NCBI RefSeq assembly: GCF_013266755.1 | Contig: NZ_JABRWJ010000005.1 | Coordinates: forward strand, 124,001-188,000 | Source: Pseudaquabacterium terrae | GTDB lineage: Bacteria > Pseudomonadota > Gammaproteobacteria > Burkholderiales > Burkholderiaceae_C | DNA: 64,000 nt | Reading direction: 5' to 3' | Shown here: piece after piece, positions 1 through 64,000 of the stretch | Numbering within the stretch: position 1 is the stretch's first letter | How the letters are laid out: each line of letters opens with the position of its first letter | The notes under the pieces: model-generated | What the model was told of the DNA's origin: nothing | The model's database searches: none | What the model saw: the letters and a program-made list of their open reading frames with translations, nothing else | Program-made: the position numbers and the translations under genes

Positions 1-1939
1 CACCTTGCTTGTTGCGGCCACCCCCGCCGCCGCCGCCACCGCCGCCGCCGAAGCCACGCTGCTTCTGCACGAAGCGCTTGTCGTAGGTCTGCTCGAGCGG
101 GTTCGGGATCGGCCCATCCTCGGAATACTCGCGGCGCGGCTGGCGCGCCTCCTTGATCGCCCGCTTGTCGAAGGTCTGCTGCAGCGGGTTGGGAATCGGT
201 CCGCCCTCGCCCGGCTCACGGCGCTCGACGATCCGATCGCCGCCGCGGTCGATCCGCTCGCCGCGATCCGGACGGTCGACGCGCTGCTCGTTGCGGTCAT
301 TGCGGTCATTGCGGCCACCGCGGCGGTTGCGGCGCGGCTTGCCGGGGCCGTCGCCCTGGCGCGGACCCTGGCCTTGACCCTGGCCTTGACCCTGGCCCTG
401 ACCCTGGCCCTGACCTTGTGCAGGCTGACCGTCGCGGCCACCGGCCATGCGGCGCAGCTCGCGCACCTCGGCCTCGTTCAGGTCGACCCACACGCCACGC
501 TTCAGGCCGCGCGGCAGCACGACGCAGCCGTAGCGGATGCGGATCAGCCGGCTGACGGTCAGCCCGACGCTGTCGAAAAGCTTGCGCACTTCGCGGTTCC
601 GCCCTTCGCTGATGACGACGCGGTACCAATGGTTCGCGCCCTCGCCGCCGCCGTCGGCGATCGACTTGAATGCCGCGCGCAGGCCGTCGATCTCGATGCC
701 TTCGAGCAGCGTCTCGCGCGCTTCCTCGTCGAGCGTGCCGAGCACGCGCACGGCGTACTCGCGCTCGACGCCGAAGCGCGGATGCATCAGCTGGTTCGCC
801 AGCTCGCCCGAGCTGGTGAACAGCAGCAGGCCCTCGGTGTTGATGTCGAGGCGCCCGACCGACTGCCACTTGCCTTGCGGCAGCCGCGGCAGGCGGCGGA
901 AGACCGTCGGCCGATGCTGCGGGTCGTCGTGCGTGACGACCTCGCCGACCGGCTTGTGATAGGCCAGCACGCGCGGCAGCGGCGGCACGATGCGCACCTT
1001 GACCGGCTTGCCGGCGACCTTGATCTGGTCGCCGAAGGAGATGCGCTGGCCGACATGCGCCGGCTGGCCGTTGACGGTGACTCGGCCGTCGGCAATCAGC
1101 TGCTCCATGTCGCGCCGCGAGCCGATGCCGGCCTGCGCGAGCACCTTGTGCAGCTTCGGCGCATCCGGCTCGGCGGCCAGCACGCGGCGCTCGGGGATCG
1201 CTTCGATGTCCTCGGACGGCAGCGCGTCGTAGGCCCCTGACAACACATCGGCGAAGGTCTCGCCGGCGTCGACGGGCGGCAGCGGCGCCGCCGGTGCCGC
1301 AGCAGCTTCGTCGGCATCGTCCTCGTCGTCGTCCGCATCGGCGTCGGCGTCGCTGAGTGCGACGGCGGCCGGCGGCTCTGCCGCGCCCTCGGCCACGCCT
1401 TCCGGCAACGCGCGATCGGCACCACCGCGACGGCCACGGCGGCGACCGCGATTGCGACGGCGCGCACCGTCGCCACCTTCGTCGCCCTCGGCACCCTCGC
1501 CCGGCGCGGAGTCAGCCGCTTCGGTCGACGCCTCGTCGCGCGGGCCGGCATCGCTCGGGGCAGCGACGGCATCGGCCACCGACACCGTGGGCGGGACCTC
1601 GGCCGGCGCAGCGGGCAGCGGCGCTTCGAACACCACTGGCGCAGGCATCGCCTCCACCACCGGGGGCGCGGCGGCTTCGGCCGCTGGCGGAAAATCCTCG
1701 ACCACCGCGGCCTTGCGGCGCGTGCGCTTGGGCTTCGCCGGCGCCTCGTCGGCCACGGGTGGCGTCGGATTCTCGGCGACGTCGGTCGCCGCTTCGGCCG
1801 CGATGGCCTCGGGCTCGGCGTCGGGCTTGGGCGCGGCGCGACGGCGGCGCGGCTTCGGTGCCGCGGGGGTGTCGGCCGCGGTATCGGCCGGCGTGCCGGG
1901 TTCCTCGGGCTGAAGCGGATCGGTGTCTTGCGGGTTCAT
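1..1939 (-). CDS. rluB: 23S rRNA pseudouridine synthase RluB, 3' end cut by the window
   Basis: Pseudouridine synthase of the RsuA/RluB family, which in characterised RluB proteins modifies helix 89 of 23S rRNA. About 646 codons are visible and the C-terminus runs off the left edge. A long acidic, Ala/Pro-rich N-terminal extension (about 270 residues) precedes an S4 RNA-binding domain beginning [20 protein letters not shown]. The catalytic domain carries [11 protein letters not shown] with the catalytic Asp. The tail is low-complexity: Gly-Gln repeats, two GPIPNPLxQTxDKR motifs and a poly-Gly run. Typical enzymes are about 290 residues, so both extensions are unusual, though such extensions are common in this order. 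The start ATG overlaps the scpB stop (ATGA), implying translational coupling. The catalytic assignment is firm; RluB rather than a close paralogue is inferred from the neighbour scpB. Confidence 0.9.
365..412. repeat. Four 12-bp tandem units encoding Gly-Gln repeats in rluB
   Basis: Four consecutive 12-bp units (ACCCTGGCCTTG twice, then ACCCTGGCCCTG twice) lie inside rluB and encode a Gly-Gln array on the minus strand. The units differ only at one synonymous position, so the array probably arose by recent replication slippage and may vary in copy number between strains. Confidence 0.85.
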
Positions 1940-2712
1940 GCGTGCGAGGCGGGGGAAAGATTTTCGGGCGGAGCGACGGTGTCGTCGGACGGGGGCGCCG
2001 TGTCGTCGGCGGACGCGGAGGGATCGGTGGCCGCAGCGGCATCGCTGTCGGCGGGCGCCGCATCGCTGTCGGCGGGCGCCGCATCGAGCGGCAGCGCGGC
2101 CTGTCCATCGGCCACCTCGGGCAGCAGCATCGCCTGGCCTTCGGGCGTCGCTGCGAGCGCTGCGGCGGTGGGCGGCCCTTCGATGGCCGGCAATTGGTCG
2201 AGGCTGGCGAGGCCCAGGTCGTCGAGGAACTGGCGCGTCGTGGCGTACAGCGCCGGTCGGCCCGGCGCTTCGCGGTAGCCGATCGCTTCGATCCAGCCAC
2301 GCTCCTCGAGCTGCTTGACGATCTGGCTGCTGACGGTGACGCCGCGAATGTCCTCGATGTCGCCGCGCGTCACCGGCTGGCGGTAGGCAATGATCGCCAG
2401 CGTCTCCATCGTCGCGCGGGAATAACGCGGCGGCTTCTCGGGATGCAGGCGATCGAGGAAGACGCGCATCTCGGGCCGGCTCTGGAAACGCCAGCCCGTG
2501 GACAGCGCGACGAGCTCGACGCCACGGTCTTCCCAGTCGCGCACCAACTCGTCGAGCAGGCTGCGAATGGTGTCGGCGCCGACCTGCTCGTCGAACAGGC
2601 CGCGCATTTCGCGCAGGGGCATCGGCTGCTGCGCGCAGATCAGCGCGGTCTCGAGGACACGCTTGGCCTGCAGGGTATTCATGAACCTCTGTTCATCGGT
2701 GCCGGCGCTCAC
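1936..2712 (-). CDS. scpB: Segregation and condensation protein B (ScpB)
   Basis: ScpB is the paired winged-helix kite subunit of the SMC-ScpAB condensin that organises and segregates the chromosome. The first ~190 residues ([19 protein letters not shown] through the [16 protein letters not shown] segment) match the two winged-helix domains. The tail after that is acidic and Ala/Ser-rich with a repeated PADSDAA unit. The longest reading starts at a GTG (2712). An ATG ten codons in (2682) has an AGAGG close upstream and is an equally credible start. The stop overlaps the rluB start. scpA is usually adjacent but is not present in the sequence upstream here. Confidence 0.92.
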
Positions 2713-2951
2713 GCGCGGCGGACTTCATCGCAAGTTGCGGATCGAATGGGTGCGGGCCCGACTGCGAAGCCCCTGCACGACTGCGGTATCTGATGGCAGA
2801 TGGGGCGGCAGCTTCGCTGCGGGCCCCGATGGCCCTGCGCCAAATCCTGGCGTCTTCCGGGCGGCCTGGCTTGATGGACCAGAGCCCTCGGGACTCCGGC
2901 CGTGAAGCGCTAAGCTCGTCGCGGCATTGTAGCCTCAACGTCGCGCGCCGC

Positions 2952-3920
<969 letters not shown>

Positions 3921-3987
3921 TAGAATCCCATGCTTTGCTTCTACGCCAGGAAGGCGGCGCGCGTCTGCAGCGCCGCCGCTGCCAACG

Positions 3988-4800
3988 ATGAGCTTCTTCC
4001 AGCTTGTGCGCCTGAAGGCGCTGCTCACCCCGCTGTTGGTGGCCGCGATGGCCCTCGCGGCCGGCTGCGGCTCCGACCCCAAGCGGGACGGGCGCGATGA
4101 CGTCGAGAAATTGTATGCAGACGCGCGCGACGACCTGAACTCGGGCAGCTACGACAAGGCGATCAAGACGCTCGAGCGCATCGAGGGCCGCGCCGCCGGC
4201 ACGCTGCTGGCCCAGCAGGCGATGCTCGACATGGCCTACGCGCAGTGGCGCACCGCCGAACGCGTGCAGGCGATCGCCACGCTCGACCGCTTCATCAAGC
4301 TGAACCCGTCGAGCCCGGCGCTGGACTACGCGCTGTACCTGAAGGGCATCGTCAATTTCAACGACAACATGGGCATGCTCGGCACGCTCGCGCGCCAGAA
4401 CCTGTCCGAGCGCGACCAGCAGGCCTCGCGCGATGCCTACCAGGCCTTCGGGCAACTGGTCGAGCAGTTTCCGGCGTCGAAGTACAGCGCCGACGCGAAG
4501 CTGCGCATGGACTACATCGTCAACTCGCTCGCCGAGCACGAAGTGCATGTGGCGCGCTACTACTTCCGGCGCGGTGCCTTCCTGGCGGCGGCCAACCGCG
4601 CACAGCAGGTCGTGCGCGACTACCCGCAGGCGCCGGCCAACGAGGAAGCGCTTTACCTCATGGCCGTCAGCTATGAGCGCCTCGGGCTGACGGCGCTGCG
4701 CGACGACGCCGACCGCGTGCTGAAGAAGAACTTCCCGAAGAGCCGCTTCGTGGAGGGCGGCGAGCGCGTCTCGGATCGCCCCTGGTGGAAATTCTGGTGA
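3988..4800 (+). CDS. bamD: Outer membrane assembly lipoprotein BamD
   Basis: BamD is the essential lipoprotein partner of BamA in the beta-barrel assembly machine of the outer membrane. The 270-residue product begins with a type II signal peptide ending LAAGC, whose Cys would be lipidated. It is followed by five TPR-like helical repeats (for example LYADARDDLNSGSYDKAIKT and LLAQQAMLDMAYAQW). The chosen ATG places the signal peptide correctly; upstream in-frame codons add a non-signal sequence overlapping rluD. It is convergent with the helicase gene, whose stop lies 4 bp away. Confidence 0.95.
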   Translation: MSFFQLVRLKALLTPLLVAAMALAAGCGSDPKRDGRDDVEKLYADARDDLNSGSYDKAIKTLERIEGRAAGTLLAQQAMLDMAYAQWRTAERVQAIATLDRFIKLNPSSPALDYALYLKGIVNFNDNMGMLGTLARQNLSERDQQASRDAYQAFGQLVEQFPASKYSADAKLRMDYIVNSLAEHEVHVARYYFRRGAFLAAANRAQQVVRDYPQAPANEEALYLMAVSYERLGLTALRDDADRVLKKNFPKSRFVEGGERVSDRPWWKFW

Positions 4801-4804
4801 GCGC

Positions 4805-6799
4805 CTAGGCCGTGTGTGACGCGGCCAGTACATCGAGCCAGGCGAGCGCGTCGTCCTCGGTGTCCAGCGTGCCCATCGGCGGCAGCGCCTGGCGCAGCTT
4901 GCGGCCGTAGCCCATCTGGCGCAGCCGCGGATCGGTGATCACCAGCAGCCCGCGATCGCTCTCGCTGCGGATCAGCCGGCCGGCGCCCTGCTTCAGCGAG
5001 ATCGCCGCCTCCGACAGGAAATAGTCGTCGAACGGCGAGCGGCCCTGGCGCTCGAGCTCGCGCGTGCGCGCCTGCACCAGCGGATCGTTCGGCGGCGGGA
5101 ACGGCAGCTTGTCGATGATCACGCACTGCAGCGCATCACCGGGCACGTCGATGCCCTCCCAGAAGCTCTGCGAGCCGACCAGCACGCTGCGCGGCGTGTC
5201 GAGGAAGCGCTGCAGCAGCGTGCGCTTCGGATGACTGCCCTGCACCAGCACCTGCAGGCCGTCGCCGGCGGCGGCGCTCGCCGCTTCGAGCGCCTCGGCG
5301 ATCAGCGGCAGCACGCGCAAGGTCGTCGTCAGCACGAAGCTGCGGCCGCCGAGGCGGCCGGCCAGCCGGGCCGCGAGCGCACCGACCGCCGCCGGATGGC
5401 CGGGCTCGTTCGGCTTCGGGAAACGCGGCGGCACCCAGGTTCGCGCATGCGCGGCGTAGTCGAACGGACTGCCGACGCGCAGCTTGCGTGCATCCTCCAG
5501 CGCCGCGGCCTCGCAGAACCAGGCCAGCTCGTCGTCGGTGCCGAGCGTGGCCGAGGTGAAGATCCAGGCCCGCGGCGCGGCGTTGCGCTGCTCGTTGAAC
5601 AGCTCGCGGATGTGCAGCGGCGACTCGATCAGGCGCGCGTCGCGCGAGCCGAGGTCGATCCAGCGCACGCGGTCCGGCGCGGTCTCGGCGACGAAGCGGT
5701 CGGCCAGGTCCTTCATCGCCTGCGCCCGCTGCAGCAGCCGCGTGAAGTCGGGCGCCACGGCCTCGACCTCGGCGAGCGCTGCGGCGGCAGCGTCGGCGGC
5801 GACGCCGAGCGAGCGCACCGCGTCGACGAACGCCGGCTGCCGGGCCCGTTCGTCCCAGCGCAGCTTGATCACGCCGCGCACCTCGCGCAGCGGTCCGGCG
5901 CAGGCCAGGCGCAGGTCGCGCGTGCCACGATCGAGCGCGCCGGCCAGCTCCTGCCACGGCGCCAGCCCGCGTGCGTGGGCCAGGCCGGCAGCGACGATGT
6001 CGCGCGCCAGGTCGAGCGCCTGGCCGGTCGCCAGCGTGGTGCCGAGGAACTGCAGGCCGGTCTCGACGAGCTGGTGCGCCTCGTCGAAGACCACCGCATC
6101 GACGGTCGGCAGCAGCTCGGCGACGCCGCTGTCGCGCAGCGAGACATCGGCGAAGAACAGGTGGTGGTTGACGACCACCAGGTCGGCGGCCATCGCTTCG
6201 CGCCGCGCCTTGACGACATGGCAGCGCTGGTACGACGGGCAATCGGTGCCGAGGCAGTTGTCGCGCGTGGAGGTCACCAGCGGGATCACCGGCGAGCGGT
6301 CGTCGAGGCCGTCGATCTCCGCCAGGTCGCCGCTGGCGGTGCCGGCGGCCCAGGTCTCGATGCGCGCCAGCGCCCGCACCGCGAAGCGGTCCGGCAAGGT
6401 CGCGCTCGACCGCGCCTGCTCCAGCCGGTGCAGGCACAGATAGCTCGCGCGGCCTTTCAGCAGCGCGATGCGCACCGGCACGCGCAGCGCATCGCGCAGC
6501 CGCGGCAGGTCGCGCAGGAAGAGCTGGTCCTGCAGGCTCTTCGTCGCCGTGCTGACCAGCGCGCGGCGCTGCGACAGCAGCAGCGGCACCAGGTAGCCGA
6601 AGGTCTTGCCGACGCCGGTGCCGGCCTCGGCGACGAGCGCGGCACGGTCTTCGATCGCCTCGGCCATCGCCTGGGCCAGGCGCTGCTGCATCGCGCGGTC
6701 GACGAAACCCGGATCGGCCTGCGCCAGCGCGCCGCCGGGCCCGAGGGCTTCCAGCGTGGCGTCGACCAGGGCGCAGCGTTCGGCCAGCGCAGGGCTCAC
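4805..6799 (-). CDS. ATP-dependent DNA helicase, DinG/YoaA family with iron-sulfur domain
   Basis: An XPD-like superfamily 2 helicase, about 664 residues. It shows Walker A (EAGTGVGKT, about residues 58-66), a DEAH box (VVFDEAHQL) and the C-terminal motifs SFWEGIDVPGD and GAGRLIRS. Four cysteines at about 121, 181, 186 and 192 (YLCL, DNCLGTDCPSYQRC) fit the 4Fe-4S cluster that DinG and YoaA use for 5'-3' unwinding of structured or damaged DNA. A GTG start at 6799 overlaps the stop of the upstream DUF465 gene (GTGA), so I prefer it to the upstream ATG at 6826, which lies inside that gene. DinG and YoaA cannot be separated from sequence alone. Confidence 0.9.
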   Translation of the reverse strand: MSPALAERCALVDATLEALGPGGALAQADPGFVDRAMQQRLAQAMAEAIEDRAALVAEAGTGVGKTFGYLVPLLLSQRRALVSTATKSLQDQLFLRDLPRLRDALRVPVRIALLKGRASYLCLHRLEQARSSATLPDRFAVRALARIETWAAGTASGDLAEIDGLDDRSPVIPLVTSTRDNCLGTDCPSYQRCHVVKARREAMAADLVVVNHHLFFADVSLRDSGVAELLPTVDAVVFDEAHQLVETGLQFLGTTLATGQALDLARDIVAAGLAHARGLAPWQELAGALDRGTRDLRLACAGPLREVRGVIKLRWDERARQPAFVDAVRSLGVAADAAAAALAEVEAVAPDFTRLLQRAQAMKDLADRFVAETAPDRVRWIDLGSRDARLIESPLHIRELFNEQRNAAPRAWIFTSATLGTDDELAWFCEAAALEDARKLRVGSPFDYAAHARTWVPPRFPKPNEPGHPAAVGALAARLAGRLGGRSFVLTTTLRVLPLIAEALEAASAAAGDGLQVLVQGSHPKRTLLQRFLDTPRSVLVGSQSFWEGIDVPGDALQCVIIDKLPFPPPNDPLVQARTRELERQGRSPFDDYFLSEAAISLKQGAGRLIRSESDRGLLVITDPRLRQMGYGRKLRQALPPMGTLDTEDDALAWLDVLAASHTA

Positions 6800-7017
6800 G
6801 CAGGCTCCGGCGGATCGACTTCGCACTCGAGCCGGCTGATCATGTCGCGCAGCGCGAGCCGGCGCTTCTTCATGCGCCGCAAGCTCAGCTCGTCGACCGG
6901 CGTCTGCTCGGCCGCGCGGTCGATCAGGCTGTCGAGATCGGCATGTTCCATGCGCAGCTCGATCAATCGCCGCTGCGGCGAATGCAGGTTGTCCTCGTCT
7001 GATACGTCCGGCGCCAT
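6796..7017 (-). CDS. DUF465/YdcH-family small protein
   Basis: A 73-residue charged protein with the DUF465 helical-hairpin pattern: an HADLDSLID segment followed by ELSLRRMKKRRLALRDMI near the C-terminus. The family is widespread in proteobacteria and has no settled function; SlyX-like coiled-coil dimers are suggested by structure. Its stop overlaps the GTG start of the helicase gene, so the two are probably translated together. Confidence 0.85.
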   Translation of the reverse strand: MAPDVSDEDNLHSPQRRLIELRMEHADLDSLIDRAAEQTPVDELSLRRMKKRRLALRDMISRLECEVDPPEPA

Positions 7018-7103
7018 GATCGGGCGAGTTTATAGTCCCGAGTCATGAGCCCGCCGGGCCGCCCCAAGGGCGAATGCCGGAGGGCGGAGCCCGAAGGGTA
7101 CTG

Positions 7104-7871
7104 ATGACCGCGCCTTCCACTGCCCACCGCCTGACGGCGGCCACCGCGCTTCACCGCGGCGATCGTGCCTACCAGCAGGACCAGGTCGAGATCCTCGCCC
7201 ACGGGCGCGTGCCCGGCTGCGTGCTGGCGGTGCTGGCCGACGGCATGGGCGGCAAGAGCGGCGGCCGCAAGGCCTCGGACCAGGTGGTGATGACCGCGCG
7301 CCAGATCTTCGAGCGCTACCTGCCGGCGAAGGACGATCCCGCCGAGACGCTGAAGCAGCTGGTGATGGAATCGCACCTGATGATCAAGCTGACGGCGATC
7401 ACCGCCGAGGAAGAACCGCACAGCACGGTCGCCTCGTTCCTGCTCGGACCGCTGCTCGATTGCGCGGTCGCCCATGCCGGTGATTCGCGCGTGTACCACT
7501 TCCGCGGCTCCGAGATGGTCAGCCGCACGACCGACCACTCGTACGTGCAGCGGCTGATCGACGAAGGCAAGCTCAGCGAGGAACAGGCCAATGCGCACCC
7601 GCAGGCCAACCTGCTGACCGGCTGCCTCGGCACGCAGGCCGACCCGCCGCTGACGGTGACACAGATCGATGCCGTCAAGCCAGGCGACTCGCTGCTGGCC
7701 TGCAGCGACGGCCTGTGGCACTACTTCACGCCGCGCGAGCTGGGCGCCATCGTGCACGGGCTGCCGCCGCGCGAAGCAAGCGAGATGCTGGTGACCAAGG
7801 CGCGCCAGCGCGCCCGCGGCGGCGGCGACAACCTGTCGCTCGCGCTGGTGCGGGTGGACGCGATCAGCTGA
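7104..7871 (+). CDS. PP2C-family serine/threonine protein phosphatase
   Basis: Metal-dependent protein phosphatase of the PPM/PP2C type, 255 residues and nearly just the catalytic domain. Visible motifs in order are GDRAYQQDQ (motif 1), LADGMGGKSGG (metal-binding Asp and Gly), HAGDSRVY, CSDGLW and GGDNLSLALV with the last metal-binding Asp. The ATG at 7104 directly precedes the conserved domain. No Ser/Thr kinase or type VI secretion gene lies next to it, so the substrate is unknown. It is divergent from the DUF465 gene. Confidence 0.9.
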   Translation: MTAPSTAHRLTAATALHRGDRAYQQDQVEILAHGRVPGCVLAVLADGMGGKSGGRKASDQVVMTARQIFERYLPAKDDPAETLKQLVMESHLMIKLTAITAEEEPHSTVASFLLGPLLDCAVAHAGDSRVYHFRGSEMVSRTTDHSYVQRLIDEGKLSEEQANAHPQANLLTGCLGTQADPPLTVTQIDAVKPGDSLLACSDGLWHYFTPRELGAIVHGLPPREASEMLVTKARQRARGGGDNLSLALVRVDAIS

Positions 7872-7880
7872 CGCGCATTG

Positions 7881-8504
7881 TCAGCGGCCCGCGCTGGCCG
7901 CCGACGGTACCGGCAGCGGCGCAGGCACGGGCTTGCGGGCGTCGCGCTCGGCATTGCGGCGGTTCACCGCGTCCCGGTGCGTCTGCACCTCCTGCTCGCG
8001 TTGCGCGCGCTCGTTGCGGCGCTGCGCGGCTTCTTCGGGCGTGACGGCCGGGCGCGGCGCGGGTGCCGAAGCGGCGGGCCGCGGCGCCAGCGGCGCGCGC
8101 GCGCCGCGCACCACCGCCGATGCGGCCGGCGCCACGGCCCGCGCATCGGCCTCGCGCGTCTTCTCGTGGATGCCGCGCAGCCGCTCCGCGGCGCGCTGCC
8201 GCCGCTGCTGGTCGTCGAGCACCGCCTGCTGCGCCGCCAGCTGCTCCAGCGTGCGGCGGCGTTCGCGGCGCGCCTCTTCGACGCAGGTGGTCACTGCGAA
8301 GCGCTCCTCGCAGGCCTTGCGGGCCGTGTCGTAGCGCGCCTCGGCGGCGCGCTTCTCGGTGGCGATGCGGGCACGCTGGCGGGCTTGATCCGACGCATTG
8401 GTTGATGCGGCCGGCGGCGGCGTCGACGCCGGCTGGGCCGCGGCCGGGAAAGAGGCCGCGCCAGCAATCAACAGTGCGAACAGGCGTCGGGTCAGCAGCG
8501 GCAT
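7881..8504 (-). CDS. Exported Arg/Ala-rich coiled-coil protein of unknown function
   Basis: I do not recognise a named family. The 207-residue product opens with a cleavable signal peptide (LLTRRLFALLIAGAASFPAA, cleavage after AQ), then a Pro/Thr linker. A long highly charged helix follows (QARQRARIATEKRAAEARYD onward) containing two cysteines spaced ten residues apart (KACEERFAVTTC). The rest is Ala/Pro/Arg-rich. The pattern suggests a periplasmic coiled-coil protein. It ends 9 bp from the phosphatase stop and starts 14 bp after zapE, so it may be the last gene of the sucA-zapE transcript. Confidence 0.7.
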   Translation of the reverse strand: MPLLTRRLFALLIAGAASFPAAAQPASTPPPAASTNASDQARQRARIATEKRAAEARYDTARKACEERFAVTTCVEEARRERRRTLEQLAAQQAVLDDQQRRQRAAERLRGIHEKTREADARAVAPAASAVVRGARAPLAPRPAASAPAPRPAVTPEEAAQRRNERAQREQEVQTHRDAVNRRNAERDARKPVPAPLPVPSAASAGR

Positions 8505-8518
8505 CGGCCAAGCTCCGG

Positions 8519-9613
8519 TCAGGCGATCCGCGTATCGACATCGCGCCGCTCGAGCGCCAGGTACGCGGCCGATTGCATCTCCTGCAGCCGCGAAACCGTG
8601 CGCGGGAACTCGTGCGCGAGCGGCCCTTCGATGTACAGATGATCCGCCGGCACCGCGGCCGAGATGACCAGCTTGACGCGGCGGTCGTACAGCACGTCGA
8701 CCAGCAGCGTGAAGCGCCGCGCCTCGCTGGCCAGGCGCGGCGGCATCTGCGGCACGTTCGACAGGATCACGGTGTGAAACTGCTGCGCGATCTCGAGGTA
8801 GTCGTTCTGCGAGCGCGGGCCGCCGCACAGCGTCGCGAAGTTGAACCACACGACACCGCCGGCGCGGCGCAGCGCACGCAGCTCGCGATGTTCGATGTGC
8901 AGCAGCGGGTCCTCGTCGCGCGCCTCGGCCAGCTCTTCGAAGGCGCGTTGCACCGCGGCGTCGGCCTTGTCGTCGAGCGGCCAGTGGTAGAGCTCAACCT
9001 GCTCGAGCGTGCGGCGCCGGTAGTCCACGCCGTGGTCGACGCTGATCACCTCGAGCTTGTCCTTCAACAGCGCGATCGCCGGCAGGATGCGATCACGATG
9101 CAGGCCGTGCGGGTACAGCGCATCGGGCTGGAAGTTCGAGGTCGTGACGATCGAGACGCGATTGGCAAACATGGCGTCCAGCAGCCGGTGCAGGATCATC
9201 GCATCGGTGACGTCCGAGACATGGAACTCGTCGAAACAGATGAGACGAAAGCGCCGCGCGATGCGCTTGCCGAGCTCGTCGAGCGGGTTCTGCTGGCCCT
9301 TGAGCTCCTGCAGCTCGCGGTGCACCTCGCGCATGAACTCGTGGAAGTGCAGCCGTGTCTTGCGCTTCAGCGGCACGGACTGGAAGAAGCAATCCATCAG
9401 GAAGCTCTTGCCGCGCCCGACGCCGCCGTGCATGTAGACGCCGCGCGGAATCGGCGGGCGCAGCAGGATGGACAGCACGCTGCTGCGCCGCGCCTTGTAG
9501 TCCGCCCACTCGTTCTCGCAGCGCTCGAGCGCGTCGATCGCCATCAGCTGCGCCGGGTCCGCGGTGTAGCCGCGTTCGGCGAGCGTGGCTTGAAAGAGCT
9601 GGCGGACCCCCAC
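8519..9613 (-). CDS. zapE: Cell division ATPase ZapE (AFG1-like)
   Basis: ZapE is an AFG1/LACE1-type AAA+ ATPase that destabilises FtsZ polymers during constriction under stress. The 364-residue product has Walker A GGVGRGKS (about residue 62), Walker B LICFDEF, and the family segment HFHEFMREVHREL. The start is a GTG one base after the lpdA stop, with no clear ribosome-binding site, so translation is probably coupled to lpdA. Linkage of zapE to the 2-oxoglutarate dehydrogenase genes is common in Burkholderiales. Confidence 0.92.
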   Translation of the reverse strand: MGVRQLFQATLAERGYTADPAQLMAIDALERCENEWADYKARRSSVLSILLRPPIPRGVYMHGGVGRGKSFLMDCFFQSVPLKRKTRLHFHEFMREVHRELQELKGQQNPLDELGKRIARRFRLICFDEFHVSDVTDAMILHRLLDAMFANRVSIVTTSNFQPDALYPHGLHRDRILPAIALLKDKLEVISVDHGVDYRRRTLEQVELYHWPLDDKADAAVQRAFEELAEARDEDPLLHIEHRELRALRRAGGVVWFNFATLCGGPRSQNDYLEIAQQFHTVILSNVPQMPPRLASEARRFTLLVDVLYDRRVKLVISAAVPADHLYIEGPLAHEFPRTVSRLQEMQSAAYLALERRDVDTRIA

Positions 9614-9614
9614 G

Positions 9615-11042
9615 TCAGAAGTTCAGCGTGCGCTTGTCGACGGCCAGCGCGGCTTCCTTGGTCGCTTCGCTCAAGCTCGGATGGGCGTGGCAGATGCGTG
9701 CGATGTCTTCGGCCGAGGCCTTGAACTCCATCGCGACGACGGCTTCCGAAATCAGCTCCGAGGCGAACGGTCCGACGATGTGCACGCCGAGGATCTCATC
9801 GCTCTTCGCGTCGGCGATGAACTTGACGAAGCCGGTCGTGTCGCCGAGCGCGCGGGCGCGGCCGTTGGCCATGAACGGGAAGCTGCCGGTCTTGTAGGCG
9901 CGGCCTTCGGCCTTCAGCTGCGCCTCGGTCTGGCCGACCCAGGCGATCTCCGGCGAGGTGTAGATGACCCACGGCACGGTGTTGAAGTTGACGTGGCCAT
10001 GCTGGCCGGCGATGCGCTCCGCCACCGCGACGCCCTCTTCCTCCGCCTTGTGCGCCAGCATCGGGCCGCGCACGACATCACCCACCGCCCAGACGTTGGG
10101 CAGGTTGGTCTTGCAATCGCCGTCGACGACGATCGCGCCGCGCTCGTCGAGCTTCAGGCCCACGCCTTCCGGGTTCAGCCCGATCGTGTTCGCGACGCGG
10201 CCGATCGAGACGATCAGGCGCTCGACCGCCAGCGACACGGCCTCGCCCTTGGCATTCGTGTAGGCGACCTTGACGCCGCCCTTGCCCGACTCGACGCCGG
10301 TGATCTTGACGCCGAACTCGAACTTCAGGCCCTGCTTGACGAAGGCCTTGTGCGCTTCCTTGGCGACCTGTTCATCGGCGGCGCCGAGGAAGGCCGGCAG
10401 CGCTTCGAGAATCGTCACCTCCGACCCGAGGCGGCGCCAGACCGAGCCCATCTCGAGGCCGATCACGCCGGAGCCGACGACGCCGAGCGTCTTCGGCACC
10501 GACGGGATGCGCAGAGCGCCGTCGTTCGACAGGATGCGCTCCTCGTCGAAAGCCGCGCCGGGCAGCGCACGCGGGTTCGACCCGGTGGCCACGATCACGT
10601 GCTTGCCCACCAGCGTCTCGTTCGCGGCGCCGGCGACAGCGATCTCATAGCCGCCCTCGCCCGCTTTCACGAACGAGCCGCGGCCATGGAAGAACGTGAC
10701 CTTGTTCTTCTTGAAGAGGTACAGGATGCCGTCGTTGTTCTGCTTGACGACGGTGTCCTTGCGCGCCGTCATCTTGGCGACGTCGATCGACAGGTTCGAC
10801 AAGCCGATGCCGTGGTCGGCGAAGTGCTTGCCCGCGTGCTCGAAGTGCTCGGACGACTGCAGCAGCGCCTTCGACGGGATGCAGCCGACGTTGGTGCAGG
10901 TGCCGCCGGGGGCCGGACCGCCCTTGTCGTTCTTCCACTCGTCGATGCAGGCGACGTTGAAGCCGAGCTGCGCGGCGCGGATCGCCGCGATGTAGCCGCC
11001 GGGGCCGCCGCCGATGACGACGACGTCGAATGATTTGCTCAT
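9615..11042 (-). CDS. lpdA: Dihydrolipoyl dehydrogenase (E3)
   Basis: E3 component that reoxidises dihydrolipoamide with NAD+ in the 2-oxoglutarate dehydrogenase complex. The 475-residue flavoprotein has the N-terminal FAD fold (VIGGGPGGY), the redox disulfide [13 protein letters not shown] (Cys49/Cys54), the NAD-binding [10 protein letters not shown] and the C-terminal catalytic HAHPSLSE. The ATG at 11042 places the FAD motif at residue 10. It sits 10 bp downstream of sucB, consistent with one sucA-sucB-lpdA operon. Confidence 0.95.
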
Positions 11043-11052
11043 CGTGACGTCC

Positions 11053-12315
11053 TCAGATGTCGAACAGCAGGCGCGCCGGGTCTTCCAGCGCATCCTTCAT
11101 CGCCACCAGGCCGAGCACCGCTTCGCGGCCGTCGATGATGCGGTGGTCGTAGCTCATCGCCAGGTAGTTGATCGGGCGCACGACGACCTGGCCGTTCTCG
11201 ACCACCGCGCGGTCCTTGGTCGCATGCACGCCGAGGATCGCCGACTGCGGCGGGTTGATGATCGGCGTCGACAGCATCGAGCCGAAGGTGCCACCGTTGC
11301 TGATCGAGAAGGTGCCGCCGGTCAGCTCCTCGATGCCGAGCTTGCCGTCCTTGGCCTTCTGGCCGTACTCGGCGATCTTCTTCTCGATCTCGGCGAAGGT
11401 CATCTGGTCGGCATTGCGCAGGATCGGCACCACCAGGCCGCGCGGCGAGCCGACGGCGATGCCGATGTCGAAGTAACCGTGGTAGACGATGTCGGTGCCG
11501 TCGACCGACGCGTTGAGCACCGGGTACTTCTTCAGCGCCGCGACCGCCGCCTTGACGAAGAAGCTCATGAAGCCGAGCTTGACGCCGTGCTCCTTCTCGA
11601 ACTTCTCCTGGAACTTCTTGCGCATCTCCATCAACGGGGCCATGTTGACCTCGTTGAAGGTGGTCAGGATCGCGTTGGTGGCCTGCGACTGCAGCAGGCG
11701 CTCTGCCACGCGGGCACGCAGGCGCGACATCGGCACGCGCTGCTCGGGGCGGTCGCCCAGGTTCGGCGCGACCGGCGCGGCGACGGTCGGCAGCGGCCTC
11801 GCAGCGGCCGGCGCGGCGGCGGGCGGGGCCACCGGGGCGGCAGCAGGCTTCGCCGCAGCGGTACCCGTGGCGAGCGCGCCGAGCACGTCGCCCTTGGTGA
11901 CGCGGCCGTCCTTGCCGGTGCCGGCGACCGAGCCGGCGGCCAGGCTGTTATCGGCCATCAGCTTGGCGGCAGCCGGCATCGCGATGTCGGACTTGCTCGT
12001 GGAGGCCGGCGCCGCGGCGGGTGCCGCGGCCGCGGCGGCAGGCGCCGCCGCAGCGGGCTTGGCGCCGGCGGCGGCCTCGGTATCGATCTTCGCAATCAGC
12101 TGGTCGCTGACCACCGTGCCGCCGCTGGCCACGACGTGTTCGGCCAGCACGCCGGCGGCCGGCGCCGGCACTTCGAGCACGACCTTGTCGGTCTCGATCT
12201 CGATCACGATCTCGTCCATCGCCACGGCTTCGCCGGGCTGCTTCTTCCACTGCAGCAGGGTGGCTTCGGCCACCGATTCTGAGAGCTGCGGAACCTTGAC
12301 TTCGATGATTGCCAT
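11053..12315 (-). CDS. sucB: Dihydrolipoyllysine succinyltransferase, E2 of 2-oxoglutarate dehydrogenase
   Basis: E2 core of the 2-oxoglutarate dehydrogenase complex, transferring succinyl from lipoyl-lysine to CoA. The 420-residue protein has one lipoyl domain ([11 protein letters not shown], lipoylated Lys44), an Ala/Pro-rich linker, the peripheral-subunit-binding domain (about residues 115-150, [13 protein letters not shown]) and the C-terminal catalytic domain ending with [12 protein letters not shown], which contains the active-site His and Asp. It is flanked by sucA and lpdA on the same strand. Confidence 0.95.
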
Positions 12316-12392
12316 GTCGGGTCTCTGCTTTGTTCGTTGCGCGCGCGAGCGCGCGTCGCGGCGCTCGAGCAGCCGCGACGCGATGCGAGGAG

Positions 12393-15251
12393 TTACTTGG
12401 TGAGGACGAAGCCCTTGAGCTTGCCGAAAGCCTGGTCGAGCAGCGCCTTCAACTGCTCCTGGTGCAGGTGGGCATAACCCACCGCCGGCGAGGCCGATGC
12501 CGGCCGGCCGGCATAACCCAGCTTCTGGCCGTCGGTCATGTTCTCGTGGATGTAGTGCTGCACGAAGAACCAGGCGCCCTGGTTCTGCGGCTCGTCCTGG
12601 CACCACACGACCTCGGTGCAGTTCGGGAAGCGCTTCATCTCGGCCGCGAAGGCCTTGTGCGGGAACGGGTAGAGCTGCTCGACGCGCATGATCGCGACGT
12701 CCCAGGCCTTCTTCTCGTCGCGCTTCCTGATCAGGTCGTAGGCGACCTTGCCCGAGCAGGCGATCACCCGCTTGACCTTGTCCGGTTCGACCTCGGTGCG
12801 GGTCGGGCCGATCACCGTCTTGAATTCGCCCTTCGTGAACTCCGACAGCGGCGAGGTCGCGTCCTTCGCGCGCAGCAGCGACTTCGGCGTCATGATCACC
12901 AGCGGCTTGCGGAACATGCGCACCATCTGGCGCCGCAGCACGTGGAAGATCTGGCTCGCCGAGGTCGGCTGCACGACCTGCATGTTGTTGTCGGCGGCCA
13001 GCTGCATGAAGCGCTCCAGGCGCGCCGAGCTGTGCTCCGGACCCTGGCCTTCGTAGCCGTGCGGCAGCATCAGCGTGATGCCGTTGGCGCGGCCCCACTT
13101 GACCTCGCCCGAGGCGATGAACTGGTCGATGACCACCTGCGCGCCGTTGACGAAGTCGCCGAACTGCGCTTCCCAGATCGTCAGCGTGTTCGGCTCGGCC
13201 GACGAGTAGCCGTATTCGAAGCCGAGCACCGCCTCTTCCGACAGGATCGAGTCGATGACGACGAACGGCGCCTGGTTGTCGGCGATGTTCTCCAGCGGCG
13301 TGTAGACGCCGGCATCCCACTTCTCGCGGTTCTGGTCGTGCAGCACCGCATGGCGGTGCGTGAACGTGCCGCGGCCGCAGTCTTCGCCCGACAGGCGCAC
13401 GCCGTAGCCGGAGGCGACCAGCGAGGCATACGCGAGGTGCTCGCCCATGCCCCAGTCGACGTTCAGCTCGCCGCGGCCCATCGCCGCGCGGTCGGCCAGC
13501 ACCTTCTCGACCAGCGGATGGACCTTGAAGTTCGCCGGCACCGTCGTGATGCGTTCGGCCAGGCGCTTGACCTCGGCCAGCGGCAGCGCGGTGTCGGCCG
13601 CATCGGTCCACTTCTTGCCGAGGAAGGGGGCCCAGTCGACCGCGTACTTGCTCTTGAAGTTCGTGAGCACCGGGTCGACGGTGTGCTTGCCGGCGTCGAA
13701 CGCGGCGCGCAGGTCCTTGACCATCTGGTCCGGGCCCTCGGGCGGCAGCACGCCCTGCGCCACCAGCTTTTCGCCGTAGTGCCGGCGCGTGCCCGGGTGT
13801 TTGCCGATGACCTTGTACATCAGCGGCTGCGTCAGGCTCGGTGTGTCCTGCTCGTTGTGGCCAAGCTTGCGGAAGCAGATGATGTCGAGGACGACGTCCT
13901 TCTTGAACTGCTGCCGGTAGTCGAGCGCCCACTGCGTGCACAGGACCACGGCTTCGGGATCGTCGCCGTTCACGTGCAGCACCGGCGCTTCGATCATCTT
14001 GACGACGTCGGTGCAGTACAGCGTCGAGCGCGCATCGCGCGGGTCGCTGGTGGTGAAGCCGATCTGGTTGTTGATCACCAGGTGCACCGTGCCGCCGGTG
14101 AAGTAGCCGCGCGTCTGCGCCAGCGCCAGCGTTTCCATCACGACGCCCTGGCCGGCGAAGGCCGCGTCGCCGTGCACCAGCACCGGCAGCACCTGGTCGC
14201 CTTGCGCGTCGCCGCGACGGTCCATGCGCGCCTTCACCGAGCCCTCGACGACCGGGTTGACGATCTCCAGGTGCGACGGGTTGAACGCCAGGCTGATGTG
14301 CACCGGGCCGCCGGCGGTCGAGATGTCGCTCGAGAAGCCCTGGTGGTACTTGACGTCGCCGGCAGGCAGGTGCTCGGGCGCGGTGTGCTCGAACTCGGCG
14401 AACAGGTCCTTCGGCATCTTGCCGAGCGTGTTCACCAGCACGTTCAGGCGGCCGCGGTGGGCCATGCCGATGACGATCTCCTGCACGCCCTTGGCGCCAG
14501 CGCGCTGCACGACCTCGTCCATCGAGGCGATGAAGCTCTCGCCGCCCTCGAGCGAGAAGCGCTTCTGGCCGACGTACTTCGTGTGCAGGAAGCGCTCGAG
14601 GCCCTCGGCGGCGGTCAGGCGATCGAGGATGTGCTTCTTCTCGTCCGCGCTGAAGTTCGGCTTGCTGCGCACGGACTCGACGCGCTCCTGCCACCAGCGC
14701 TTCTCGGTCGGATCGGTCACATGCATGAACTCCGGACCGATCGTGCCGCAGTACGTTTCCCGCAAGGCCTGCACGATCTCGCGCAGGGTCATGTTCTCGG
14801 CCTTGGAGAAGTAGGTGTTCGCCGCGCTGAAAGTGATGTCCATGTCACTTTCGGTCAGGTCGTAGAACGCCGGCTCCAGCTCGGGGATCTTCGGACGCTC
14901 GGTGCGCTTGAGCGGATCGAGGTCGGCCCAGCGCGAGCCGAGGAAGCGGTAGGCGGCGATCAGCGACTGGACATGGACCTGCTTGCGCGCGACCGCCAGG
15001 TCGGCGGAGCTGGTCTTGAGCGCAAAGGCGTTGGCCTTGGCCCGCTGGGCGAAGGATTCGACGACCGGTGCATGGGCGACGTCGCGGCTGTCGGTGCCGT
15101 CGGTCGCGGGCACGTTCTGCAGGTTGTCGAAGTAGGCGCGCCAGTTGTCCGGCACGCTGCCCGGGTTGTCGAGGTAGGCCTCGTAGAGTTCCTCGACATA
15201 CGGGGCATTGCCCCCGAACAGGTACGAGTTGGACCTGTGCTGCTGCATCAT
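12393..15251 (-). CDS. sucA: 2-oxoglutarate dehydrogenase E1
   Basis: Thiamine-diphosphate-dependent E1 that decarboxylates 2-oxoglutarate in the TCA cycle. At 952 residues it has normal family length, starting [20 protein letters not shown] with the E2-binding N-terminus. The central TPP site is visible ([23 protein letters not shown]), and the transketolase-like C-terminal part contains [19 protein letters not shown] ribosome-binding AAAGGTGAG precedes the start; the first or second Met may be used. It is the first gene of sucA-sucB-lpdA-zapE. Confidence 0.96.
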
Positions 15252-15583
15252 CGCTCGCTCACCTTTGGCCCCGGTTTCCGGGACTCACGATGGGTTGAAA
15301 ACCTTCCGCGTTCCCGGCTCGACCGGTTGGCGGATTGCGACCCGCCTTGACTGGCACATACCAGCAAGGGGACGGGAAGGACCTGAAGTCTCGGGCGCGA
15401 CTGTACCACCGGTGTAACCAATGCCCGTGCGTAGTCCCACTCATGCCGCCGTGGCCGCCAAGCGACACCACGTGACACCTGCGCGACACATCGGCGACAG
15501 CGCGCCCACGGGCTTCTCCGGTGACGCCATGTCTAGACGAGCGACTAGCATTCCTGCTTTCCGTCTCCACAGGAGCTGTTTCG
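15252..15583. promoter_or_regulatory. Divergent intergenic region between sucA and a binding-protein gene
   Basis: These 332 bp must hold promoters for both divergent genes. An imperfect inverted repeat, CCTTGACTGG-CACATA-CCAGCAAGG, lies at 15345-15369 and could be an operator or a transcript hairpin. An AGGAG at 15571 serves the plus-strand gene. I see no tRNA, protein-coding frame or clear terminator. Confidence 0.4.
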
Positions 15584-17161
15584 ATGAATCCCAAGGTCAT
15601 GCTGGCCACAGCCGCCGTGCTGGGTAGCCTTGCCCTGACGCCGGTACAGGCGACAACGCTGCGCTGGGCAGCGCAGAACGACATCCTCACGCTCGATCCG
15701 CACTCGCAGAACCACGCGACGACGAACGCGATCCTGATGCACTCCTACGAGGGCCTGACCCGCTACTCGGCCAAGTACGAGGTCGAGCCGGGGTTGGCGA
15801 CGAAGTGGACCTACATCTCGCCGACGCAGGTGCGCTTCGAGCTGCGCAAGGGCGTGAAATTCCACGACGGCTCGCCGTTCACCGCCGACGACGTCGTTTT
15901 CACCTTCGGCCGCATCAAGCAGCCGCAGGGCACGATGCAGATCTACGTGACCGGCATCAACGAGGTCAAGAAGATCGATGACTACACCGTCGACCTGATC
16001 CTCGCCGCGCCGAATCCGATCCTGCTGCGCAACATCATCGACTTCCGGATGATGAGCAAGATCTGGGCGGAGAAGAACCGCACGACCAACGTGCAGGACT
16101 ACAAGGCCAAGGAAGAGAACTTCGCGTCGCGCAACGTCAACGGCACCGGTCCCTACCAGATCCTCGGCTGGTCGCCGGATCAGCGCGTGACGATGAAGGT
16201 CAACCCGAACTGGTGGGACAAGGCCAACCTGGGCAACGTCACCGAAGTCGTCTTCACGCCGATCAAGTCGGACTCGACCCGCGTCGCCGCGCTGATGGCC
16301 GGCGACGTCGACATGCTGACCGACCTGCCGACGCAGGACGTCGCCAAGCTGCGCCAGGACTCGAAGCTGAAGATCGTCGACGGCCCCGAGGTGCGCACGA
16401 TCTTCATCGCGCTCGATCAGGGCAGCGACGAGCTGAAGTACGCCAGCGTCAAGGGCAAGAACCCGTTCAAGGACAAGCGCGTGCGCGAGGCGCTGTCGAT
16501 TGCCATCGACCGCGAGGCGATCAAGCGCAACATCATGCGCGGGCTGTCGATCCCGGCCGGCGTGATGGTGGCACCGGGCGTCAACGGCAATACGCCGGAC
16601 ATCGACGTCGCGCCGAAGCCCGATGCGGAACGTGCGAAGAAGCTGCTCGCCGAAGCCGGCTACCCCGACGGCTTCGAGTTCCAGCTGAACTGTCCGAACA
16701 ACCGCTACGTCAATGACGAGGAAATCTGCCAGGCCCTGATGTCGATGTGGGCCCGCATCGGGATCAAGAACAAGCTGATCGCCGAGCCGATGGCGCAGCA
16801 CAGCCTGAAGTTCCAGAACTTCGACGCGTCGGCCTACATGCTGGGCTGGGGCGTCGCCACCTACGACGCGCAGTACATGCTGCAGTCGCTGGTGCGCACG
16901 AAGACGAGTGGCGCCGACGGCAACTTCAACTTCAACAAGATCAGCGACGCCAAGATCGACCAGCTGGTCGATGCGATGAAGACCGAGACCGACCTGCCCA
17001 AGCGCAACGCGATGATCAAGGAAGCGCTGCTGCGCACCCGCGACGAGCACCTGCTGCTGCAACTGCACCACCAGATGCGGCCGTGGGCGATGAAGGCCGG
17101 CGTGTCGACCGTGCACCGTTCGGATGACCGGCCGGAGGCGCGCTTCACGTCGGTGAAGTGA
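15584..17161 (+). CDS. ABC transporter substrate-binding protein, family 5 (DppA/OppA-like)
   Basis: Periplasmic solute-binding protein of the peptide/nickel type (SBP_bac_5), 525 residues. It begins with a signal peptide (MNPKVMLATAAVLGSLALTP, cleavage near VQA-TT) followed by TLRWAAQNDILTLDPHSQN and the family signature YEGLTRYSAKYEVEPGLA. The ATG at 15584 follows an AGGAGC ribosome-binding site. No permease or ATPase gene adjoins it and a terminator follows at once, so it is an orphan receptor. The ligand cannot be told from sequence: di/oligopeptides are likely, other small molecules possible. Confidence 0.88.
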   Translation: MNPKVMLATAAVLGSLALTPVQATTLRWAAQNDILTLDPHSQNHATTNAILMHSYEGLTRYSAKYEVEPGLATKWTYISPTQVRFELRKGVKFHDGSPFTADDVVFTFGRIKQPQGTMQIYVTGINEVKKIDDYTVDLILAAPNPILLRNIIDFRMMSKIWAEKNRTTNVQDYKAKEENFASRNVNGTGPYQILGWSPDQRVTMKVNPNWWDKANLGNVTEVVFTPIKSDSTRVAALMAGDVDMLTDLPTQDVAKLRQDSKLKIVDGPEVRTIFIALDQGSDELKYASVKGKNPFKDKRVREALSIAIDREAIKRNIMRGLSIPAGVMVAPGVNGNTPDIDVAPKPDAERAKKLLAEAGYPDGFEFQLNCPNNRYVNDEEICQALMSMWARIGIKNKLIAEPMAQHSLKFQNFDASAYMLGWGVATYDAQYMLQSLVRTKTSGADGNFNFNKISDAKIDQLVDAMKTETDLPKRNAMIKEALLRTRDEHLLLQLHHQMRPWAMKAGVSTVHRSDDRPEARFTSVK

Positions 17162-17185
17162 ACGCCTGAGCTGTGCCGCAGTACG

Positions 17186-17212
17186 AAGGGGCCCCGCGGG
17201 GCCCCTTTTTCT
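17186..17212 (+). terminator. Rho-independent terminator of the binding-protein gene
   Basis: A near-perfect GC hairpin (AAGGGGCCCC-GCG-GGGCCCCTTTTT) lies 24 bp after the stop and is followed by five T. Confidence 0.9.
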
Positions 17213-17231
17213 TGCCGGACGCCGCAGCCTT

Positions 17232-18479
17232 TCAGTCCGTCAGGCTGCTGCGCACCGTGCGCCCGCCCTGCATCACCAGTCGGATGCCCTCGTCGGGCCG
17301 CGTCAGCATCGACAGCTCTTTCGTCGGATCGCCGTCGACGATCAGGAGGTCGGCCCAGGCGCCGGCGCGCAGCTCGCCGATGCGGCCTTCCTGGCGCAGC
17401 AGGCGGGCGGCGACGATCGTCGCGCTCTGCAGCGCCTCCACGGCGTCCATCGCCTGCAGCCGCAGGTCGAACTCGCCGTTCTGGCGCGCATGCATGTGGC
17501 CCAGCAGGTCGGTGCCGAAGACGACCGGCACGCCTTCGGCACGCGCGAAACGCACCGCGTCGATGCCGCGCGACTTCACGCGCTCGAGCTTCTCCAGCAT
17601 CGCCGGCGACCAGCCGAGGCGCTCGCCCTCGTCGGCCAGCGCGGCATAGGTCGACAGCGTCGGCACGAGGAATGCGCCGTGTTCCTTCATCACCCGCGCG
17701 GTCGCTTCGTCGATCAGGTTGCCGTGTTCGATCGAGCGCACGCCGGCCTGCACCGCCCGCGTCACCGCGCGCGGCGAGTAGGCATGGGCCATCGCGTAGA
17801 GGTTGGCCGCCTCGGCTTCCTCGCAGGCCGCGCGCAATTCGTCGAGCGAGAACTGCGTGCCTTCGAGCGGATCGGTGGGGCTCGAGATGCCGCCGCCGGC
17901 CATGATCTTGATCTGGTTCGCGCCATTGCGGACCTGCTCGCGCACCGCGCGCCGGACTTCGCCGACGCCATCGGCAATCGCACCGATGAGCCCGATGCCC
18001 GCGCAAGAGCAGAACATCTCGCGGCTGCGCACGCCCTTGGGCCGCATGTCGGCATGGCCACCTGTCTGCGAGATCGGGAAGCCGGCAATCGATAGCCGCG
18101 GGCCCTCGAACAACCCGCGCTGCACCGCTTCCTGCAGCCCGTAATCGGCGCCGGCCGCATCGCGCACCGACGTGAAGCCGCGGTGCAGCATCTCGCGCAT
18201 GATGCGCGTGCTCTCGGCGACCAGCAGCGAGGGCACCTGCTGCGTCAGCCCGATCAGATCGTGCGACGAGGCGACGACGTGCACGTGCGCATCGATCAGC
18301 CCCGGCAGCACGACGCGGCCGCCGGCATCGATGACCCGCGCGTCGTCGACCTGGATCGGCTCGGCGCTGACCGCCGCGATGGCATCGTCCTCGATGACGA
18401 TGCGCGAGGGCGGCCCGATGACGCCCTTCGCGGCGTCGAAGGGCCGGGCGTTGACGATGACCTGGCGGAGCGTTCGCAT
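17232..18479 (-). CDS. Amidohydrolase, imidazolonepropionase-like subfamily
   Basis: Metal-dependent hydrolase with a TIM-barrel, 415 residues. Metal ligands are visible in order: DAHVH (His65, His67), the Lys in NQIKIMAGGG, the His in MAHAYSP, the His in SIEHGNLID and the Asp in FGTDLLG. This pattern fits the imidazolonepropionase-like group that includes Xaa-Pro and Xaa-Arg dipeptidases and organophosphate hydrolases, so cyclic amides or dipeptides are plausible substrates. It starts 20 bp after the nitronate monooxygenase stop and is probably the last gene of that operon. The exact reaction is unknown. Confidence 0.85.
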   Translation of the reverse strand: MRTLRQVIVNARPFDAAKGVIGPPSRIVIEDDAIAAVSAEPIQVDDARVIDAGGRVVLPGLIDAHVHVVASSHDLIGLTQQVPSLLVAESTRIMREMLHRGFTSVRDAAGADYGLQEAVQRGLFEGPRLSIAGFPISQTGGHADMRPKGVRSREMFCSCAGIGLIGAIADGVGEVRRAVREQVRNGANQIKIMAGGGISSPTDPLEGTQFSLDELRAACEEAEAANLYAMAHAYSPRAVTRAVQAGVRSIEHGNLIDEATARVMKEHGAFLVPTLSTYAALADEGERLGWSPAMLEKLERVKSRGIDAVRFARAEGVPVVFGTDLLGHMHARQNGEFDLRLQAMDAVEALQSATIVAARLLRQEGRIGELRAGAWADLLIVDGDPTKELSMLTRPDEGIRLVMQGGRTVRSSLTD

Positions 18480-18499
18480 CCGCCGATTGTCAGCCGAAG

Positions 18500-19456
18500 T
18501 CAGCCGATCGCCAGCCGGCGCCGCGCTTCGTCGTACTCGCGCTTCAGCCGCGCGATCAGCTCGCGCGCCGGCAGCACGGCCCCGACCGCGCCGATGCCCT
18601 GGCCGCAACCCCAGATGTCCTTCCAGGCCTTCTTCGCCTCGCCGCCGCCGAAGCTCATCTTGCTCGGGTCGCTCTCGGGCAGGTTGTCGGGGTCGAGACC
18701 GGCGTTGACGATCGAGCCGCGCAGGTAGTTGCCGTGCACGCCGGTGAACAGGCTGCTGTAGACGATGTCGTCGCTGGTCGACTCGACGATCATCTGCTTG
18801 TAGCCTTCTGTCGCGCGCGCTTCCTCGGTGGCAATGAAGGCCGAGCCGATGTACGCGAAGTCCGCGCCCATCGCCTGCGCCGCGAGCACCGCGCCGCCGC
18901 TGGCGATGCTGCCCGACAAAGCGAGCGGCCCGTCGAACCACTGGCGGATCTCCTGCACCAGCGCGAACGGGCTGCGCGTGCCGGCATGGCCGCCGGCACC
19001 GGCGGCCACCGCGATCAGGCCGTCGGCGCCCTTCTCGATCGCCTTCTTCGCGAACTTGTTGTTGATGATGTCGTGCAGCACGACACCGCCCCAGCCGTGC
19101 ACCGCATCATTGATGTCGGTGCGCGCGCCGAGGCTGGTGATCACGATCGGCACCTTGTAGCGGGCGCAGACCTCCATGTCGTGCTCGAGCCGCTCGTTGG
19201 TCTTGTGCACGATCTGGTTGATCGCGAACGGCGCGGACTTCTGCTCCGGATGGTCGCGATCCCAGGCGGCCAGCGTCTCGGTGATCTCGGCCAGCCATTC
19301 ATCGACCAGCGACGCCGGCCGCGCATTCAGTGCCGGCATCGAGCCGACGACGCCGGCCTTGCACTGCTCGATCACGAGCTTGGGGTTGCTGACGATGAAC
19401 AGCGGCGAGCCGATGATCGGCAGCGGCAGGTTGGCAAGGACGGGTGGCAGCGGCAC
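18500..19456 (-). CDS. Nitronate monooxygenase family flavoprotein
   Basis: FMN-dependent NMO/2-nitropropane dioxygenase family protein, 318 residues. Key segments are LPLPIIGSPLFIVSNP at the N-terminus, the central AVAAGAGGHAGT with the flavin-region His, and the phosphate-binding ALSGSIASGGAVLAAQAMGA. The GTG at 19456 has a GGAG at the right distance and starts just before the barrel. An upstream ATG adds 26 residues with no family resemblance. Known members oxidise alkyl nitronates or propionate-3-nitronate, though many annotated members have unproven substrates. It lies between an acyl-CoA dehydrogenase and an amidohydrolase gene, suggesting a catabolic role. Confidence 0.85.
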   Translation of the reverse strand: MPLPPVLANLPLPIIGSPLFIVSNPKLVIEQCKAGVVGSMPALNARPASLVDEWLAEITETLAAWDRDHPEQKSAPFAINQIVHKTNERLEHDMEVCARYKVPIVITSLGARTDINDAVHGWGGVVLHDIINNKFAKKAIEKGADGLIAVAAGAGGHAGTRSPFALVQEIRQWFDGPLALSGSIASGGAVLAAQAMGADFAYIGSAFIATEEARATEGYKQMIVESTSDDIVYSSLFTGVHGNYLRGSIVNAGLDPDNLPESDPSKMSFGGGEAKKAWKDIWGCGQGIGAVGAVLPARELIARLKREYDEARRRLAIG

Positions 19457-19493
19457 GGCTCGACTCCGGAGTGTGGTCGTGATGGTGGTGCAA

Positions 19494-21284
19494 TCAGAAG
19501 GCTTCGACTGCCATCTCGGTGACACCGGCGGCACCGTCGACGATGCTGTCGCGCAGGCCCGGCACCTTGCTGAGGATGTGGTCGGCGTAGAAACGCGCGG
19601 TGGTGATCTTCGCGCGCATGAAGTCGGCGTCGACGTCGTCTGCCAGCCGGTCCTCGGCGGCGATCAGCGCACGCGCCATCTGCCAGCCGCCGACCAGGTT
19701 GCCGGCCAGCAGCAGGTAGGGCACGCTGCCGGCGAACGCGGCGTTCGGGCTCGCCTTGGTCTGGCCGGCGATGAAGCCGACGACATCGACGAAGGCCTGC
19801 CGCGCGGCCGCCAGGCGCTTGAGCATCGCGCGCGCGGCGACGCTGTCGCGGCCCGCCAGCGCCCGCTCGGTGGCCTCGATCTGGCCGGCGACCGCGCGCG
19901 CCATCGCACCGCCGTCGCGTGCCGTCTTGCGGCCCACCAGGTCGTTGGCCTGGATCGCCGTCGTGCCCTCGTAGATCGTCAGGATCTTGGCGTCGCGCAG
20001 GTGCTGCGCCGCGCCGGTCTCCTCGATGAAGCCCATGCCGCCATGCACCTGCACGCCGAGCGACGCGACGTCCAGGCTCATCTCGGTGGAGAAGCCCTTG
20101 ACCAGCGGCACCATGAACTCGTAGAAGGCCTGGTTCTGCTTGCGCACGTCGGCATCCGGGTGCGCATGGGCGGCGTCGAATGCGGCGGCGGCGACCAGCG
20201 CCATCGCGCGGCAGCCTTCGACGTGGGCGCGCATCGTCATCAGCATGCGCTTGACGTCGGGGTGGTGGATGATCGCCGCCGCAGCGGGCAGCGAGCCGTC
20301 GACCGGCCGGCTCTGCACGCGGTCGCGCGCATAGGCCACCGCCTGCTGATACGCCCGCTCGGCGACCGCGATGCCCTGCACGCCGACGCCGAAGCGCGCG
20401 GCATTCATCATCACGAACATGTACTCGAGGCCGCGGTTCTCCTGGCCGATGACATACCCGATCGCGCCGCCGTGGTCACCGTACTGCAGCACGGCGGTCG
20501 GGCTCGCCTTGATGCCGAGCTTGTGCTCGATCGATACGCAGTGCACGTCGTTGCGCGCGCCGAGCGAACCATCGGCGTTGAGCAGGAACTTCGGCACGAT
20601 GAACAGCGAGATGCCCTTGACGCCTTCCGGCGCACCGACGACACGCGCCAGCACCAGGTGCACGATGTTCTCGGCCAGGTCGTGCTCACCGTAGGTGATG
20701 AAGATCTTGGTGCCGAAGATCTTGTAGCTGCCGTCGGGCTGCGGCTCGGCCCGCGTGCGCACCATCGACAGGTCCGAGCCCGCCTGCGGCTCGGTCAGGT
20801 TCATCGAGCCGGTCCACGTGCCATCGACCATCTTCGGGATGTAGGTCGTCTTCTGCTCGTCGCTGCCGGCGGTCAGCAGCGCCTCGATGGCGCCGTCGGT
20901 CAGCAGCGGGCACAGCGCGAAGCTCAGGTTCGCGCTGTTGACCATCTCGGCGCAAGCGGCATGGATCAGCTTCGGCAGCCCCTGGCCGCCGAGCTCGACC
21001 GGATGCTGCAGCCCCTGCCAGCCGCCGTCGGCGAACTGGCGGAACGCCTGCTTGAAACCGGGCGTCGTGCGCACCTCGCCGTTCGCGAAGCTCGACGGGT
21101 TCAGGTCCCCGGGGCGGTTCAGCGGCGCGATCACGTCCTCGTTGAGCTTCGCGCACTCTTCCAGCACGGCGGCGGCGGTGTCGTAGCCGGCCTCCGCGTG
21201 ACCGGGCAACTGCGCGACGGCATCGATGCCGGCCAGTTCCTTCATCACGAACAGCATGTCCTTGACCGGGGCGCGATAGCTCAT
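19494..21284 (-). CDS. Acyl-CoA dehydrogenase, long-form (DmdC/FadE-like)
   Basis: FAD-dependent acyl-CoA dehydrogenase, 596 residues. That is longer than the usual ~380 because of an N-terminal acyl-CoA_dh domain and a C-terminal extension of the type seen in methylmercaptopropionyl-CoA dehydrogenase. Motifs are [36 protein letters not shown] and [17 protein letters not shown], whose Glu is the likely catalytic base. A GGAGAAGG precedes the ATG. It is downstream of etfBA but separated by a terminator, so electrons go to ETF while transcription may be independent. Substrate chain length is not determinable. Confidence 0.9.
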
Positions 21285-21300
21285 GAAACCTTCTCCGGAT

Positions 21301-21327
21301 AAAAAAAGGGCGCCACCTCGGCGCCCT
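21301..21327 (-). terminator. Rho-independent terminator after etfA
   Basis: On the minus strand an AGGGCGCC-GAGGT-GGCGCCCT hairpin is followed by a run of seven T, directly after etfA. Confidence 0.9.
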
Positions 21328-21339
21328 GGATTGCTTGGA

Positions 21340-22272
21340 TCAGAGCGCGTTGACCAGCTCCGGCACCGCGGTGAACAGATCCGCTTCCAGCCCGTAGTCG
21401 GCGACGCTGAAGATCGGCGCTTCGGGATCCTTGTTGATCGCGACGATCACCTTCGAATCCTTCATGCCGGCCAGGTGCTGGATCGCGCCGGAGATGCCGC
21501 AGGCGATGTACAGCGTCGGCGCGACGATCTTGCCGGTCTGGCCGACCTGCCAGTCGTTCGGTGCATAACCCGCATCGACAGCGGCCCGGCTGGCGCCGAG
21601 TGCGGCGCCGAGCTTGTCCGCCAGCGGCGTCAGCACCTCGTTGAACTTGTCCGACGAGCCCATCGCGCGGCCGCCCGAGACGATGATCTTCGCGGCGGTC
21701 AGCTCGGGCCGGTCGCTCTTGGCGATCTCGCTGCCGACGAAGGCGCTCTTGCCGCTGTCGGCCACCGCGGCGATCGATTCGATCGCCGCGCTGCCGCCGC
21801 TGGCCGCCGCGGCATCGAAGCCGGTCGTGCGCACGGTCAGCACCTTCGTCGCATCGGCCGACTGCACCGTCGCGATCGCGTTGCCGGCATAGATCGGGCG
21901 CTCGAAGGTGTCGGCGCTGACCACCTTGGTGACGTCGCTCAGTTGCGCGACGTCGAGCTTCGCGGCGACACGCGGCGCGACGTTCTTGCCGTGCGCGGTG
22001 GCCGGGAACAGCAGGTGCGCGTAGTTCGACGCGATCGCCAGCACCTGCGCCGCGACGTTCTCGGCGAGCTGCTCGGCGAGGCTGGCGCCATCGGCATGCA
22101 GCACCTTCGTGACGCCGGCGATCTGCGCCGCCGCCTGTGCGGCGCCGGCGGCGTTGTGGCCGGCGATGAGCACGTGAACGTCGCCGCCGCAAGCGGCAGC
22201 GGCCGTCACGGTATTCAGCGTCGCGCCCTTGAGCGTGCCGTGGTCGTGTTCAGCAATGACGAGTGCAGCCAT
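21340..22272 (-). CDS. etfA: Electron transfer flavoprotein subunit alpha
   Basis: Alpha subunit of the ETF that takes electrons from acyl-CoA dehydrogenases and passes them to ETF-quinone oxidoreductase. The 310-residue protein has an N-terminal adenine-nucleotide-like fold ([18 protein letters not shown]). Its C-terminal FAD domain contains [32 protein letters not shown] and [18 protein letters not shown]. It starts 1 bp after the etfB stop. Confidence 0.95.
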
Positions 22273-22273
22273 C

Positions 22274-23029
22274 TCAGATCACCTTCGCTTCGTTCTTCAG
22301 CTTGGCGACCAGCGTCGCCACGTCCGCCACCTTCACGCCCGCGCCGCGCTTGGGCGGCTCGCTGACCTTCAGCGTCTTGATGCGCGGCGTGACGTCGACA
22401 CCGAGGTCCGCCGGCTTCAGCGTCTCCATCGGCTTCTTCTTCGCCTTCATGATGTTCGGCAGCGTCACGTAGCGCGGCTCGTTCAGGCGCAGGTCGGTGG
22501 TGATGACCGCCGGGATCGACAGCGAGATCGTCTCCAGGCCGCCATCGATTTCACGCGTTACTTTCGCCTTGCCATCGGCGATCTCGACCTTGCTGGCGAA
22601 GGTGGCCTGCGGCAGGTCGGCCAGCGCGGCGAGCATCTGGCCGGTCTGGTTGCAATCGTCGTCGATCGCCTGCTTGCCCAGGATCACCAGGCCCGGCTGC
22701 TCCTTGTCGACCAGCGCCTTCAACAGCTTGGCGACGGCCAGCGGCTGCAGGTCCAGGTCGGCCGGCGTCTCGACGAGGATCGCGCGGTCGGCGCCGATCG
22801 CCATCGCGGTGCGCAGCGTCTCCTGGCATTGCGTGACGCCGCAGGACACGGCGATGACTTCGGTGACGACGCCCTTCTCCTTCAGCCGCACGGCCTCTTC
22901 GACGGCAATCTCGTCGAACGGGTTCATGCTCATCTTGACGTTGGCGATGTCGACCCCCGTGCCGTCGGACTTCACGCGAACTTTCACGTTGTAGTCGACG
23001 ACGCGCTTGACGGGTACCAGTACCTTCAT
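22274..23029 (-). CDS. etfB: Electron transfer flavoprotein subunit beta
   Basis: Beta subunit of ETF, 251 residues, binding structural AMP. It begins [18 protein letters not shown] and contains the signature [16 protein letters not shown] and the C-terminal [19 protein letters not shown] recognition-loop region. The ATG at 23029 follows GCAGGAGCC. Two palindromic sites upstream suggest control by fatty-acid or branched-chain amino-acid catabolite regulators. It forms an operon with etfA. Confidence 0.95.
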
Positions 23030-23053
23030 GTCGCGTGGCTCCTGCGAGTTGAA

Positions 23054-23069
23054 TTGACGTTTACGTAAA
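23054..23069. promoter_or_regulatory. Palindrome resembling a LiuR-type operator upstream of etfB
   Basis: TTGACGTTTACGTAAA is an inverted repeat (TTGACGT-TT-ACGTAAA, with GTTTACGTAAAC a perfect core) 25 bp upstream of the etfB start. MerR-family LiuR regulators of branched-chain amino-acid and fatty-acid catabolism in proteobacteria are reported to bind ACGT-containing repeats of this kind. The assignment to LiuR is from memory of that motif and is inferred. Confidence 0.5.
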
Positions 23070-23108
23070 CCGAAGAATTCTATGCCGCCGGGTTGCCGGG
23101 CGACCGAC

Positions 23109-23132
23109 AAAATCGAACGATCGTTCTATTTT
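23109..23132. promoter_or_regulatory. 24-bp TetR-type palindrome between etfB and murI
   Basis: A 24-bp palindrome with a perfect GAACGATCGTTC core and matching A/T flanks (11 of 12 base pairs symmetric) lies about 80 bp upstream of etfB and 67 bp upstream of murI. Size and symmetry fit a TetR-family dimer-of-dimers site. FadP-like regulators of beta-oxidation in betaproteobacteria are the obvious candidate, given etfBA. The regulator is not encoded in the window. Confidence 0.55.
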
Positions 23133-23198
23133 AGGTGCTCGGCTGCGCGCGGCTGTCATCCAGGTGACCGTTGCGGGCCACCTCTACACTGCGCGCGG

Positions 23199-23999
23199 AT
23201 GACCGCCCGCCCCTCCCCCTCACCGCAGATCGGCGTGTTCGATTCCGGCGTCGGTGGGTTGTCGGTGTTGCGGGGCCTGCGCCGCCGGCTGCCGGATTGC
23301 GCGATCAGCTACCTTGCCGACAACCGCCACCTGCCCTACGGCGCGAAGTCGCCCGAGTGGCTGGTGGAACGCTGTGCAACGCTGACGCAGGTCCTGGTCA
23401 GCCAAGGCAGCGCGCTGGTGCTCGTCGCCTGCAATACCGCGACCACCCACACCATCGCCGCGTTGCGCCAGCGCTGGCCATCGTTGCCGTTCGTCGGCGT
23501 CGAACCCGGCGTCAAGCCGGCCATCGCGGCCAGCCGTTCACGCCGCATCGCCGTGCTGGCGACCGAAGCGACGTTGCAAAGCGAGCGCATGCGCTCGTTG
23601 GTCGGGACGCACGGTGCGGATGCGGAGGTTCACTTGCTCGCCTGTCCGGGCCTGGCCGATGCCATCGAGCGGGCCGCGGACGATGCGCTCGAAACGCTGA
23701 TCGAAGACGCTTGCGCGCGCATCGAGGCGACCCAGGCCGACACGGTGGTGCTCGGCTGCACGCACTACCCATTGATCGCGGATCGCATCGCCAGGCGGCT
23801 CGGGCCCGGCGTAGCGCTGGTCGACACGGCGGAAGCCGTGTGCCGGCGCGTCGAGTCGCTGTTGCCGGTCCGCATCGGCGCGCAAGCCGAACCGCGTGGC
23901 GCGCTCTCGATCGCGGCCAGTGGTGATGTCGAATTGGTGGCGCGCGCCGCGCGGCGTTGGCTGGACGAGCCGGTCACGGTCGCGCATAGCGCGGTCTGA
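23199..23999 (+). CDS. murI: Glutamate racemase
   Basis: Cofactor-independent racemase supplying D-glutamate for peptidoglycan. The 266-residue protein shows the two catalytic cysteine motifs, VACNTATT (Cys78) and VLGCTHYPL, plus the conserved Asp in GVFDSGVGG near the N-terminus. The ATG at 23199 puts that motif at residue 12, as in the family. It stands alone on the plus strand, ending just before a minus-strand tRNA gene. Confidence 0.95.
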   Translation: MTARPSPSPQIGVFDSGVGGLSVLRGLRRRLPDCAISYLADNRHLPYGAKSPEWLVERCATLTQVLVSQGSALVLVACNTATTHTIAALRQRWPSLPFVGVEPGVKPAIAASRSRRIAVLATEATLQSERMRSLVGTHGADAEVHLLACPGLADAIERAADDALETLIEDACARIEATQADTVVLGCTHYPLIADRIARRLGPGVALVDTAEAVCRRVESLLPVRIGAQAEPRGALSIAASGDVELVARAARRWLDEPVTVAHSAV

Positions 24000-24007
24000 G
24001 CGACGAG

Positions 24008-24098
24008 TGGTGCCCGGAGCGGGGCTCGAACCCGCATGCCCCGATCAAAGGGCGGCGGATTTTAAGTCCGCTGCGTCTGCCGATTTCGCCATCCGGGC
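24008..24098 (-). tRNA. tRNA-Leu (anticodon UAA)
   Basis: A 91-nt type II tRNA with acceptor GCCCGGA/TCCGGGC, long variable arm, T-loop GGTTCGAGCC, anticodon TAA in the loop of the GCGGACTTAAAATCCGC arm, and encoded CCA. Confidence 0.95.
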
Positions 24099-24138
24099 GC
24101 TGCGCGTGAGCCGCCGCGCGCATTATGGAGGCCGAAGC

Positions 24139-24168
24139 AAAAGGGCCTCACCGATCGGTGAGGCCCTT
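24139..24168 (-). terminator. Hairpin terminator after tRNA-Cys
   Basis: A perfect 14-bp-arm palindrome (AAGGGCCTCACCGA and its complement), extended by TT on the minus strand, lies between tRNA-Cys and tRNA-Leu. Confidence 0.75.
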
Positions 24169-24184
24169 GTTGGCGTGATGTTCC

Positions 24185-24258
24185 TGGAGGCGCGACCCGG
24201 AGTCGAACCGGGCTGAACGGATTTGCAATCCGGTGCATAACCGCTTTGCTATCGCGCC
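24185..24258 (-). tRNA. tRNA-Cys (anticodon GCA)
   Basis: A 74-nt tRNA with acceptor GGCGCGA/TCGCGCC, discriminator T, anticodon GCA in GGATTGCAAATCC, T-loop GGTTCGACTCC and encoded CCA. It lies downstream of tRNA-Gly. Confidence 0.95.
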
Positions 24259-24292
24259 ACGGACCGGCAAGAGGAACGCCGGGCATTCTGAC

Positions 24293-24321
24293 AAAAAAGG
24301 GAAGCGGTCAGCTTCCCTTTT
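24293..24321. terminator. Hairpin between tRNA-Gly and tRNA-Cys
   Basis: AAAAGGGAAGC-GGTCA-GCTTCCCTTTT is an 11-bp stem with T-runs on both strands. On the minus strand it would terminate or process the tRNA-Gly transcript. Confidence 0.8.
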
Positions 24322-24330
24322 CGATGAATG

Positions 24331-24406
24331 TGGAGCGGGAGACGAGTCTCGAACTCGCGACCTCAACCTTGGCAAGGTTGCGCTCTACCAACTGAGCTAC
24401 TCCCGC
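24331..24406 (-). tRNA. tRNA-Gly (anticodon GCC)
   Basis: A 76-nt tRNA with acceptor GCGGGAG/CTCCCGC, D-arm AGCTCAGTTGGTAGAGC, anticodon GCC in CAACCTTGCCAAGGTTG, and encoded CCA. It lies 88 bp downstream of lon on the same strand. Confidence 0.96.
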
Positions 24407-24494
24407 ATTGTTTCGCTGTTCATTGCTGTTCAGCGAAGCTCGCAGTATATACCGTAATTTCGCCGCCCAGCAAGCGGAGCGGCGAAAACGGCCA

Positions 24495-26921
<2,427 letters not shown>

Positions 26922-27024
26922 GGAGAAACCTCTCTTTCTCGGACCGACATGGGGACCGAGCAATCGAATGCAAGGGAGGTGCGACGGGCTGGGTGGCGCC
27001 CCGTCGGACCGTCAGTGAGCAGGT

Positions 27025-28296
<1,272 letters not shown>

Positions 28297-28406
28297 GTGT
28301 AACGCGCGTGATGCGATAGCTGCGAATCAATGATAGTCCAAGCGGGCAGACCGGAATTCCCTCGAAAAGGACCCGGATTTGGACCGACCGCAAGGGGATG
28401 TGTCGA

Positions 28407-29015
28407 TCAGGGGCGTGAATGCAGGACCTGGTCGATCAGGCCGTAGGCCTGGGCTTCGTCGGGCGACATGTAGAAGTCACGCTCCATGTCGGCGGTGATC
28501 TTCTCCAGCGTCTGGCCGGTGCGCTCGGCGTAGATGCGGTTCAGCTGCTCGCGCGTCTTGAGGATCTCGCGGGCATGGATCTCGATGTCGGTGGCCTGGC
28601 CCTGCGCACCGCCCGAGGGCTGGTGGATCATGATGCGCGAGTTCGGCAGCGCCGAGCGCTTGCCCTTGGCACCGGCCATCAGCAGGAACGACCCCATGCT
28701 GGCCGCCATGCCCATGCACAGCGTCGAGACGTCCGGCTTGATGAACTGCATCGTGTCGTAGATCGACAGGCCGGCCGAGACGCTGCCGCCGGGCGAGTTG
28801 ATGTACAGGAAGATATCCTTGTCCGGGTTCTCGCTCTCCAGGAACAACAGCTGCGCGACCACCAGGTTGGCCGTCGCGTCGTTGACCGGGCCGATCAGGA
28901 AGACGATGCGCTCGCGCAGCAGGCGGCTGTAGATGTCGTAGGCGCGCTCGCCGCGCCCCGACTGCTCGATGACGATGGGCACCATGCCCAGGGCTTGCGT
29001 CTCCAATGCGCTCAT
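28407..29015 (-). CDS. clpP: ATP-dependent Clp protease proteolytic subunit ClpP
   Basis: Tetradecameric serine protease of 202 residues. The catalytic triad is visible: Ser106 in MGMAASMGS, His131 in MIHQPSGG and Asp180 in MERDFYMSP. The ATG at 29015 gives the normal length with a short propeptide. A longer in-frame reading upstream has no resemblance to the family and would read into the tig terminator. It lies between tig and clpX. Confidence 0.97.
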
Positions 29016-29105
29016 GGATGTCCTCGGACGTTCTCGTAAGGGGTTGGGTCGATTATGTCCCGCGCCCCTTTGGGCCCACGGGCGAGGTGTCGGATGACGG
29101 GGCGA

Positions 29106-29131
29106 TGAAAAAGGGCGCCCGTGGCGCCCTT
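29106..29131 (-). terminator. Rho-independent terminator after tig
   Basis: On the minus strand AGGGCGCC-ACG-GGCGCCCT is followed by TTTT, 43 bp after the tig stop. It would separate tig from clpPX, or act partially if the genes share a transcript. Confidence 0.85.
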
Positions 29132-29173
29132 CTCGCTTCGAACCGCCTGCAGATGAGGCGGCGCAGCGAAACA

Positions 29174-30490
29174 TCAAGCGGCCATCAGCTCGTCGAACGG
29201 CAGCGCCTTGTCGCTGACCTTGGCGCGCTCGAGCACGTACTGCGTGACGTTGTTCTCGATCACCACGGCCTCGACCTCGGCCATGCGCTGGCGGTCCGAC
29301 AGGTACCAGCGCATCACTTCGGCCGGCTTCTCGTAGCTCTGCGACAGCTCTTCGATGTGCGCCTGCAGCTGCTCGGGCTTGGCCTGCAGGTTGTTGGCAC
29401 GCACCAGCTCGGCCACCACCAGGCCCAGGCGCACGCGGCGCTCGGCCTGCGGGCGGAACAGCTGCAGCATGTCGTTCGGGATCGGCGTCTTGTCGGCATC
29501 CTTGACGCCACGTTGCTTCAGGTCCTCGCGCGCGGCCTCGCCCATGCGTTCGACCTCGGCATCGACCAGCGCCTTCGGCACGTCGAGCTCGGCCACCTTG
29601 ACCAGCGCCTCCATCGCGGCGGCCTTGTTGCGGGCCAGCACGCGGAACTTGATCTCGCGCTCGAGGTTCTTCTTGACGTCGGCGCGCATCGCGTCGATCG
29701 TGCCGTCGGCGATGCCGAGCGACTTGACGAAGGCCTCGTCGATGTCCGGCAGGTGCTGGGCTTCGATCTTCTTCATCGTGACGAGGAAGTCGGCCTCCTT
29801 GCCGGCCACGTCCTTGCCGTGATAGTCCTCGGGGAACTGCAGCGGGAAGGTCTTCGACTCGCCGACCTTCATGCCGCGCACGGCCTTGTCGAACTGCTCC
29901 AGCATCTGGCCTTCGCCGATCAGGAACTGGAAGCCGTCGGCCTTGCCGCCGGAGAACGGCTCGCCGTCGATCTTGCCCTCGAAGTCGATCGTCACGCGGT
30001 CGCTTTCAGCGGCGCCCTCGGCGGCCGGGCGCTGCGCGAAGGTGCGGCGCTGCTTGCGCAGGATGTCGACGGTGCGGTCGATCGCCGCGTCGCTGACGTC
30101 ACTGGTCACGCGCTCGACCTCGGCACCGGCCAGGTCGCCGAGCTTGACTTCGGGGTAGACCTCGAAGGTGGCGTCGAAGGCGAGCTGGCCCTCGGGCGCT
30201 TCGTCCTTCTGCGTGATCTTCGGGGTGCCGGCGACACGCAGCTGGGCCTCGTTGGCGGCGCTGGCGAAGGCCTGGCCGACCTTGTCGTTCATCACCTCGT
30301 ACTGCACCGAGTAGCCATAGCGCTGGGCAACGAAGGACATCGGCACCTTGCCGGGGCGGAAGCCGTCCGCCTTGACGGTGCGCGACAGCTTCTTCAGCCG
30401 GTTCTCGACTTCGGCACTGATGTCGGTCGCCGGAATCGTCAGGGTGATTCGGCGTTCGAGCTTTTCGAGGGTTTCAACGGTCACGGCCAT
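29174..30490 (-). CDS. tig: Trigger factor
   Basis: Ribosome-bound chaperone and peptidyl-prolyl isomerase acting on nascent chains. The 438-residue protein has the N-terminal ribosome-binding domain with the signature GFRPGKVPM, a central FKBP-type domain ([20 protein letters not shown]) and the C-terminal helical arms. It starts 31 bp downstream of a tRNA-Leu gene and precedes clpP, the conserved order in Burkholderiales. Confidence 0.96.
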
Positions 30491-30521
30491 GTTGGACTCT
30501 GCTGCTTGGCAATTGAGGATC

Positions 30522-30608
30522 TGGTGCGCGGGGCCGGACTCGAACCGGCACGCCCGTGAAGGCGTCAGGACCTAAACCTGGTGCGTCTACCAATTTCGCC
30601 ACCCGCGC
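30522..30608 (-). tRNA. tRNA-Leu (anticodon UAG)
   Basis: An 87-nt type II tRNA with acceptor GCGCGGG/CCCGCGC, anticodon TAG in the CCAGGTTTAGGTCCTG arm, long variable arm, T-loop GGTTCGAGTCC and encoded CCA. It is immediately upstream of tig and probably co-transcribed with it. Confidence 0.95.
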
Positions 30609-30640
30609 TGGTGCGCACTTTGAAGTGCCTGAAAGGGACA

Positions 30641-30666
30641 GGGGGCGCCGGACCTCCGGCGCCCCC
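30641..30666 (-). terminator. Strong hairpin at the end of the RND efflux operon
   Basis: A perfect 11-bp GC stem (GGGGGCGCCGG and complement) with a 4-nt loop lies 26 bp past the pump stop. The minus-strand T-run after it is poor (TGTCCCTTT), so it may be a weak or Rho-assisted terminator. Confidence 0.55.
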
Positions 30667-30691
30667 TCGGCGATCCGGTAAACCCGCGATT

Positions 30692-33600
30692 CTAGCCCTG
30701 CGGCGCCGGCGCGCTGCCCGGGTCGGGCCGCTTGACGCGGAACCACGCTGCGTACATGGCGGGCAGCGCCAGCAGCGTCAGCGCCGTGGCAACAATCAGC
30801 CCGCCCATGATCGCCACCGCCATCGGCCCCCAGAAGACGCTGCGCGTCAGCGGGATCATCGCCAGCACGGCCGCGGCCGCGGTCAGCACGATCGGGCGGA
30901 AGCGGCGCACCGCGGCCTCGACGATCGCATCCCAGGCCGGCCGGCCCTGCTTGCGGTCCTGCTCGATCTGGTCGATCAGGATCACCGAGTTGCGCATGAT
31001 CATGCCCATCAGCGCGATCACGCCGAGCAGCGCGACGAAGCCGAAGGGCCGGTCGAGCAGCAGCAGCGCCGCGGCGATGCCGGCCAGGCCGAGCGGACCG
31101 GTCAGGAACACCAGCATGGCGCGCGAGAAGCTCTGCAGCTGCAGCATCAGCAGCGTGAAGATGATGAACAGCATCACCGGCACGCCGGCGGCGATCGAGC
31201 CGGTGCCCTTGTTGCTCTCTTCCTGCGCCCCGGCGATCTGGATGCCGTAGTCGGCCGGCATGCGCGCCTGCAGCTCGGCGAGCTTCGGCCACACCTCCTT
31301 CGTGACGGTCGGCCCCTGCACGCCGTCGACGACGTCGCCCTGCACCGTCACCGCGTACTTGCGGCCTTCACGCCACAGCACGCCGGGCTCCCAGACGAAG
31401 TCCACCTTGGCGACCTGCAGCAGCGGGATCGAGCGGCCGCCGGCGGTCGGCAGGTAGCCGTCGCCGACGTCGGTGATCGCGTTGCGCTCTTCCTGCGGCT
31501 GGCGCAGCACGATGTCGACCAGCTTGTCGCCCTCGCGGTACTGCCCGACGGTGATGCCGGTGAAGATCGCACGCGAGGCCTGCGCCACCGACTGGCTGCT
31601 GACGCCGAGCGCGCGCGCCTTGTCCTGGTCGACATCGAGCTTGAGGACCTTGACCTGCTCGTTCCAGTTGTCGTTGACGCCCCGCATCTTCGGGTTCGCG
31701 CGCACGATGTCCTTGGCCTGGTCGGCCCACAGCCGTACCTGCTTCGGATCGGGTCCGACGACGCGGAACATCACCGGATAGGCCACCGGCGGGCCGTTCG
31801 GCAGCAGCTTGACGCGCCCGCGCGCCTCGGGGAATTCGCTCGCCAGCAGCGCCGGCAGCGACTTGCGCAGGCGCTCGCGGGTCGCCAGGTCCTTCGGCAG
31901 CAGAATGGCCTGGCTGGCGTTGCTCTGCGGGAAGATGTTGTCCAGCGGCAGGTAGAAGCGCGGCACGCCGCTGCCGATCCAGGTGCTGACCGTTTCGATG
32001 CCCGGCTCCTTCATCATCCGGGCCTCGAAGCGCTTGGCCACCGCCTCGCTCTCGCGCACCGTCGAGCCTTCGGGCAGCCACAGATCGACCAGGATCTCCG
32101 GCCGGCTCGAATCGGGGAAGAACTGCTGCTGCACCTTGCCCATGCCGGCGATGCCGAGCCCGAACAACAGCAGCGTCGCGCCGATGGTTGCCCAGCGATG
32201 CTGCACGCACCAGTCGACGACGCGGCGGAAGCGTCCATAGAACGGCGTGTCGAAGAGCTCGTGGCTCTCACCGCCCGCGCGGCTGCGCGTGCGCAGCAGC
32301 TTCGCGCCGAGGAAGGGCACGAAGTACACCGACACCAGCCACGAGATCACCAGCGCGGCCGACGTGACCGCGAAGATCGCGAAGGTGTATTCGCCGACCG
32401 TCGACTTCGCCATGCCGATCGGCAGGAACCCGGCCGCGGTGATCAAGGTGCCGGTCAGCATCGGCATCGACGTGGCCTCGTAGGCGAAGCTGGCGGCACG
32501 CATCTTGTCGTAGCCCTCTTCGAGCTTGCGCACCATCATCTCGACCGCGATGATCGCATCGTCGACCAGCAGGCCGAGCGCGATGATCAGCGAACCGAGC
32601 GAGATCTTGTGCAGGCCGACGCCCCAGTAGTACATCGTCACGAAGGTGATCGCCAGCACCAGCGGGATCGTGATGCCGACGACGAGGCCCGGCCAGATGT
32701 CGATCCGGAACGGCCGCAGGTGCAGCCCGAGGCTGATGAAGCTGACCGCCAGCACGACGACCACCGCCTCGATCAGCACGCGCACGAACTCGCCGACCGA
32801 GCGTGACACCGCCTGCGGCTGGTCCTGCACCTGTTGCAGCGTGATGCCGGCCGGCAGCTGCGCGCGAATCTTGTCGGTGCGCGCCTTCAGCGCATCGCCG
32901 AGCGCGATGATGTCGCCGCCCTTGGCCATCGAGATGCCCAGCGCGACCACCGCCTTGCCCTGGTGGCGCACCTTGACGGCCGGCGGATCGGTGAAGCCGC
33001 GCCGCACCTCGGCGATATCGGACAACTGGAGCGTCCCGGCCGTCGAGCTCGCGGCATTGAAGCCGCGGATCGGGAAGCGCTTCAGGTCCTCTACGGAGCC
33101 GAACGCGCCGCCGACCCGCACCTGCAGGTTCTGCGTGCCGGCATCGAGCACGCCGGCGCTCTCCAGCGCGTTCTGCGCCGCCAGCTGGCCGAGCACCTGG
33201 TTCATGTCGAGGCCGAGCTGCGCGAGCCGCTTCTGCGAGATCTCGACGAAGATCTTCTCCGCCTGCGCGCCGAAGACCTCGACCTTCGCGACGTCGGGCA
33301 CGCGCAGCAGCTGCGAGCGCACGTCCTCGGCAAAGACGCGCAGTTCCTCGTCGCTGAAGCCATCGGCCGACAGCGCGTAGATCGAGCCGTAGACGTCGCC
33401 GAAGTCGTCGTTGAAGACCGGGCCGATCACGCCGGCGGGCAGCGTGTGGCGCATGTCGCCGATGCGCTTGCGCGCCTGGTACCAGACGTTGGCAACCTCC
33501 TTCGGCGGCGAGCTGTCGCGGATGTAGAAGATCGTCACCGATTCGCCGGGCTTGGTGTAGCTGCGGATCACGTCGGCGTAAGGCACCTCCTGCAGCGTGC

Positions 33601-33847
33601 GCTCGATCTTGTCGGTGACCTGGTCGGCGACCTGCTGCGCGGTGGCCCCCGGCCAGCGTGCCTGGACGACCATCGCCCGGAAGGTGAACGGCGGGTCCTC
33701 GTCCTGGCCGAGCTGGAAGTAGGCGGCGAAGCCCAGGATCAGCAGCACCACCATCAGGTAGCGCGTCAGCGCCGGGTGTTCCAGCGCCCAGCGCGAGATA
33801 TTGAAGCGCGAGGCAGGGCTGCCCGAGCCCGGGTTGGCATTCATCAT
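30692..33847 (-). CDS. RND-family efflux permease (AcrB/MdtB-like)
   Basis: Inner-membrane proton-driven RND transporter, 1051 residues, the normal HAE-family length. It has twelve predicted helices in two halves, each with a large periplasmic loop. Helix 1 is LTRYLMVVLLILGFAAYF. The helix 4 segment IIALGLLVDDAIIAVEMM carries the paired acidic residues of the proton relay, and helix 11 includes GVIALMGMIMRNSVILIDQI. It starts 20 bp after the membrane-fusion-protein gene. No outer-membrane channel gene follows, so it probably shares a TolC-like protein. Substrates are unknown. Confidence 0.92.
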   Translation of the reverse strand: MMNANPGSGSPASRFNISRWALEHPALTRYLMVVLLILGFAAYFQLGQDEDPPFTFRAMVVQARWPGATAQQVADQVTDKIERTLQEVPYADVIRSYTKPGESVTIFYIRDSSPPKEVANVWYQARKRIGDMRHTLPAGVIGPVFNDDFGDVYGSIYALSADGFSDEELRVFAEDVRSQLLRVPDVAKVEVFGAQAEKIFVEISQKRLAQLGLDMNQVLGQLAAQNALESAGVLDAGTQNLQVRVGGAFGSVEDLKRFPIRGFNAASSTAGTLQLSDIAEVRRGFTDPPAVKVRHQGKAVVALGISMAKGGDIIALGDALKARTDKIRAQLPAGITLQQVQDQPQAVSRSVGEFVRVLIEAVVVVLAVSFISLGLHLRPFRIDIWPGLVVGITIPLVLAITFVTMYYWGVGLHKISLGSLIIALGLLVDDAIIAVEMMVRKLEEGYDKMRAASFAYEATSMPMLTGTLITAAGFLPIGMAKSTVGEYTFAIFAVTSAALVISWLVSVYFVPFLGAKLLRTRSRAGGESHELFDTPFYGRFRRVVDWCVQHRWATIGATLLLFGLGIAGMGKVQQQFFPDSSRPEILVDLWLPEGSTVRESEAVAKRFEARMMKEPGIETVSTWIGSGVPRFYLPLDNIFPQSNASQAILLPKDLATRERLRKSLPALLASEFPEARGRVKLLPNGPPVAYPVMFRVVGPDPKQVRLWADQAKDIVRANPKMRGVNDNWNEQVKVLKLDVDQDKARALGVSSQSVAQASRAIFTGITVGQYREGDKLVDIVLRQPQEERNAITDVGDGYLPTAGGRSIPLLQVAKVDFVWEPGVLWREGRKYAVTVQGDVVDGVQGPTVTKEVWPKLAELQARMPADYGIQIAGAQEESNKGTGSIAAGVPVMLFIIFTLLMLQLQSFSRAMLVFLTGPLGLAGIAAALLLLDRPFGFVALLGVIALMGMIMRNSVILIDQIEQDRKQGRPAWDAIVEAAVRRFRPIVLTAAAAVLAMIPLTRSVFWGPMAVAIMGGLIVATALTLLALPAMYAAWFRVKRPDPGSAPAPQG

Positions 33848-33867
33848 CGACGGCTTTCGAAAACGGT

Positions 33868-35028
33868 TCAGCGCTTGGCGATCGCGGTGGTCGAGACCGG
33901 CACGGCTTCGGCGGAAGCGATCGCGCGCGGCGTCGATGCGGAGCCCGGCTCGTCGTACAGCCGCACGCGTTGCCCCGGCATCAGCGCGTGAACGCCGGCG
34001 GTGATGACACGTTCGCCGGCCTGCAAGCCGCCGCCGATGACGACCAGGTTGCCGTCGGCGCCGGCGACTTGCACCGGGCGGGCGCGCACGGTCATCGATT
34101 CGCGATCCAGCGTCCACACGGTGGACTTGCCCTGCTGCTCGAACACCGCGGCGAGCGGCAAGCGGATCAGGCCGTCGACCGCGGGGGACTCGATCGTCAC
34201 GTTCGCCGTCTGGCCGAGCCGCACCGCGGCGGCGGCACCGACGTCGGCCTTGACGAGAAAGGTTCGCGTCGTCGGGTCGGCGGCGGCGGCCATTTCGCGC
34301 ACCGTCGCGCCGAGCGCGCCTTCCTGGCCCCACAGCCGGACCTTCAGCGCGTCGCGCTTGCCGAGCAAGGCGCGAACGCTCGCCACCCGGTCTTCCGGCA
34401 CGCTGAACACCACGTCACGCGGACCGTCGTGGGCCAGGCGCAGCACCGGCGTTCCCGCCGACACCACCGCGCCCGGCTCGGCATCGACACCGGTGATGAC
34501 GCCCGCGGTGTCGGCGCTCAGCAGCGCGTAGCCGGCCTGGTTGGTCTGCACGCCGGCTTGAGCGCGGACCTGGTCGGCCTGCGCGCGCGCGGCCTTCAAC
34601 GAGGCCTCGCGCCGATCGAGCTCGGCGCCGCTGATGAAGCCCTGCTCGCGCAGCTCCTTGTAGCGCTTGAACTCGACTTCGCTCCATTCGAGGTTCGCAC
34701 GGGCCGCGGCCAGCGAGGCCTGTGCGGCATCCTGGCTCAGCCGCAGGTCCTGCGCATCGATCTGCGCCAGCGGCTGGCCGGCCTTGACCGAGTCTCCGGC
34801 ATTGACCAGGCGCTTGACCAGCTTGCCGTTGACGCGGAACGCCAGCCGCGACTCGGTGCGCGCGCGGATCTCGGCGGCATATTCGTGGCTGCCGGCGACA
34901 GGGGCGGTCTGCACGGTCATCGTGCGCACGGCCCGCACCGGTTCTTCCGGCGGCGGGGTCTTCGAGCAGGCCGCGAGCAGCGCGGCCAGCAGGATGACGG
35001 AAAGGCTCGCGAGGCGGGGCGTGCGCAT
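33868..35028 (-). CDS. RND efflux membrane fusion lipoprotein (AcrA-like)
   Basis: Periplasmic adaptor that couples the RND permease to an outer-membrane channel. The 386-residue product has a lipoprotein signal ending LLAAC and a biotinyl-lipoyl half-motif (RLAFRVNGKLVKRLVNAGD). An alpha-hairpin (LRLSQDAAQASLAAARANLE onward), the second half-motif (GVITGVDAEPGAVVSAGTPV) and a beta-barrel domain follow. The ATG at 35028 places the lipobox correctly. It is first in the operon, behind a promoter-operator with a TetR-type palindrome. Confidence 0.92.
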   Translation of the reverse strand: MRTPRLASLSVILLAALLAACSKTPPPEEPVRAVRTMTVQTAPVAGSHEYAAEIRARTESRLAFRVNGKLVKRLVNAGDSVKAGQPLAQIDAQDLRLSQDAAQASLAAARANLEWSEVEFKRYKELREQGFISGAELDRREASLKAARAQADQVRAQAGVQTNQAGYALLSADTAGVITGVDAEPGAVVSAGTPVLRLAHDGPRDVVFSVPEDRVASVRALLGKRDALKVRLWGQEGALGATVREMAAAADPTTRTFLVKADVGAAAAVRLGQTANVTIESPAVDGLIRLPLAAVFEQQGKSTVWTLDRESMTVRARPVQVAGADGNLVVIGGGLQAGERVITAGVHALMPGQRVRLYDEPGSASTPRAIASAEAVPVSTTAIAKR

Positions 35029-35056
35029 GGGAGAAGGCTCCAAAACGTTGCTACTG

Positions 35057-35099
35057 ACTGACCGGTCAGTAATATAGGTGCCGGCCTGCGGCTTGTCAA
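35057..35099 (-). promoter_or_regulatory. Sigma-70 promoter with TetR-type operator for the RND operon
   Basis: On the minus strand TTGACA (35099-35094), a 17-bp spacer and TATATT (35076-35071) form a near-consensus promoter. A perfect 14-bp palindrome, ACTGACCGGTCAGT (35057-35070), abuts the -10 box and covers the likely transcription start. This is the geometry of repression by a TetR/AcrR-type dimer. The regulator gene is not adjacent. Confidence 0.85.
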
Positions 35100-35122
35100 T
35101 TTGCGCCGTGGACAATTGCACG

Positions 35123-35971
35123 GTGAGCGTCGACCACTACGAAAACTTCCCCGTCGCGTCGATCCTGTGCCCGGCGCGGCTGCGGCCGGCGGTGCGCGCG
35201 ATCTATGCATTCGCGCGCACGGCAGACGACATCGCCGACGAAGGCACCGCTTCGCCCGACGAGCGGCGCGATGAGCTGCTGCGCTACCGCGCTGCGCTGC
35301 ACGCGGCGTTCGCTGGCGCAGTGCAGGACTGGCCACGGGTCTTTCAACCGCTCGCCGAGTGCGCGCGCCGGCACGGATTGCCGCTGAGTCCGTTCGACGA
35401 CCTGCTCGACGCCTTCGTCCAGGACTGCGCCAACCCGCACTACCAGGATCGAGCCGAACTGCTCGACTATTGCCGCCGCTCGGCCAATCCGATCGGCCGG
35501 CTGCTGCTGGCGCTGTACGGCGTGCATGACCGGGCATCGCTGATGCAGTCCGACGCCATCTGCAGCGCGCTGCAGCTGATCAACTTCTGGCAGGACCCGA
35601 GCGTCGACCTGCCACGCGGCCGGGTCTACTTCCCGGCCACCGACGCCCGGCGGCACGGACTGGCGCTGAATGCGCTGACCGCCGGCCGGGACGACGCGGC
35701 CACCCAGGCGCTGCTGCGCGAGCTCGTGCAGTGGGCGGGCAGCCTGATGCAGCAGGGTGCGCCGCTGGCGCTGCGACTGCCGGGCCGCGTCGGCTGGGAG
35801 CTGCGGCTCGTGGTCCAGGGCGGCCTGCGCATCCTGGAGAAAATCGAGGCCATGCAATTCCGCACTTTCAGCCAGCGGCCGACCCTCGGTCGGCGCGACT
35901 TCGCACCGATGCTGTGGCGCGCTCTGCGCATGCGCTCGCGGCTCGCCGCGCCGGGCTGGGCGCCGCTATGA
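35123..35971 (+). CDS. hpnC: Squalene synthase HpnC (hydroxysqualene-forming route)
   Basis: One of three enzymes (HpnC, HpnD, HpnE) that turn farnesyl diphosphate into squalene in hopanoid-making bacteria; HpnC converts presqualene diphosphate to hydroxysqualene. The protein has about 282 residues with the first Asp-rich motif RTADDIADE and a second site INFWQDPSVDLPRGRVYFP. I chose a GTG start (35123) because it gives the family-like N-terminus SVDHYENFPVAS. GTG codons at 35078 and 35108 are alternatives but overlap or abut the divergent promoter. The stop overlaps the hpnD ATG. Confidence 0.9.
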   Translation: MSVDHYENFPVASILCPARLRPAVRAIYAFARTADDIADEGTASPDERRDELLRYRAALHAAFAGAVQDWPRVFQPLAECARRHGLPLSPFDDLLDAFVQDCANPHYQDRAELLDYCRRSANPIGRLLLALYGVHDRASLMQSDAICSALQLINFWQDPSVDLPRGRVYFPATDARRHGLALNALTAGRDDAATQALLRELVQWAGSLMQQGAPLALRLPGRVGWELRLVVQGGLRILEKIEAMQFRTFSQRPTLGRRDFAPMLWRALRMRSRLAAPGWAPL

Positions 35972-36819
35972 CGACGCCCGAACACTACGTTCAGGAAAAA
36001 GCTGCGGCGAGCGGCTCCTCGTTCTACTACGCCTTCCTGTTCCTGCCACCCGAGCGACGCGCGGCGATCACCGCCTTCTACGCCTTCTGCCGCGAAGTCG
36101 ACGACGTCGTCGACGAGGTGCACGACCCGGGTGTCGCGGCGACCAAGCTGGCCTGGTGGCGGCAGGAGGTGGCCAGCAGCTTCGGCGGACGTCCGACACA
36201 CCCGGTGACGCGCGCGCTGCTGCCGTGCACCGAACGCTTCTCGATCACCGCGCAGCACCTGCTGTCGGTCATCGAGGGCTGCCAGATGGACCTGGAGCAG
36301 ACGCGCTACCTCGACTACCCGTCGCTGCAGCGCTACTGTCACCTGGTGGCCGGCATCGTCGGCGAGGTTGCGGCCAACATCTTCGGCCGCACGCAGCCGG
36401 CGACGCTGGCCTACGCGCACCAGCTCGGCCTCGCGCTGCAGCTGACCAACATCATCCGCGACGTCGGCGACGACGCGCGCCGGGGCCGCATCTACCTGCC
36501 GATCTCCGAGCTGCAGCGCTTCGACGTCAAGGCGCACGAGCTGCTCAAGCGCGACGCGCCCTGGGGCTACAGCGAGCGCTTCAGCGCGCTGATGCGCTTC
36601 CAGGCCGAGCGCGCACACCGCTGCTACGACGACGCGCTGGCGCTGCTGCCGGAGGTCGATCGCGCCGCGCAGAAGCCGGGGCTGATGATGGCCAACATCT
36701 ATCGCACGCTGCTGCGTGAGATCGAGGCCGATGACTTCCGCGTGCTGCACCAGCGCACCTCGCTGACGCCGGTGCGCAAGCTGTGGATCGCGCTGCGCAC
36801 GAACTGGCGGGGACGTTGA
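35968..36819 (+). CDS. hpnD: Presqualene diphosphate synthase HpnD
   Basis: Condenses two farnesyl diphosphates to presqualene diphosphate. The 283-residue all-alpha prenyltransferase has the Asp-rich motifs REVDDVVDEVHD and NIIRDVGDDARRGRIYLP, plus the family GSSFYYAFLFLP near the N-terminus. It is translationally coupled to hpnC (ATGA overlap) and followed by hpnE. Confidence 0.93.
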   Translation: MTTPEHYVQEKAAASGSSFYYAFLFLPPERRAAITAFYAFCREVDDVVDEVHDPGVAATKLAWWRQEVASSFGGRPTHPVTRALLPCTERFSITAQHLLSVIEGCQMDLEQTRYLDYPSLQRYCHLVAGIVGEVAANIFGRTQPATLAYAHQLGLALQLTNIIRDVGDDARRGRIYLPISELQRFDVKAHELLKRDAPWGYSERFSALMRFQAERAHRCYDDALALLPEVDRAAQKPGLMMANIYRTLLREIEADDFRVLHQRTSLTPVRKLWIALRTNWRGR

Positions 36820-38126
36820 GCGCGGCCAGCAGGTTGCCCCGCGAGGTCGCCGTCGTCGGAGCAGGCTGGGCCGGGCTTTCGGCCGCGGTGCGCGCGACGG
36901 AGCAAGGCCATCGCGTCACGCTGTTCGAGATGGCGCGCCGGCCGGGCGGCCGCGCGCGCGGCGTGCCGACGCCCGCCGGCGAGCTCGACAACGGTCAGCA
37001 CATCCTCATCGGCGCCTACCACCACACGCTGGCGCTGATGCGCACGGTCGGCGCCGATCCGGCTGCGCTGCTGCACCGCATGCCGCTGCGGCTGCGCTAT
37101 CCGGACGGACGCGGTCTCGAGTTGCCGGCGGGTTCGCCGCTAACGTCCTTTTTACGCGGCGTGGCCACGGCCCGCGGCTGGTCAGCGCGGGAACGGCTGG
37201 CCTTGTTGCTGGCCGCCACCGGCTGGCTGCTGCGCGGCTTTCGCTGTGCGCCCGATGCCAGCGTGGCGACACTCTGTCGCCGCCTGCCGCGCAAGGTGAT
37301 CGACGACCTGGTCGAACCCCTCTGCGTCGCGGCGCTGAACACGCCGATGCAGGCGGCCAGCGCGCAGGTCTTCCTGCGCGTGCTGAGGGACGCGCTCTTC
37401 AGCGGCGCCGGCAGCGCCGACCTGCTGCTGCCGCGCGCGTCCTTGTCGGCGCTGCTGCCGGAACCGGCGGTCACCTGGCTGCAGGCGCAGGGCGCGGTGC
37501 TGCACTTCGGACGCCGCGTCATGGGGCTGCAGGCGGCGGGTGCGGGGTGGTTGCTTGACGGCCAGCGCTTCGACGCCGTCGTGCTGGCCTGCAGTGCCGT
37601 CGAAGCCGCGCGCCTGACGGGCGCCTTCGCGCCGGCGTGGAGCCGCCAGGCGGCCACGCTGCGCTACGAGCCGATCGTCACCGCCTACCTGCACGATCCG
37701 CGGCTGCGGCTGGCAGCGCCGGTGCTCGCGCTCGCCGCTGGCGCCGAGGCCCCGGCGCAGTTCGTCTTCGACCTCGGCGCGCTCGGCCGCACGCCGGGAT
37801 GTTTTGCCTTCGTCGTCAGCGGCGCCGCGCCGTGGGTCGAGCGTGGACTGGCGGCCACGGCAGTGGCAGTCATGCGCCAGGCGCGCTTGGCGTTTCCCAC
37901 CGCCTTCCTGGCCGACGACGACGCGGTTCTGCTGCACATCGCTGCCGAGCAGCGGGCCACCTTCGCCTGCACGCCCGGGCTCGTCCGGCCGCCGCGCAAC
38001 GTGGCGCCCGGGCTGTCCGCGGCGGGCGACTATGTCGACGGTCCCTACCCGGCGACGCTCGAAGGCTCGGTTCGCGCAGCCGAACAGGCGTTGGCGCTGG
38101 CGCTCGCGGCCCAGGCCCAGTCCTAG
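36816..38126 (+). CDS. hpnE: Hydroxysqualene dehydroxylase HpnE
   Basis: Flavin amine-oxidase-like protein that reduces hydroxysqualene to squalene, the last step of the HpnCDE route. About 436 residues; the Rossmann motif VAVVGAGWAGLSAA lies at the N-terminus, followed by the second dinucleotide motif (MARRPGGRARG). It ends with a C-terminal flavin-contact segment (GLSAAGDYVDGPYPATLEG). The TTG at 36816 overlaps the hpnD stop and has GGGGA upstream. An ATG at 36783 would overlap hpnD by 37 bp. Squalene-hopene cyclase is not in the window. Confidence 0.88.
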   Translation: MSAASRLPREVAVVGAGWAGLSAAVRATEQGHRVTLFEMARRPGGRARGVPTPAGELDNGQHILIGAYHHTLALMRTVGADPAALLHRMPLRLRYPDGRGLELPAGSPLTSFLRGVATARGWSARERLALLLAATGWLLRGFRCAPDASVATLCRRLPRKVIDDLVEPLCVAALNTPMQAASAQVFLRVLRDALFSGAGSADLLLPRASLSALLPEPAVTWLQAQGAVLHFGRRVMGLQAAGAGWLLDGQRFDAVVLACSAVEAARLTGAFAPAWSRQAATLRYEPIVTAYLHDPRLRLAAPVLALAAGAEAPAQFVFDLGALGRTPGCFAFVVSGAAPWVERGLAATAVAVMRQARLAFPTAFLADDDAVLLHIAAEQRATFACTPGLVRPPRNVAPGLSAAGDYVDGPYPATLEGSVRAAEQALALALAAQAQS

Positions 38127-38204
38127 TCTTTCGCTTCCCGCGGCAAACCACATCGCCGCACGCCGTTTCGCCATGCAAAAATAGGTGAAGCACAGGAAGT
38201 AGCC

Positions 38205-38975
38205 ATGTCGACCAGGAAAGAAGCACAGCAGCCGGCGATCCAGGTGATGGAGCGCATGTTCTCGCTGCTCGACGCGCTGGCGGCCCATCAGGATCCGGTG
38301 TCGCTGAAGGAGCTCAGCGAACGCACGGGACTGCATCCGTCGACGGCCCACCGCATCCTCAACGACCTGGCGCTCGGCCGTTTCGTCGATCGGCCGGAGG
38401 CCGGCAGTTACCGCCTCGGCATGCGCCTGCTCGAGCTCGGCAACCTGGTCAAGGCGCGCCTCGACGTGCGCGACGCGGCGCTGGCACCGATGCGCGAGCT
38501 GCACAAGCTGACGCACCAGCCGGTGAACCTGTCGGTGCGCCAGGGCGACGAGATCGTCTACATCGAGCGCACCTACAGCGAGCGCTCGGGCATGCAGGTC
38601 GTGCGTGCCGTCGGTGGCCGCGCGCCGCTGCACCTGACCTCGGTCGGCAAGCTGTTCCTCGCCCATGACGACGCCCAGCGCGTGCGGGCCTACGCGACGC
38701 GCACCGGCCTGTCGGGCCACACCCGCAACAGCATCACCGAGCTGCCGCGCCTCGAACGCGAGCTGGCGCAGGTGCGGCAGACGCGCATCGCGCGCGACGA
38801 CGAGGAGCTCGAGCTCGGCGTGCGCTGCATGGCGGCCGGCATCTTCGACGACCAGGGCAAGCTGGTCGCCGGGCTGTCGATTTCAGCGCCGGCGGACCGG
38901 CTCGAGGAGTCGTGGACGGACCGCGTCAAGTCGACCGCGGCGCAGATCTCCGCCGCGCTCGGTCATCGCGCTTAA
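38205..38975 (+). CDS. IclR-family transcriptional regulator
   Basis: A 256-residue regulator with an N-terminal winged helix-turn-helix (VSLKELSERTGLHPSTAHRI, about residues 33-52). The C-terminal IclR effector-binding domain includes VGKLFLAHDD and LELGVRCMAAGIFDD. IclR proteins usually control nearby catabolic genes, but neither neighbour (hpnE, pbpG) is an obvious target, so its regulon is unknown. Confidence 0.9.
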   Translation: MSTRKEAQQPAIQVMERMFSLLDALAAHQDPVSLKELSERTGLHPSTAHRILNDLALGRFVDRPEAGSYRLGMRLLELGNLVKARLDVRDAALAPMRELHKLTHQPVNLSVRQGDEIVYIERTYSERSGMQVVRAVGGRAPLHLTSVGKLFLAHDDAQRVRAYATRTGLSGHTRNSITELPRLERELAQVRQTRIARDDEELELGVRCMAAGIFDDQGKLVAGLSISAPADRLEESWTDRVKSTAAQISAALGHRA

Positions 38976-38995
38976 GCCGCCCGCGGCGGGGCGCT

Positions 38996-40003
38996 TCAGG
39001 AGCCGATGCGCGCGCCGGCCGCGGCGGGGGCTTCGACGCCAGCGTGGCTCAGCCACTTGCGGATGCGCTCGGCGTCGCCGATGCGCGAATACGAGCCGGC
39101 CGAATCCAGCAGCACCATGATCAGCTTGCGACCGGCGAGCTGCGCCTGCATCACCAGGCAACGCCCGGCTTCCGAGATGTATCCGGTCTTCTGCAGGCCG
39201 ATTTCCCAGGACGGGTTGCGCACCAGGCCATTGGTATTGCGGAACTGCATCAGGCGCTTGCCGACGGCGACCCTGGTCTCCTGCGATGTCGACAGCTCGC
39301 GCAGCAGCGGCACCTGGTGGGCTTCCCGGACCAGCAGCGCCAGATCACGCGCGCTCGACTGGTTCTTGCTCGACAGTCCGGTCGGCTCGACGTAGTGCGT
39401 GTCGCCCATGCCGAGCGCCGCGGCCTTGCGGTTCATCGCGCCGACGAAGGCTTCGAGGCCGCCGGGATAGTGGCGCCCGAGCGCATTGGCGGCCCGGTTC
39501 TCGGACGACATCAGCGCCAGGTGCATCATCTCGCCGCGCGTCAGCTGCGTGCCGACGGCCAGGCGCGAGCGGCTGCCCTTTTCGGTGTCGATGTCGTCCT
39601 GCGTGATCGTCAGCACCTCGTCGAGCGACTGCTGGGCTTCGCTGACGACCAGGCTGGTCATCAGCTTGGTGATCGAGGCGATCGGCAGCACCGCCTGCGG
39701 GTTCTTGCTGAAGAGGACCTCGTTGGTTTCCTGATCCACCACCAGCGCGACGCTGGACTTCAGGTCGAGCGCGTCTTCGTCGTCGTGCAGGCCGAGCAGA
39801 TGGCCCGTCGACAGGCGCACCGGCTCGGAGGCCAGGCGGCGCATGACCGGTGTCTTGACCACCGGCTTGCGAACGACGAATTTGACCGACGTGGCGGGCT
39901 TGCGCGCCAAGGGCTTGCGGACGGCATCAGCCGCCATGGCCGGCGATGCCGCAGCCCACACCAGGCTCAAACCCAACGTCAGCGCAGATAGCGATTTTTT
40001 CAT
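38996..40003 (-). CDS. pbpG: D-alanyl-D-alanine endopeptidase, PBP7-like (peptidase S11)
   Basis: Low-molecular-mass penicillin-binding protein that cleaves cross-links in peptidoglycan. The 335-residue protein has a signal peptide ending SPAMA, a basic linker, and the catalytic motifs SITK (Ser110, Lys113), SEN (167-169) and KTG (272-274). The absence of the extra C-terminal domain of PBP5-type carboxypeptidases supports PBP7. The ATG at 40003 puts the signal peptide at the start. Convergent with the IclR gene. Confidence 0.9.
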   Translation of the reverse strand: MKKSLSALTLGLSLVWAAASPAMAADAVRKPLARKPATSVKFVVRKPVVKTPVMRRLASEPVRLSTGHLLGLHDDEDALDLKSSVALVVDQETNEVLFSKNPQAVLPIASITKLMTSLVVSEAQQSLDEVLTITQDDIDTEKGSRSRLAVGTQLTRGEMMHLALMSSENRAANALGRHYPGGLEAFVGAMNRKAAALGMGDTHYVEPTGLSSKNQSSARDLALLVREAHQVPLLRELSTSQETRVAVGKRLMQFRNTNGLVRNPSWEIGLQKTGYISEAGRCLVMQAQLAGRKLIMVLLDSAGSYSRIGDAERIRKWLSHAGVEAPAAAGARIGS

Positions 40004-40117
40004 TGCGACACCACGCGGACAGCTGGGTGGAAACGGCCGCCAGTGTAGAGCCACCGAAAAACCTACGCAATATCAAAAGCTTGCGTGGGGTTTTTGAAGC
40101 TCGGCCTGAGCCGGATC

Positions 40118-41659
40118 TCAACCTTGTGCTGCGACGCGCTCCAACTTGGAATGCAGCTTGTTCAATGCCGCCAAGTAGGCCTTGGCCGACGCCACCACGA
40201 TATCGGGATCAGCCCCGACGCCGTTGACGACGCGCCCGCCATGCTGCAGCCGAACGGTCACCTCGCCCTGCGATTCTGTGCTGCCGCTGGTGATCGCATT
40301 GACCGAATAGAGCAGCAATTCGGCCCCACTTTGCACCTTGGACTCGATCGCCTTCAGGCTCGCGTCGACCGGCCCGTTGCCGTCGCTTTCAGCGCGGTGC
40401 TCGACTTCGCCGGCCGCGAACACCACCGCCGCCTGCGGCCGCTCGCCGGTTTCGCTGTGCTGGGCCAGCGACAGCAGCCGGTAATGCTCACGCTCGGCGG
40501 TGACGCTCTCGTCGCCGACAAGCGCCAGGATGTCCTCGTCGAAGATCTCGCTCTTGCGGTCGGCCAGGTCCTTGAAGCGGGCGAAGGCGGCGTTGATCTC
40601 GCCTTCGGACTCCAGCTCGATGCCCAGGTCCTGCAGCCGCTGCTTGAACGCGTTGCGGCCCGACAGCTTGCCGAGCACGATCTTGTTGGCCGTCCAGCCG
40701 ACGTCCTCGGCACGCATGATCTCGTAGGTGTCGCGCGCCTTCAGCACACCGTCCTGGTGGATGCCCGAGGCATGCGCGAAGGCGTTGGCGCCGACGACGG
40801 CCTTGTTCGGCTGCACGACGAAACCGGTGGTCTGGCTGACCATGCGCGAAGCGGCCACGATCTGCGAGGTGTCGATGCCGAGCTCGAGGCCGAAGTAGTC
40901 GCGGCGCGTCTTCACCGCCATCACCACTTCCTCGAGCGAGCAGTTGCCGGCGCGCTCGCCCAGGCCATTGATCGTGCACTCGACCTGCCGCGCCCCGCCG
41001 AGCTTCACGCCGGCCAGCGAGTTGGCAACCGCCATGCCCAGGTCGTTGTGGCAATGCACCGACCAGACCGCCTTGTCCGAGTTCGGGATGCGCTCGCGCA
41101 GGTTGCGGATGAACTCGCCGTAGAGCTCGGGGATCGCGTAGCCGACGGTGTCCGGGATGTTCAGCGTCGTCGCGCCCTCCTCGATCACCGCCTCCAGCAC
41201 GCGGCACAGGAAGTCCGGATCCGATCGGTAGCCGTCCTCGGGCGAGAACTCGATGTCGCCGCACAGATTGCGCGCAAAGCGCACGGCCAGCTTCGCCTGC
41301 TCGAACACCTGCTCGGGCGACATGCGCAGCTTCTTCTCCATGTGCAGCGCGCTGGTCGCGATGAAGGTGTGGATGCGCGAGCGCGGCGCACCCTTCAACG
41401 CTTCAGCCGCGCGCGAGATGTCGCGGTCGTTGGCGCGTGCCAAGGAGCAGATGGTCGACTCCTTGATGTGGTCGGCGATCGACTTCACCGCCTCGAAGTC
41501 GCCGTTCGACGAGGCCGCGAAGCCGGCCTCGATGATGTCGACCCGCAGCCGCTCGAGCTGGCGCGCGATGCGCAGCTTCTCTTCCTTGGTCATCGAGGCG
41601 CCGGGCGACTGCTCGCCATCGCGCAAGGTGGTGTCGAAGATGATCAGGCGATCGGCCAT
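40118..41659 (-). CDS. leuA: 2-isopropylmalate synthase, type 1
   Basis: Condenses 2-oxoisovalerate and acetyl-CoA, the first committed step of leucine synthesis. The 513-residue protein has the DRE-TIM signature [16 protein letters not shown], the metal-binding HCHNDLG and the second signature [18 protein letters not shown]. The C-terminal LeuA allosteric domain carries the leucine-feedback site. AAGGAG precedes the ATG at 41659. It lies 43 bp downstream of a second, different 2-isopropylmalate synthase. Confidence 0.93.
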
Positions 41660-41702
41660 GGTGGTGCTCTCCTTGTTGTGCGCGCGCTCGATGGGCTTCA
41701 AG

Positions 41703-43394
41703 TCAGGCCGTGGCCGTCGTCGCGAACCACGCGACGCCGCAGCGCTGCAGGCCGGACAGGACCGCCTTGATCGACGCGGTGACGATGTTGGCATCGATGC
41801 CGACGCCGAACAGCGTGCGAGTGTCGCCGATGCGCAGCTCGAGGTAGGCGGCCGCGCGGGCTTGCGCGCCGGCGCCGATGGCGTGCTCGTGGTAGTCGAG
41901 CACGCTGATCTGATGGCCGGTGGCGCGCTGCAGCCCGTCGACGAAGGCGTCGACCGGCCCGGCGCCCTCCCCCGCGACACGCAACGCGCGGTGGCCTTGG
42001 CGCAGCGTTGCCTGCAGGCCGATGCGGCCGTCGTCGCGCTCGTTGATCGCCAGGTGGTCGACGGTGACGCCGCCGGCGCCGAGCCGGTACTCGCGCTCGA
42101 AGATGCCCCACAGGTCGCCGGCGCTCAGCTCCTGCCCCTGCGCGTCCATCACCGCCTGCACCGACGACGAGAACTCGATCTGCAGCCGCCGCGGCAGCTC
42201 GAGGCCGTACTCGGTCTCCAGCAGGTACGAGATGCCCCCCTTGCCTGACTGGCTGTTGACGCGGATCACCGCGTCGTAGCTGCGGCCGAGGTCCTTCGGA
42301 TCGATCGGCAGGTAGGGCATGTCCCAGAGGTCGGTCTCGCGGCGCGCGGCGAAGGCCTTCTTGATCGCGTCCTGGTGCGAACCGGAGAACGAGGTGTAGA
42401 CCAGGTCGCCGACGTAGGGATGGCGCGGATGCACCGGCAGCTGGTTGCAGTGCTCGACGCAGCGGCGGATCTCGTCGATGTCCGAGAAGTCGAGCTGCGG
42501 ATGCACGCCCTGGGTGTAGAGGTTCAGCGCGATGTTGACGACATCGACATTGCCGGTGCGCTCGCCGTTGCCGAACAGGCAGCCTTCGATGCGGTCGGCG
42601 CCGGCCATCAACGCGAATTCGCCCGCCGCCGTGCCGGTGCCGCGGTCGTTGTGCGGGTGCACCGACAGCACGATGCTGTCGCGCCGATCCAGGTGCCGGT
42701 GCATCCACTCGACCATGTCGGCGAAGATGTTCGGCGTCGAATGCTCGACCGTCGACGGCAGGTTGACGATGCACTTGTGCTCGGGCGTCGGCTGCCAGAC
42801 CGCGGTGACCGCATCGACCACGCGCTTGCTGAACGCCAGCTCGGTGCCGGAGAACATCTCGGGCGAGTACTGAAAGGTCCATTGCGTTGCCGGCTGGCGC
42901 GCGGCCAGGTCGCTGACCAAACGCGCATGCGTCGTCGCGAGCTCGACGATGCCGTCCTCGTCGAGACCCAGCACCACCTGGCGCATCACCGGCGCCGTCG
43001 CGTTGTACAGGTGCACGATGGCGCGCGGCACGCCCTGCAGCGCCTCGAAGGTGCGTTCGATCAGGTGATCACGCGCCTGCGTCAGCACCTGCACGGTGAC
43101 GTCGGCCGGGATCAGGTTCTGCTCGATCAACAGGCGGGCGAAATCGAAGTCCGCCTGCGACGCCGACGGAAAGCCGATCTCGATCTCCTTGAAGCCGATG
43201 CGCACCAGCTGCTCGAACATCCGCAGCTTGCGCGCCGGATCCATCGGCTCGATCAGCGCCTGGTTGCCGTCACGCAGGTCGACGCTGCACCAGACCGGCG
43301 GTTTGCCGAGCACCGCGTCGGGCCAGGTGCGGTCGGTCAGGCGCACCGGCGCGAAGGCACGGTACTTGGAAGCGGGGTTGTGAAGCATCGGCAT
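41703..43394 (-). CDS. leuA: 2-isopropylmalate synthase, type 2 (Mycobacterium-like)
   Basis: The 563-residue product is a 2-isopropylmalate synthase of the longer class typified by the Mycobacterium enzyme. The N-terminal TIM barrel reads [19 protein letters not shown] instead of the type 1 LRDGEQ form. The metal motif is [13 protein letters not shown], followed by [17 protein letters not shown] and a C-terminal regulatory domain beginning near residue 430. GGAG precedes the ATG. It is first behind a Leu-rich leader and hairpin, so it is probably leucine-attenuated and read together with the type 1 gene. Confidence 0.93.
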
Positions 43395-43440
43395 GGGTTT
43401 CTCCGTGGGTGGGGTGCCACGCAGCGTTCATGCAAATGCA

Positions 43441-43472
43441 AACGGCCCGCTGCGTTGCGCTGGCGGGCCGTT
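43441..43472 (-). terminator. Attenuator hairpin upstream of the type 2 leuA
   Basis: A perfect 10-bp stem (AACGGCCCGC and complement, 12-nt loop), followed on the minus strand by TTTGCATTT, lies 27 bp after the Leu-rich leader stop and 46 bp before the leuA start. Position and structure fit a transcription attenuator. The T-run is short and interrupted. Confidence 0.75.
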
Positions 43473-43499
43473 CGATCCGAAAGTGAAGACGTGGACGAG

Positions 43500-43550
43500 T
43501 CAGCGCGCCGGGAGCACGCCTAGTAGCAGGAGGGTCGTCGTGAACGTCAT
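43500..43550 (-). CDS. leuL: Leucine operon leader peptide
   Basis: A 16-residue frame reads MTFTTTLLLLGVLPAR and stops at TGA. It has five Leu in 16 residues, four in a row, using CTC-CTG-CTA-CTA. CTA is the rarest Leu codon in such a GC-rich genome, so ribosome stalling would sense charged tRNA-Leu(UAG). A terminator-like hairpin follows and then a leucine biosynthesis gene, the classical attenuation layout. The ribosome-binding site is weak (GCGGCC). Confidence 0.8.
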   Translation of the reverse strand: MTFTTTLLLLGVLPAR

Positions 43551-43577
43551 AGGCCGCGATAGTACACGACGCGGGGC

Positions 43578-44411
43578 TCAGTGATGCAAGCCGTGTTCGT
43601 CGGGCTCGTCGGTCGAGGTCGCGATCACGCTGACCGGCTTGCCCTTCATGCGCCGGTATGCATACAGCACATAGCCCGACACGCCATAGGCGACGAACAG
43701 CAGAAACAGCATCAGCGGCACGTGCAGGTTGATCAGCGCGATGAACAGCACGATCGCGACGATGACGATGAACGGCACCGAGCGCTTCAGGCTCAGGTCC
43801 TTGAAGCTGTAGAACGGCGCGTTGGTCACCATCGTCAGCCCGGCGTAGACGGTGATGCCGAAGGTCAGCCAGACCAGCCAGCCGATGTCGCGCACGCCTT
43901 CCTTGAAGCCGAGGTCGTCCATGATCCAGATGAAGCCGGTGACCAGCGCCGCGGCGGCGGGGCTCGGCAGGCCCTGGAAGTAGCGCTTGTCGACGACGCC
44001 GATGTTGGTATTGAAGCGCGCCAGCCGCAGCGCCGCGCAGGCGCAATACACGAAGGCGGCGATCCAGCCCGGCTTGCCAAGGCCCTTCAACGCCCATTCA
44101 TAGACGATCAGCGCCGGCGCGGCGCCGAAGCTGACCATGTCGGACAGGCTGTCCATCTCGGCGCCGAAAGCGCTCTGCGTGTGCGTCAGCCGCGCGACCC
44201 GGCCGTCGAGGCTGTCGAGCACCATCGCGCAGAAGACGCCGATCGCCGCCTGCTCGAAGCGGCCGTTCATCGCCATCACGATCGCATAGAAGCCGCCGAA
44301 CAGCGCTGCCAGCGTGAACAGGTTCGGCAGGATGTAGATGCCCTTGCGGCGCGGGCGCACCGGCGGCTCCGGTCCATCCGCATCGTGGGCACTGTCGGGG
44401 GCTTCATTCAT
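43578..44411 (-). CDS. pssA: CDP-diacylglycerol-serine O-phosphatidyltransferase
   Basis: Integral-membrane enzyme that makes phosphatidylserine, the precursor of phosphatidylethanolamine. The 277-residue protein has the CDP-alcohol phosphatidyltransferase motif DSLDGRVARLTHTQSAFG, continuing EMDSLSD with the catalytic Asp residues, and about eight hydrophobic helices. The sequence class is the Bacillus-type PssA rather than the E. coli peripheral form. Its place between ilvC and leuA is conserved in Burkholderiales; the usual neighbour psd is absent here. Confidence 0.92.
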   Translation of the reverse strand: MNEAPDSAHDADGPEPPVRPRRKGIYILPNLFTLAALFGGFYAIVMAMNGRFEQAAIGVFCAMVLDSLDGRVARLTHTQSAFGAEMDSLSDMVSFGAAPALIVYEWALKGLGKPGWIAAFVYCACAALRLARFNTNIGVVDKRYFQGLPSPAAAALVTGFIWIMDDLGFKEGVRDIGWLVWLTFGITVYAGLTMVTNAPFYSFKDLSLKRSVPFIVIVAIVLFIALINLHVPLMLFLLFVAYGVSGYVLYAYRRMKGKPVSVIATSTDEPDEHGLHH

Positions 44412-44442
44412 GGGCGGCGAGGATAGCGCAGTGTCGAAGACG

Positions 44443-44467
44443 AAAAAGGCCGCCCTGCGGCGGCCTT
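44443..44467 (-). terminator. Rho-independent terminator after ilvC
   Basis: A 9-bp AAGGCCGCC hairpin followed on the minus strand by TTTTT lies 20 bp past the ilvC stop and before pssA. Confidence 0.85.
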
Positions 44468-44486
44468 CAGCGGCATCGCAGCGGCC

Positions 44487-46121
<1,635 letters not shown>

Positions 46122-46190
46122 TCAACGTGCTCCGGCTGCCGGCGCCCGCCGCCGCGGTAACGACGGCGAGCCCGCGCAGCCTTCGCGCGT

Positions 46191-47969
46191 TCACAGGTCT
46201 TCGGACCCCAGCAGCATCTCGCTGATGCCCTTGCCCGCCTGCACCATCGGCCAGACGTTCTCGGTCGGGTCGGTGCGCACGTCGAGGAAGACGGTCCGAT
46301 CCTTCAAGCGGATCATTTCCTTCAGCGCCGGCAGCACCTCGGACGGCTTCTCGATCTTGATGCCGACGTGGCCGTAGGCCTCGGCGAGCTTCACGAAGTC
46401 GGGCAGCGCATCCATGTAGCTGTGCGAGTAGCGGCCGCCGTAGTCGAGCTGCTGCCACTGCCGCACCATGCCGAGGTAGCGGTTGTTCAGCGAGATCACC
46501 TTGACCGGCGTCTTGTACTGCGCGCAGGTCGACAGCTCCTGGATGCACATCTGGATCGAGCCTTCGCCGGTGATGCAGAAGACTTCCGAGTCCGGCTTCG
46601 CGAGCTTGATGCCCATCGCGTACGGCAGGCCGACGCCCATGGTGCCGAGACCGCCGGAATTGATCCAGCGCCGCGGCTCCTCGAAGCGGAAGTACTGCGC
46701 CGCCCACATCTGGTGCTGGCCGACGTCGGACGTCACGTAGACGTCCTTGCCGCGCGTCAATTCGCACAGCGTCTCGACGACGTACTGCGGCTTGATCACG
46801 TCGTCGCTGCGCTTGTAGGCCAGGCATTCGCGCTTGCGCCATTCGTTGATCTGGCCCCACCAGGCCGACAGCGCGGTGACGTCGGGCTTGGCCTGCGTCT
46901 CGCGCAGGTGCGCGATCATTTCCTGCAGCACGTCCTTGGTGTCGCCGACGATCGGGATGTCGACCTTCACCCGCTTCGAGATCGACGACGGGTCGATGTC
47001 GACGTGGATGATCTTGCGCTCCACCGAAGCGAAGTGCTTCGGGTTGCCGATCACCCGGTCGTCGAAGCGCGCGCCCACGGCCAGCAGCACGTCGCAGTGC
47101 TGCATCGTCATGTTGGCTTCGTAGGTGCCGTGCATGCCGAGCATGCCGAGGAACTTCGGGTCCGACGCTGCCGTCGCGCCCAGGCCCATCAGCGTGTTGG
47201 TGCACGGGAAGCCGAGCAGGTCGGCGAGCTCGCGCAGCTCGGGCGCGGCGTTGCCGAGGATCACGCCGCCGCCGGTGTAGATGTACGGGCGCTTGGCCGC
47301 CAGCAGCAGCTGCATCGCCTTGCGGATCTGTCCGCCGTGGCCCTTCTTGACCGGGTTGTACGAGCGCATCTCGATGCGCTCCGGGTAGCTGAACGGGCAG
47401 ACCTTCAGCGACACATCCTTCGGCACGTCGACGACCACCGGCCCGGGACGGCCGGTGCGGGCGATGTGGAAGGCCTTCTTCATCGTCGTGGCCAGGTCGC
47501 GCACGTCCTTGACGAGGAAGTTGTGCTTGACGATCGGCCGTGTGATGCCGACGGTGTCGCACTCCTGGAAGGCGTCGAGGCCGATCGCCGGCGTCGGCAC
47601 CTGGCCGGTGATGATCACCATCGGGATCGAGTCCATGTAGGCGGTCGCGATGCCGGTGACGGCATTCGTGACGCCCGGACCCGAGGTCACCAGCGCAACG
47701 CCGACCTCGCCGGTGGCGCGCGCGTAACCGTCGGCCGCATGGATGGCCGCCTGTTCATGGCGTACCAGCACGTGCTCGATGGTGTCCTGCTTGTAGAGGG
47801 CGTCGTAGATGTAGAGCACGGCCCCGCCGGGGTAGCCCCACATGAACTTGACGTTCTCGGCCTGCAGGCAGCGGACGAGGATTTCGGAGCCATTGAGCTC
47901 CGGAGAGGGGGAGTTGGATTGCGGCTGCGCCGTGGCGGCGCGTTTGAGTTCCGCGGCAGACATGTCCAT
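46191..47969 (-). CDS. ilvB: Acetolactate synthase catalytic (large) subunit
   Basis: TPP- and FAD-dependent acetohydroxyacid synthase that starts isoleucine, valine and leucine synthesis. The 592-residue protein has the catalytic Glu72 in RHEQAAIHAADGYAR, the FAD region (GMHGTYEANM) and the C-terminal TPP motif (GEGSIQMCIQEL through NNRYLGMVRQW). Start is MDMSAAELKRA; the second Met is also possible. It heads the ilvB-ilvH-ilvC-pssA-leuA group. Confidence 0.95.
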   Translation of the reverse strand: MDMSAAELKRAATAQPQSNSPSPELNGSEILVRCLQAENVKFMWGYPGGAVLYIYDALYKQDTIEHVLVRHEQAAIHAADGYARATGEVGVALVTSGPGVTNAVTGIATAYMDSIPMVIITGQVPTPAIGLDAFQECDTVGITRPIVKHNFLVKDVRDLATTMKKAFHIARTGRPGPVVVDVPKDVSLKVCPFSYPERIEMRSYNPVKKGHGGQIRKAMQLLLAAKRPYIYTGGGVILGNAAPELRELADLLGFPCTNTLMGLGATAASDPKFLGMLGMHGTYEANMTMQHCDVLLAVGARFDDRVIGNPKHFASVERKIIHVDIDPSSISKRVKVDIPIVGDTKDVLQEMIAHLRETQAKPDVTALSAWWGQINEWRKRECLAYKRSDDVIKPQYVVETLCELTRGKDVYVTSDVGQHQMWAAQYFRFEEPRRWINSGGLGTMGVGLPYAMGIKLAKPDSEVFCITGEGSIQMCIQELSTCAQYKTPVKVISLNNRYLGMVRQWQQLDYGGRYSHSYMDALPDFVKLAEAYGHVGIKIEKPSEVLPALKEMIRLKDRTVFLDVRTDPTENVWPMVQAGKGISEMLLGSEDL

Positions 47970-48235
47970 TTCGAACCTTTGGGTTGATCTCTAACGAAAA
48001 ACCATCGGTGCCCCTCCTCGCGCCCTCGTGAGGCGGATTCAGAACCTGCGCGATCAAAAACTTGGGGCTTCCTTGGGTCGGCAAGCCAGCTTCAGACCAG
48101 TATCGCTTTGTGCGAAGCAGCATTATTGCATCAGTTCCGCACCCAGCCGTCGGCCTTCCGATCGCCTGAATCCGGGATGACATAATCCGCCGCGTTTTTG
48201 CGACCGCCACCGGCACCCGCGGTGCCGGGCACCCA

Positions 48236-48805
48236 TTGGCCAGCGACAAAGAACTCACTGACTTCCTGCGGACCGTCGAAAAGCGCGCCTTCAAGCGGAC
48301 GGCCTACGCCGTGCGCGACGACGATGCGGCGCTCGACATCGTCCAGGACGCGATGATCCGGCTGGCGGACAAGTACGCCGACCGGCCGCCGGCCGAGCTG
48401 CCGCTGCTGTTCACGCGCATCCTGTCGAACGCGACGATGGACTGGTTCCGGCGCCAGCGCGTGCGCAACGCGGTGATGCAGAACCTGTCGGACTTCGAGC
48501 CCGAAGGGGACGACGGCGGCGACTTCGACCTGCTCGAAAGCCTCGAGTCGGCCGAAGGCCTGCTCGGCGCGGAAAGCGCCGCCGACACCGTCGGGCGGGC
48601 ACAGATCCTGCAATTGATCGATACCGAGGTCAGTCAGTTGCCAAGACGTCAACGGGAGGCGTTCTTACTTCGTTACTGGGAAGAGCTCGATGTTGCCGAA
48701 ACAGCGACGGTGATGGGCTGCTCGGAGGGCAGTGTGAAAACCCATTGCTCGAGGGCGGTGCACGCCCTGGCCAAGGCGCTCCGAGCCAAGGGAATCGCAC
48801 CATGA
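48236..48805 (+). CDS. RNA polymerase sigma factor, ECF/group 4 type
   Basis: A 189-residue sigma-70 family factor with region 2 (AALDIVQDAMIRLADKYAD; ILSNATMDWFRRQR) and region 4 (LPRRQREAFLLRYWEELD, ATVMGCSEGSVKTHCSRAVH) joined by an acidic linker. The start appears to be TTG at 48236, with no ATG before region 2. It heads six tightly packed genes. The next product, a small membrane protein, sits where an anti-sigma factor normally is, and could bind it; that is inference. Confidence 0.88.
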   Translation: MASDKELTDFLRTVEKRAFKRTAYAVRDDDAALDIVQDAMIRLADKYADRPPAELPLLFTRILSNATMDWFRRQRVRNAVMQNLSDFEPEGDDGGDFDLLESLESAEGLLGAESAADTVGRAQILQLIDTEVSQLPRRQREAFLLRYWEELDVAETATVMGCSEGSVKTHCSRAVHALAKALRAKGIAP

Positions 48806-49251
48806 AGAACACGCTGCCGTCCACCACCAATCTCACCAGCCAGCGAGAGGCCCTCGAGGCTCGGGTCGCGCTGCGTCTGGCCGGCCGCCTGAGCGAATCG
48901 GCCCAGCATCTGCCGCACGACATCACCGAGCGGCTGCGCGTCGCCCGCGACCGAGCCGTCGAGCATGCGCGACAAGTCCGGCACGCCGTGGCTGCTGCAC
49001 CAGCCGCCGTGGTCGTCGGCCGCGCCGGTGGCGCCGCAGTGTTCGGCGCCACGCCGGTGTGGCTGCGCCTGGCATCGCTGATGCCGTTGATCGTGCTGAT
49101 CGTCGGCCTGGTGCTGATCCAGCAGTACCATGACTATGAGCAGATCGCCGTCGCCGCCGAGATCGATGCCGCGCTGCTCAGTGACGAATTGCCCCCAACG
49201 GCTTATGGCGACCCAGGGTTTGCGGAGTACTTGCGTTCGGCGACGCCCTGA
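48802..49251 (+). CDS. DUF3619-family membrane protein, candidate anti-sigma partner
   Basis: A 149-residue protein with a charged N-terminal half (ALRLAGRLSESAQHLPHDI, two helices), one transmembrane segment (LMPLIVLIVGLVLIQQYH) and a short periplasmic tail (LLSDELPPTAYGDPGFAEYL). The pattern matches DUF3619, found in Burkholderiales directly after this kind of sigma factor. The ATG overlaps the sigma stop (ATGA). The topology, cytoplasmic helical domain plus one helix, is that of many anti-sigma factors, but no ASD zinc motif is visible. Confidence 0.8.
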   Translation: MKNTLPSTTNLTSQREALEARVALRLAGRLSESAQHLPHDITERLRVARDRAVEHARQVRHAVAAAPAAVVVGRAGGAAVFGATPVWLRLASLMPLIVLIVGLVLIQQYHDYEQIAVAAEIDAALLSDELPPTAYGDPGFAEYLRSATP

Positions 49252-49252
49252 A

Positions 49253-50041
49253 ATGGCGGCGTTGTCAGCGGGTCGTCTCGCCTTTCTTGCAGCCGCGCTG
49301 CTCGCAGCCGGTGCACTGTCGTGGGTGCATCCGCCGGCAGCGGCTCAGGCCACGGCGCGCGCCCAGCCCACCGCACCTGCGGCGAAACCGCGAGACGACA
49401 CGGCCGGCACGGCCTGGTCCAGCCTGACGCCCGCGCAACGCAAGTCGCTGGCTCCCCTTGAACGCGACTGGTCCACGATCGACGCACAGCGAAAGGCGAA
49501 GTGGCTGGAAATTGCCACGCGCTTTCCGTCCATGCCGGCCGACGAGCAACGCCGGATGCAGGAGCGGATGACCGAGTGGGCACGCATGACGCCCGACGAG
49601 CGTGGCCGCGCGCGCCTGTCGTTCCAGGAAGCCAAGCAGCTGAGCCCCCAGGAGCGCCAGGCGCGATGGGAGGCTTACCAGGCGCTCACTCCGGAAGACC
49701 GGCAGGCGCTCGCCGAGCGCGCCAAGCCACAGGCCCAGCCGTCGAAGCCGGGCGCAAGCACGCCGATGGCAGCCGTGCCGAAGCAGAACGTCACCAGTCC
49801 ACCACGTGCCGGTACGGCGGTCAAGCCGGTGGCACCGACGATCGTGCAGGTCCAACCCGGTGCCACGACGACCTTGATCACCAAGACGCCGACGACACCG
49901 CCGCAACAGCGACCGGGCCAGGCGAAGATCGAGGCGCAACCCGGACAGGTCAACCGCACGACCATGTTGCCGCAACGACCGGCGCCGGGCGCAGCCGCGC
50001 GCGTCAGCACGGCCGCCTCGACTCCCGCCAGCCAGCCATGA
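49253..50041 (+). CDS. DUF3106-domain exported protein
   Basis: A 262-residue protein with an N-terminal signal or anchor (LAFLAAALLAAGALSWV) followed by the DUF3106 repeat region: WSSLTPAQRKSLAPLERDW, MTPDERGRARLSFQEAKQLS and LTPEDRQALAERA. This is a helical module repeating an L(T/S)P-x-(E/Q)R motif, which recalls periplasmic CpxP/Spy-type helices. A long Pro/Thr/Gln-rich tail follows. The function is unknown. It begins 1 bp after the DUF3619 stop and overlaps the RDD gene. Confidence 0.8.
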   Translation: MAALSAGRLAFLAAALLAAGALSWVHPPAAAQATARAQPTAPAAKPRDDTAGTAWSSLTPAQRKSLAPLERDWSTIDAQRKAKWLEIATRFPSMPADEQRRMQERMTEWARMTPDERGRARLSFQEAKQLSPQERQARWEAYQALTPEDRQALAERAKPQAQPSKPGASTPMAAVPKQNVTSPPRAGTAVKPVAPTIVQVQPGATTTLITKTPTTPPQQRPGQAKIEAQPGQVNRTTMLPQRPAPGAAARVSTAASTPASQP

Positions 50042-50586
50042 ACCCGACCGCCGAGAACGGCGCCACGCTCGGCGCCGGTTCGGCGTCAGCGCCGGGCATC
50101 GCCCGCCGCCTCGCTTGCTTTGTCTACGAAGGCGTGCTGTTGTTCGGCGTGGTGATGATCGCCGCCTATCTGTATGGCAGCCTGACGCAACAGCGGCATG
50201 CGCTCGAGGGCAAGACCGGGCTGCAGGCCTTCCTGTTCGTGATCCTTGCCATCTACTTCACGTGGTTCTGGTCGCACGGCGGGCAAACGGTGGCGATGAA
50301 GGCCTGGCACATCCGGCTCGTCGACGCCGCCGGGCGACCGGTGAGCCAGCCGCGGGCGCTGCTGCGCTACGTCGCCAGCTGGCTCTGGTTCCTGCCTTCG
50401 CTGGTGCTGGTCTATCAGTCCGGACTGAGGCAGCCGGGCGCGGTCTTCGGCGTCATGGCGATCGGTGTCATCGGCTATGCGGCACTGGCCTGGCTGCGCC
50501 CGGACCGGCAGTTCTGGCACGACGCGCTCTGCGGTACGCGCCTCGTGACGTGGCGTCACGCCCGCCCTGCACAATCCGCTGGATGA
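50038..50586 (+). CDS. RDD-family membrane protein
   Basis: A 182-residue integral membrane protein of the RDD family, named for Arg-Asp-Asp residues, with hydrophobic segments LACFVYEGVLLFGVVMIAAY, LFVILAIYFTWFW and SWLWFLPSLVLVY. The conserved segments TVAMKAWHIRLVD and RPDRQFWHDALCGTRLV are present. Transport or membrane stress roles have been suggested for the family, but none is established here. The ATG overlaps the DUF3106 stop, and the stop overlaps the dgkA start. Confidence 0.85.
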   Translation: MNPTAENGATLGAGSASAPGIARRLACFVYEGVLLFGVVMIAAYLYGSLTQQRHALEGKTGLQAFLFVILAIYFTWFWSHGGQTVAMKAWHIRLVDAAGRPVSQPRALLRYVASWLWFLPSLVLVYQSGLRQPGAVFGVMAIGVIGYAALAWLRPDRQFWHDALCGTRLVTWRHARPAQSAG

Positions 50587-50963
50587 GCATTCCGGGACAG
50601 GGCCGCAGCGGCCTCGACCGCGTGCTGCATGCCCTGGGCTATTCGCTGCAAGGCCTGCACGCCGCCATCCGCAATGAAAGTGCCTTCCGCCAGGAAACGG
50701 CGGCGGCGGTGGTCCTGCTGCCGCTCGCGCTGTGGGTCGGCCGTGGCTGGGTCGAGATCGCCCTGCTGACCGGCGCGGTCGCTCTGGTGCTCATCGTCGA
50801 GCTGATGAACACCGCCGTCGAAGCGGTGGTCGACCGGGTATCGTACGAGCAGCACGACTTGTCCAAGCGGGCCAAGGATGTCGGCAGCGCGGCGGTGTTT
50901 CTTTCGATCCTGCTCTGCACGGGCATCTGGGCGGCCGCGATCTACCACCGGTTCTTTGCATGA
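50583..50963 (+). CDS. dgkA: Diacylglycerol kinase (DgkA)
   Basis: Small trimeric membrane kinase that phosphorylates diacylglycerol (released for example by periplasmic glucan or lipid A modification) back to phosphatidic acid. The 126-residue protein has three transmembrane helices and the motifs RNESAFRQE, ELMNTAVEAVVDRVS (catalytic Glu) and AKDVGSAAVF. Start and stop both overlap neighbouring genes by 4 bp. Confidence 0.93.
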   Translation: MSIPGQGRSGLDRVLHALGYSLQGLHAAIRNESAFRQETAAAVVLLPLALWVGRGWVEIALLTGAVALVLIVELMNTAVEAVVDRVSYEQHDLSKRAKDVGSAAVFLSILLCTGIWAAAIYHRFFA

Positions 50964-51565
50964 GCACCACCAGCGTCTCAGACCACCCCTTTTCACTCTG
51001 CGTCTACTGCGGCTCGCGCGCGGGCGACCGGCCCGCCTACGCCGAACAGGCGCGCCGCCTCGGCACGGCGATCGGCCGCCGCGGTTGGCGGCTGGTCTAT
51101 GGCGGTGGCCGCGCCGGGCTGATGGGCGAGGTCGCGGATGCGGCGCTGGCTGCCGGCGCGAGCGTGATCGGCGTGATCCCCGACAGCCTGATGCGCCTGG
51201 AGGTCGGCCATGCCGGTCTCAGCGAGCTGCACGTCGTGCACAGCATGCACGAGCGCAAGCAGATGATGGCCGAGCGAGCCGATGCCTTCATCGCCTTGCC
51301 CGGCGGCATCGGCACATTCGAGGAGCTGTTCGAGGTCTGGACCTGGCGCCACCTCGGCTACCACCAGCGGCCGATCGGCCTGCTCGATGTCGAGGGCTAT
51401 TACGGCACGCTGGTCGCGTTCCTGCGCCAGGGCGTCGATGCCGGGTTCATGAGCGAAGCCCAGATGGCGATGCTCGCCGTGGGTGACGACATCGAGCCGC
51501 TGCTCGATGCGCTCTATGCGCTGCGCAGCCCTGGAGTGGCCGAGCGCCCGCTCGACCGCATCTGA
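50960..51565 (+). CDS. LOG-family nucleoside 5'-monophosphate phosphoribohydrolase
   Basis: A 201-residue lysine-decarboxylase-like (TIGR00730/LOG) protein. The nucleotide-binding signature PGGIGTFEE and the upstream SMHERKQMM (Arg-Lys) are both present, with GGGRAGLMG at the start of the Rossmann-like fold. Characterised members split nucleoside monophosphates, including cytokinin ribotides, into base and ribose phosphate; the old name lysine decarboxylase is wrong. It is the last gene of the six-gene operon. Confidence 0.9.
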   Translation: MSTTSVSDHPFSLCVYCGSRAGDRPAYAEQARRLGTAIGRRGWRLVYGGGRAGLMGEVADAALAAGASVIGVIPDSLMRLEVGHAGLSELHVVHSMHERKQMMAERADAFIALPGGIGTFEELFEVWTWRHLGYHQRPIGLLDVEGYYGTLVAFLRQGVDAGFMSEAQMAMLAVGDDIEPLLDALYALRSPGVAERPLDRI

Positions 51566-51575
51566 GGGCTCGCCT

Positions 51576-53650
<2,075 letters not shown>

Positions 53651-53653
53651 ACG

Positions 53654-54847
53654 GTGAGTGACGCGAAGGCGCAGCGAATCGAAGCCGAAGATGTTATCCG
53701 GGTCCACGACGACCCCGGCACCATCGACGCCGCCGCATGGGACGCCCTTCTCGCGCGCCAGGCGCAGCCGACGCCCTTCATGCAGCACCGCTACCTCGCG
53801 GCGCTGCACGCCTCGCACAGCGCGGTGCCGGAGACCGGCTGGCTGCCGCAGTTCATCACCGTACAGCGCGGCGGTGAGCTGATCGCCGCAGCGCCGGCCT
53901 ATCTGAAGCAGCATTCGTACGGCGAATACGTGTTCGACTGGGCCTGGGCCGAGGCCTACCAGCGCCATGGCTTGCGTTACTACCCGAAGCTGCTGGTCGC
54001 CGTGCCTTTCACGCCGGTCCCCGGCTCGCGGCTGCTGGCGGTCGACGCGGCATCACGCGCGCTGCTCGCCAGCGTGCTGCGCGCACTGGCGCAGGAGCTC
54101 GAGGCGTCGTCGGTCCACCTGCTGTTCCACGATGCGGCCGACGGCCGCGCCGCTGCCGCGGCAGGCTGGTTATCGCGGCACGGCGTGCAGTTCCACTGGA
54201 CCGCGCCCGACGGCGCGGGTCCGCGCAGCTTCGAGGAATTCCTCGCGACGATGCAGCGCGACAAGCGCAAGAAGATCCAGCAGGAGCGGCGCAAGGTGGC
54301 CGACGCCGGCATCGTCTTCAGCGTGCACGAAGGTGAGGCGATCGATGCCGCGCTGTGGGCGTTCTTCCTGCGCTGCTACCGGCTGACCTATCGCGCCCAC
54401 CACTCCACGCCCTACCTGACGCGCGAGTTCTTCGATCGCATGGCCACGACGATGGCCGAGCACTGGGTGATGTTCGTCGCGCGGCGTGGAACGACGCCGG
54501 TGGCGGTGTCCCTGATCGCCGTCGATCCCGAACGTGGCCACGCCTTCGGACGTTATTGGGGCTGCACCGAGCACGTGCCCTGCCTGCACTTCGAGGCCTG
54601 CTACTACCAGCCGCTGCAGTGGTGCATCGAGCACGGCTACCGGCGCTTCGAGGGCGGTGCGCAGGGCGAGCACAAGATGGCACGCGGCCTGCTGCCGGTG
54701 GGCACCGGCTCGTCGCACTGGCTCGCACATCCGGAGTTCGCGCGCGCCGTCGACGACTTCCTGCGTCGCGAATCGCGGGGCATCGCCGACTATGTCGACG
54801 AGCTGGCCGAACACACCCCGTTCAAGGCGGGTCCGGCCGTGGACTGA
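53654..54847 (+). CDS. FemAB-like acyltransferase (PF04339 type)
   Basis: A 397-residue GNAT-fold protein of the FemAB-like, peptidoglycan-biosynthesis-annotated family. Visible family segments are TPFMQHRYLAALHAS, YGEYVFDWAWAEAYQRHG, MQRDKRKKIQQERRKV, YWGCTEHVPCLHFEACYY and RFEGGAQGEHKMARGLLPV. Family members are thought to use aminoacyl-tRNA or acyl-CoA donors, but the acceptor is unproven. A GTG start has AAGAGGA upstream. Divergent from nadE with 3 bp between starts. Confidence 0.85.
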   Translation: MSDAKAQRIEAEDVIRVHDDPGTIDAAAWDALLARQAQPTPFMQHRYLAALHASHSAVPETGWLPQFITVQRGGELIAAAPAYLKQHSYGEYVFDWAWAEAYQRHGLRYYPKLLVAVPFTPVPGSRLLAVDAASRALLASVLRALAQELEASSVHLLFHDAADGRAAAAAGWLSRHGVQFHWTAPDGAGPRSFEEFLATMQRDKRKKIQQERRKVADAGIVFSVHEGEAIDAALWAFFLRCYRLTYRAHHSTPYLTREFFDRMATTMAEHWVMFVARRGTTPVAVSLIAVDPERGHAFGRYWGCTEHVPCLHFEACYYQPLQWCIEHGYRRFEGGAQGEHKMARGLLPVGTGSSHWLAHPEFARAVDDFLRRESRGIADYVDELAEHTPFKAGPAVD

Positions 54848-54859
54848 AGCTGGGCCTGC

Positions 54860-55414
54860 TCAGGCGCCGCCGGGCGGCTTGCTGTGGATCGCGGCCCAAC
54901 GCGCCATGCCGCCGGTGACCTCGTCACGCGCGCCTTCCACGCCGGTCCAGCCCTCGACCTTGACCCACTTGCCGGGCTCCAGGTCCTTGTAGTGCTCGAA
55001 GAAGTGCTGGATCGTCTTCAGCCGCAGCGGGTTCAGGTCTTCGGGCTTCTGCCACTGCGTGTAGATCGACAGGATCTTGTCGATCGGCACCGCCAGCAGC
55101 TTGTTGTCGCCACCGGCCTCGTCGGTCATCTTCAGCATGCCCAGCGGCCGGCAGGTGACGACGACGCCGGGGATCAGCGGCACCGGCGTGATCACCAGCA
55201 CGTCGACCGGATCGCCATCATCGGCCAGCGTCTGCGGGATGTAGCCGTAGTTGCACGGATAGTGCATCGCCGTGCCCATGAAGCGATCGACGAACAACGC
55301 GCCGGTTTCCTCGTCGACCTCGTACTTGATCGGGTCGGCGTTCATCGGGATCTCGATGATCACGTTGAACTCGTTCGGCGCCTTCGCGCCCGGGGTCACG
55401 TTGTGCAGGCTCAT
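54860..55414 (-). CDS. ppa: Inorganic pyrophosphatase, family I
   Basis: Soluble hexameric enzyme that hydrolyses pyrophosphate from biosynthesis. The 184-residue protein has the catalytic [10 protein letters not shown] with its three Asp, and NVIIEIPMN near the start with the conserved Glu. The ATG at 55414 gives the usual length. It is divergent from a membrane proton-pumping pyrophosphatase, so the genome keeps both types side by side. Confidence 0.95.
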
Positions 55415-55662
55415 GTTGTGAAAACTCTCCAGGGGAAACCCGGATTCTAAGGACCGCCCTTGCCCCGGGCTGACATAGGCGAGTGCCGCCCTGGCGGACC
55501 CTGCAAGGCGCGCCCGCCGACTGTTACCGCAGGAAAACACGGTGCCGCGGCGCAGCAATCATCTCGTAGCATGGTTTTGCGACCGCCGCCCCTGCCACTG
55601 CTGCTGCGCAGGCGAAGACGACACGCATCCCCCAGGGCTAGTTCGACGAGGAAGGAGTTACC

Positions 55663-57840
<2,178 letters not shown>

Positions 57841-57859
57841 CGGCGTCGCGCTGAAACTC

Positions 57860-57889
57860 AAAGGGCCAGCGTGAGCTGGCCCTTTTTTC
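57860..57889 (+). terminator. Rho-independent terminator of hppA
   Basis: AAGGGCCAGC-GTGA-GCTGGCCCTT followed by TTTT lies 20 bp past the stop. Confidence 0.93.
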
Positions 57890-57904
57890 TTGGGTCCCTG
57901 CGGC

Positions 57905-58210
57905 TCAGGCGCGCAGGTCGAGCAAGCTGCCCAGCATCTCCTGCTCGGTCTTGAAGGTCTGCATGTTGGCCTTGAACTCGTACAGCGCGACGCGCTGCGC
58001 GACCACGTCATCGGCCAGCGCGTTGCCTGCCTCGGCTGCCGTGGACAGCGTGACGAACACCCCGCCGCCCGGCTGCGTCTGCGCCGACGCGATCTCGCGG
58101 CGGAAACCGTCGGTGCCGAGATTGGCCACGTTGTGCGACGCGCTGCCCAGCCGCTGCATTGCCGCCTGCATGCCCGACAAAGCGATCGAGCTGGTCGATT
58201 GAAGGCCCAT
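57905..58210 (-). CDS. Flagellar basal-body rod-like protein, small
   Basis: A 101-residue protein whose N-terminus (LQSTSSIALSGMQAAMQRLG, then ASHNVANLGTDGFRR) matches the flg_bb_rod motif shared by FlgB, FlgC, FlgF and FlgG. Its C-terminus (VALYEFKANMQTFKTEQEML) resembles the rod-family ending. It has no middle domain, so it is either a minimal rod-like protein or a degenerate copy. No other flagellar gene is nearby. The ATG at 58210 was chosen because upstream codons overlap the tRNA fragment. Confidence 0.75.
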   Translation of the reverse strand: MGLQSTSSIALSGMQAAMQRLGSASHNVANLGTDGFRREIASAQTQPGGGVFVTLSTAAEAGNALADDVVAQRVALYEFKANMQTFKTEQEMLGSLLDLRA

Positions 58211-58249
58211 TCGCTGCTTATCGGCCGCGCTTCGAAAGACTTGAGGCAG

Positions 58250-58288
58250 AAAAGCAAACGGGCCGGCTCCTTGTGGAAACCGGCCCGT
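58250..58288 (-). terminator. Terminator of the original tRNA-Pro gene
   Basis: A 9-bp stem (ACGGGCCGG and complement, 13-nt loop) followed on the minus strand by TTTGCTTTT lies 11 bp beyond the CCA end of the tRNA-Pro fragment. It is chromosomal and supports that side being the tRNA's native downstream flank. Confidence 0.75.
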
Positions 58289-58299
58289 GGCCGAATCAA

Positions 58300-58349
58300 T
58301 GGTCGGGGTGGCGGGATTCGAACTCGCGACCCCTTGCACCCCATTCAAG
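58300..58349 (-). tRNA. 3' fragment of tRNA-Pro (anticodon GGG) marking the attachment site
   Basis: On the minus strand the sequence from the anticodon loop ATGGGGT through GCAAG, the T-arm loop TTCGAAT and CACCCCGACCA is the 3' half of tRNA-Pro(GGG). The D-arm and 5' acceptor are missing: upstream sequence is unrelated. The T-stem has an A-C mismatch (GCGAG against CCCGC), as expected of a fragment free of selection. It is not a functional tRNA. It is the residual half left when an element integrates into a tRNA gene and restores the intact copy at its other end. Confidence 0.85.
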
Positions 58350-58495
58350 GACGAACAGCCTGAAGGCGGGCTTTCCGGGGATCAGTTGTCATCTGAGCCA
58401 ACAGATAAATCGCTTATACAACAAGCACTTACGCAGAAACGAAGATCGGCAAGCCACGATCCGCGTCTCGTGTTGTCGTTTGTGCCCTCTTGAAA

Positions 58496-58546
58496 TTGGT
58501 ATCCGGCGCGGTATCCTGCGCCCCGACGGGACTCCCCGGATACCAA
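58496..58546. repeat. Repeated GGTATCC sites upstream of the integrase
   Basis: TTGGTATCCGG (58496-58506) and CCGGATACCAA (58536-58546) are perfect 11-bp inverted repeats 29 bp apart, with a third, direct GGTATCCTG at 58510-58518. They sit 13 bp before the integrase start, between it and the att core. They are candidate arm-type integrase sites or an operator. Confidence 0.7.
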
Positions 58547-58558
58547 ATCAGGACTGCC

Positions 58559-60082
58559 ATGGCAGCGAAGCACAAGCTGAAGAAGGTAGACATCGAGGCG
58601 TACCTGGCCGGTCCGAATGAGTCGCCGCTGCATGATGGTGGTGGCCTGTACCTGCGCAAGCGCGGAGCGAATGCCTACTGGTACCTGCGCCAACGCAACG
58701 CAGCCACCGGTGCGCGTACCTGGGCGCCTGTGTTTCCGCCTGGGCCGTCTGCTGCGTACCCCGGTCGCAACCTTGATGATGCGCGCAAGGCCGCTCGCGA
58801 TGCCGAAGTGCAGGCAGACCAGCCCGGCGGCCTGGACCTCATCCGGCAGCGCGCCGAGACCGAACGCGAAGCACTTGCCGAGCGCGCGCGCCGTGCAGCT
58901 GCTGGTGAGGCCGAGCGCCTCGAACGCGAGCGCCGCATCACGGTCCAGGCGCTGTTCAGCCGGTGGCGCGAGGTCGACCTCCAGCCACACGTCGGCGCGA
59001 ACGGCAAGCGCCTGGGACGGAAGGACGGGGGCCAATACACGGCCGAGCAGTTCGACCGTCACGTCTTCCCTGCGATCGGCGCGCGCGCCGTGGTCGACGT
59101 GCGCAAGGCCGACCTGATGGACATCCTGGACAGGGTGAAGTCGACGGGCAGACGGCGGACAGCAAACGTGCTGCTGGCCGACCTGAAGCAGATGCTGAAC
59201 TGGGCGTTGAACCGCGAGTTGATCGAGAGGAACCCGCTGGCGACGGTCACCCGGCGCGAGGTCGGCGGCGAAGAAGGTGGCCGCGAGCGCATCCTGGGCG
59301 CGGATGAGATCAAGGCGCTCGCCCAGGCCTTGCAGGGCTCCGGCATGTCGCCTCGCAGCACCTCGGCCGTCTGGCTGATCTTGAGCACTGGCTGCAGGAT
59401 CAGCGAAGCGATGGGCGCGCGGTGGGAGAACGTCGACTTCACGACGCGCACGTGGTACCTGCCGGACTCAAAGAATCAGCGAGATCACACCATTCATCTG
59501 TCGGAGTTCGCGCTTCGCCAGTTCGCCGAACTGCGTCGCCTGGAAGATCAGCGGGTGCACGACGCGATCGAGAACGAGCGGATCGAGCGCCGGAAGGCTG
59601 CCCGCGCGCGAGGCATGACGCTGGCCGAAGCCAACGCGGCCACCATCGCTGTCGACACCACCGGCATACCCGAGTTGCAGCCATCGGAGTGGGTCTTCCC
59701 GAACGCACGAAACACCGGCCCGGTGGACGTGAAGTCCTTCGGCAAGCAGCTGGCCGACCGGCAGCGGGCGGCGGATCGCCGTCTGCAGGGGCGCGCGAAA
59801 GCGACCGACAGCCTCGCGCTGCCCGGCGGCCGGTGGACGGCGCATGACCTGCGGCGCACGGCGGCCACCGTTATGGCCGAGCTGGGGATCAGCGGCGACG
59901 TGATCGATGAGTGCCTGAACCACGTGATCGAAAGCCGCGTGCGCCGCACCTACATCCGCAATCGGCGCCTCCCCGAGCAGGCCCGTGCGTTCGACGCGCT
60001 CGGCGGTCAGCTGCAGCAGCTGACCGACGGCGCAGCCTCCCGGCCCGCGCCCGGAGCACCCACGCTGCGCCGCGTCGCCTGA
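58559..60082 (+). CDS. int: Tyrosine-type site-specific integrase
   Basis: A 507-residue phage/island-type tyrosine recombinase. The N-terminal arm-binding domain of the DUF4102 type (LHDGGGLYLRKR, GARTWAPVFP) is followed by a core-binding domain (ALFSRWREVDLQPHV). The catalytic residues are Arg280 in STGCRISEA, His429 and Arg432 in AHDLRRT, His455 in LNHV and Tyr465 in RRTYIRNR. A ~70-residue insertion lies between the first Arg and the His-x-x-Arg box. AGGA precedes the ATG. It points away from the tRNA-Pro att fragment, as expected. Confidence 0.95.
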   Translation: MAAKHKLKKVDIEAYLAGPNESPLHDGGGLYLRKRGANAYWYLRQRNAATGARTWAPVFPPGPSAAYPGRNLDDARKAARDAEVQADQPGGLDLIRQRAETEREALAERARRAAAGEAERLERERRITVQALFSRWREVDLQPHVGANGKRLGRKDGGQYTAEQFDRHVFPAIGARAVVDVRKADLMDILDRVKSTGRRRTANVLLADLKQMLNWALNRELIERNPLATVTRREVGGEEGGRERILGADEIKALAQALQGSGMSPRSTSAVWLILSTGCRISEAMGARWENVDFTTRTWYLPDSKNQRDHTIHLSEFALRQFAELRRLEDQRVHDAIENERIERRKAARARGMTLAEANAATIAVDTTGIPELQPSEWVFPNARNTGPVDVKSFGKQLADRQRAADRRLQGRAKATDSLALPGGRWTAHDLRRTAATVMAELGISGDVIDECLNHVIESRVRRTYIRNRRLPEQARAFDALGGQLQQLTDGAASRPAPGAPTLRRVA

Positions 60083-60146
60083 TCGAAATCACGGCCGGCG
60101 CCGCCGCGGCCCTCGAATCGGCGGCAAGCACACAGAGAGAAGAATC

Positions 60147-60317
60147 ATGGACGTCGTGGAAACGAATGAACTGGCGGTCTTCGTGGAAGACACCACCGCA
60201 GGGCGCTTGGCGTTCCTGGACATCGGCGAGCAGCACGACGTGCTCGTCCTGGGCCGGGGCGACCTGCTGCGGCTGCAGGCTCAAGTGAGTGCTGCGCTGG
60301 CCCGGGTGGACCGGTAA
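60147..60317 (+). CDS. Small acidic hypothetical protein
   Basis: A 56-residue frame beginning MDVVETNELAVFVEDTTAGR with AGAGAGAAG upstream, 64 bp after the integrase stop. It is acidic and amphipathic (LGRGDLLRLQAQVSAALARV at the C-terminus). I recognise no family. Codon use and a good ribosome-binding site favour a real gene of the element. Confidence 0.6.
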   Translation: MDVVETNELAVFVEDTTAGRLAFLDIGEQHDVLVLGRGDLLRLQAQVSAALARVDR

Positions 60318-60320
60318 GGG

Positions 60321-60416
60321 ATGGCGCAGCAAGTGTCGGCGGGCGGGACCTACCCGGACCCGACCGCCGAGCCGACCACCAGCTATATCCTTCGGGTGCG
60401 CAAGGTCTTTCGATGA
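60321..60416 (+). CDS. Possible 31-residue peptide
   Basis: A short frame starting MAQQVSAGGTYPDPTAEPTT, three bases after the previous stop, with TAAGGG abutting the ATG. Tight packing suggests translation by reinitiation. There is no recognisable family and it could be chance. Confidence 0.35.
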   Translation: MAQQVSAGGTYPDPTAEPTTSYILRVRKVFR

Positions 60417-60499
60417 GCCTCCGGCACCAGACTTGCACGGACGACAACACAACCCAACAACGCGGCCGGACGCGACCTGACGCGCCACCCGCACGTTAG
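60413..60499 (+). CDS. Possible 28-residue basic peptide
   Basis: A frame beginning MSLRHQTCTDDNTTQQRGRT overlaps the preceding stop by ATGA. It is Arg-rich and has one Cys. It is supported only by the coupling geometry. Confidence 0.3.
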   Translation: MSLRHQTCTDDNTTQQRGRTRPDAPPAR

Positions 60500-60534
60500 G
60501 ACGTTCCCTCTTCGGCTGCTACATTGATCGGCGA

Positions 60535-60558
60535 GGCAGTACGTCCCGACGTACTGCC
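60535..60558. promoter_or_regulatory. Perfect 10-bp inverted repeat before a terminator
   Basis: GGCAGTACGT-CCCG-ACGTACTGCC is a perfect stem-loop or operator-type palindrome, only 11 bp upstream of a terminator hairpin and about 90 bp before the AlpA-like gene. Confidence 0.65.
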
Positions 60559-60568
60559 CACCACGCAA

Positions 60569-60595
60569 GGGCCACCCACCGGGGTGGCCTTTTTC
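60569..60595 (+). terminator. Rho-independent terminator after the integrase cluster
   Basis: GGCCACCC-ACCG-GGGTGGCC followed by TTTTT separates the integrase transcript from the AlpA-like operon. Confidence 0.85.
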
Positions 60596-60649
60596 ATTGG
60601 GCCTGCTGATTCCAAGAGCGGTCAGCAGCCCGCCAACGAGGAGAACCCT

Positions 60650-60937
60650 ATGGCCCATAAGGCCTGTTTTCAGACCCCGGCCGCGCTGACCGCGGCAGAC
60701 GCCCTGCTGACACGAGCCGTCGTGCTGCAGGTGCTCGGCATCGGCGAGACGCGGCTGCGCGAACTCGTCGCCGACGGCACGCTGCCGCCGGCAGTGCAGA
60801 TGTGCGGCGCGCCCAGGTGGCTCGCGACTGAGGTGCGCGCGGTGGTCGACGCCGCCAAGGCCGGCGCCGGGGCGGTGGACCGGCTGCGCGCCCTAACCCG
60901 CGAATTGATCGCCGCACGTGGCGTGAGTGCTGCGTGA
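60650..60937 (+). CDS. AlpA-like DNA-binding protein (regulator or excisionase)
   Basis: A 95-residue protein with a MerR-like winged helix of the AlpA/excisionase type: VVLQVLGIGETRLRELVADG is the helix-turn-helix, then APRWLATEVRAVVDAA is the W-x-x-E-V wing end. AlpA-family proteins activate island integrase and excision genes; Xis proteins bend att DNA. GAGGAG precedes the ATG. The stop overlaps the next gene, so it leads an operon with the two unknown genes and the primase. Confidence 0.8.
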   Translation: MAHKACFQTPAALTAADALLTRAVVLQVLGIGETRLRELVADGTLPPAVQMCGAPRWLATEVRAVVDAAKAGAGAVDRLRALTRELIAARGVSAA

Positions 60938-61611
60938 TGGCGCGGCCAGAAAAAACGAAGCCCGGCGGCGGTGGAACGCCCCGGGCCTCTGGCATCCCCA
61001 TGACCGAACACAAGGACGAAAAATTGACGCGTGATGATACCTGCGCTCCAGCGCGAGCGGGCGACGATCTGTGCACCGCGGACATTGCCGGGGTGCACAT
61101 GCCGCTGGCACCCACCAACAACGACACCCGACGCCTGACGAACACGCGAAACGCTGCGTTCGGCCTCTGGTCGGGCTTCCTGATGGAGAACCTGCCCCTG
61201 TGCCTCGCCGCGTTGCCCGCTTCGAACCCCCGGCGCCGACTCGCTGAGAGGCTGCTGCACGAGCAGATCGAGCGCGAGCGCGCGCCGGCCGATGCCGAGC
61301 AAGTGCTGATCTATGACCGCGCGCGCACTGCGGCGTCACTGTGGCTCTTGCACGGAGCCCCGTCCCTCTCAGACCTGGTCGCGTTCCTCCGATCGTCAGA
61401 CTTCGAGAACGGCGGCGGCAAAGAGCTGCAGGAGTGCTACCTGGCTGAAGTCGGTGCGCATCGGATCGACGACCTGACGCCTGCCCAGCGATGGGAGCTC
61501 GCGGCGAGAGCGTTCGAAACTGAGAGCCACGATGAGGCGGGGTCCGTACTCGTGCGCGAGCGGCGCGCGATGGGCCTGCCGATTCCGTTCGCGGTTGAGG
61601 GGGTGCACTGA
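60937..61611 (+). CDS. Hypothetical protein of the element
   Basis: A 224-residue protein I do not recognise. The N-terminal ~60 residues are polar and likely disordered. The rest is helical (GFLMENLPLCLAALPASNPR, RLAERLLHEQIERERAPADA, LTPAQRWELAARAFE). It has no membrane segment or signal peptide. The ATG overlaps the AlpA-like stop (TGATG), implying coupling. A start at 61000 (MTEHKDEKL) is possible but lacks a ribosome-binding site. Confidence 0.7.
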   Translation: MARPEKTKPGGGGTPRASGIPMTEHKDEKLTRDDTCAPARAGDDLCTADIAGVHMPLAPTNNDTRRLTNTRNAAFGLWSGFLMENLPLCLAALPASNPRRRLAERLLHEQIERERAPADAEQVLIYDRARTAASLWLLHGAPSLSDLVAFLRSSDFENGGGKELQECYLAEVGAHRIDDLTPAQRWELAARAFETESHDEAGSVLVRERRAMGLPIPFAVEGVH

Positions 61612-62183
61612 TGGACACCACCGACCTGCCACAGCAGGACTGCGGCGTGGCTCGCGCCGCGGGGGCGCTGGCCGGCGCGGGCGGCCCGGCCAACCGCCGC
61701 GCCGAACCCGCAGTGCTGATGTTCGCCGCGACCGGACGCATGCCTGAGTCCGACGCTGACCTGCACCACCTGGTGCGCATGCTGGGCGATCTCTCGATGG
61801 CCGTCGCGTGGCGCGAGTACCACCCCCGGGCTGCGCTGCTGGCCGAGCAGTTCAGAGACTGCCGGCGGATCAAGATGCAAGTTCAGGTCGACGCGCTCCG
61901 GCTCGCGCGTGACATGGTCGCGGCGGGCAGGATCGAGATGACCCGCCGCGGCGCCGACGCTGCGATCGTGCAGGTGCGCAACGTTGCCGGGTGCCTGGGC
62001 ATGACGAACGTCGCCAACGACTTGATCGCAGACAGGCGCCGCGCGTTCGACGCCGTCGCGCGCAAGTACGGCTGCACGCTGCAGACGCTGGCAGCGGAGC
62101 ACGTCGCCGAGGAGCGCCTGGGCGACCTGTTCGCCGATCTGCGCCGCCTCGAAGCCGAGCTGCAGGAGGGCGACGGATGCTGA
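61611..62183 (+). CDS. Hypothetical protein of the element
   Basis: A 190-residue, mostly helical, soluble protein with no family I recognise. Segments such as SDADLHHLVRMLGDLSMAVA and VAEERLGDLFADLRRLEAEL suggest a coiled-coil or DNA-associated role. Start and stop overlap neighbours (TGATG; ATGCTGA with the primase), so it is expressed with the primase and may be a replication accessory factor. That is inference from context. Confidence 0.7.
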   Translation: MDTTDLPQQDCGVARAAGALAGAGGPANRRAEPAVLMFAATGRMPESDADLHHLVRMLGDLSMAVAWREYHPRAALLAEQFRDCRRIKMQVQVDALRLARDMVAAGRIEMTRRGADAAIVQVRNVAGCLGMTNVANDLIADRRRAFDAVARKYGCTLQTLAAEHVAEERLGDLFADLRRLEAELQEGDGC

Positions 62184-64000
62184 ACCAGCACATCACCACC
62201 CTCCGCACGCGCGGCCCCCTGCTCGCAAAACAGTGGCGAGCTGACGGCACGATCGCCAACTACGATTCGCCGCGGCAGTACACGTTCAAGCGCCAGGTCG
62301 TCGGCGGCATCGACCACCTGTACCTGTTGCTGCAGGAACTGCAGCGCGACCCGCGCAGCTGCATCATCCGCGGCCAGCCGAAGGCCGGCACCGACCCGAA
62401 GGCGGTGGTGCTGCGCAACCTCGACACCTTCGAGGACGAGCCCAGCCACCTGTTCATGGTCGACGTCGACCGGTTCGAAGGCACGGTCGAGGAGTTCGTC
62501 GCCACGCTGCCCGCGCCGCTGCAGGACGCGTCTTTCGTGTGGCAGCTGTCCGGCTCGCACGGCCACCCGTCGAAGGGCGGCGGGCTGCGGGCTCACCTGT
62601 GGTTCTGGCTCGAGACACCACTCACGTCCGAGCAGGCCGAGGCCTGGGCGAAACAGTGGATCCCGCAGGCCGACTGCACCGTCCACCGCACCGTGCAGGT
62701 CAACTACACCGCGGCGCCCGTGATGGATGACGGCGTCAGCGATCCGATCGCGCAGCGCCTGGGCTTCGTCGAGGGCATGCTCGGCCACAACGTCATCATC
62801 CCCGCGGACATGCCCGTGCCCGAAGGGCAGACCCGGCGCACGCGCCGCGCGGAGCGCGCGAGCGGGATGGTGGATCCGCGCGACAAGCCCGGCATCATCG
62901 GCGCGCTCGCCAGGGCGCACCCCGCCGCCGAGATCGTCACGCTGTGGCCCGACCACTTCGAGGCCGGCAGCAAAGAGCATCGGATCACGTGGCTCGCCGG
63001 TGGCGGCGCGAAGGAGGGCGTGGGCGTCGCCGACAACGGCACGCACCTGTTCAACACGCACAGCACGAGCCCCATCGCCGACCGCGCGGCCAACCTCTTT
63101 GACTTCGTGCGCGCGCACGTCTTCGGCCACCTCGACGAGGGCATCGACCAGGACGTGCTTGACCTGGACGTCACCGCGGCGCCGAGCTACCTCGCCACCG
63201 TCGAATGGGCGCTGTCCCTGCCGACCGTGCAAGCCGAAGTGCAGGCCGAGCAAGCGGCCATGGCTGAGATGCGGGAGACGCTGGCCGCCGGGGCCGACGC
63301 CGCCACCAGGGACTATGAGGACGCACCGAATGCCGCGGGAGCGGCTGTCTACTTCGCGAGCAACCTGCCAGCTGCGGACCCGGGCGCGGAGTCGGCTGCG
63401 CGTTGCCCGGCCGAAAGCACAGTAGCCACCCCAGCGGATTCCAGCGGCGTCGTCGGGCCGGCCGTCGCGGCCGAGGCCGAGGCCGACGCCGACGATGGAC
63501 AAGAGGACGAGGACGAGCGCCGGGTGCTGGTGCCGGGTGAGCACTCCGTGATCGCCAGCAAGTTGTGGCGGCGCAAGTTCGGCGGCCCCACCGCGCCCGG
63601 CCTGATTCGCTGGAACTGTGACTGGTACCGGCGATCCGGTGACGGCTCGCACTTCGGCGAGATGCCGGGGGAGGCCCTGGCCGCCGCGTGCCACAGGTAC
63701 CTCGTGAGCGCCCGGAAGATGACCCAGCCAGGGCCTGCCGGCGAGCCGGCGAGGCTGGTGCCCTTCAACCCCAACAAGCAGGCGACGGATGAGGTGATCT
63801 ACGCGCTGCGGACGCTGTGCCATCTCGACGAGCAGGCGGCGCCCGTCTGGATCGGCGGCAAGGCCCCGACGGGCTATGAAGGCCTCCGGGCAGCGGACCT
63901 GGTGGCGCTGCGCAACGGCCTGTTCCACCTCCCGACGCGTCGCCTGTTTCCGCACACGCCGCACCGCTTCGGCCTCGCGGCCCTGCCGTACGAGTTCGAC
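62177..64000 (+). CDS. Phage/plasmid-type primase with D5_N-like region, 3' end cut by the window
   Basis: 608 codons are visible and the frame is open at the edge. The N-terminal part looks like an archaeo-eukaryotic primase. FMVDVDRFEG has the paired Asp (about 96 and 98) expected to bind metal; WQLSGSHGHPSKGGG (about 123-136) and RAHLWFW (His140) fit the nucleotide-binding Ser/His motifs. An acidic Ala/Glu/Asp linker lies near residue 430. The last 30 residues (ALRNGLFHLPTRRLFPHTPH, then FGLAALPYEF) match the D5_N domain that precedes the SF3 helicase in P4 alpha-type proteins. The helicase itself would lie beyond the window. Confidence 0.8.
   Translation, partial: MLNQHITTLRTRGPLLAKQWRADGTIANYDSPRQYTFKRQVVGGIDHLYLLLQELQRDPRSCIIRGQPKAGTDPKAVVLRNLDTFEDEPSHLFMVDVDRFEGTVEEFVATLPAPLQDASFVWQLSGSHGHPSKGGGLRAHLWFWLETPLTSEQAEAWAKQWIPQADCTVHRTVQVNYTAAPVMDDGVSDPIAQRLGFVEGMLGHNVIIPADMPVPEGQTRRTRRAERASGMVDPRDKPGIIGALARAHPAAEIVTLWPDHFEAGSKEHRITWLAGGGAKEGVGVADNGTHLFNTHSTSPIADRAANLFDFVRAHVFGHLDEGIDQDVLDLDVTAAPSYLATVEWALSLPTVQAEVQAEQAAMAEMRETLAAGADAATRDYEDAPNAAGAAVYFASNLPAADPGAESAARCPAESTVATPADSSGVVGPAVAAEAEADADDGQEDEDERRVLVPGEHSVIASKLWRRKFGGPTAPGLIRWNCDWYRRSGDGSHFGEMPGEALAAACHRYLVSARKMTQPGPAGEPARLVPFNPNKQATDEVIYALRTLCHLDEQAAPVWIGGKAPTGYEGLRAADLVALRNGLFHLPTRRLFPHTPHRFGLAALPYEFD

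Follow-up and report, generated by a model that had tools for sequence, protein, structure and literature searches.

A probable satellite-type island in tRNA-Pro(GGG) of Pseudaquabacterium terrae and its small membrane protein with a C-terminal peptide shared with podoviral ejection clusters

The satellites described so far mostly steal heads or packaging. P4-like satellites combine an integrase, an AlpA-like gene, a P4-family primase, and a tRNA site, and their hallmark list comprises Sid, Psu, Delta, and Epsilon. The average sizes of PICIs and cf-PICIs are 9.5 kb and 14 kb, respectively, and the phage-inducible chromosomal minimalist islands (PICMIs) of the Vibrionaceae, located beside fis, are described as small elements that encode excision and replication functions, are regulated by AlpA, and have a phage-protection gene but no capsid-remodelling genes (PMC10803314).

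The island analyzed here begins at position 58296 of the window, that is, the whole stretch of 64,000 nt that was analyzed, and covers C45:182296-196286 (about 14 kb; 13.9 kb). It extends past the window end, and its right half was taken from the sequence of the same host genome. It shares the four features named above with the P4-like satellites but lacks a recognized Sid, Psu, Delta, or Epsilon family, none of which was among the Pfam and PHROG matches of the ten scanned proteins. An integrase, AlpA, a primase, defence cargo, and size are common to the island and to PICIs and cf-PICIs; however, cf-PICIs have a capsid, a portal, and a large terminase of their own, none of which was found in the island by family scans and ORF alignment, and, as regards PICIs, the TerS-like match of the island is very weak. 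The gene complement of PICMIs, as outlined above, is similar, but the island is inserted in tRNA-Pro(GGG), not beside fis in a member of the Vibrionaceae, and carries KAP and PIN genes as well as a membrane protein with an ejection tag. We consider it moderately probable that the island is a satellite-type integrative element that would be packaged by a helper, carries anti-phage cargo, and encodes a tagged membrane protein acting on podoviral DNA delivery. The basis of this reading is the nearly perfect terminal repeat, the intact tRNA, the empty site, the integrase, AlpA-like, and P4-family primase genes with their coupled overlaps, the lack of virion-family matches in the scans described below, and the KAP, PIN, and tag matches. 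That the island excises, replicates, is packaged by a helper, and confers defence is inferred, as is what the membrane protein does.

Borders and integration site

The original prediction had placed the end of a P4-like or satellite-type element, running out of the window, in tRNA-Pro(GGG), with a truncated tRNA 3' end and a 45-bp core. Indeed, the left att copy is a direct repeat (58296-58349) that contains the truncated tRNA 3' end at 58300-58349 (minus-strand sense). Rightward extension yielded, as anticipated, both a second att copy (L007 14234-14287; 53/54 identical, spacing 13937) and, overlapping it at the right end of the island, an intact tRNA-Pro(GGG) on the minus strand (L007 14238-14314, that is, C45:196237-196313). 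The predicted core thus exists, but it is 54 bp long with one mismatch. In the congener G143, the match to window positions 57861-58296 (77.7%) stops 3 bp from an identical tRNA-Pro, which represents an empty site. The island neighbors are MerR, ihfA-like, and pheT-like genes, named by reading their translations. The borders and the empty site, like the gene content and the peptide match described below, are directly established, and site-specific integration with att repeats, a general property of phage satellites, is observed. The two contrary outcomes named beforehand, lack of a second att copy and a full prophage with structural genes, did not occur. With the AlpA-like factor as an aid, the integrase would mediate both excision and insertion at the tRNA-Pro(GGG) 3' end, and the element itself would restore the tRNA end on integration.

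The coupled core and the search for virion genes

The ORFs were called with a simple purpose-made codon model. An integrase, an AlpA-like HTH protein, two coupled genes of unknown function, and a P4-family D5 primase are accompanied by a further HTH-like protein, a small membrane protein, a two-gene PIN module, a KAP ATPase, and a coiled-coil orphan. The tyrosine integrase (507 aa; 58559-60082, plus strand) matches Pfam Phage_integrase (E 1.6e-23), Phage_int_M, and Arm-DNA-bind_3, as well as the PHROG integrase family (6.7e-52). It is followed on the same strand by a 56-aa ORF without assigned function (60147-60317), which was called from codon usage and has weak PHROG matches to families of unknown function. 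The AlpA-like protein (95 aa; 60650-60937, plus strand) is a putative excisionase or regulator: it matches the excisionase/regulator family PHROG_66 (E 4.4e-5), and its HTH_17 match (E 0.013) is below the Pfam cut-off. The island thus has its own integrase, with a strong match, and a candidate excision factor, with a weak one. The second HTH protein matches an excisionase family (E 1.6e-6) ahead of the TerS family PHROG_57 (E 0.005).

The AlpA-like gene is the first of four genes whose translational coupling, already noted in the prediction, was confirmed. The gene for a protein of 224-225 aa (start at GTG 60934 or ATG 60937; 60937-61611) is coupled to it via the overlap GTGATG, the gene for a 190-aa protein (61611-62183) follows with the overlap TGATG, and the primase gene with the overlap ATGCTGA, all on the plus strand. 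Neither of the two middle proteins has a family match in the Pfam and PHROG scans, and their structure models were unusable (pLDDT 41.9 and 42.8, respectively). The primase/helicase (919 aa) starts at 62177, is cut by the window end at 64000, and continues to L007 6937 (C45:188936). The D5_N-like sequence that had been noticed in it was verified (D5_N, 5.1e-6; DUF5906, 1e-11), and the NCBIfam model TIGR01613, "phage/plasmid primase, P4 family," matches at 1.4e-50 (171.9 bits, cut-off 108.7). The earlier label of a P4-like or satellite-type element is supported for the satellite type and the tRNA site, but its P4-like part only for the primase family, as no other hallmark gene was recognized. 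The primase may replicate the excised circle. Relatives of the whole protein (E 1e-30) are present in 6 of 399 family genomes, the host's own included, and a search of genome contigs returned two relatives. The island as a whole was seen in only one genome when primase relatives were sought in the 399 genomes, which weighs against the satellite reading.

Among the island proteins scanned with Pfam, PHROG, PADLOC, and NCBIfam, none matched a capsid, portal, large-terminase, or tail family, in agreement with the absence of capsid and tail genes from the predicted element. Within the island, 4550 fetched phage and island ORFs aligned only to two core genes, those of the integrase and the primase, and to the gene of the small membrane protein; fragments of other fetched virion genes were not detected. 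Since the island has no recognizable virion genes, it would have to leave the cell in the particles of a helper phage. A packaging signal or a sure TerS was not identified in the island, which also weighs against the satellite reading. An ordinary integrative genomic island with a plasmid- or phage-type primase would not use phage particles but move through conjugation of flanking DNA, through transformation, or through generalized transduction. This alternative, which we regard as unlikely, is in line with the lack of an identified relaxase, packaging gene, or helper, with the absence of matches for the two coupled proteins and the coiled-coil protein, and with the defence-type cargo, which is common on integrative genomic islands. 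However, an AlpA-like gene and a P4-family primase together make up the core module of satellites, and an ejection tag of phage type speaks for a phage as the partner.

The tagged membrane protein

The small membrane protein (108 aa; L007 7981-8307) is preceded by an AGGAGG ribosome site and has a hydrophobic N-terminus. The peptide at its end, the tag, recurs as a conserved C-terminus in proteins of podoviral ejection clusters. It matches a Bradyrhizobium phage at E 1e-6 and phages of the F116 type at about 5e-6; the PHROG match (E 5.3e-5) covers the final 37 of the 678 profile positions. The tag is widespread on viral contigs: of two scans, one confirmed 507 stretches and the other 413. Among the best 80 plus-strand loci of each scan, with the longest tag ORF taken per locus, so that extra small tag ORFs may be missed, the tag is C-terminal in 86 of the 91 distinct viral ORFs. 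It ends an ejection-region gene in EBPR podovirus 2, Aeromonas phage BUCT695, a Zobellviridae phage, and F116-type phages, and on three distinct contigs it is located at the N-terminus of the large neighboring ORF itself. Because it occurs both on proteins beside ejection genes and at the N-terminus of a neighbor, the tag behaves as a portable docking peptide. The string GYRFKGG was not found in the literature searched, and the tag is apparently undescribed so far. No plasmid match was found for the membrane protein, and two phage ORFs aligning to nearly its whole length, both without the membrane/DRWTG segment, were judged to be chance alignments. A search of the host genome with the tag DNA pattern gave a single hit, inside the island, in agreement with the protein search; a helper phage was not found in this way, which also weighs against the satellite reading.

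From a site in the inner membrane, the 108-aa protein may target the machinery by which a podovirus delivers its DNA, and its likeliest effect would be the exclusion of rival phages in the manner of P22 SieA. SieA is likewise described as a small inner-membrane protein and is proposed to act on ejection proteins in superinfection exclusion (PMC10883804); the two are likened by description, but the island protein itself carries an ejection-cluster peptide. A 99-aa ORF of G383 also ends in the tag and has no membrane segment, which weighs against the membrane-protein reading. Instead of excluding phages, the protein could be a virion hitch-hiker that the tag loads into helper particles for delivery with the DNA. 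This is a rather doubtful possibility: the phage tag proteins adjoin ejection genes, and the N-terminal tags fit a portable docking peptide, but membrane anchoring suits an inner-membrane site better.

The tag also bears on the question of whether the island is the remnant of a podoviral prophage that lost its virion module, with the tag as what is left of an ejection gene at its 3' end. The tag is indeed a phage gene end, and the N-terminal part of the primase is 39-40% identical to that of a primase on an IMG/VR phage contig carrying a large terminase. However, the borders and the coupled core genes are intact, the tag gene has its own ribosome site and start, no piece of other fetched virion genes was detected, and three further islands have the same build, so that we consider such a remnant very unlikely.

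Cargo and other tRNA islands

The unusual genes are located just to the right, as predicted. The KAP ATPase matches four PADLOC PDC-S20 models (best E 3.7e-71) and, as a single gene, fits these candidate defence models; QatA was ruled out (NCBIfam, 44.5 bits, cut-off 600). The order and overlap of the PIN gene and its 251-aa partner are kept on two plasmids. PDB sequence searches returned nothing credible for this partner or KAP. Both KAP and the PIN pair are additional candidate defence modules and probably constitute anti-phage cargo. The coiled-coil protein (L007 12687-13697, minus strand) has no relatives in phages, plasmids, viral contigs, or 200 family and 250 order genomes. Its appearance suggested an ejection protein, but its HMM score against five F116-type tag proteins was negative, and the hhalign probability of 0.2 equaled the best of five shuffles.

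In three other tRNA islands that were found in this analysis, the examined ORFs include neither a capsid gene nor one for a large terminase, but genome-delivery genes are present: a portal and a tape measure in the first, a tag protein and its neighbor in the second, and TerS and internal virion proteins in the third. We propose that satellites may act on the DNA delivery of helper or rival phages. Tentatively, and with more doubt than confidence, these islands could form a loose class of tRNA satellites without a capsid, a large terminase, or a complete tail that encode parts for genome delivery, with the window island as the most reduced member. The parts would be ejection proteins or a docking peptide, internal virion proteins, or a portal plus tape measure. 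If so, members of this class would hijack or block phage DNA delivery rather than head building, and the delivery step would be a further point at which phages are pirated or excluded. The tag could provide a short handle on the recruitment of podoviral ejection proteins. In the window island, the docking peptide alone would be left of these parts, on a membrane anchor.

Borders and gene content of the tRNA-Pro(GGG) island

The original prediction placed the end of a P4-like or satellite-type element in tRNA-Pro(GGG) at the right edge of the window, which corresponds to C45:124001–188000 of the 8.04 Mb host genome. In the rightward extension of the window (locus L007, used for all coordinates of this island; position p equals window position p+57999), a 54 bp direct repeat was found at 297–350 and 14234–14287 (identity 53/54, spacing 13937 bp). 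ARAGORN detected an intact tRNA-Pro(GGG) on the minus strand at 14238–14314; thus, the right copy is the 3′ end of the tRNA itself, and the copy in the window is the truncated one. With blastn, the match between the left border region and the right border reaches about 109 bp at 81%, and the island appears to carry in its own terminator-like hairpin past the tRNA end. In a congener (G143), sequence matching window positions 57861–58296 (77.7%) stops 3 bp short of a tRNA-Pro that is identical to that of the host in 77 of 77 bases; by alignment, this locus is an empty site for the island. The G+C content is 67.0% in the island vs. 68.1% in the left flank, and the flanking genes, named by reading their translations, are MerR-, ihfA-, and pheT-like. 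Extra 49 bp copies of the tRNA-Pro 3′ end (96%) are present in two congeners, at G644:C40:41709–41757, where the intact tRNA is about 4.7 kb away, and at G656:C45:3257–3305, which suggests other islands at the same site.

The island starts with an integrase (560–2083), a 56-aa ORF (2148–2318), an AlpA-like HTH protein (2651–2938), two unknown proteins (the first ending at 3612, the second at 3612–4184), and a P4-family primase (4178–6937). These are followed by a second HTH-like protein (7565–7954), which matched the excisionase family (1.6e-6) and the TerS family (0.005) among the PHROG phage protein families, a 108-aa membrane protein (7981–8307), and a doubtful ORF (8542–9048). No match to capsid, portal, large-terminase, or tail families was found among the scanned island proteins, and when the phage and island ORFs of ≥150 aa in the fetched loci (n = 4,550) were aligned to the island, integrase, primase, and membrane protein were the only genes matched. 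This predicted anatomy supports site-specific insertion and a capacity for excision and replication, with no recognisable virion genes. Judged from its gene content, the island is a new satellite-type element, with an ordinary core and an unusual delivery-related gene.

Predicted cargo genes

The right part encodes, on the minus strand, a PIN protein (9184–9792; Pfam PIN, 2.3e-8), its 251-aa partner (9789–10544), and a coiled-coil protein (12687–13697), as well as a KAP ATPase (about 11168–12679) that matched four PADLOC PDC-S20 candidate defence models (best E 3.7e-71). Codon usage is least host-like for KAP, PIN, and the partner (0.05, 0.07, and 0.09 log-odds per codon; the primase and the coiled-coil protein score 0.39 and 0.38), as expected for cargo. 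The PIN and partner genes share a 4 nt overlap. The partner has five relatives on plasmids, all weak; two of the three opened have an overlapping downstream gene, the third record being unannotated there, and both downstream genes align to the PIN protein of the island (E 2e-8 and 6e-23). Hence, PIN and its partner form a recurring two-gene unit, perhaps a toxin-antitoxin system or a defence nuclease. Outside the island, the plasmids with the overlapping pair are from Pleomorphomonas and Cupriavidus.

A C-terminal tag shared with proteins of the phage structural/ejection region

The 108-aa membrane protein ends in a peptide (GEIREGYRFLGGDPADRSSWAK), hereafter the tag, that aligns to the end of the PHROG_11341 profile (E 5.3e-5). 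Using the C-terminal 69 aa of the protein as a tblastn query (E up to 10), 34 phage records were matched (best E 1e-6); the tag of a Bradyrhizobium phage matched 25 at E up to 1. In each record opened (F116, Epa33, 8P, ppBeUSDA76-2, EBPR podovirus 2, BUCT695, and T5S1), a protein of the structural/ejection region, 496 to 720 aa long, ends in the matching stretch; in BUCT695, the tag gene is four genes downstream of one annotated as DNA injection protein.

Two scans confirmed 507 and 413 tag stretches on viral contigs, and the following ORF counts rest on the 80 loci kept from each. The tag lies at most 30 residues from the C-terminus in 86 of 91 distinct tag ORFs, and downstream of 80 of these 86 there is an ORF that is at least 250 aa long or open at the contig end. 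The median length of the complete tag ORFs (n = 80) is 478 aa, and the loci kept contain a single small tag ORF, an F116-type fragment of 80 aa. Three distinct contigs instead have the tag at the N-terminal end of a large ORF, in one of them in tandem. Given these alternative positions and the bodies of the tag proteins, which look mutually unrelated by eye, the peptide behaves as a portable docking motif would. At the N-terminal loci (L179 5890–12081, also L273; L294; L320), it is the large ORF that bears the tag, and not the C-terminal end of the ORF before it; the tandem is in L179.

Among 398 genomes of the host family, the tag DNA pattern occurs in three, namely in this island, in an island of G191, and in a 99-aa ORF of G383, whereas the reversed control pattern had no occurrence in the genomes listed. 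The 99-aa ORF (G383:C19 near 402825, L218), with the tag at its end, lies beside a peptidyl-prolyl-isomerase-like host gene. The C-terminal residues of a membrane protein encoded nearby, SPWNKYQGQ, resemble N-terminal motifs of the large genes downstream of tag genes.

According to a review, ejection proteins enter the procapsid and are packaged along with the DNA (PMC8954989). In the mechanism we propose, a helper phage would package the island DNA, the tagged membrane protein would act on phage DNA delivery, and KAP and PIN would act against phage. Against this count that neither a helper phage nor a packaging gene was found for the island, and that it was found in one genome only.

Further tRNA-resident islands with delivery genes

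The host genome contains a second primase island (island 1; G000:C55:191505–206188, loci L026/L027 and L023; 14.7 kb), with a 16 bp repeat of the tRNA-Ser(TGA) 3′ end. It encodes an integrase, an AlpA-like protein, a primase with a 43% identical C-terminus, a portal (PHROG, 1.3e-84), and a tape measure (PHROG, 4.8e-123); all called genes other than integrase, primase, portal, and tape measure are at most 161 aa long, and no capsid or terminase was recognised. Portal and tape measure are separated by 191 bp. By comparison, both genes were detected in 28 of the viral loci fetched (from 80 tape-measure matches), and in each of these the distance is 4.5–7.7 kb.

Island 2, in Xanthobacter oligotrophicus (G657:C33, L024 5432–22677, with L255; 17.2 kb), has a 14 bp repeat (E 0.03) that coincides with the tRNA-Ala(CGC) 3′ end. 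Its integrase is close to that of island 1 (4e-75). Besides an AlpA-like gene and a primase with 44% identity, the island encodes TerS (5e-37) and two large proteins, one of 971 aa that is endolysin/tape-measure-like and an internal virion protein of 1256 aa (PHROG_342, 2.7e-88); large terminase, portal, and capsid were not seen among the ORFs examined.

Island 3, from the same family as the host (G191:C142, L337 626–16477; 15.8 kb), has a 17 bp repeat at the tRNA-Gly(CCC) 3′ end and encodes an integrase, a primase/helicase, an SSB-like protein, and a 497-aa tag protein. The tag gene overlaps a 750-aa neighbour, the sole family match of which is the end of an endolysin profile (3.6e-9); capsid, terminase, and portal were absent among the ten other proteins scanned. 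A putative class of tRNA-resident satellites that have genome-delivery genes and no capsid or large terminase rests on four islands, the tRNA-Pro(GGG) island included, the descent of which is partly different, and needs a systematic search. Island 3 also encodes a 231-aa membrane protein (L337 3378–4073) that ends in FDPATGRPV, which we take to be another motif of phage ejection proteins.
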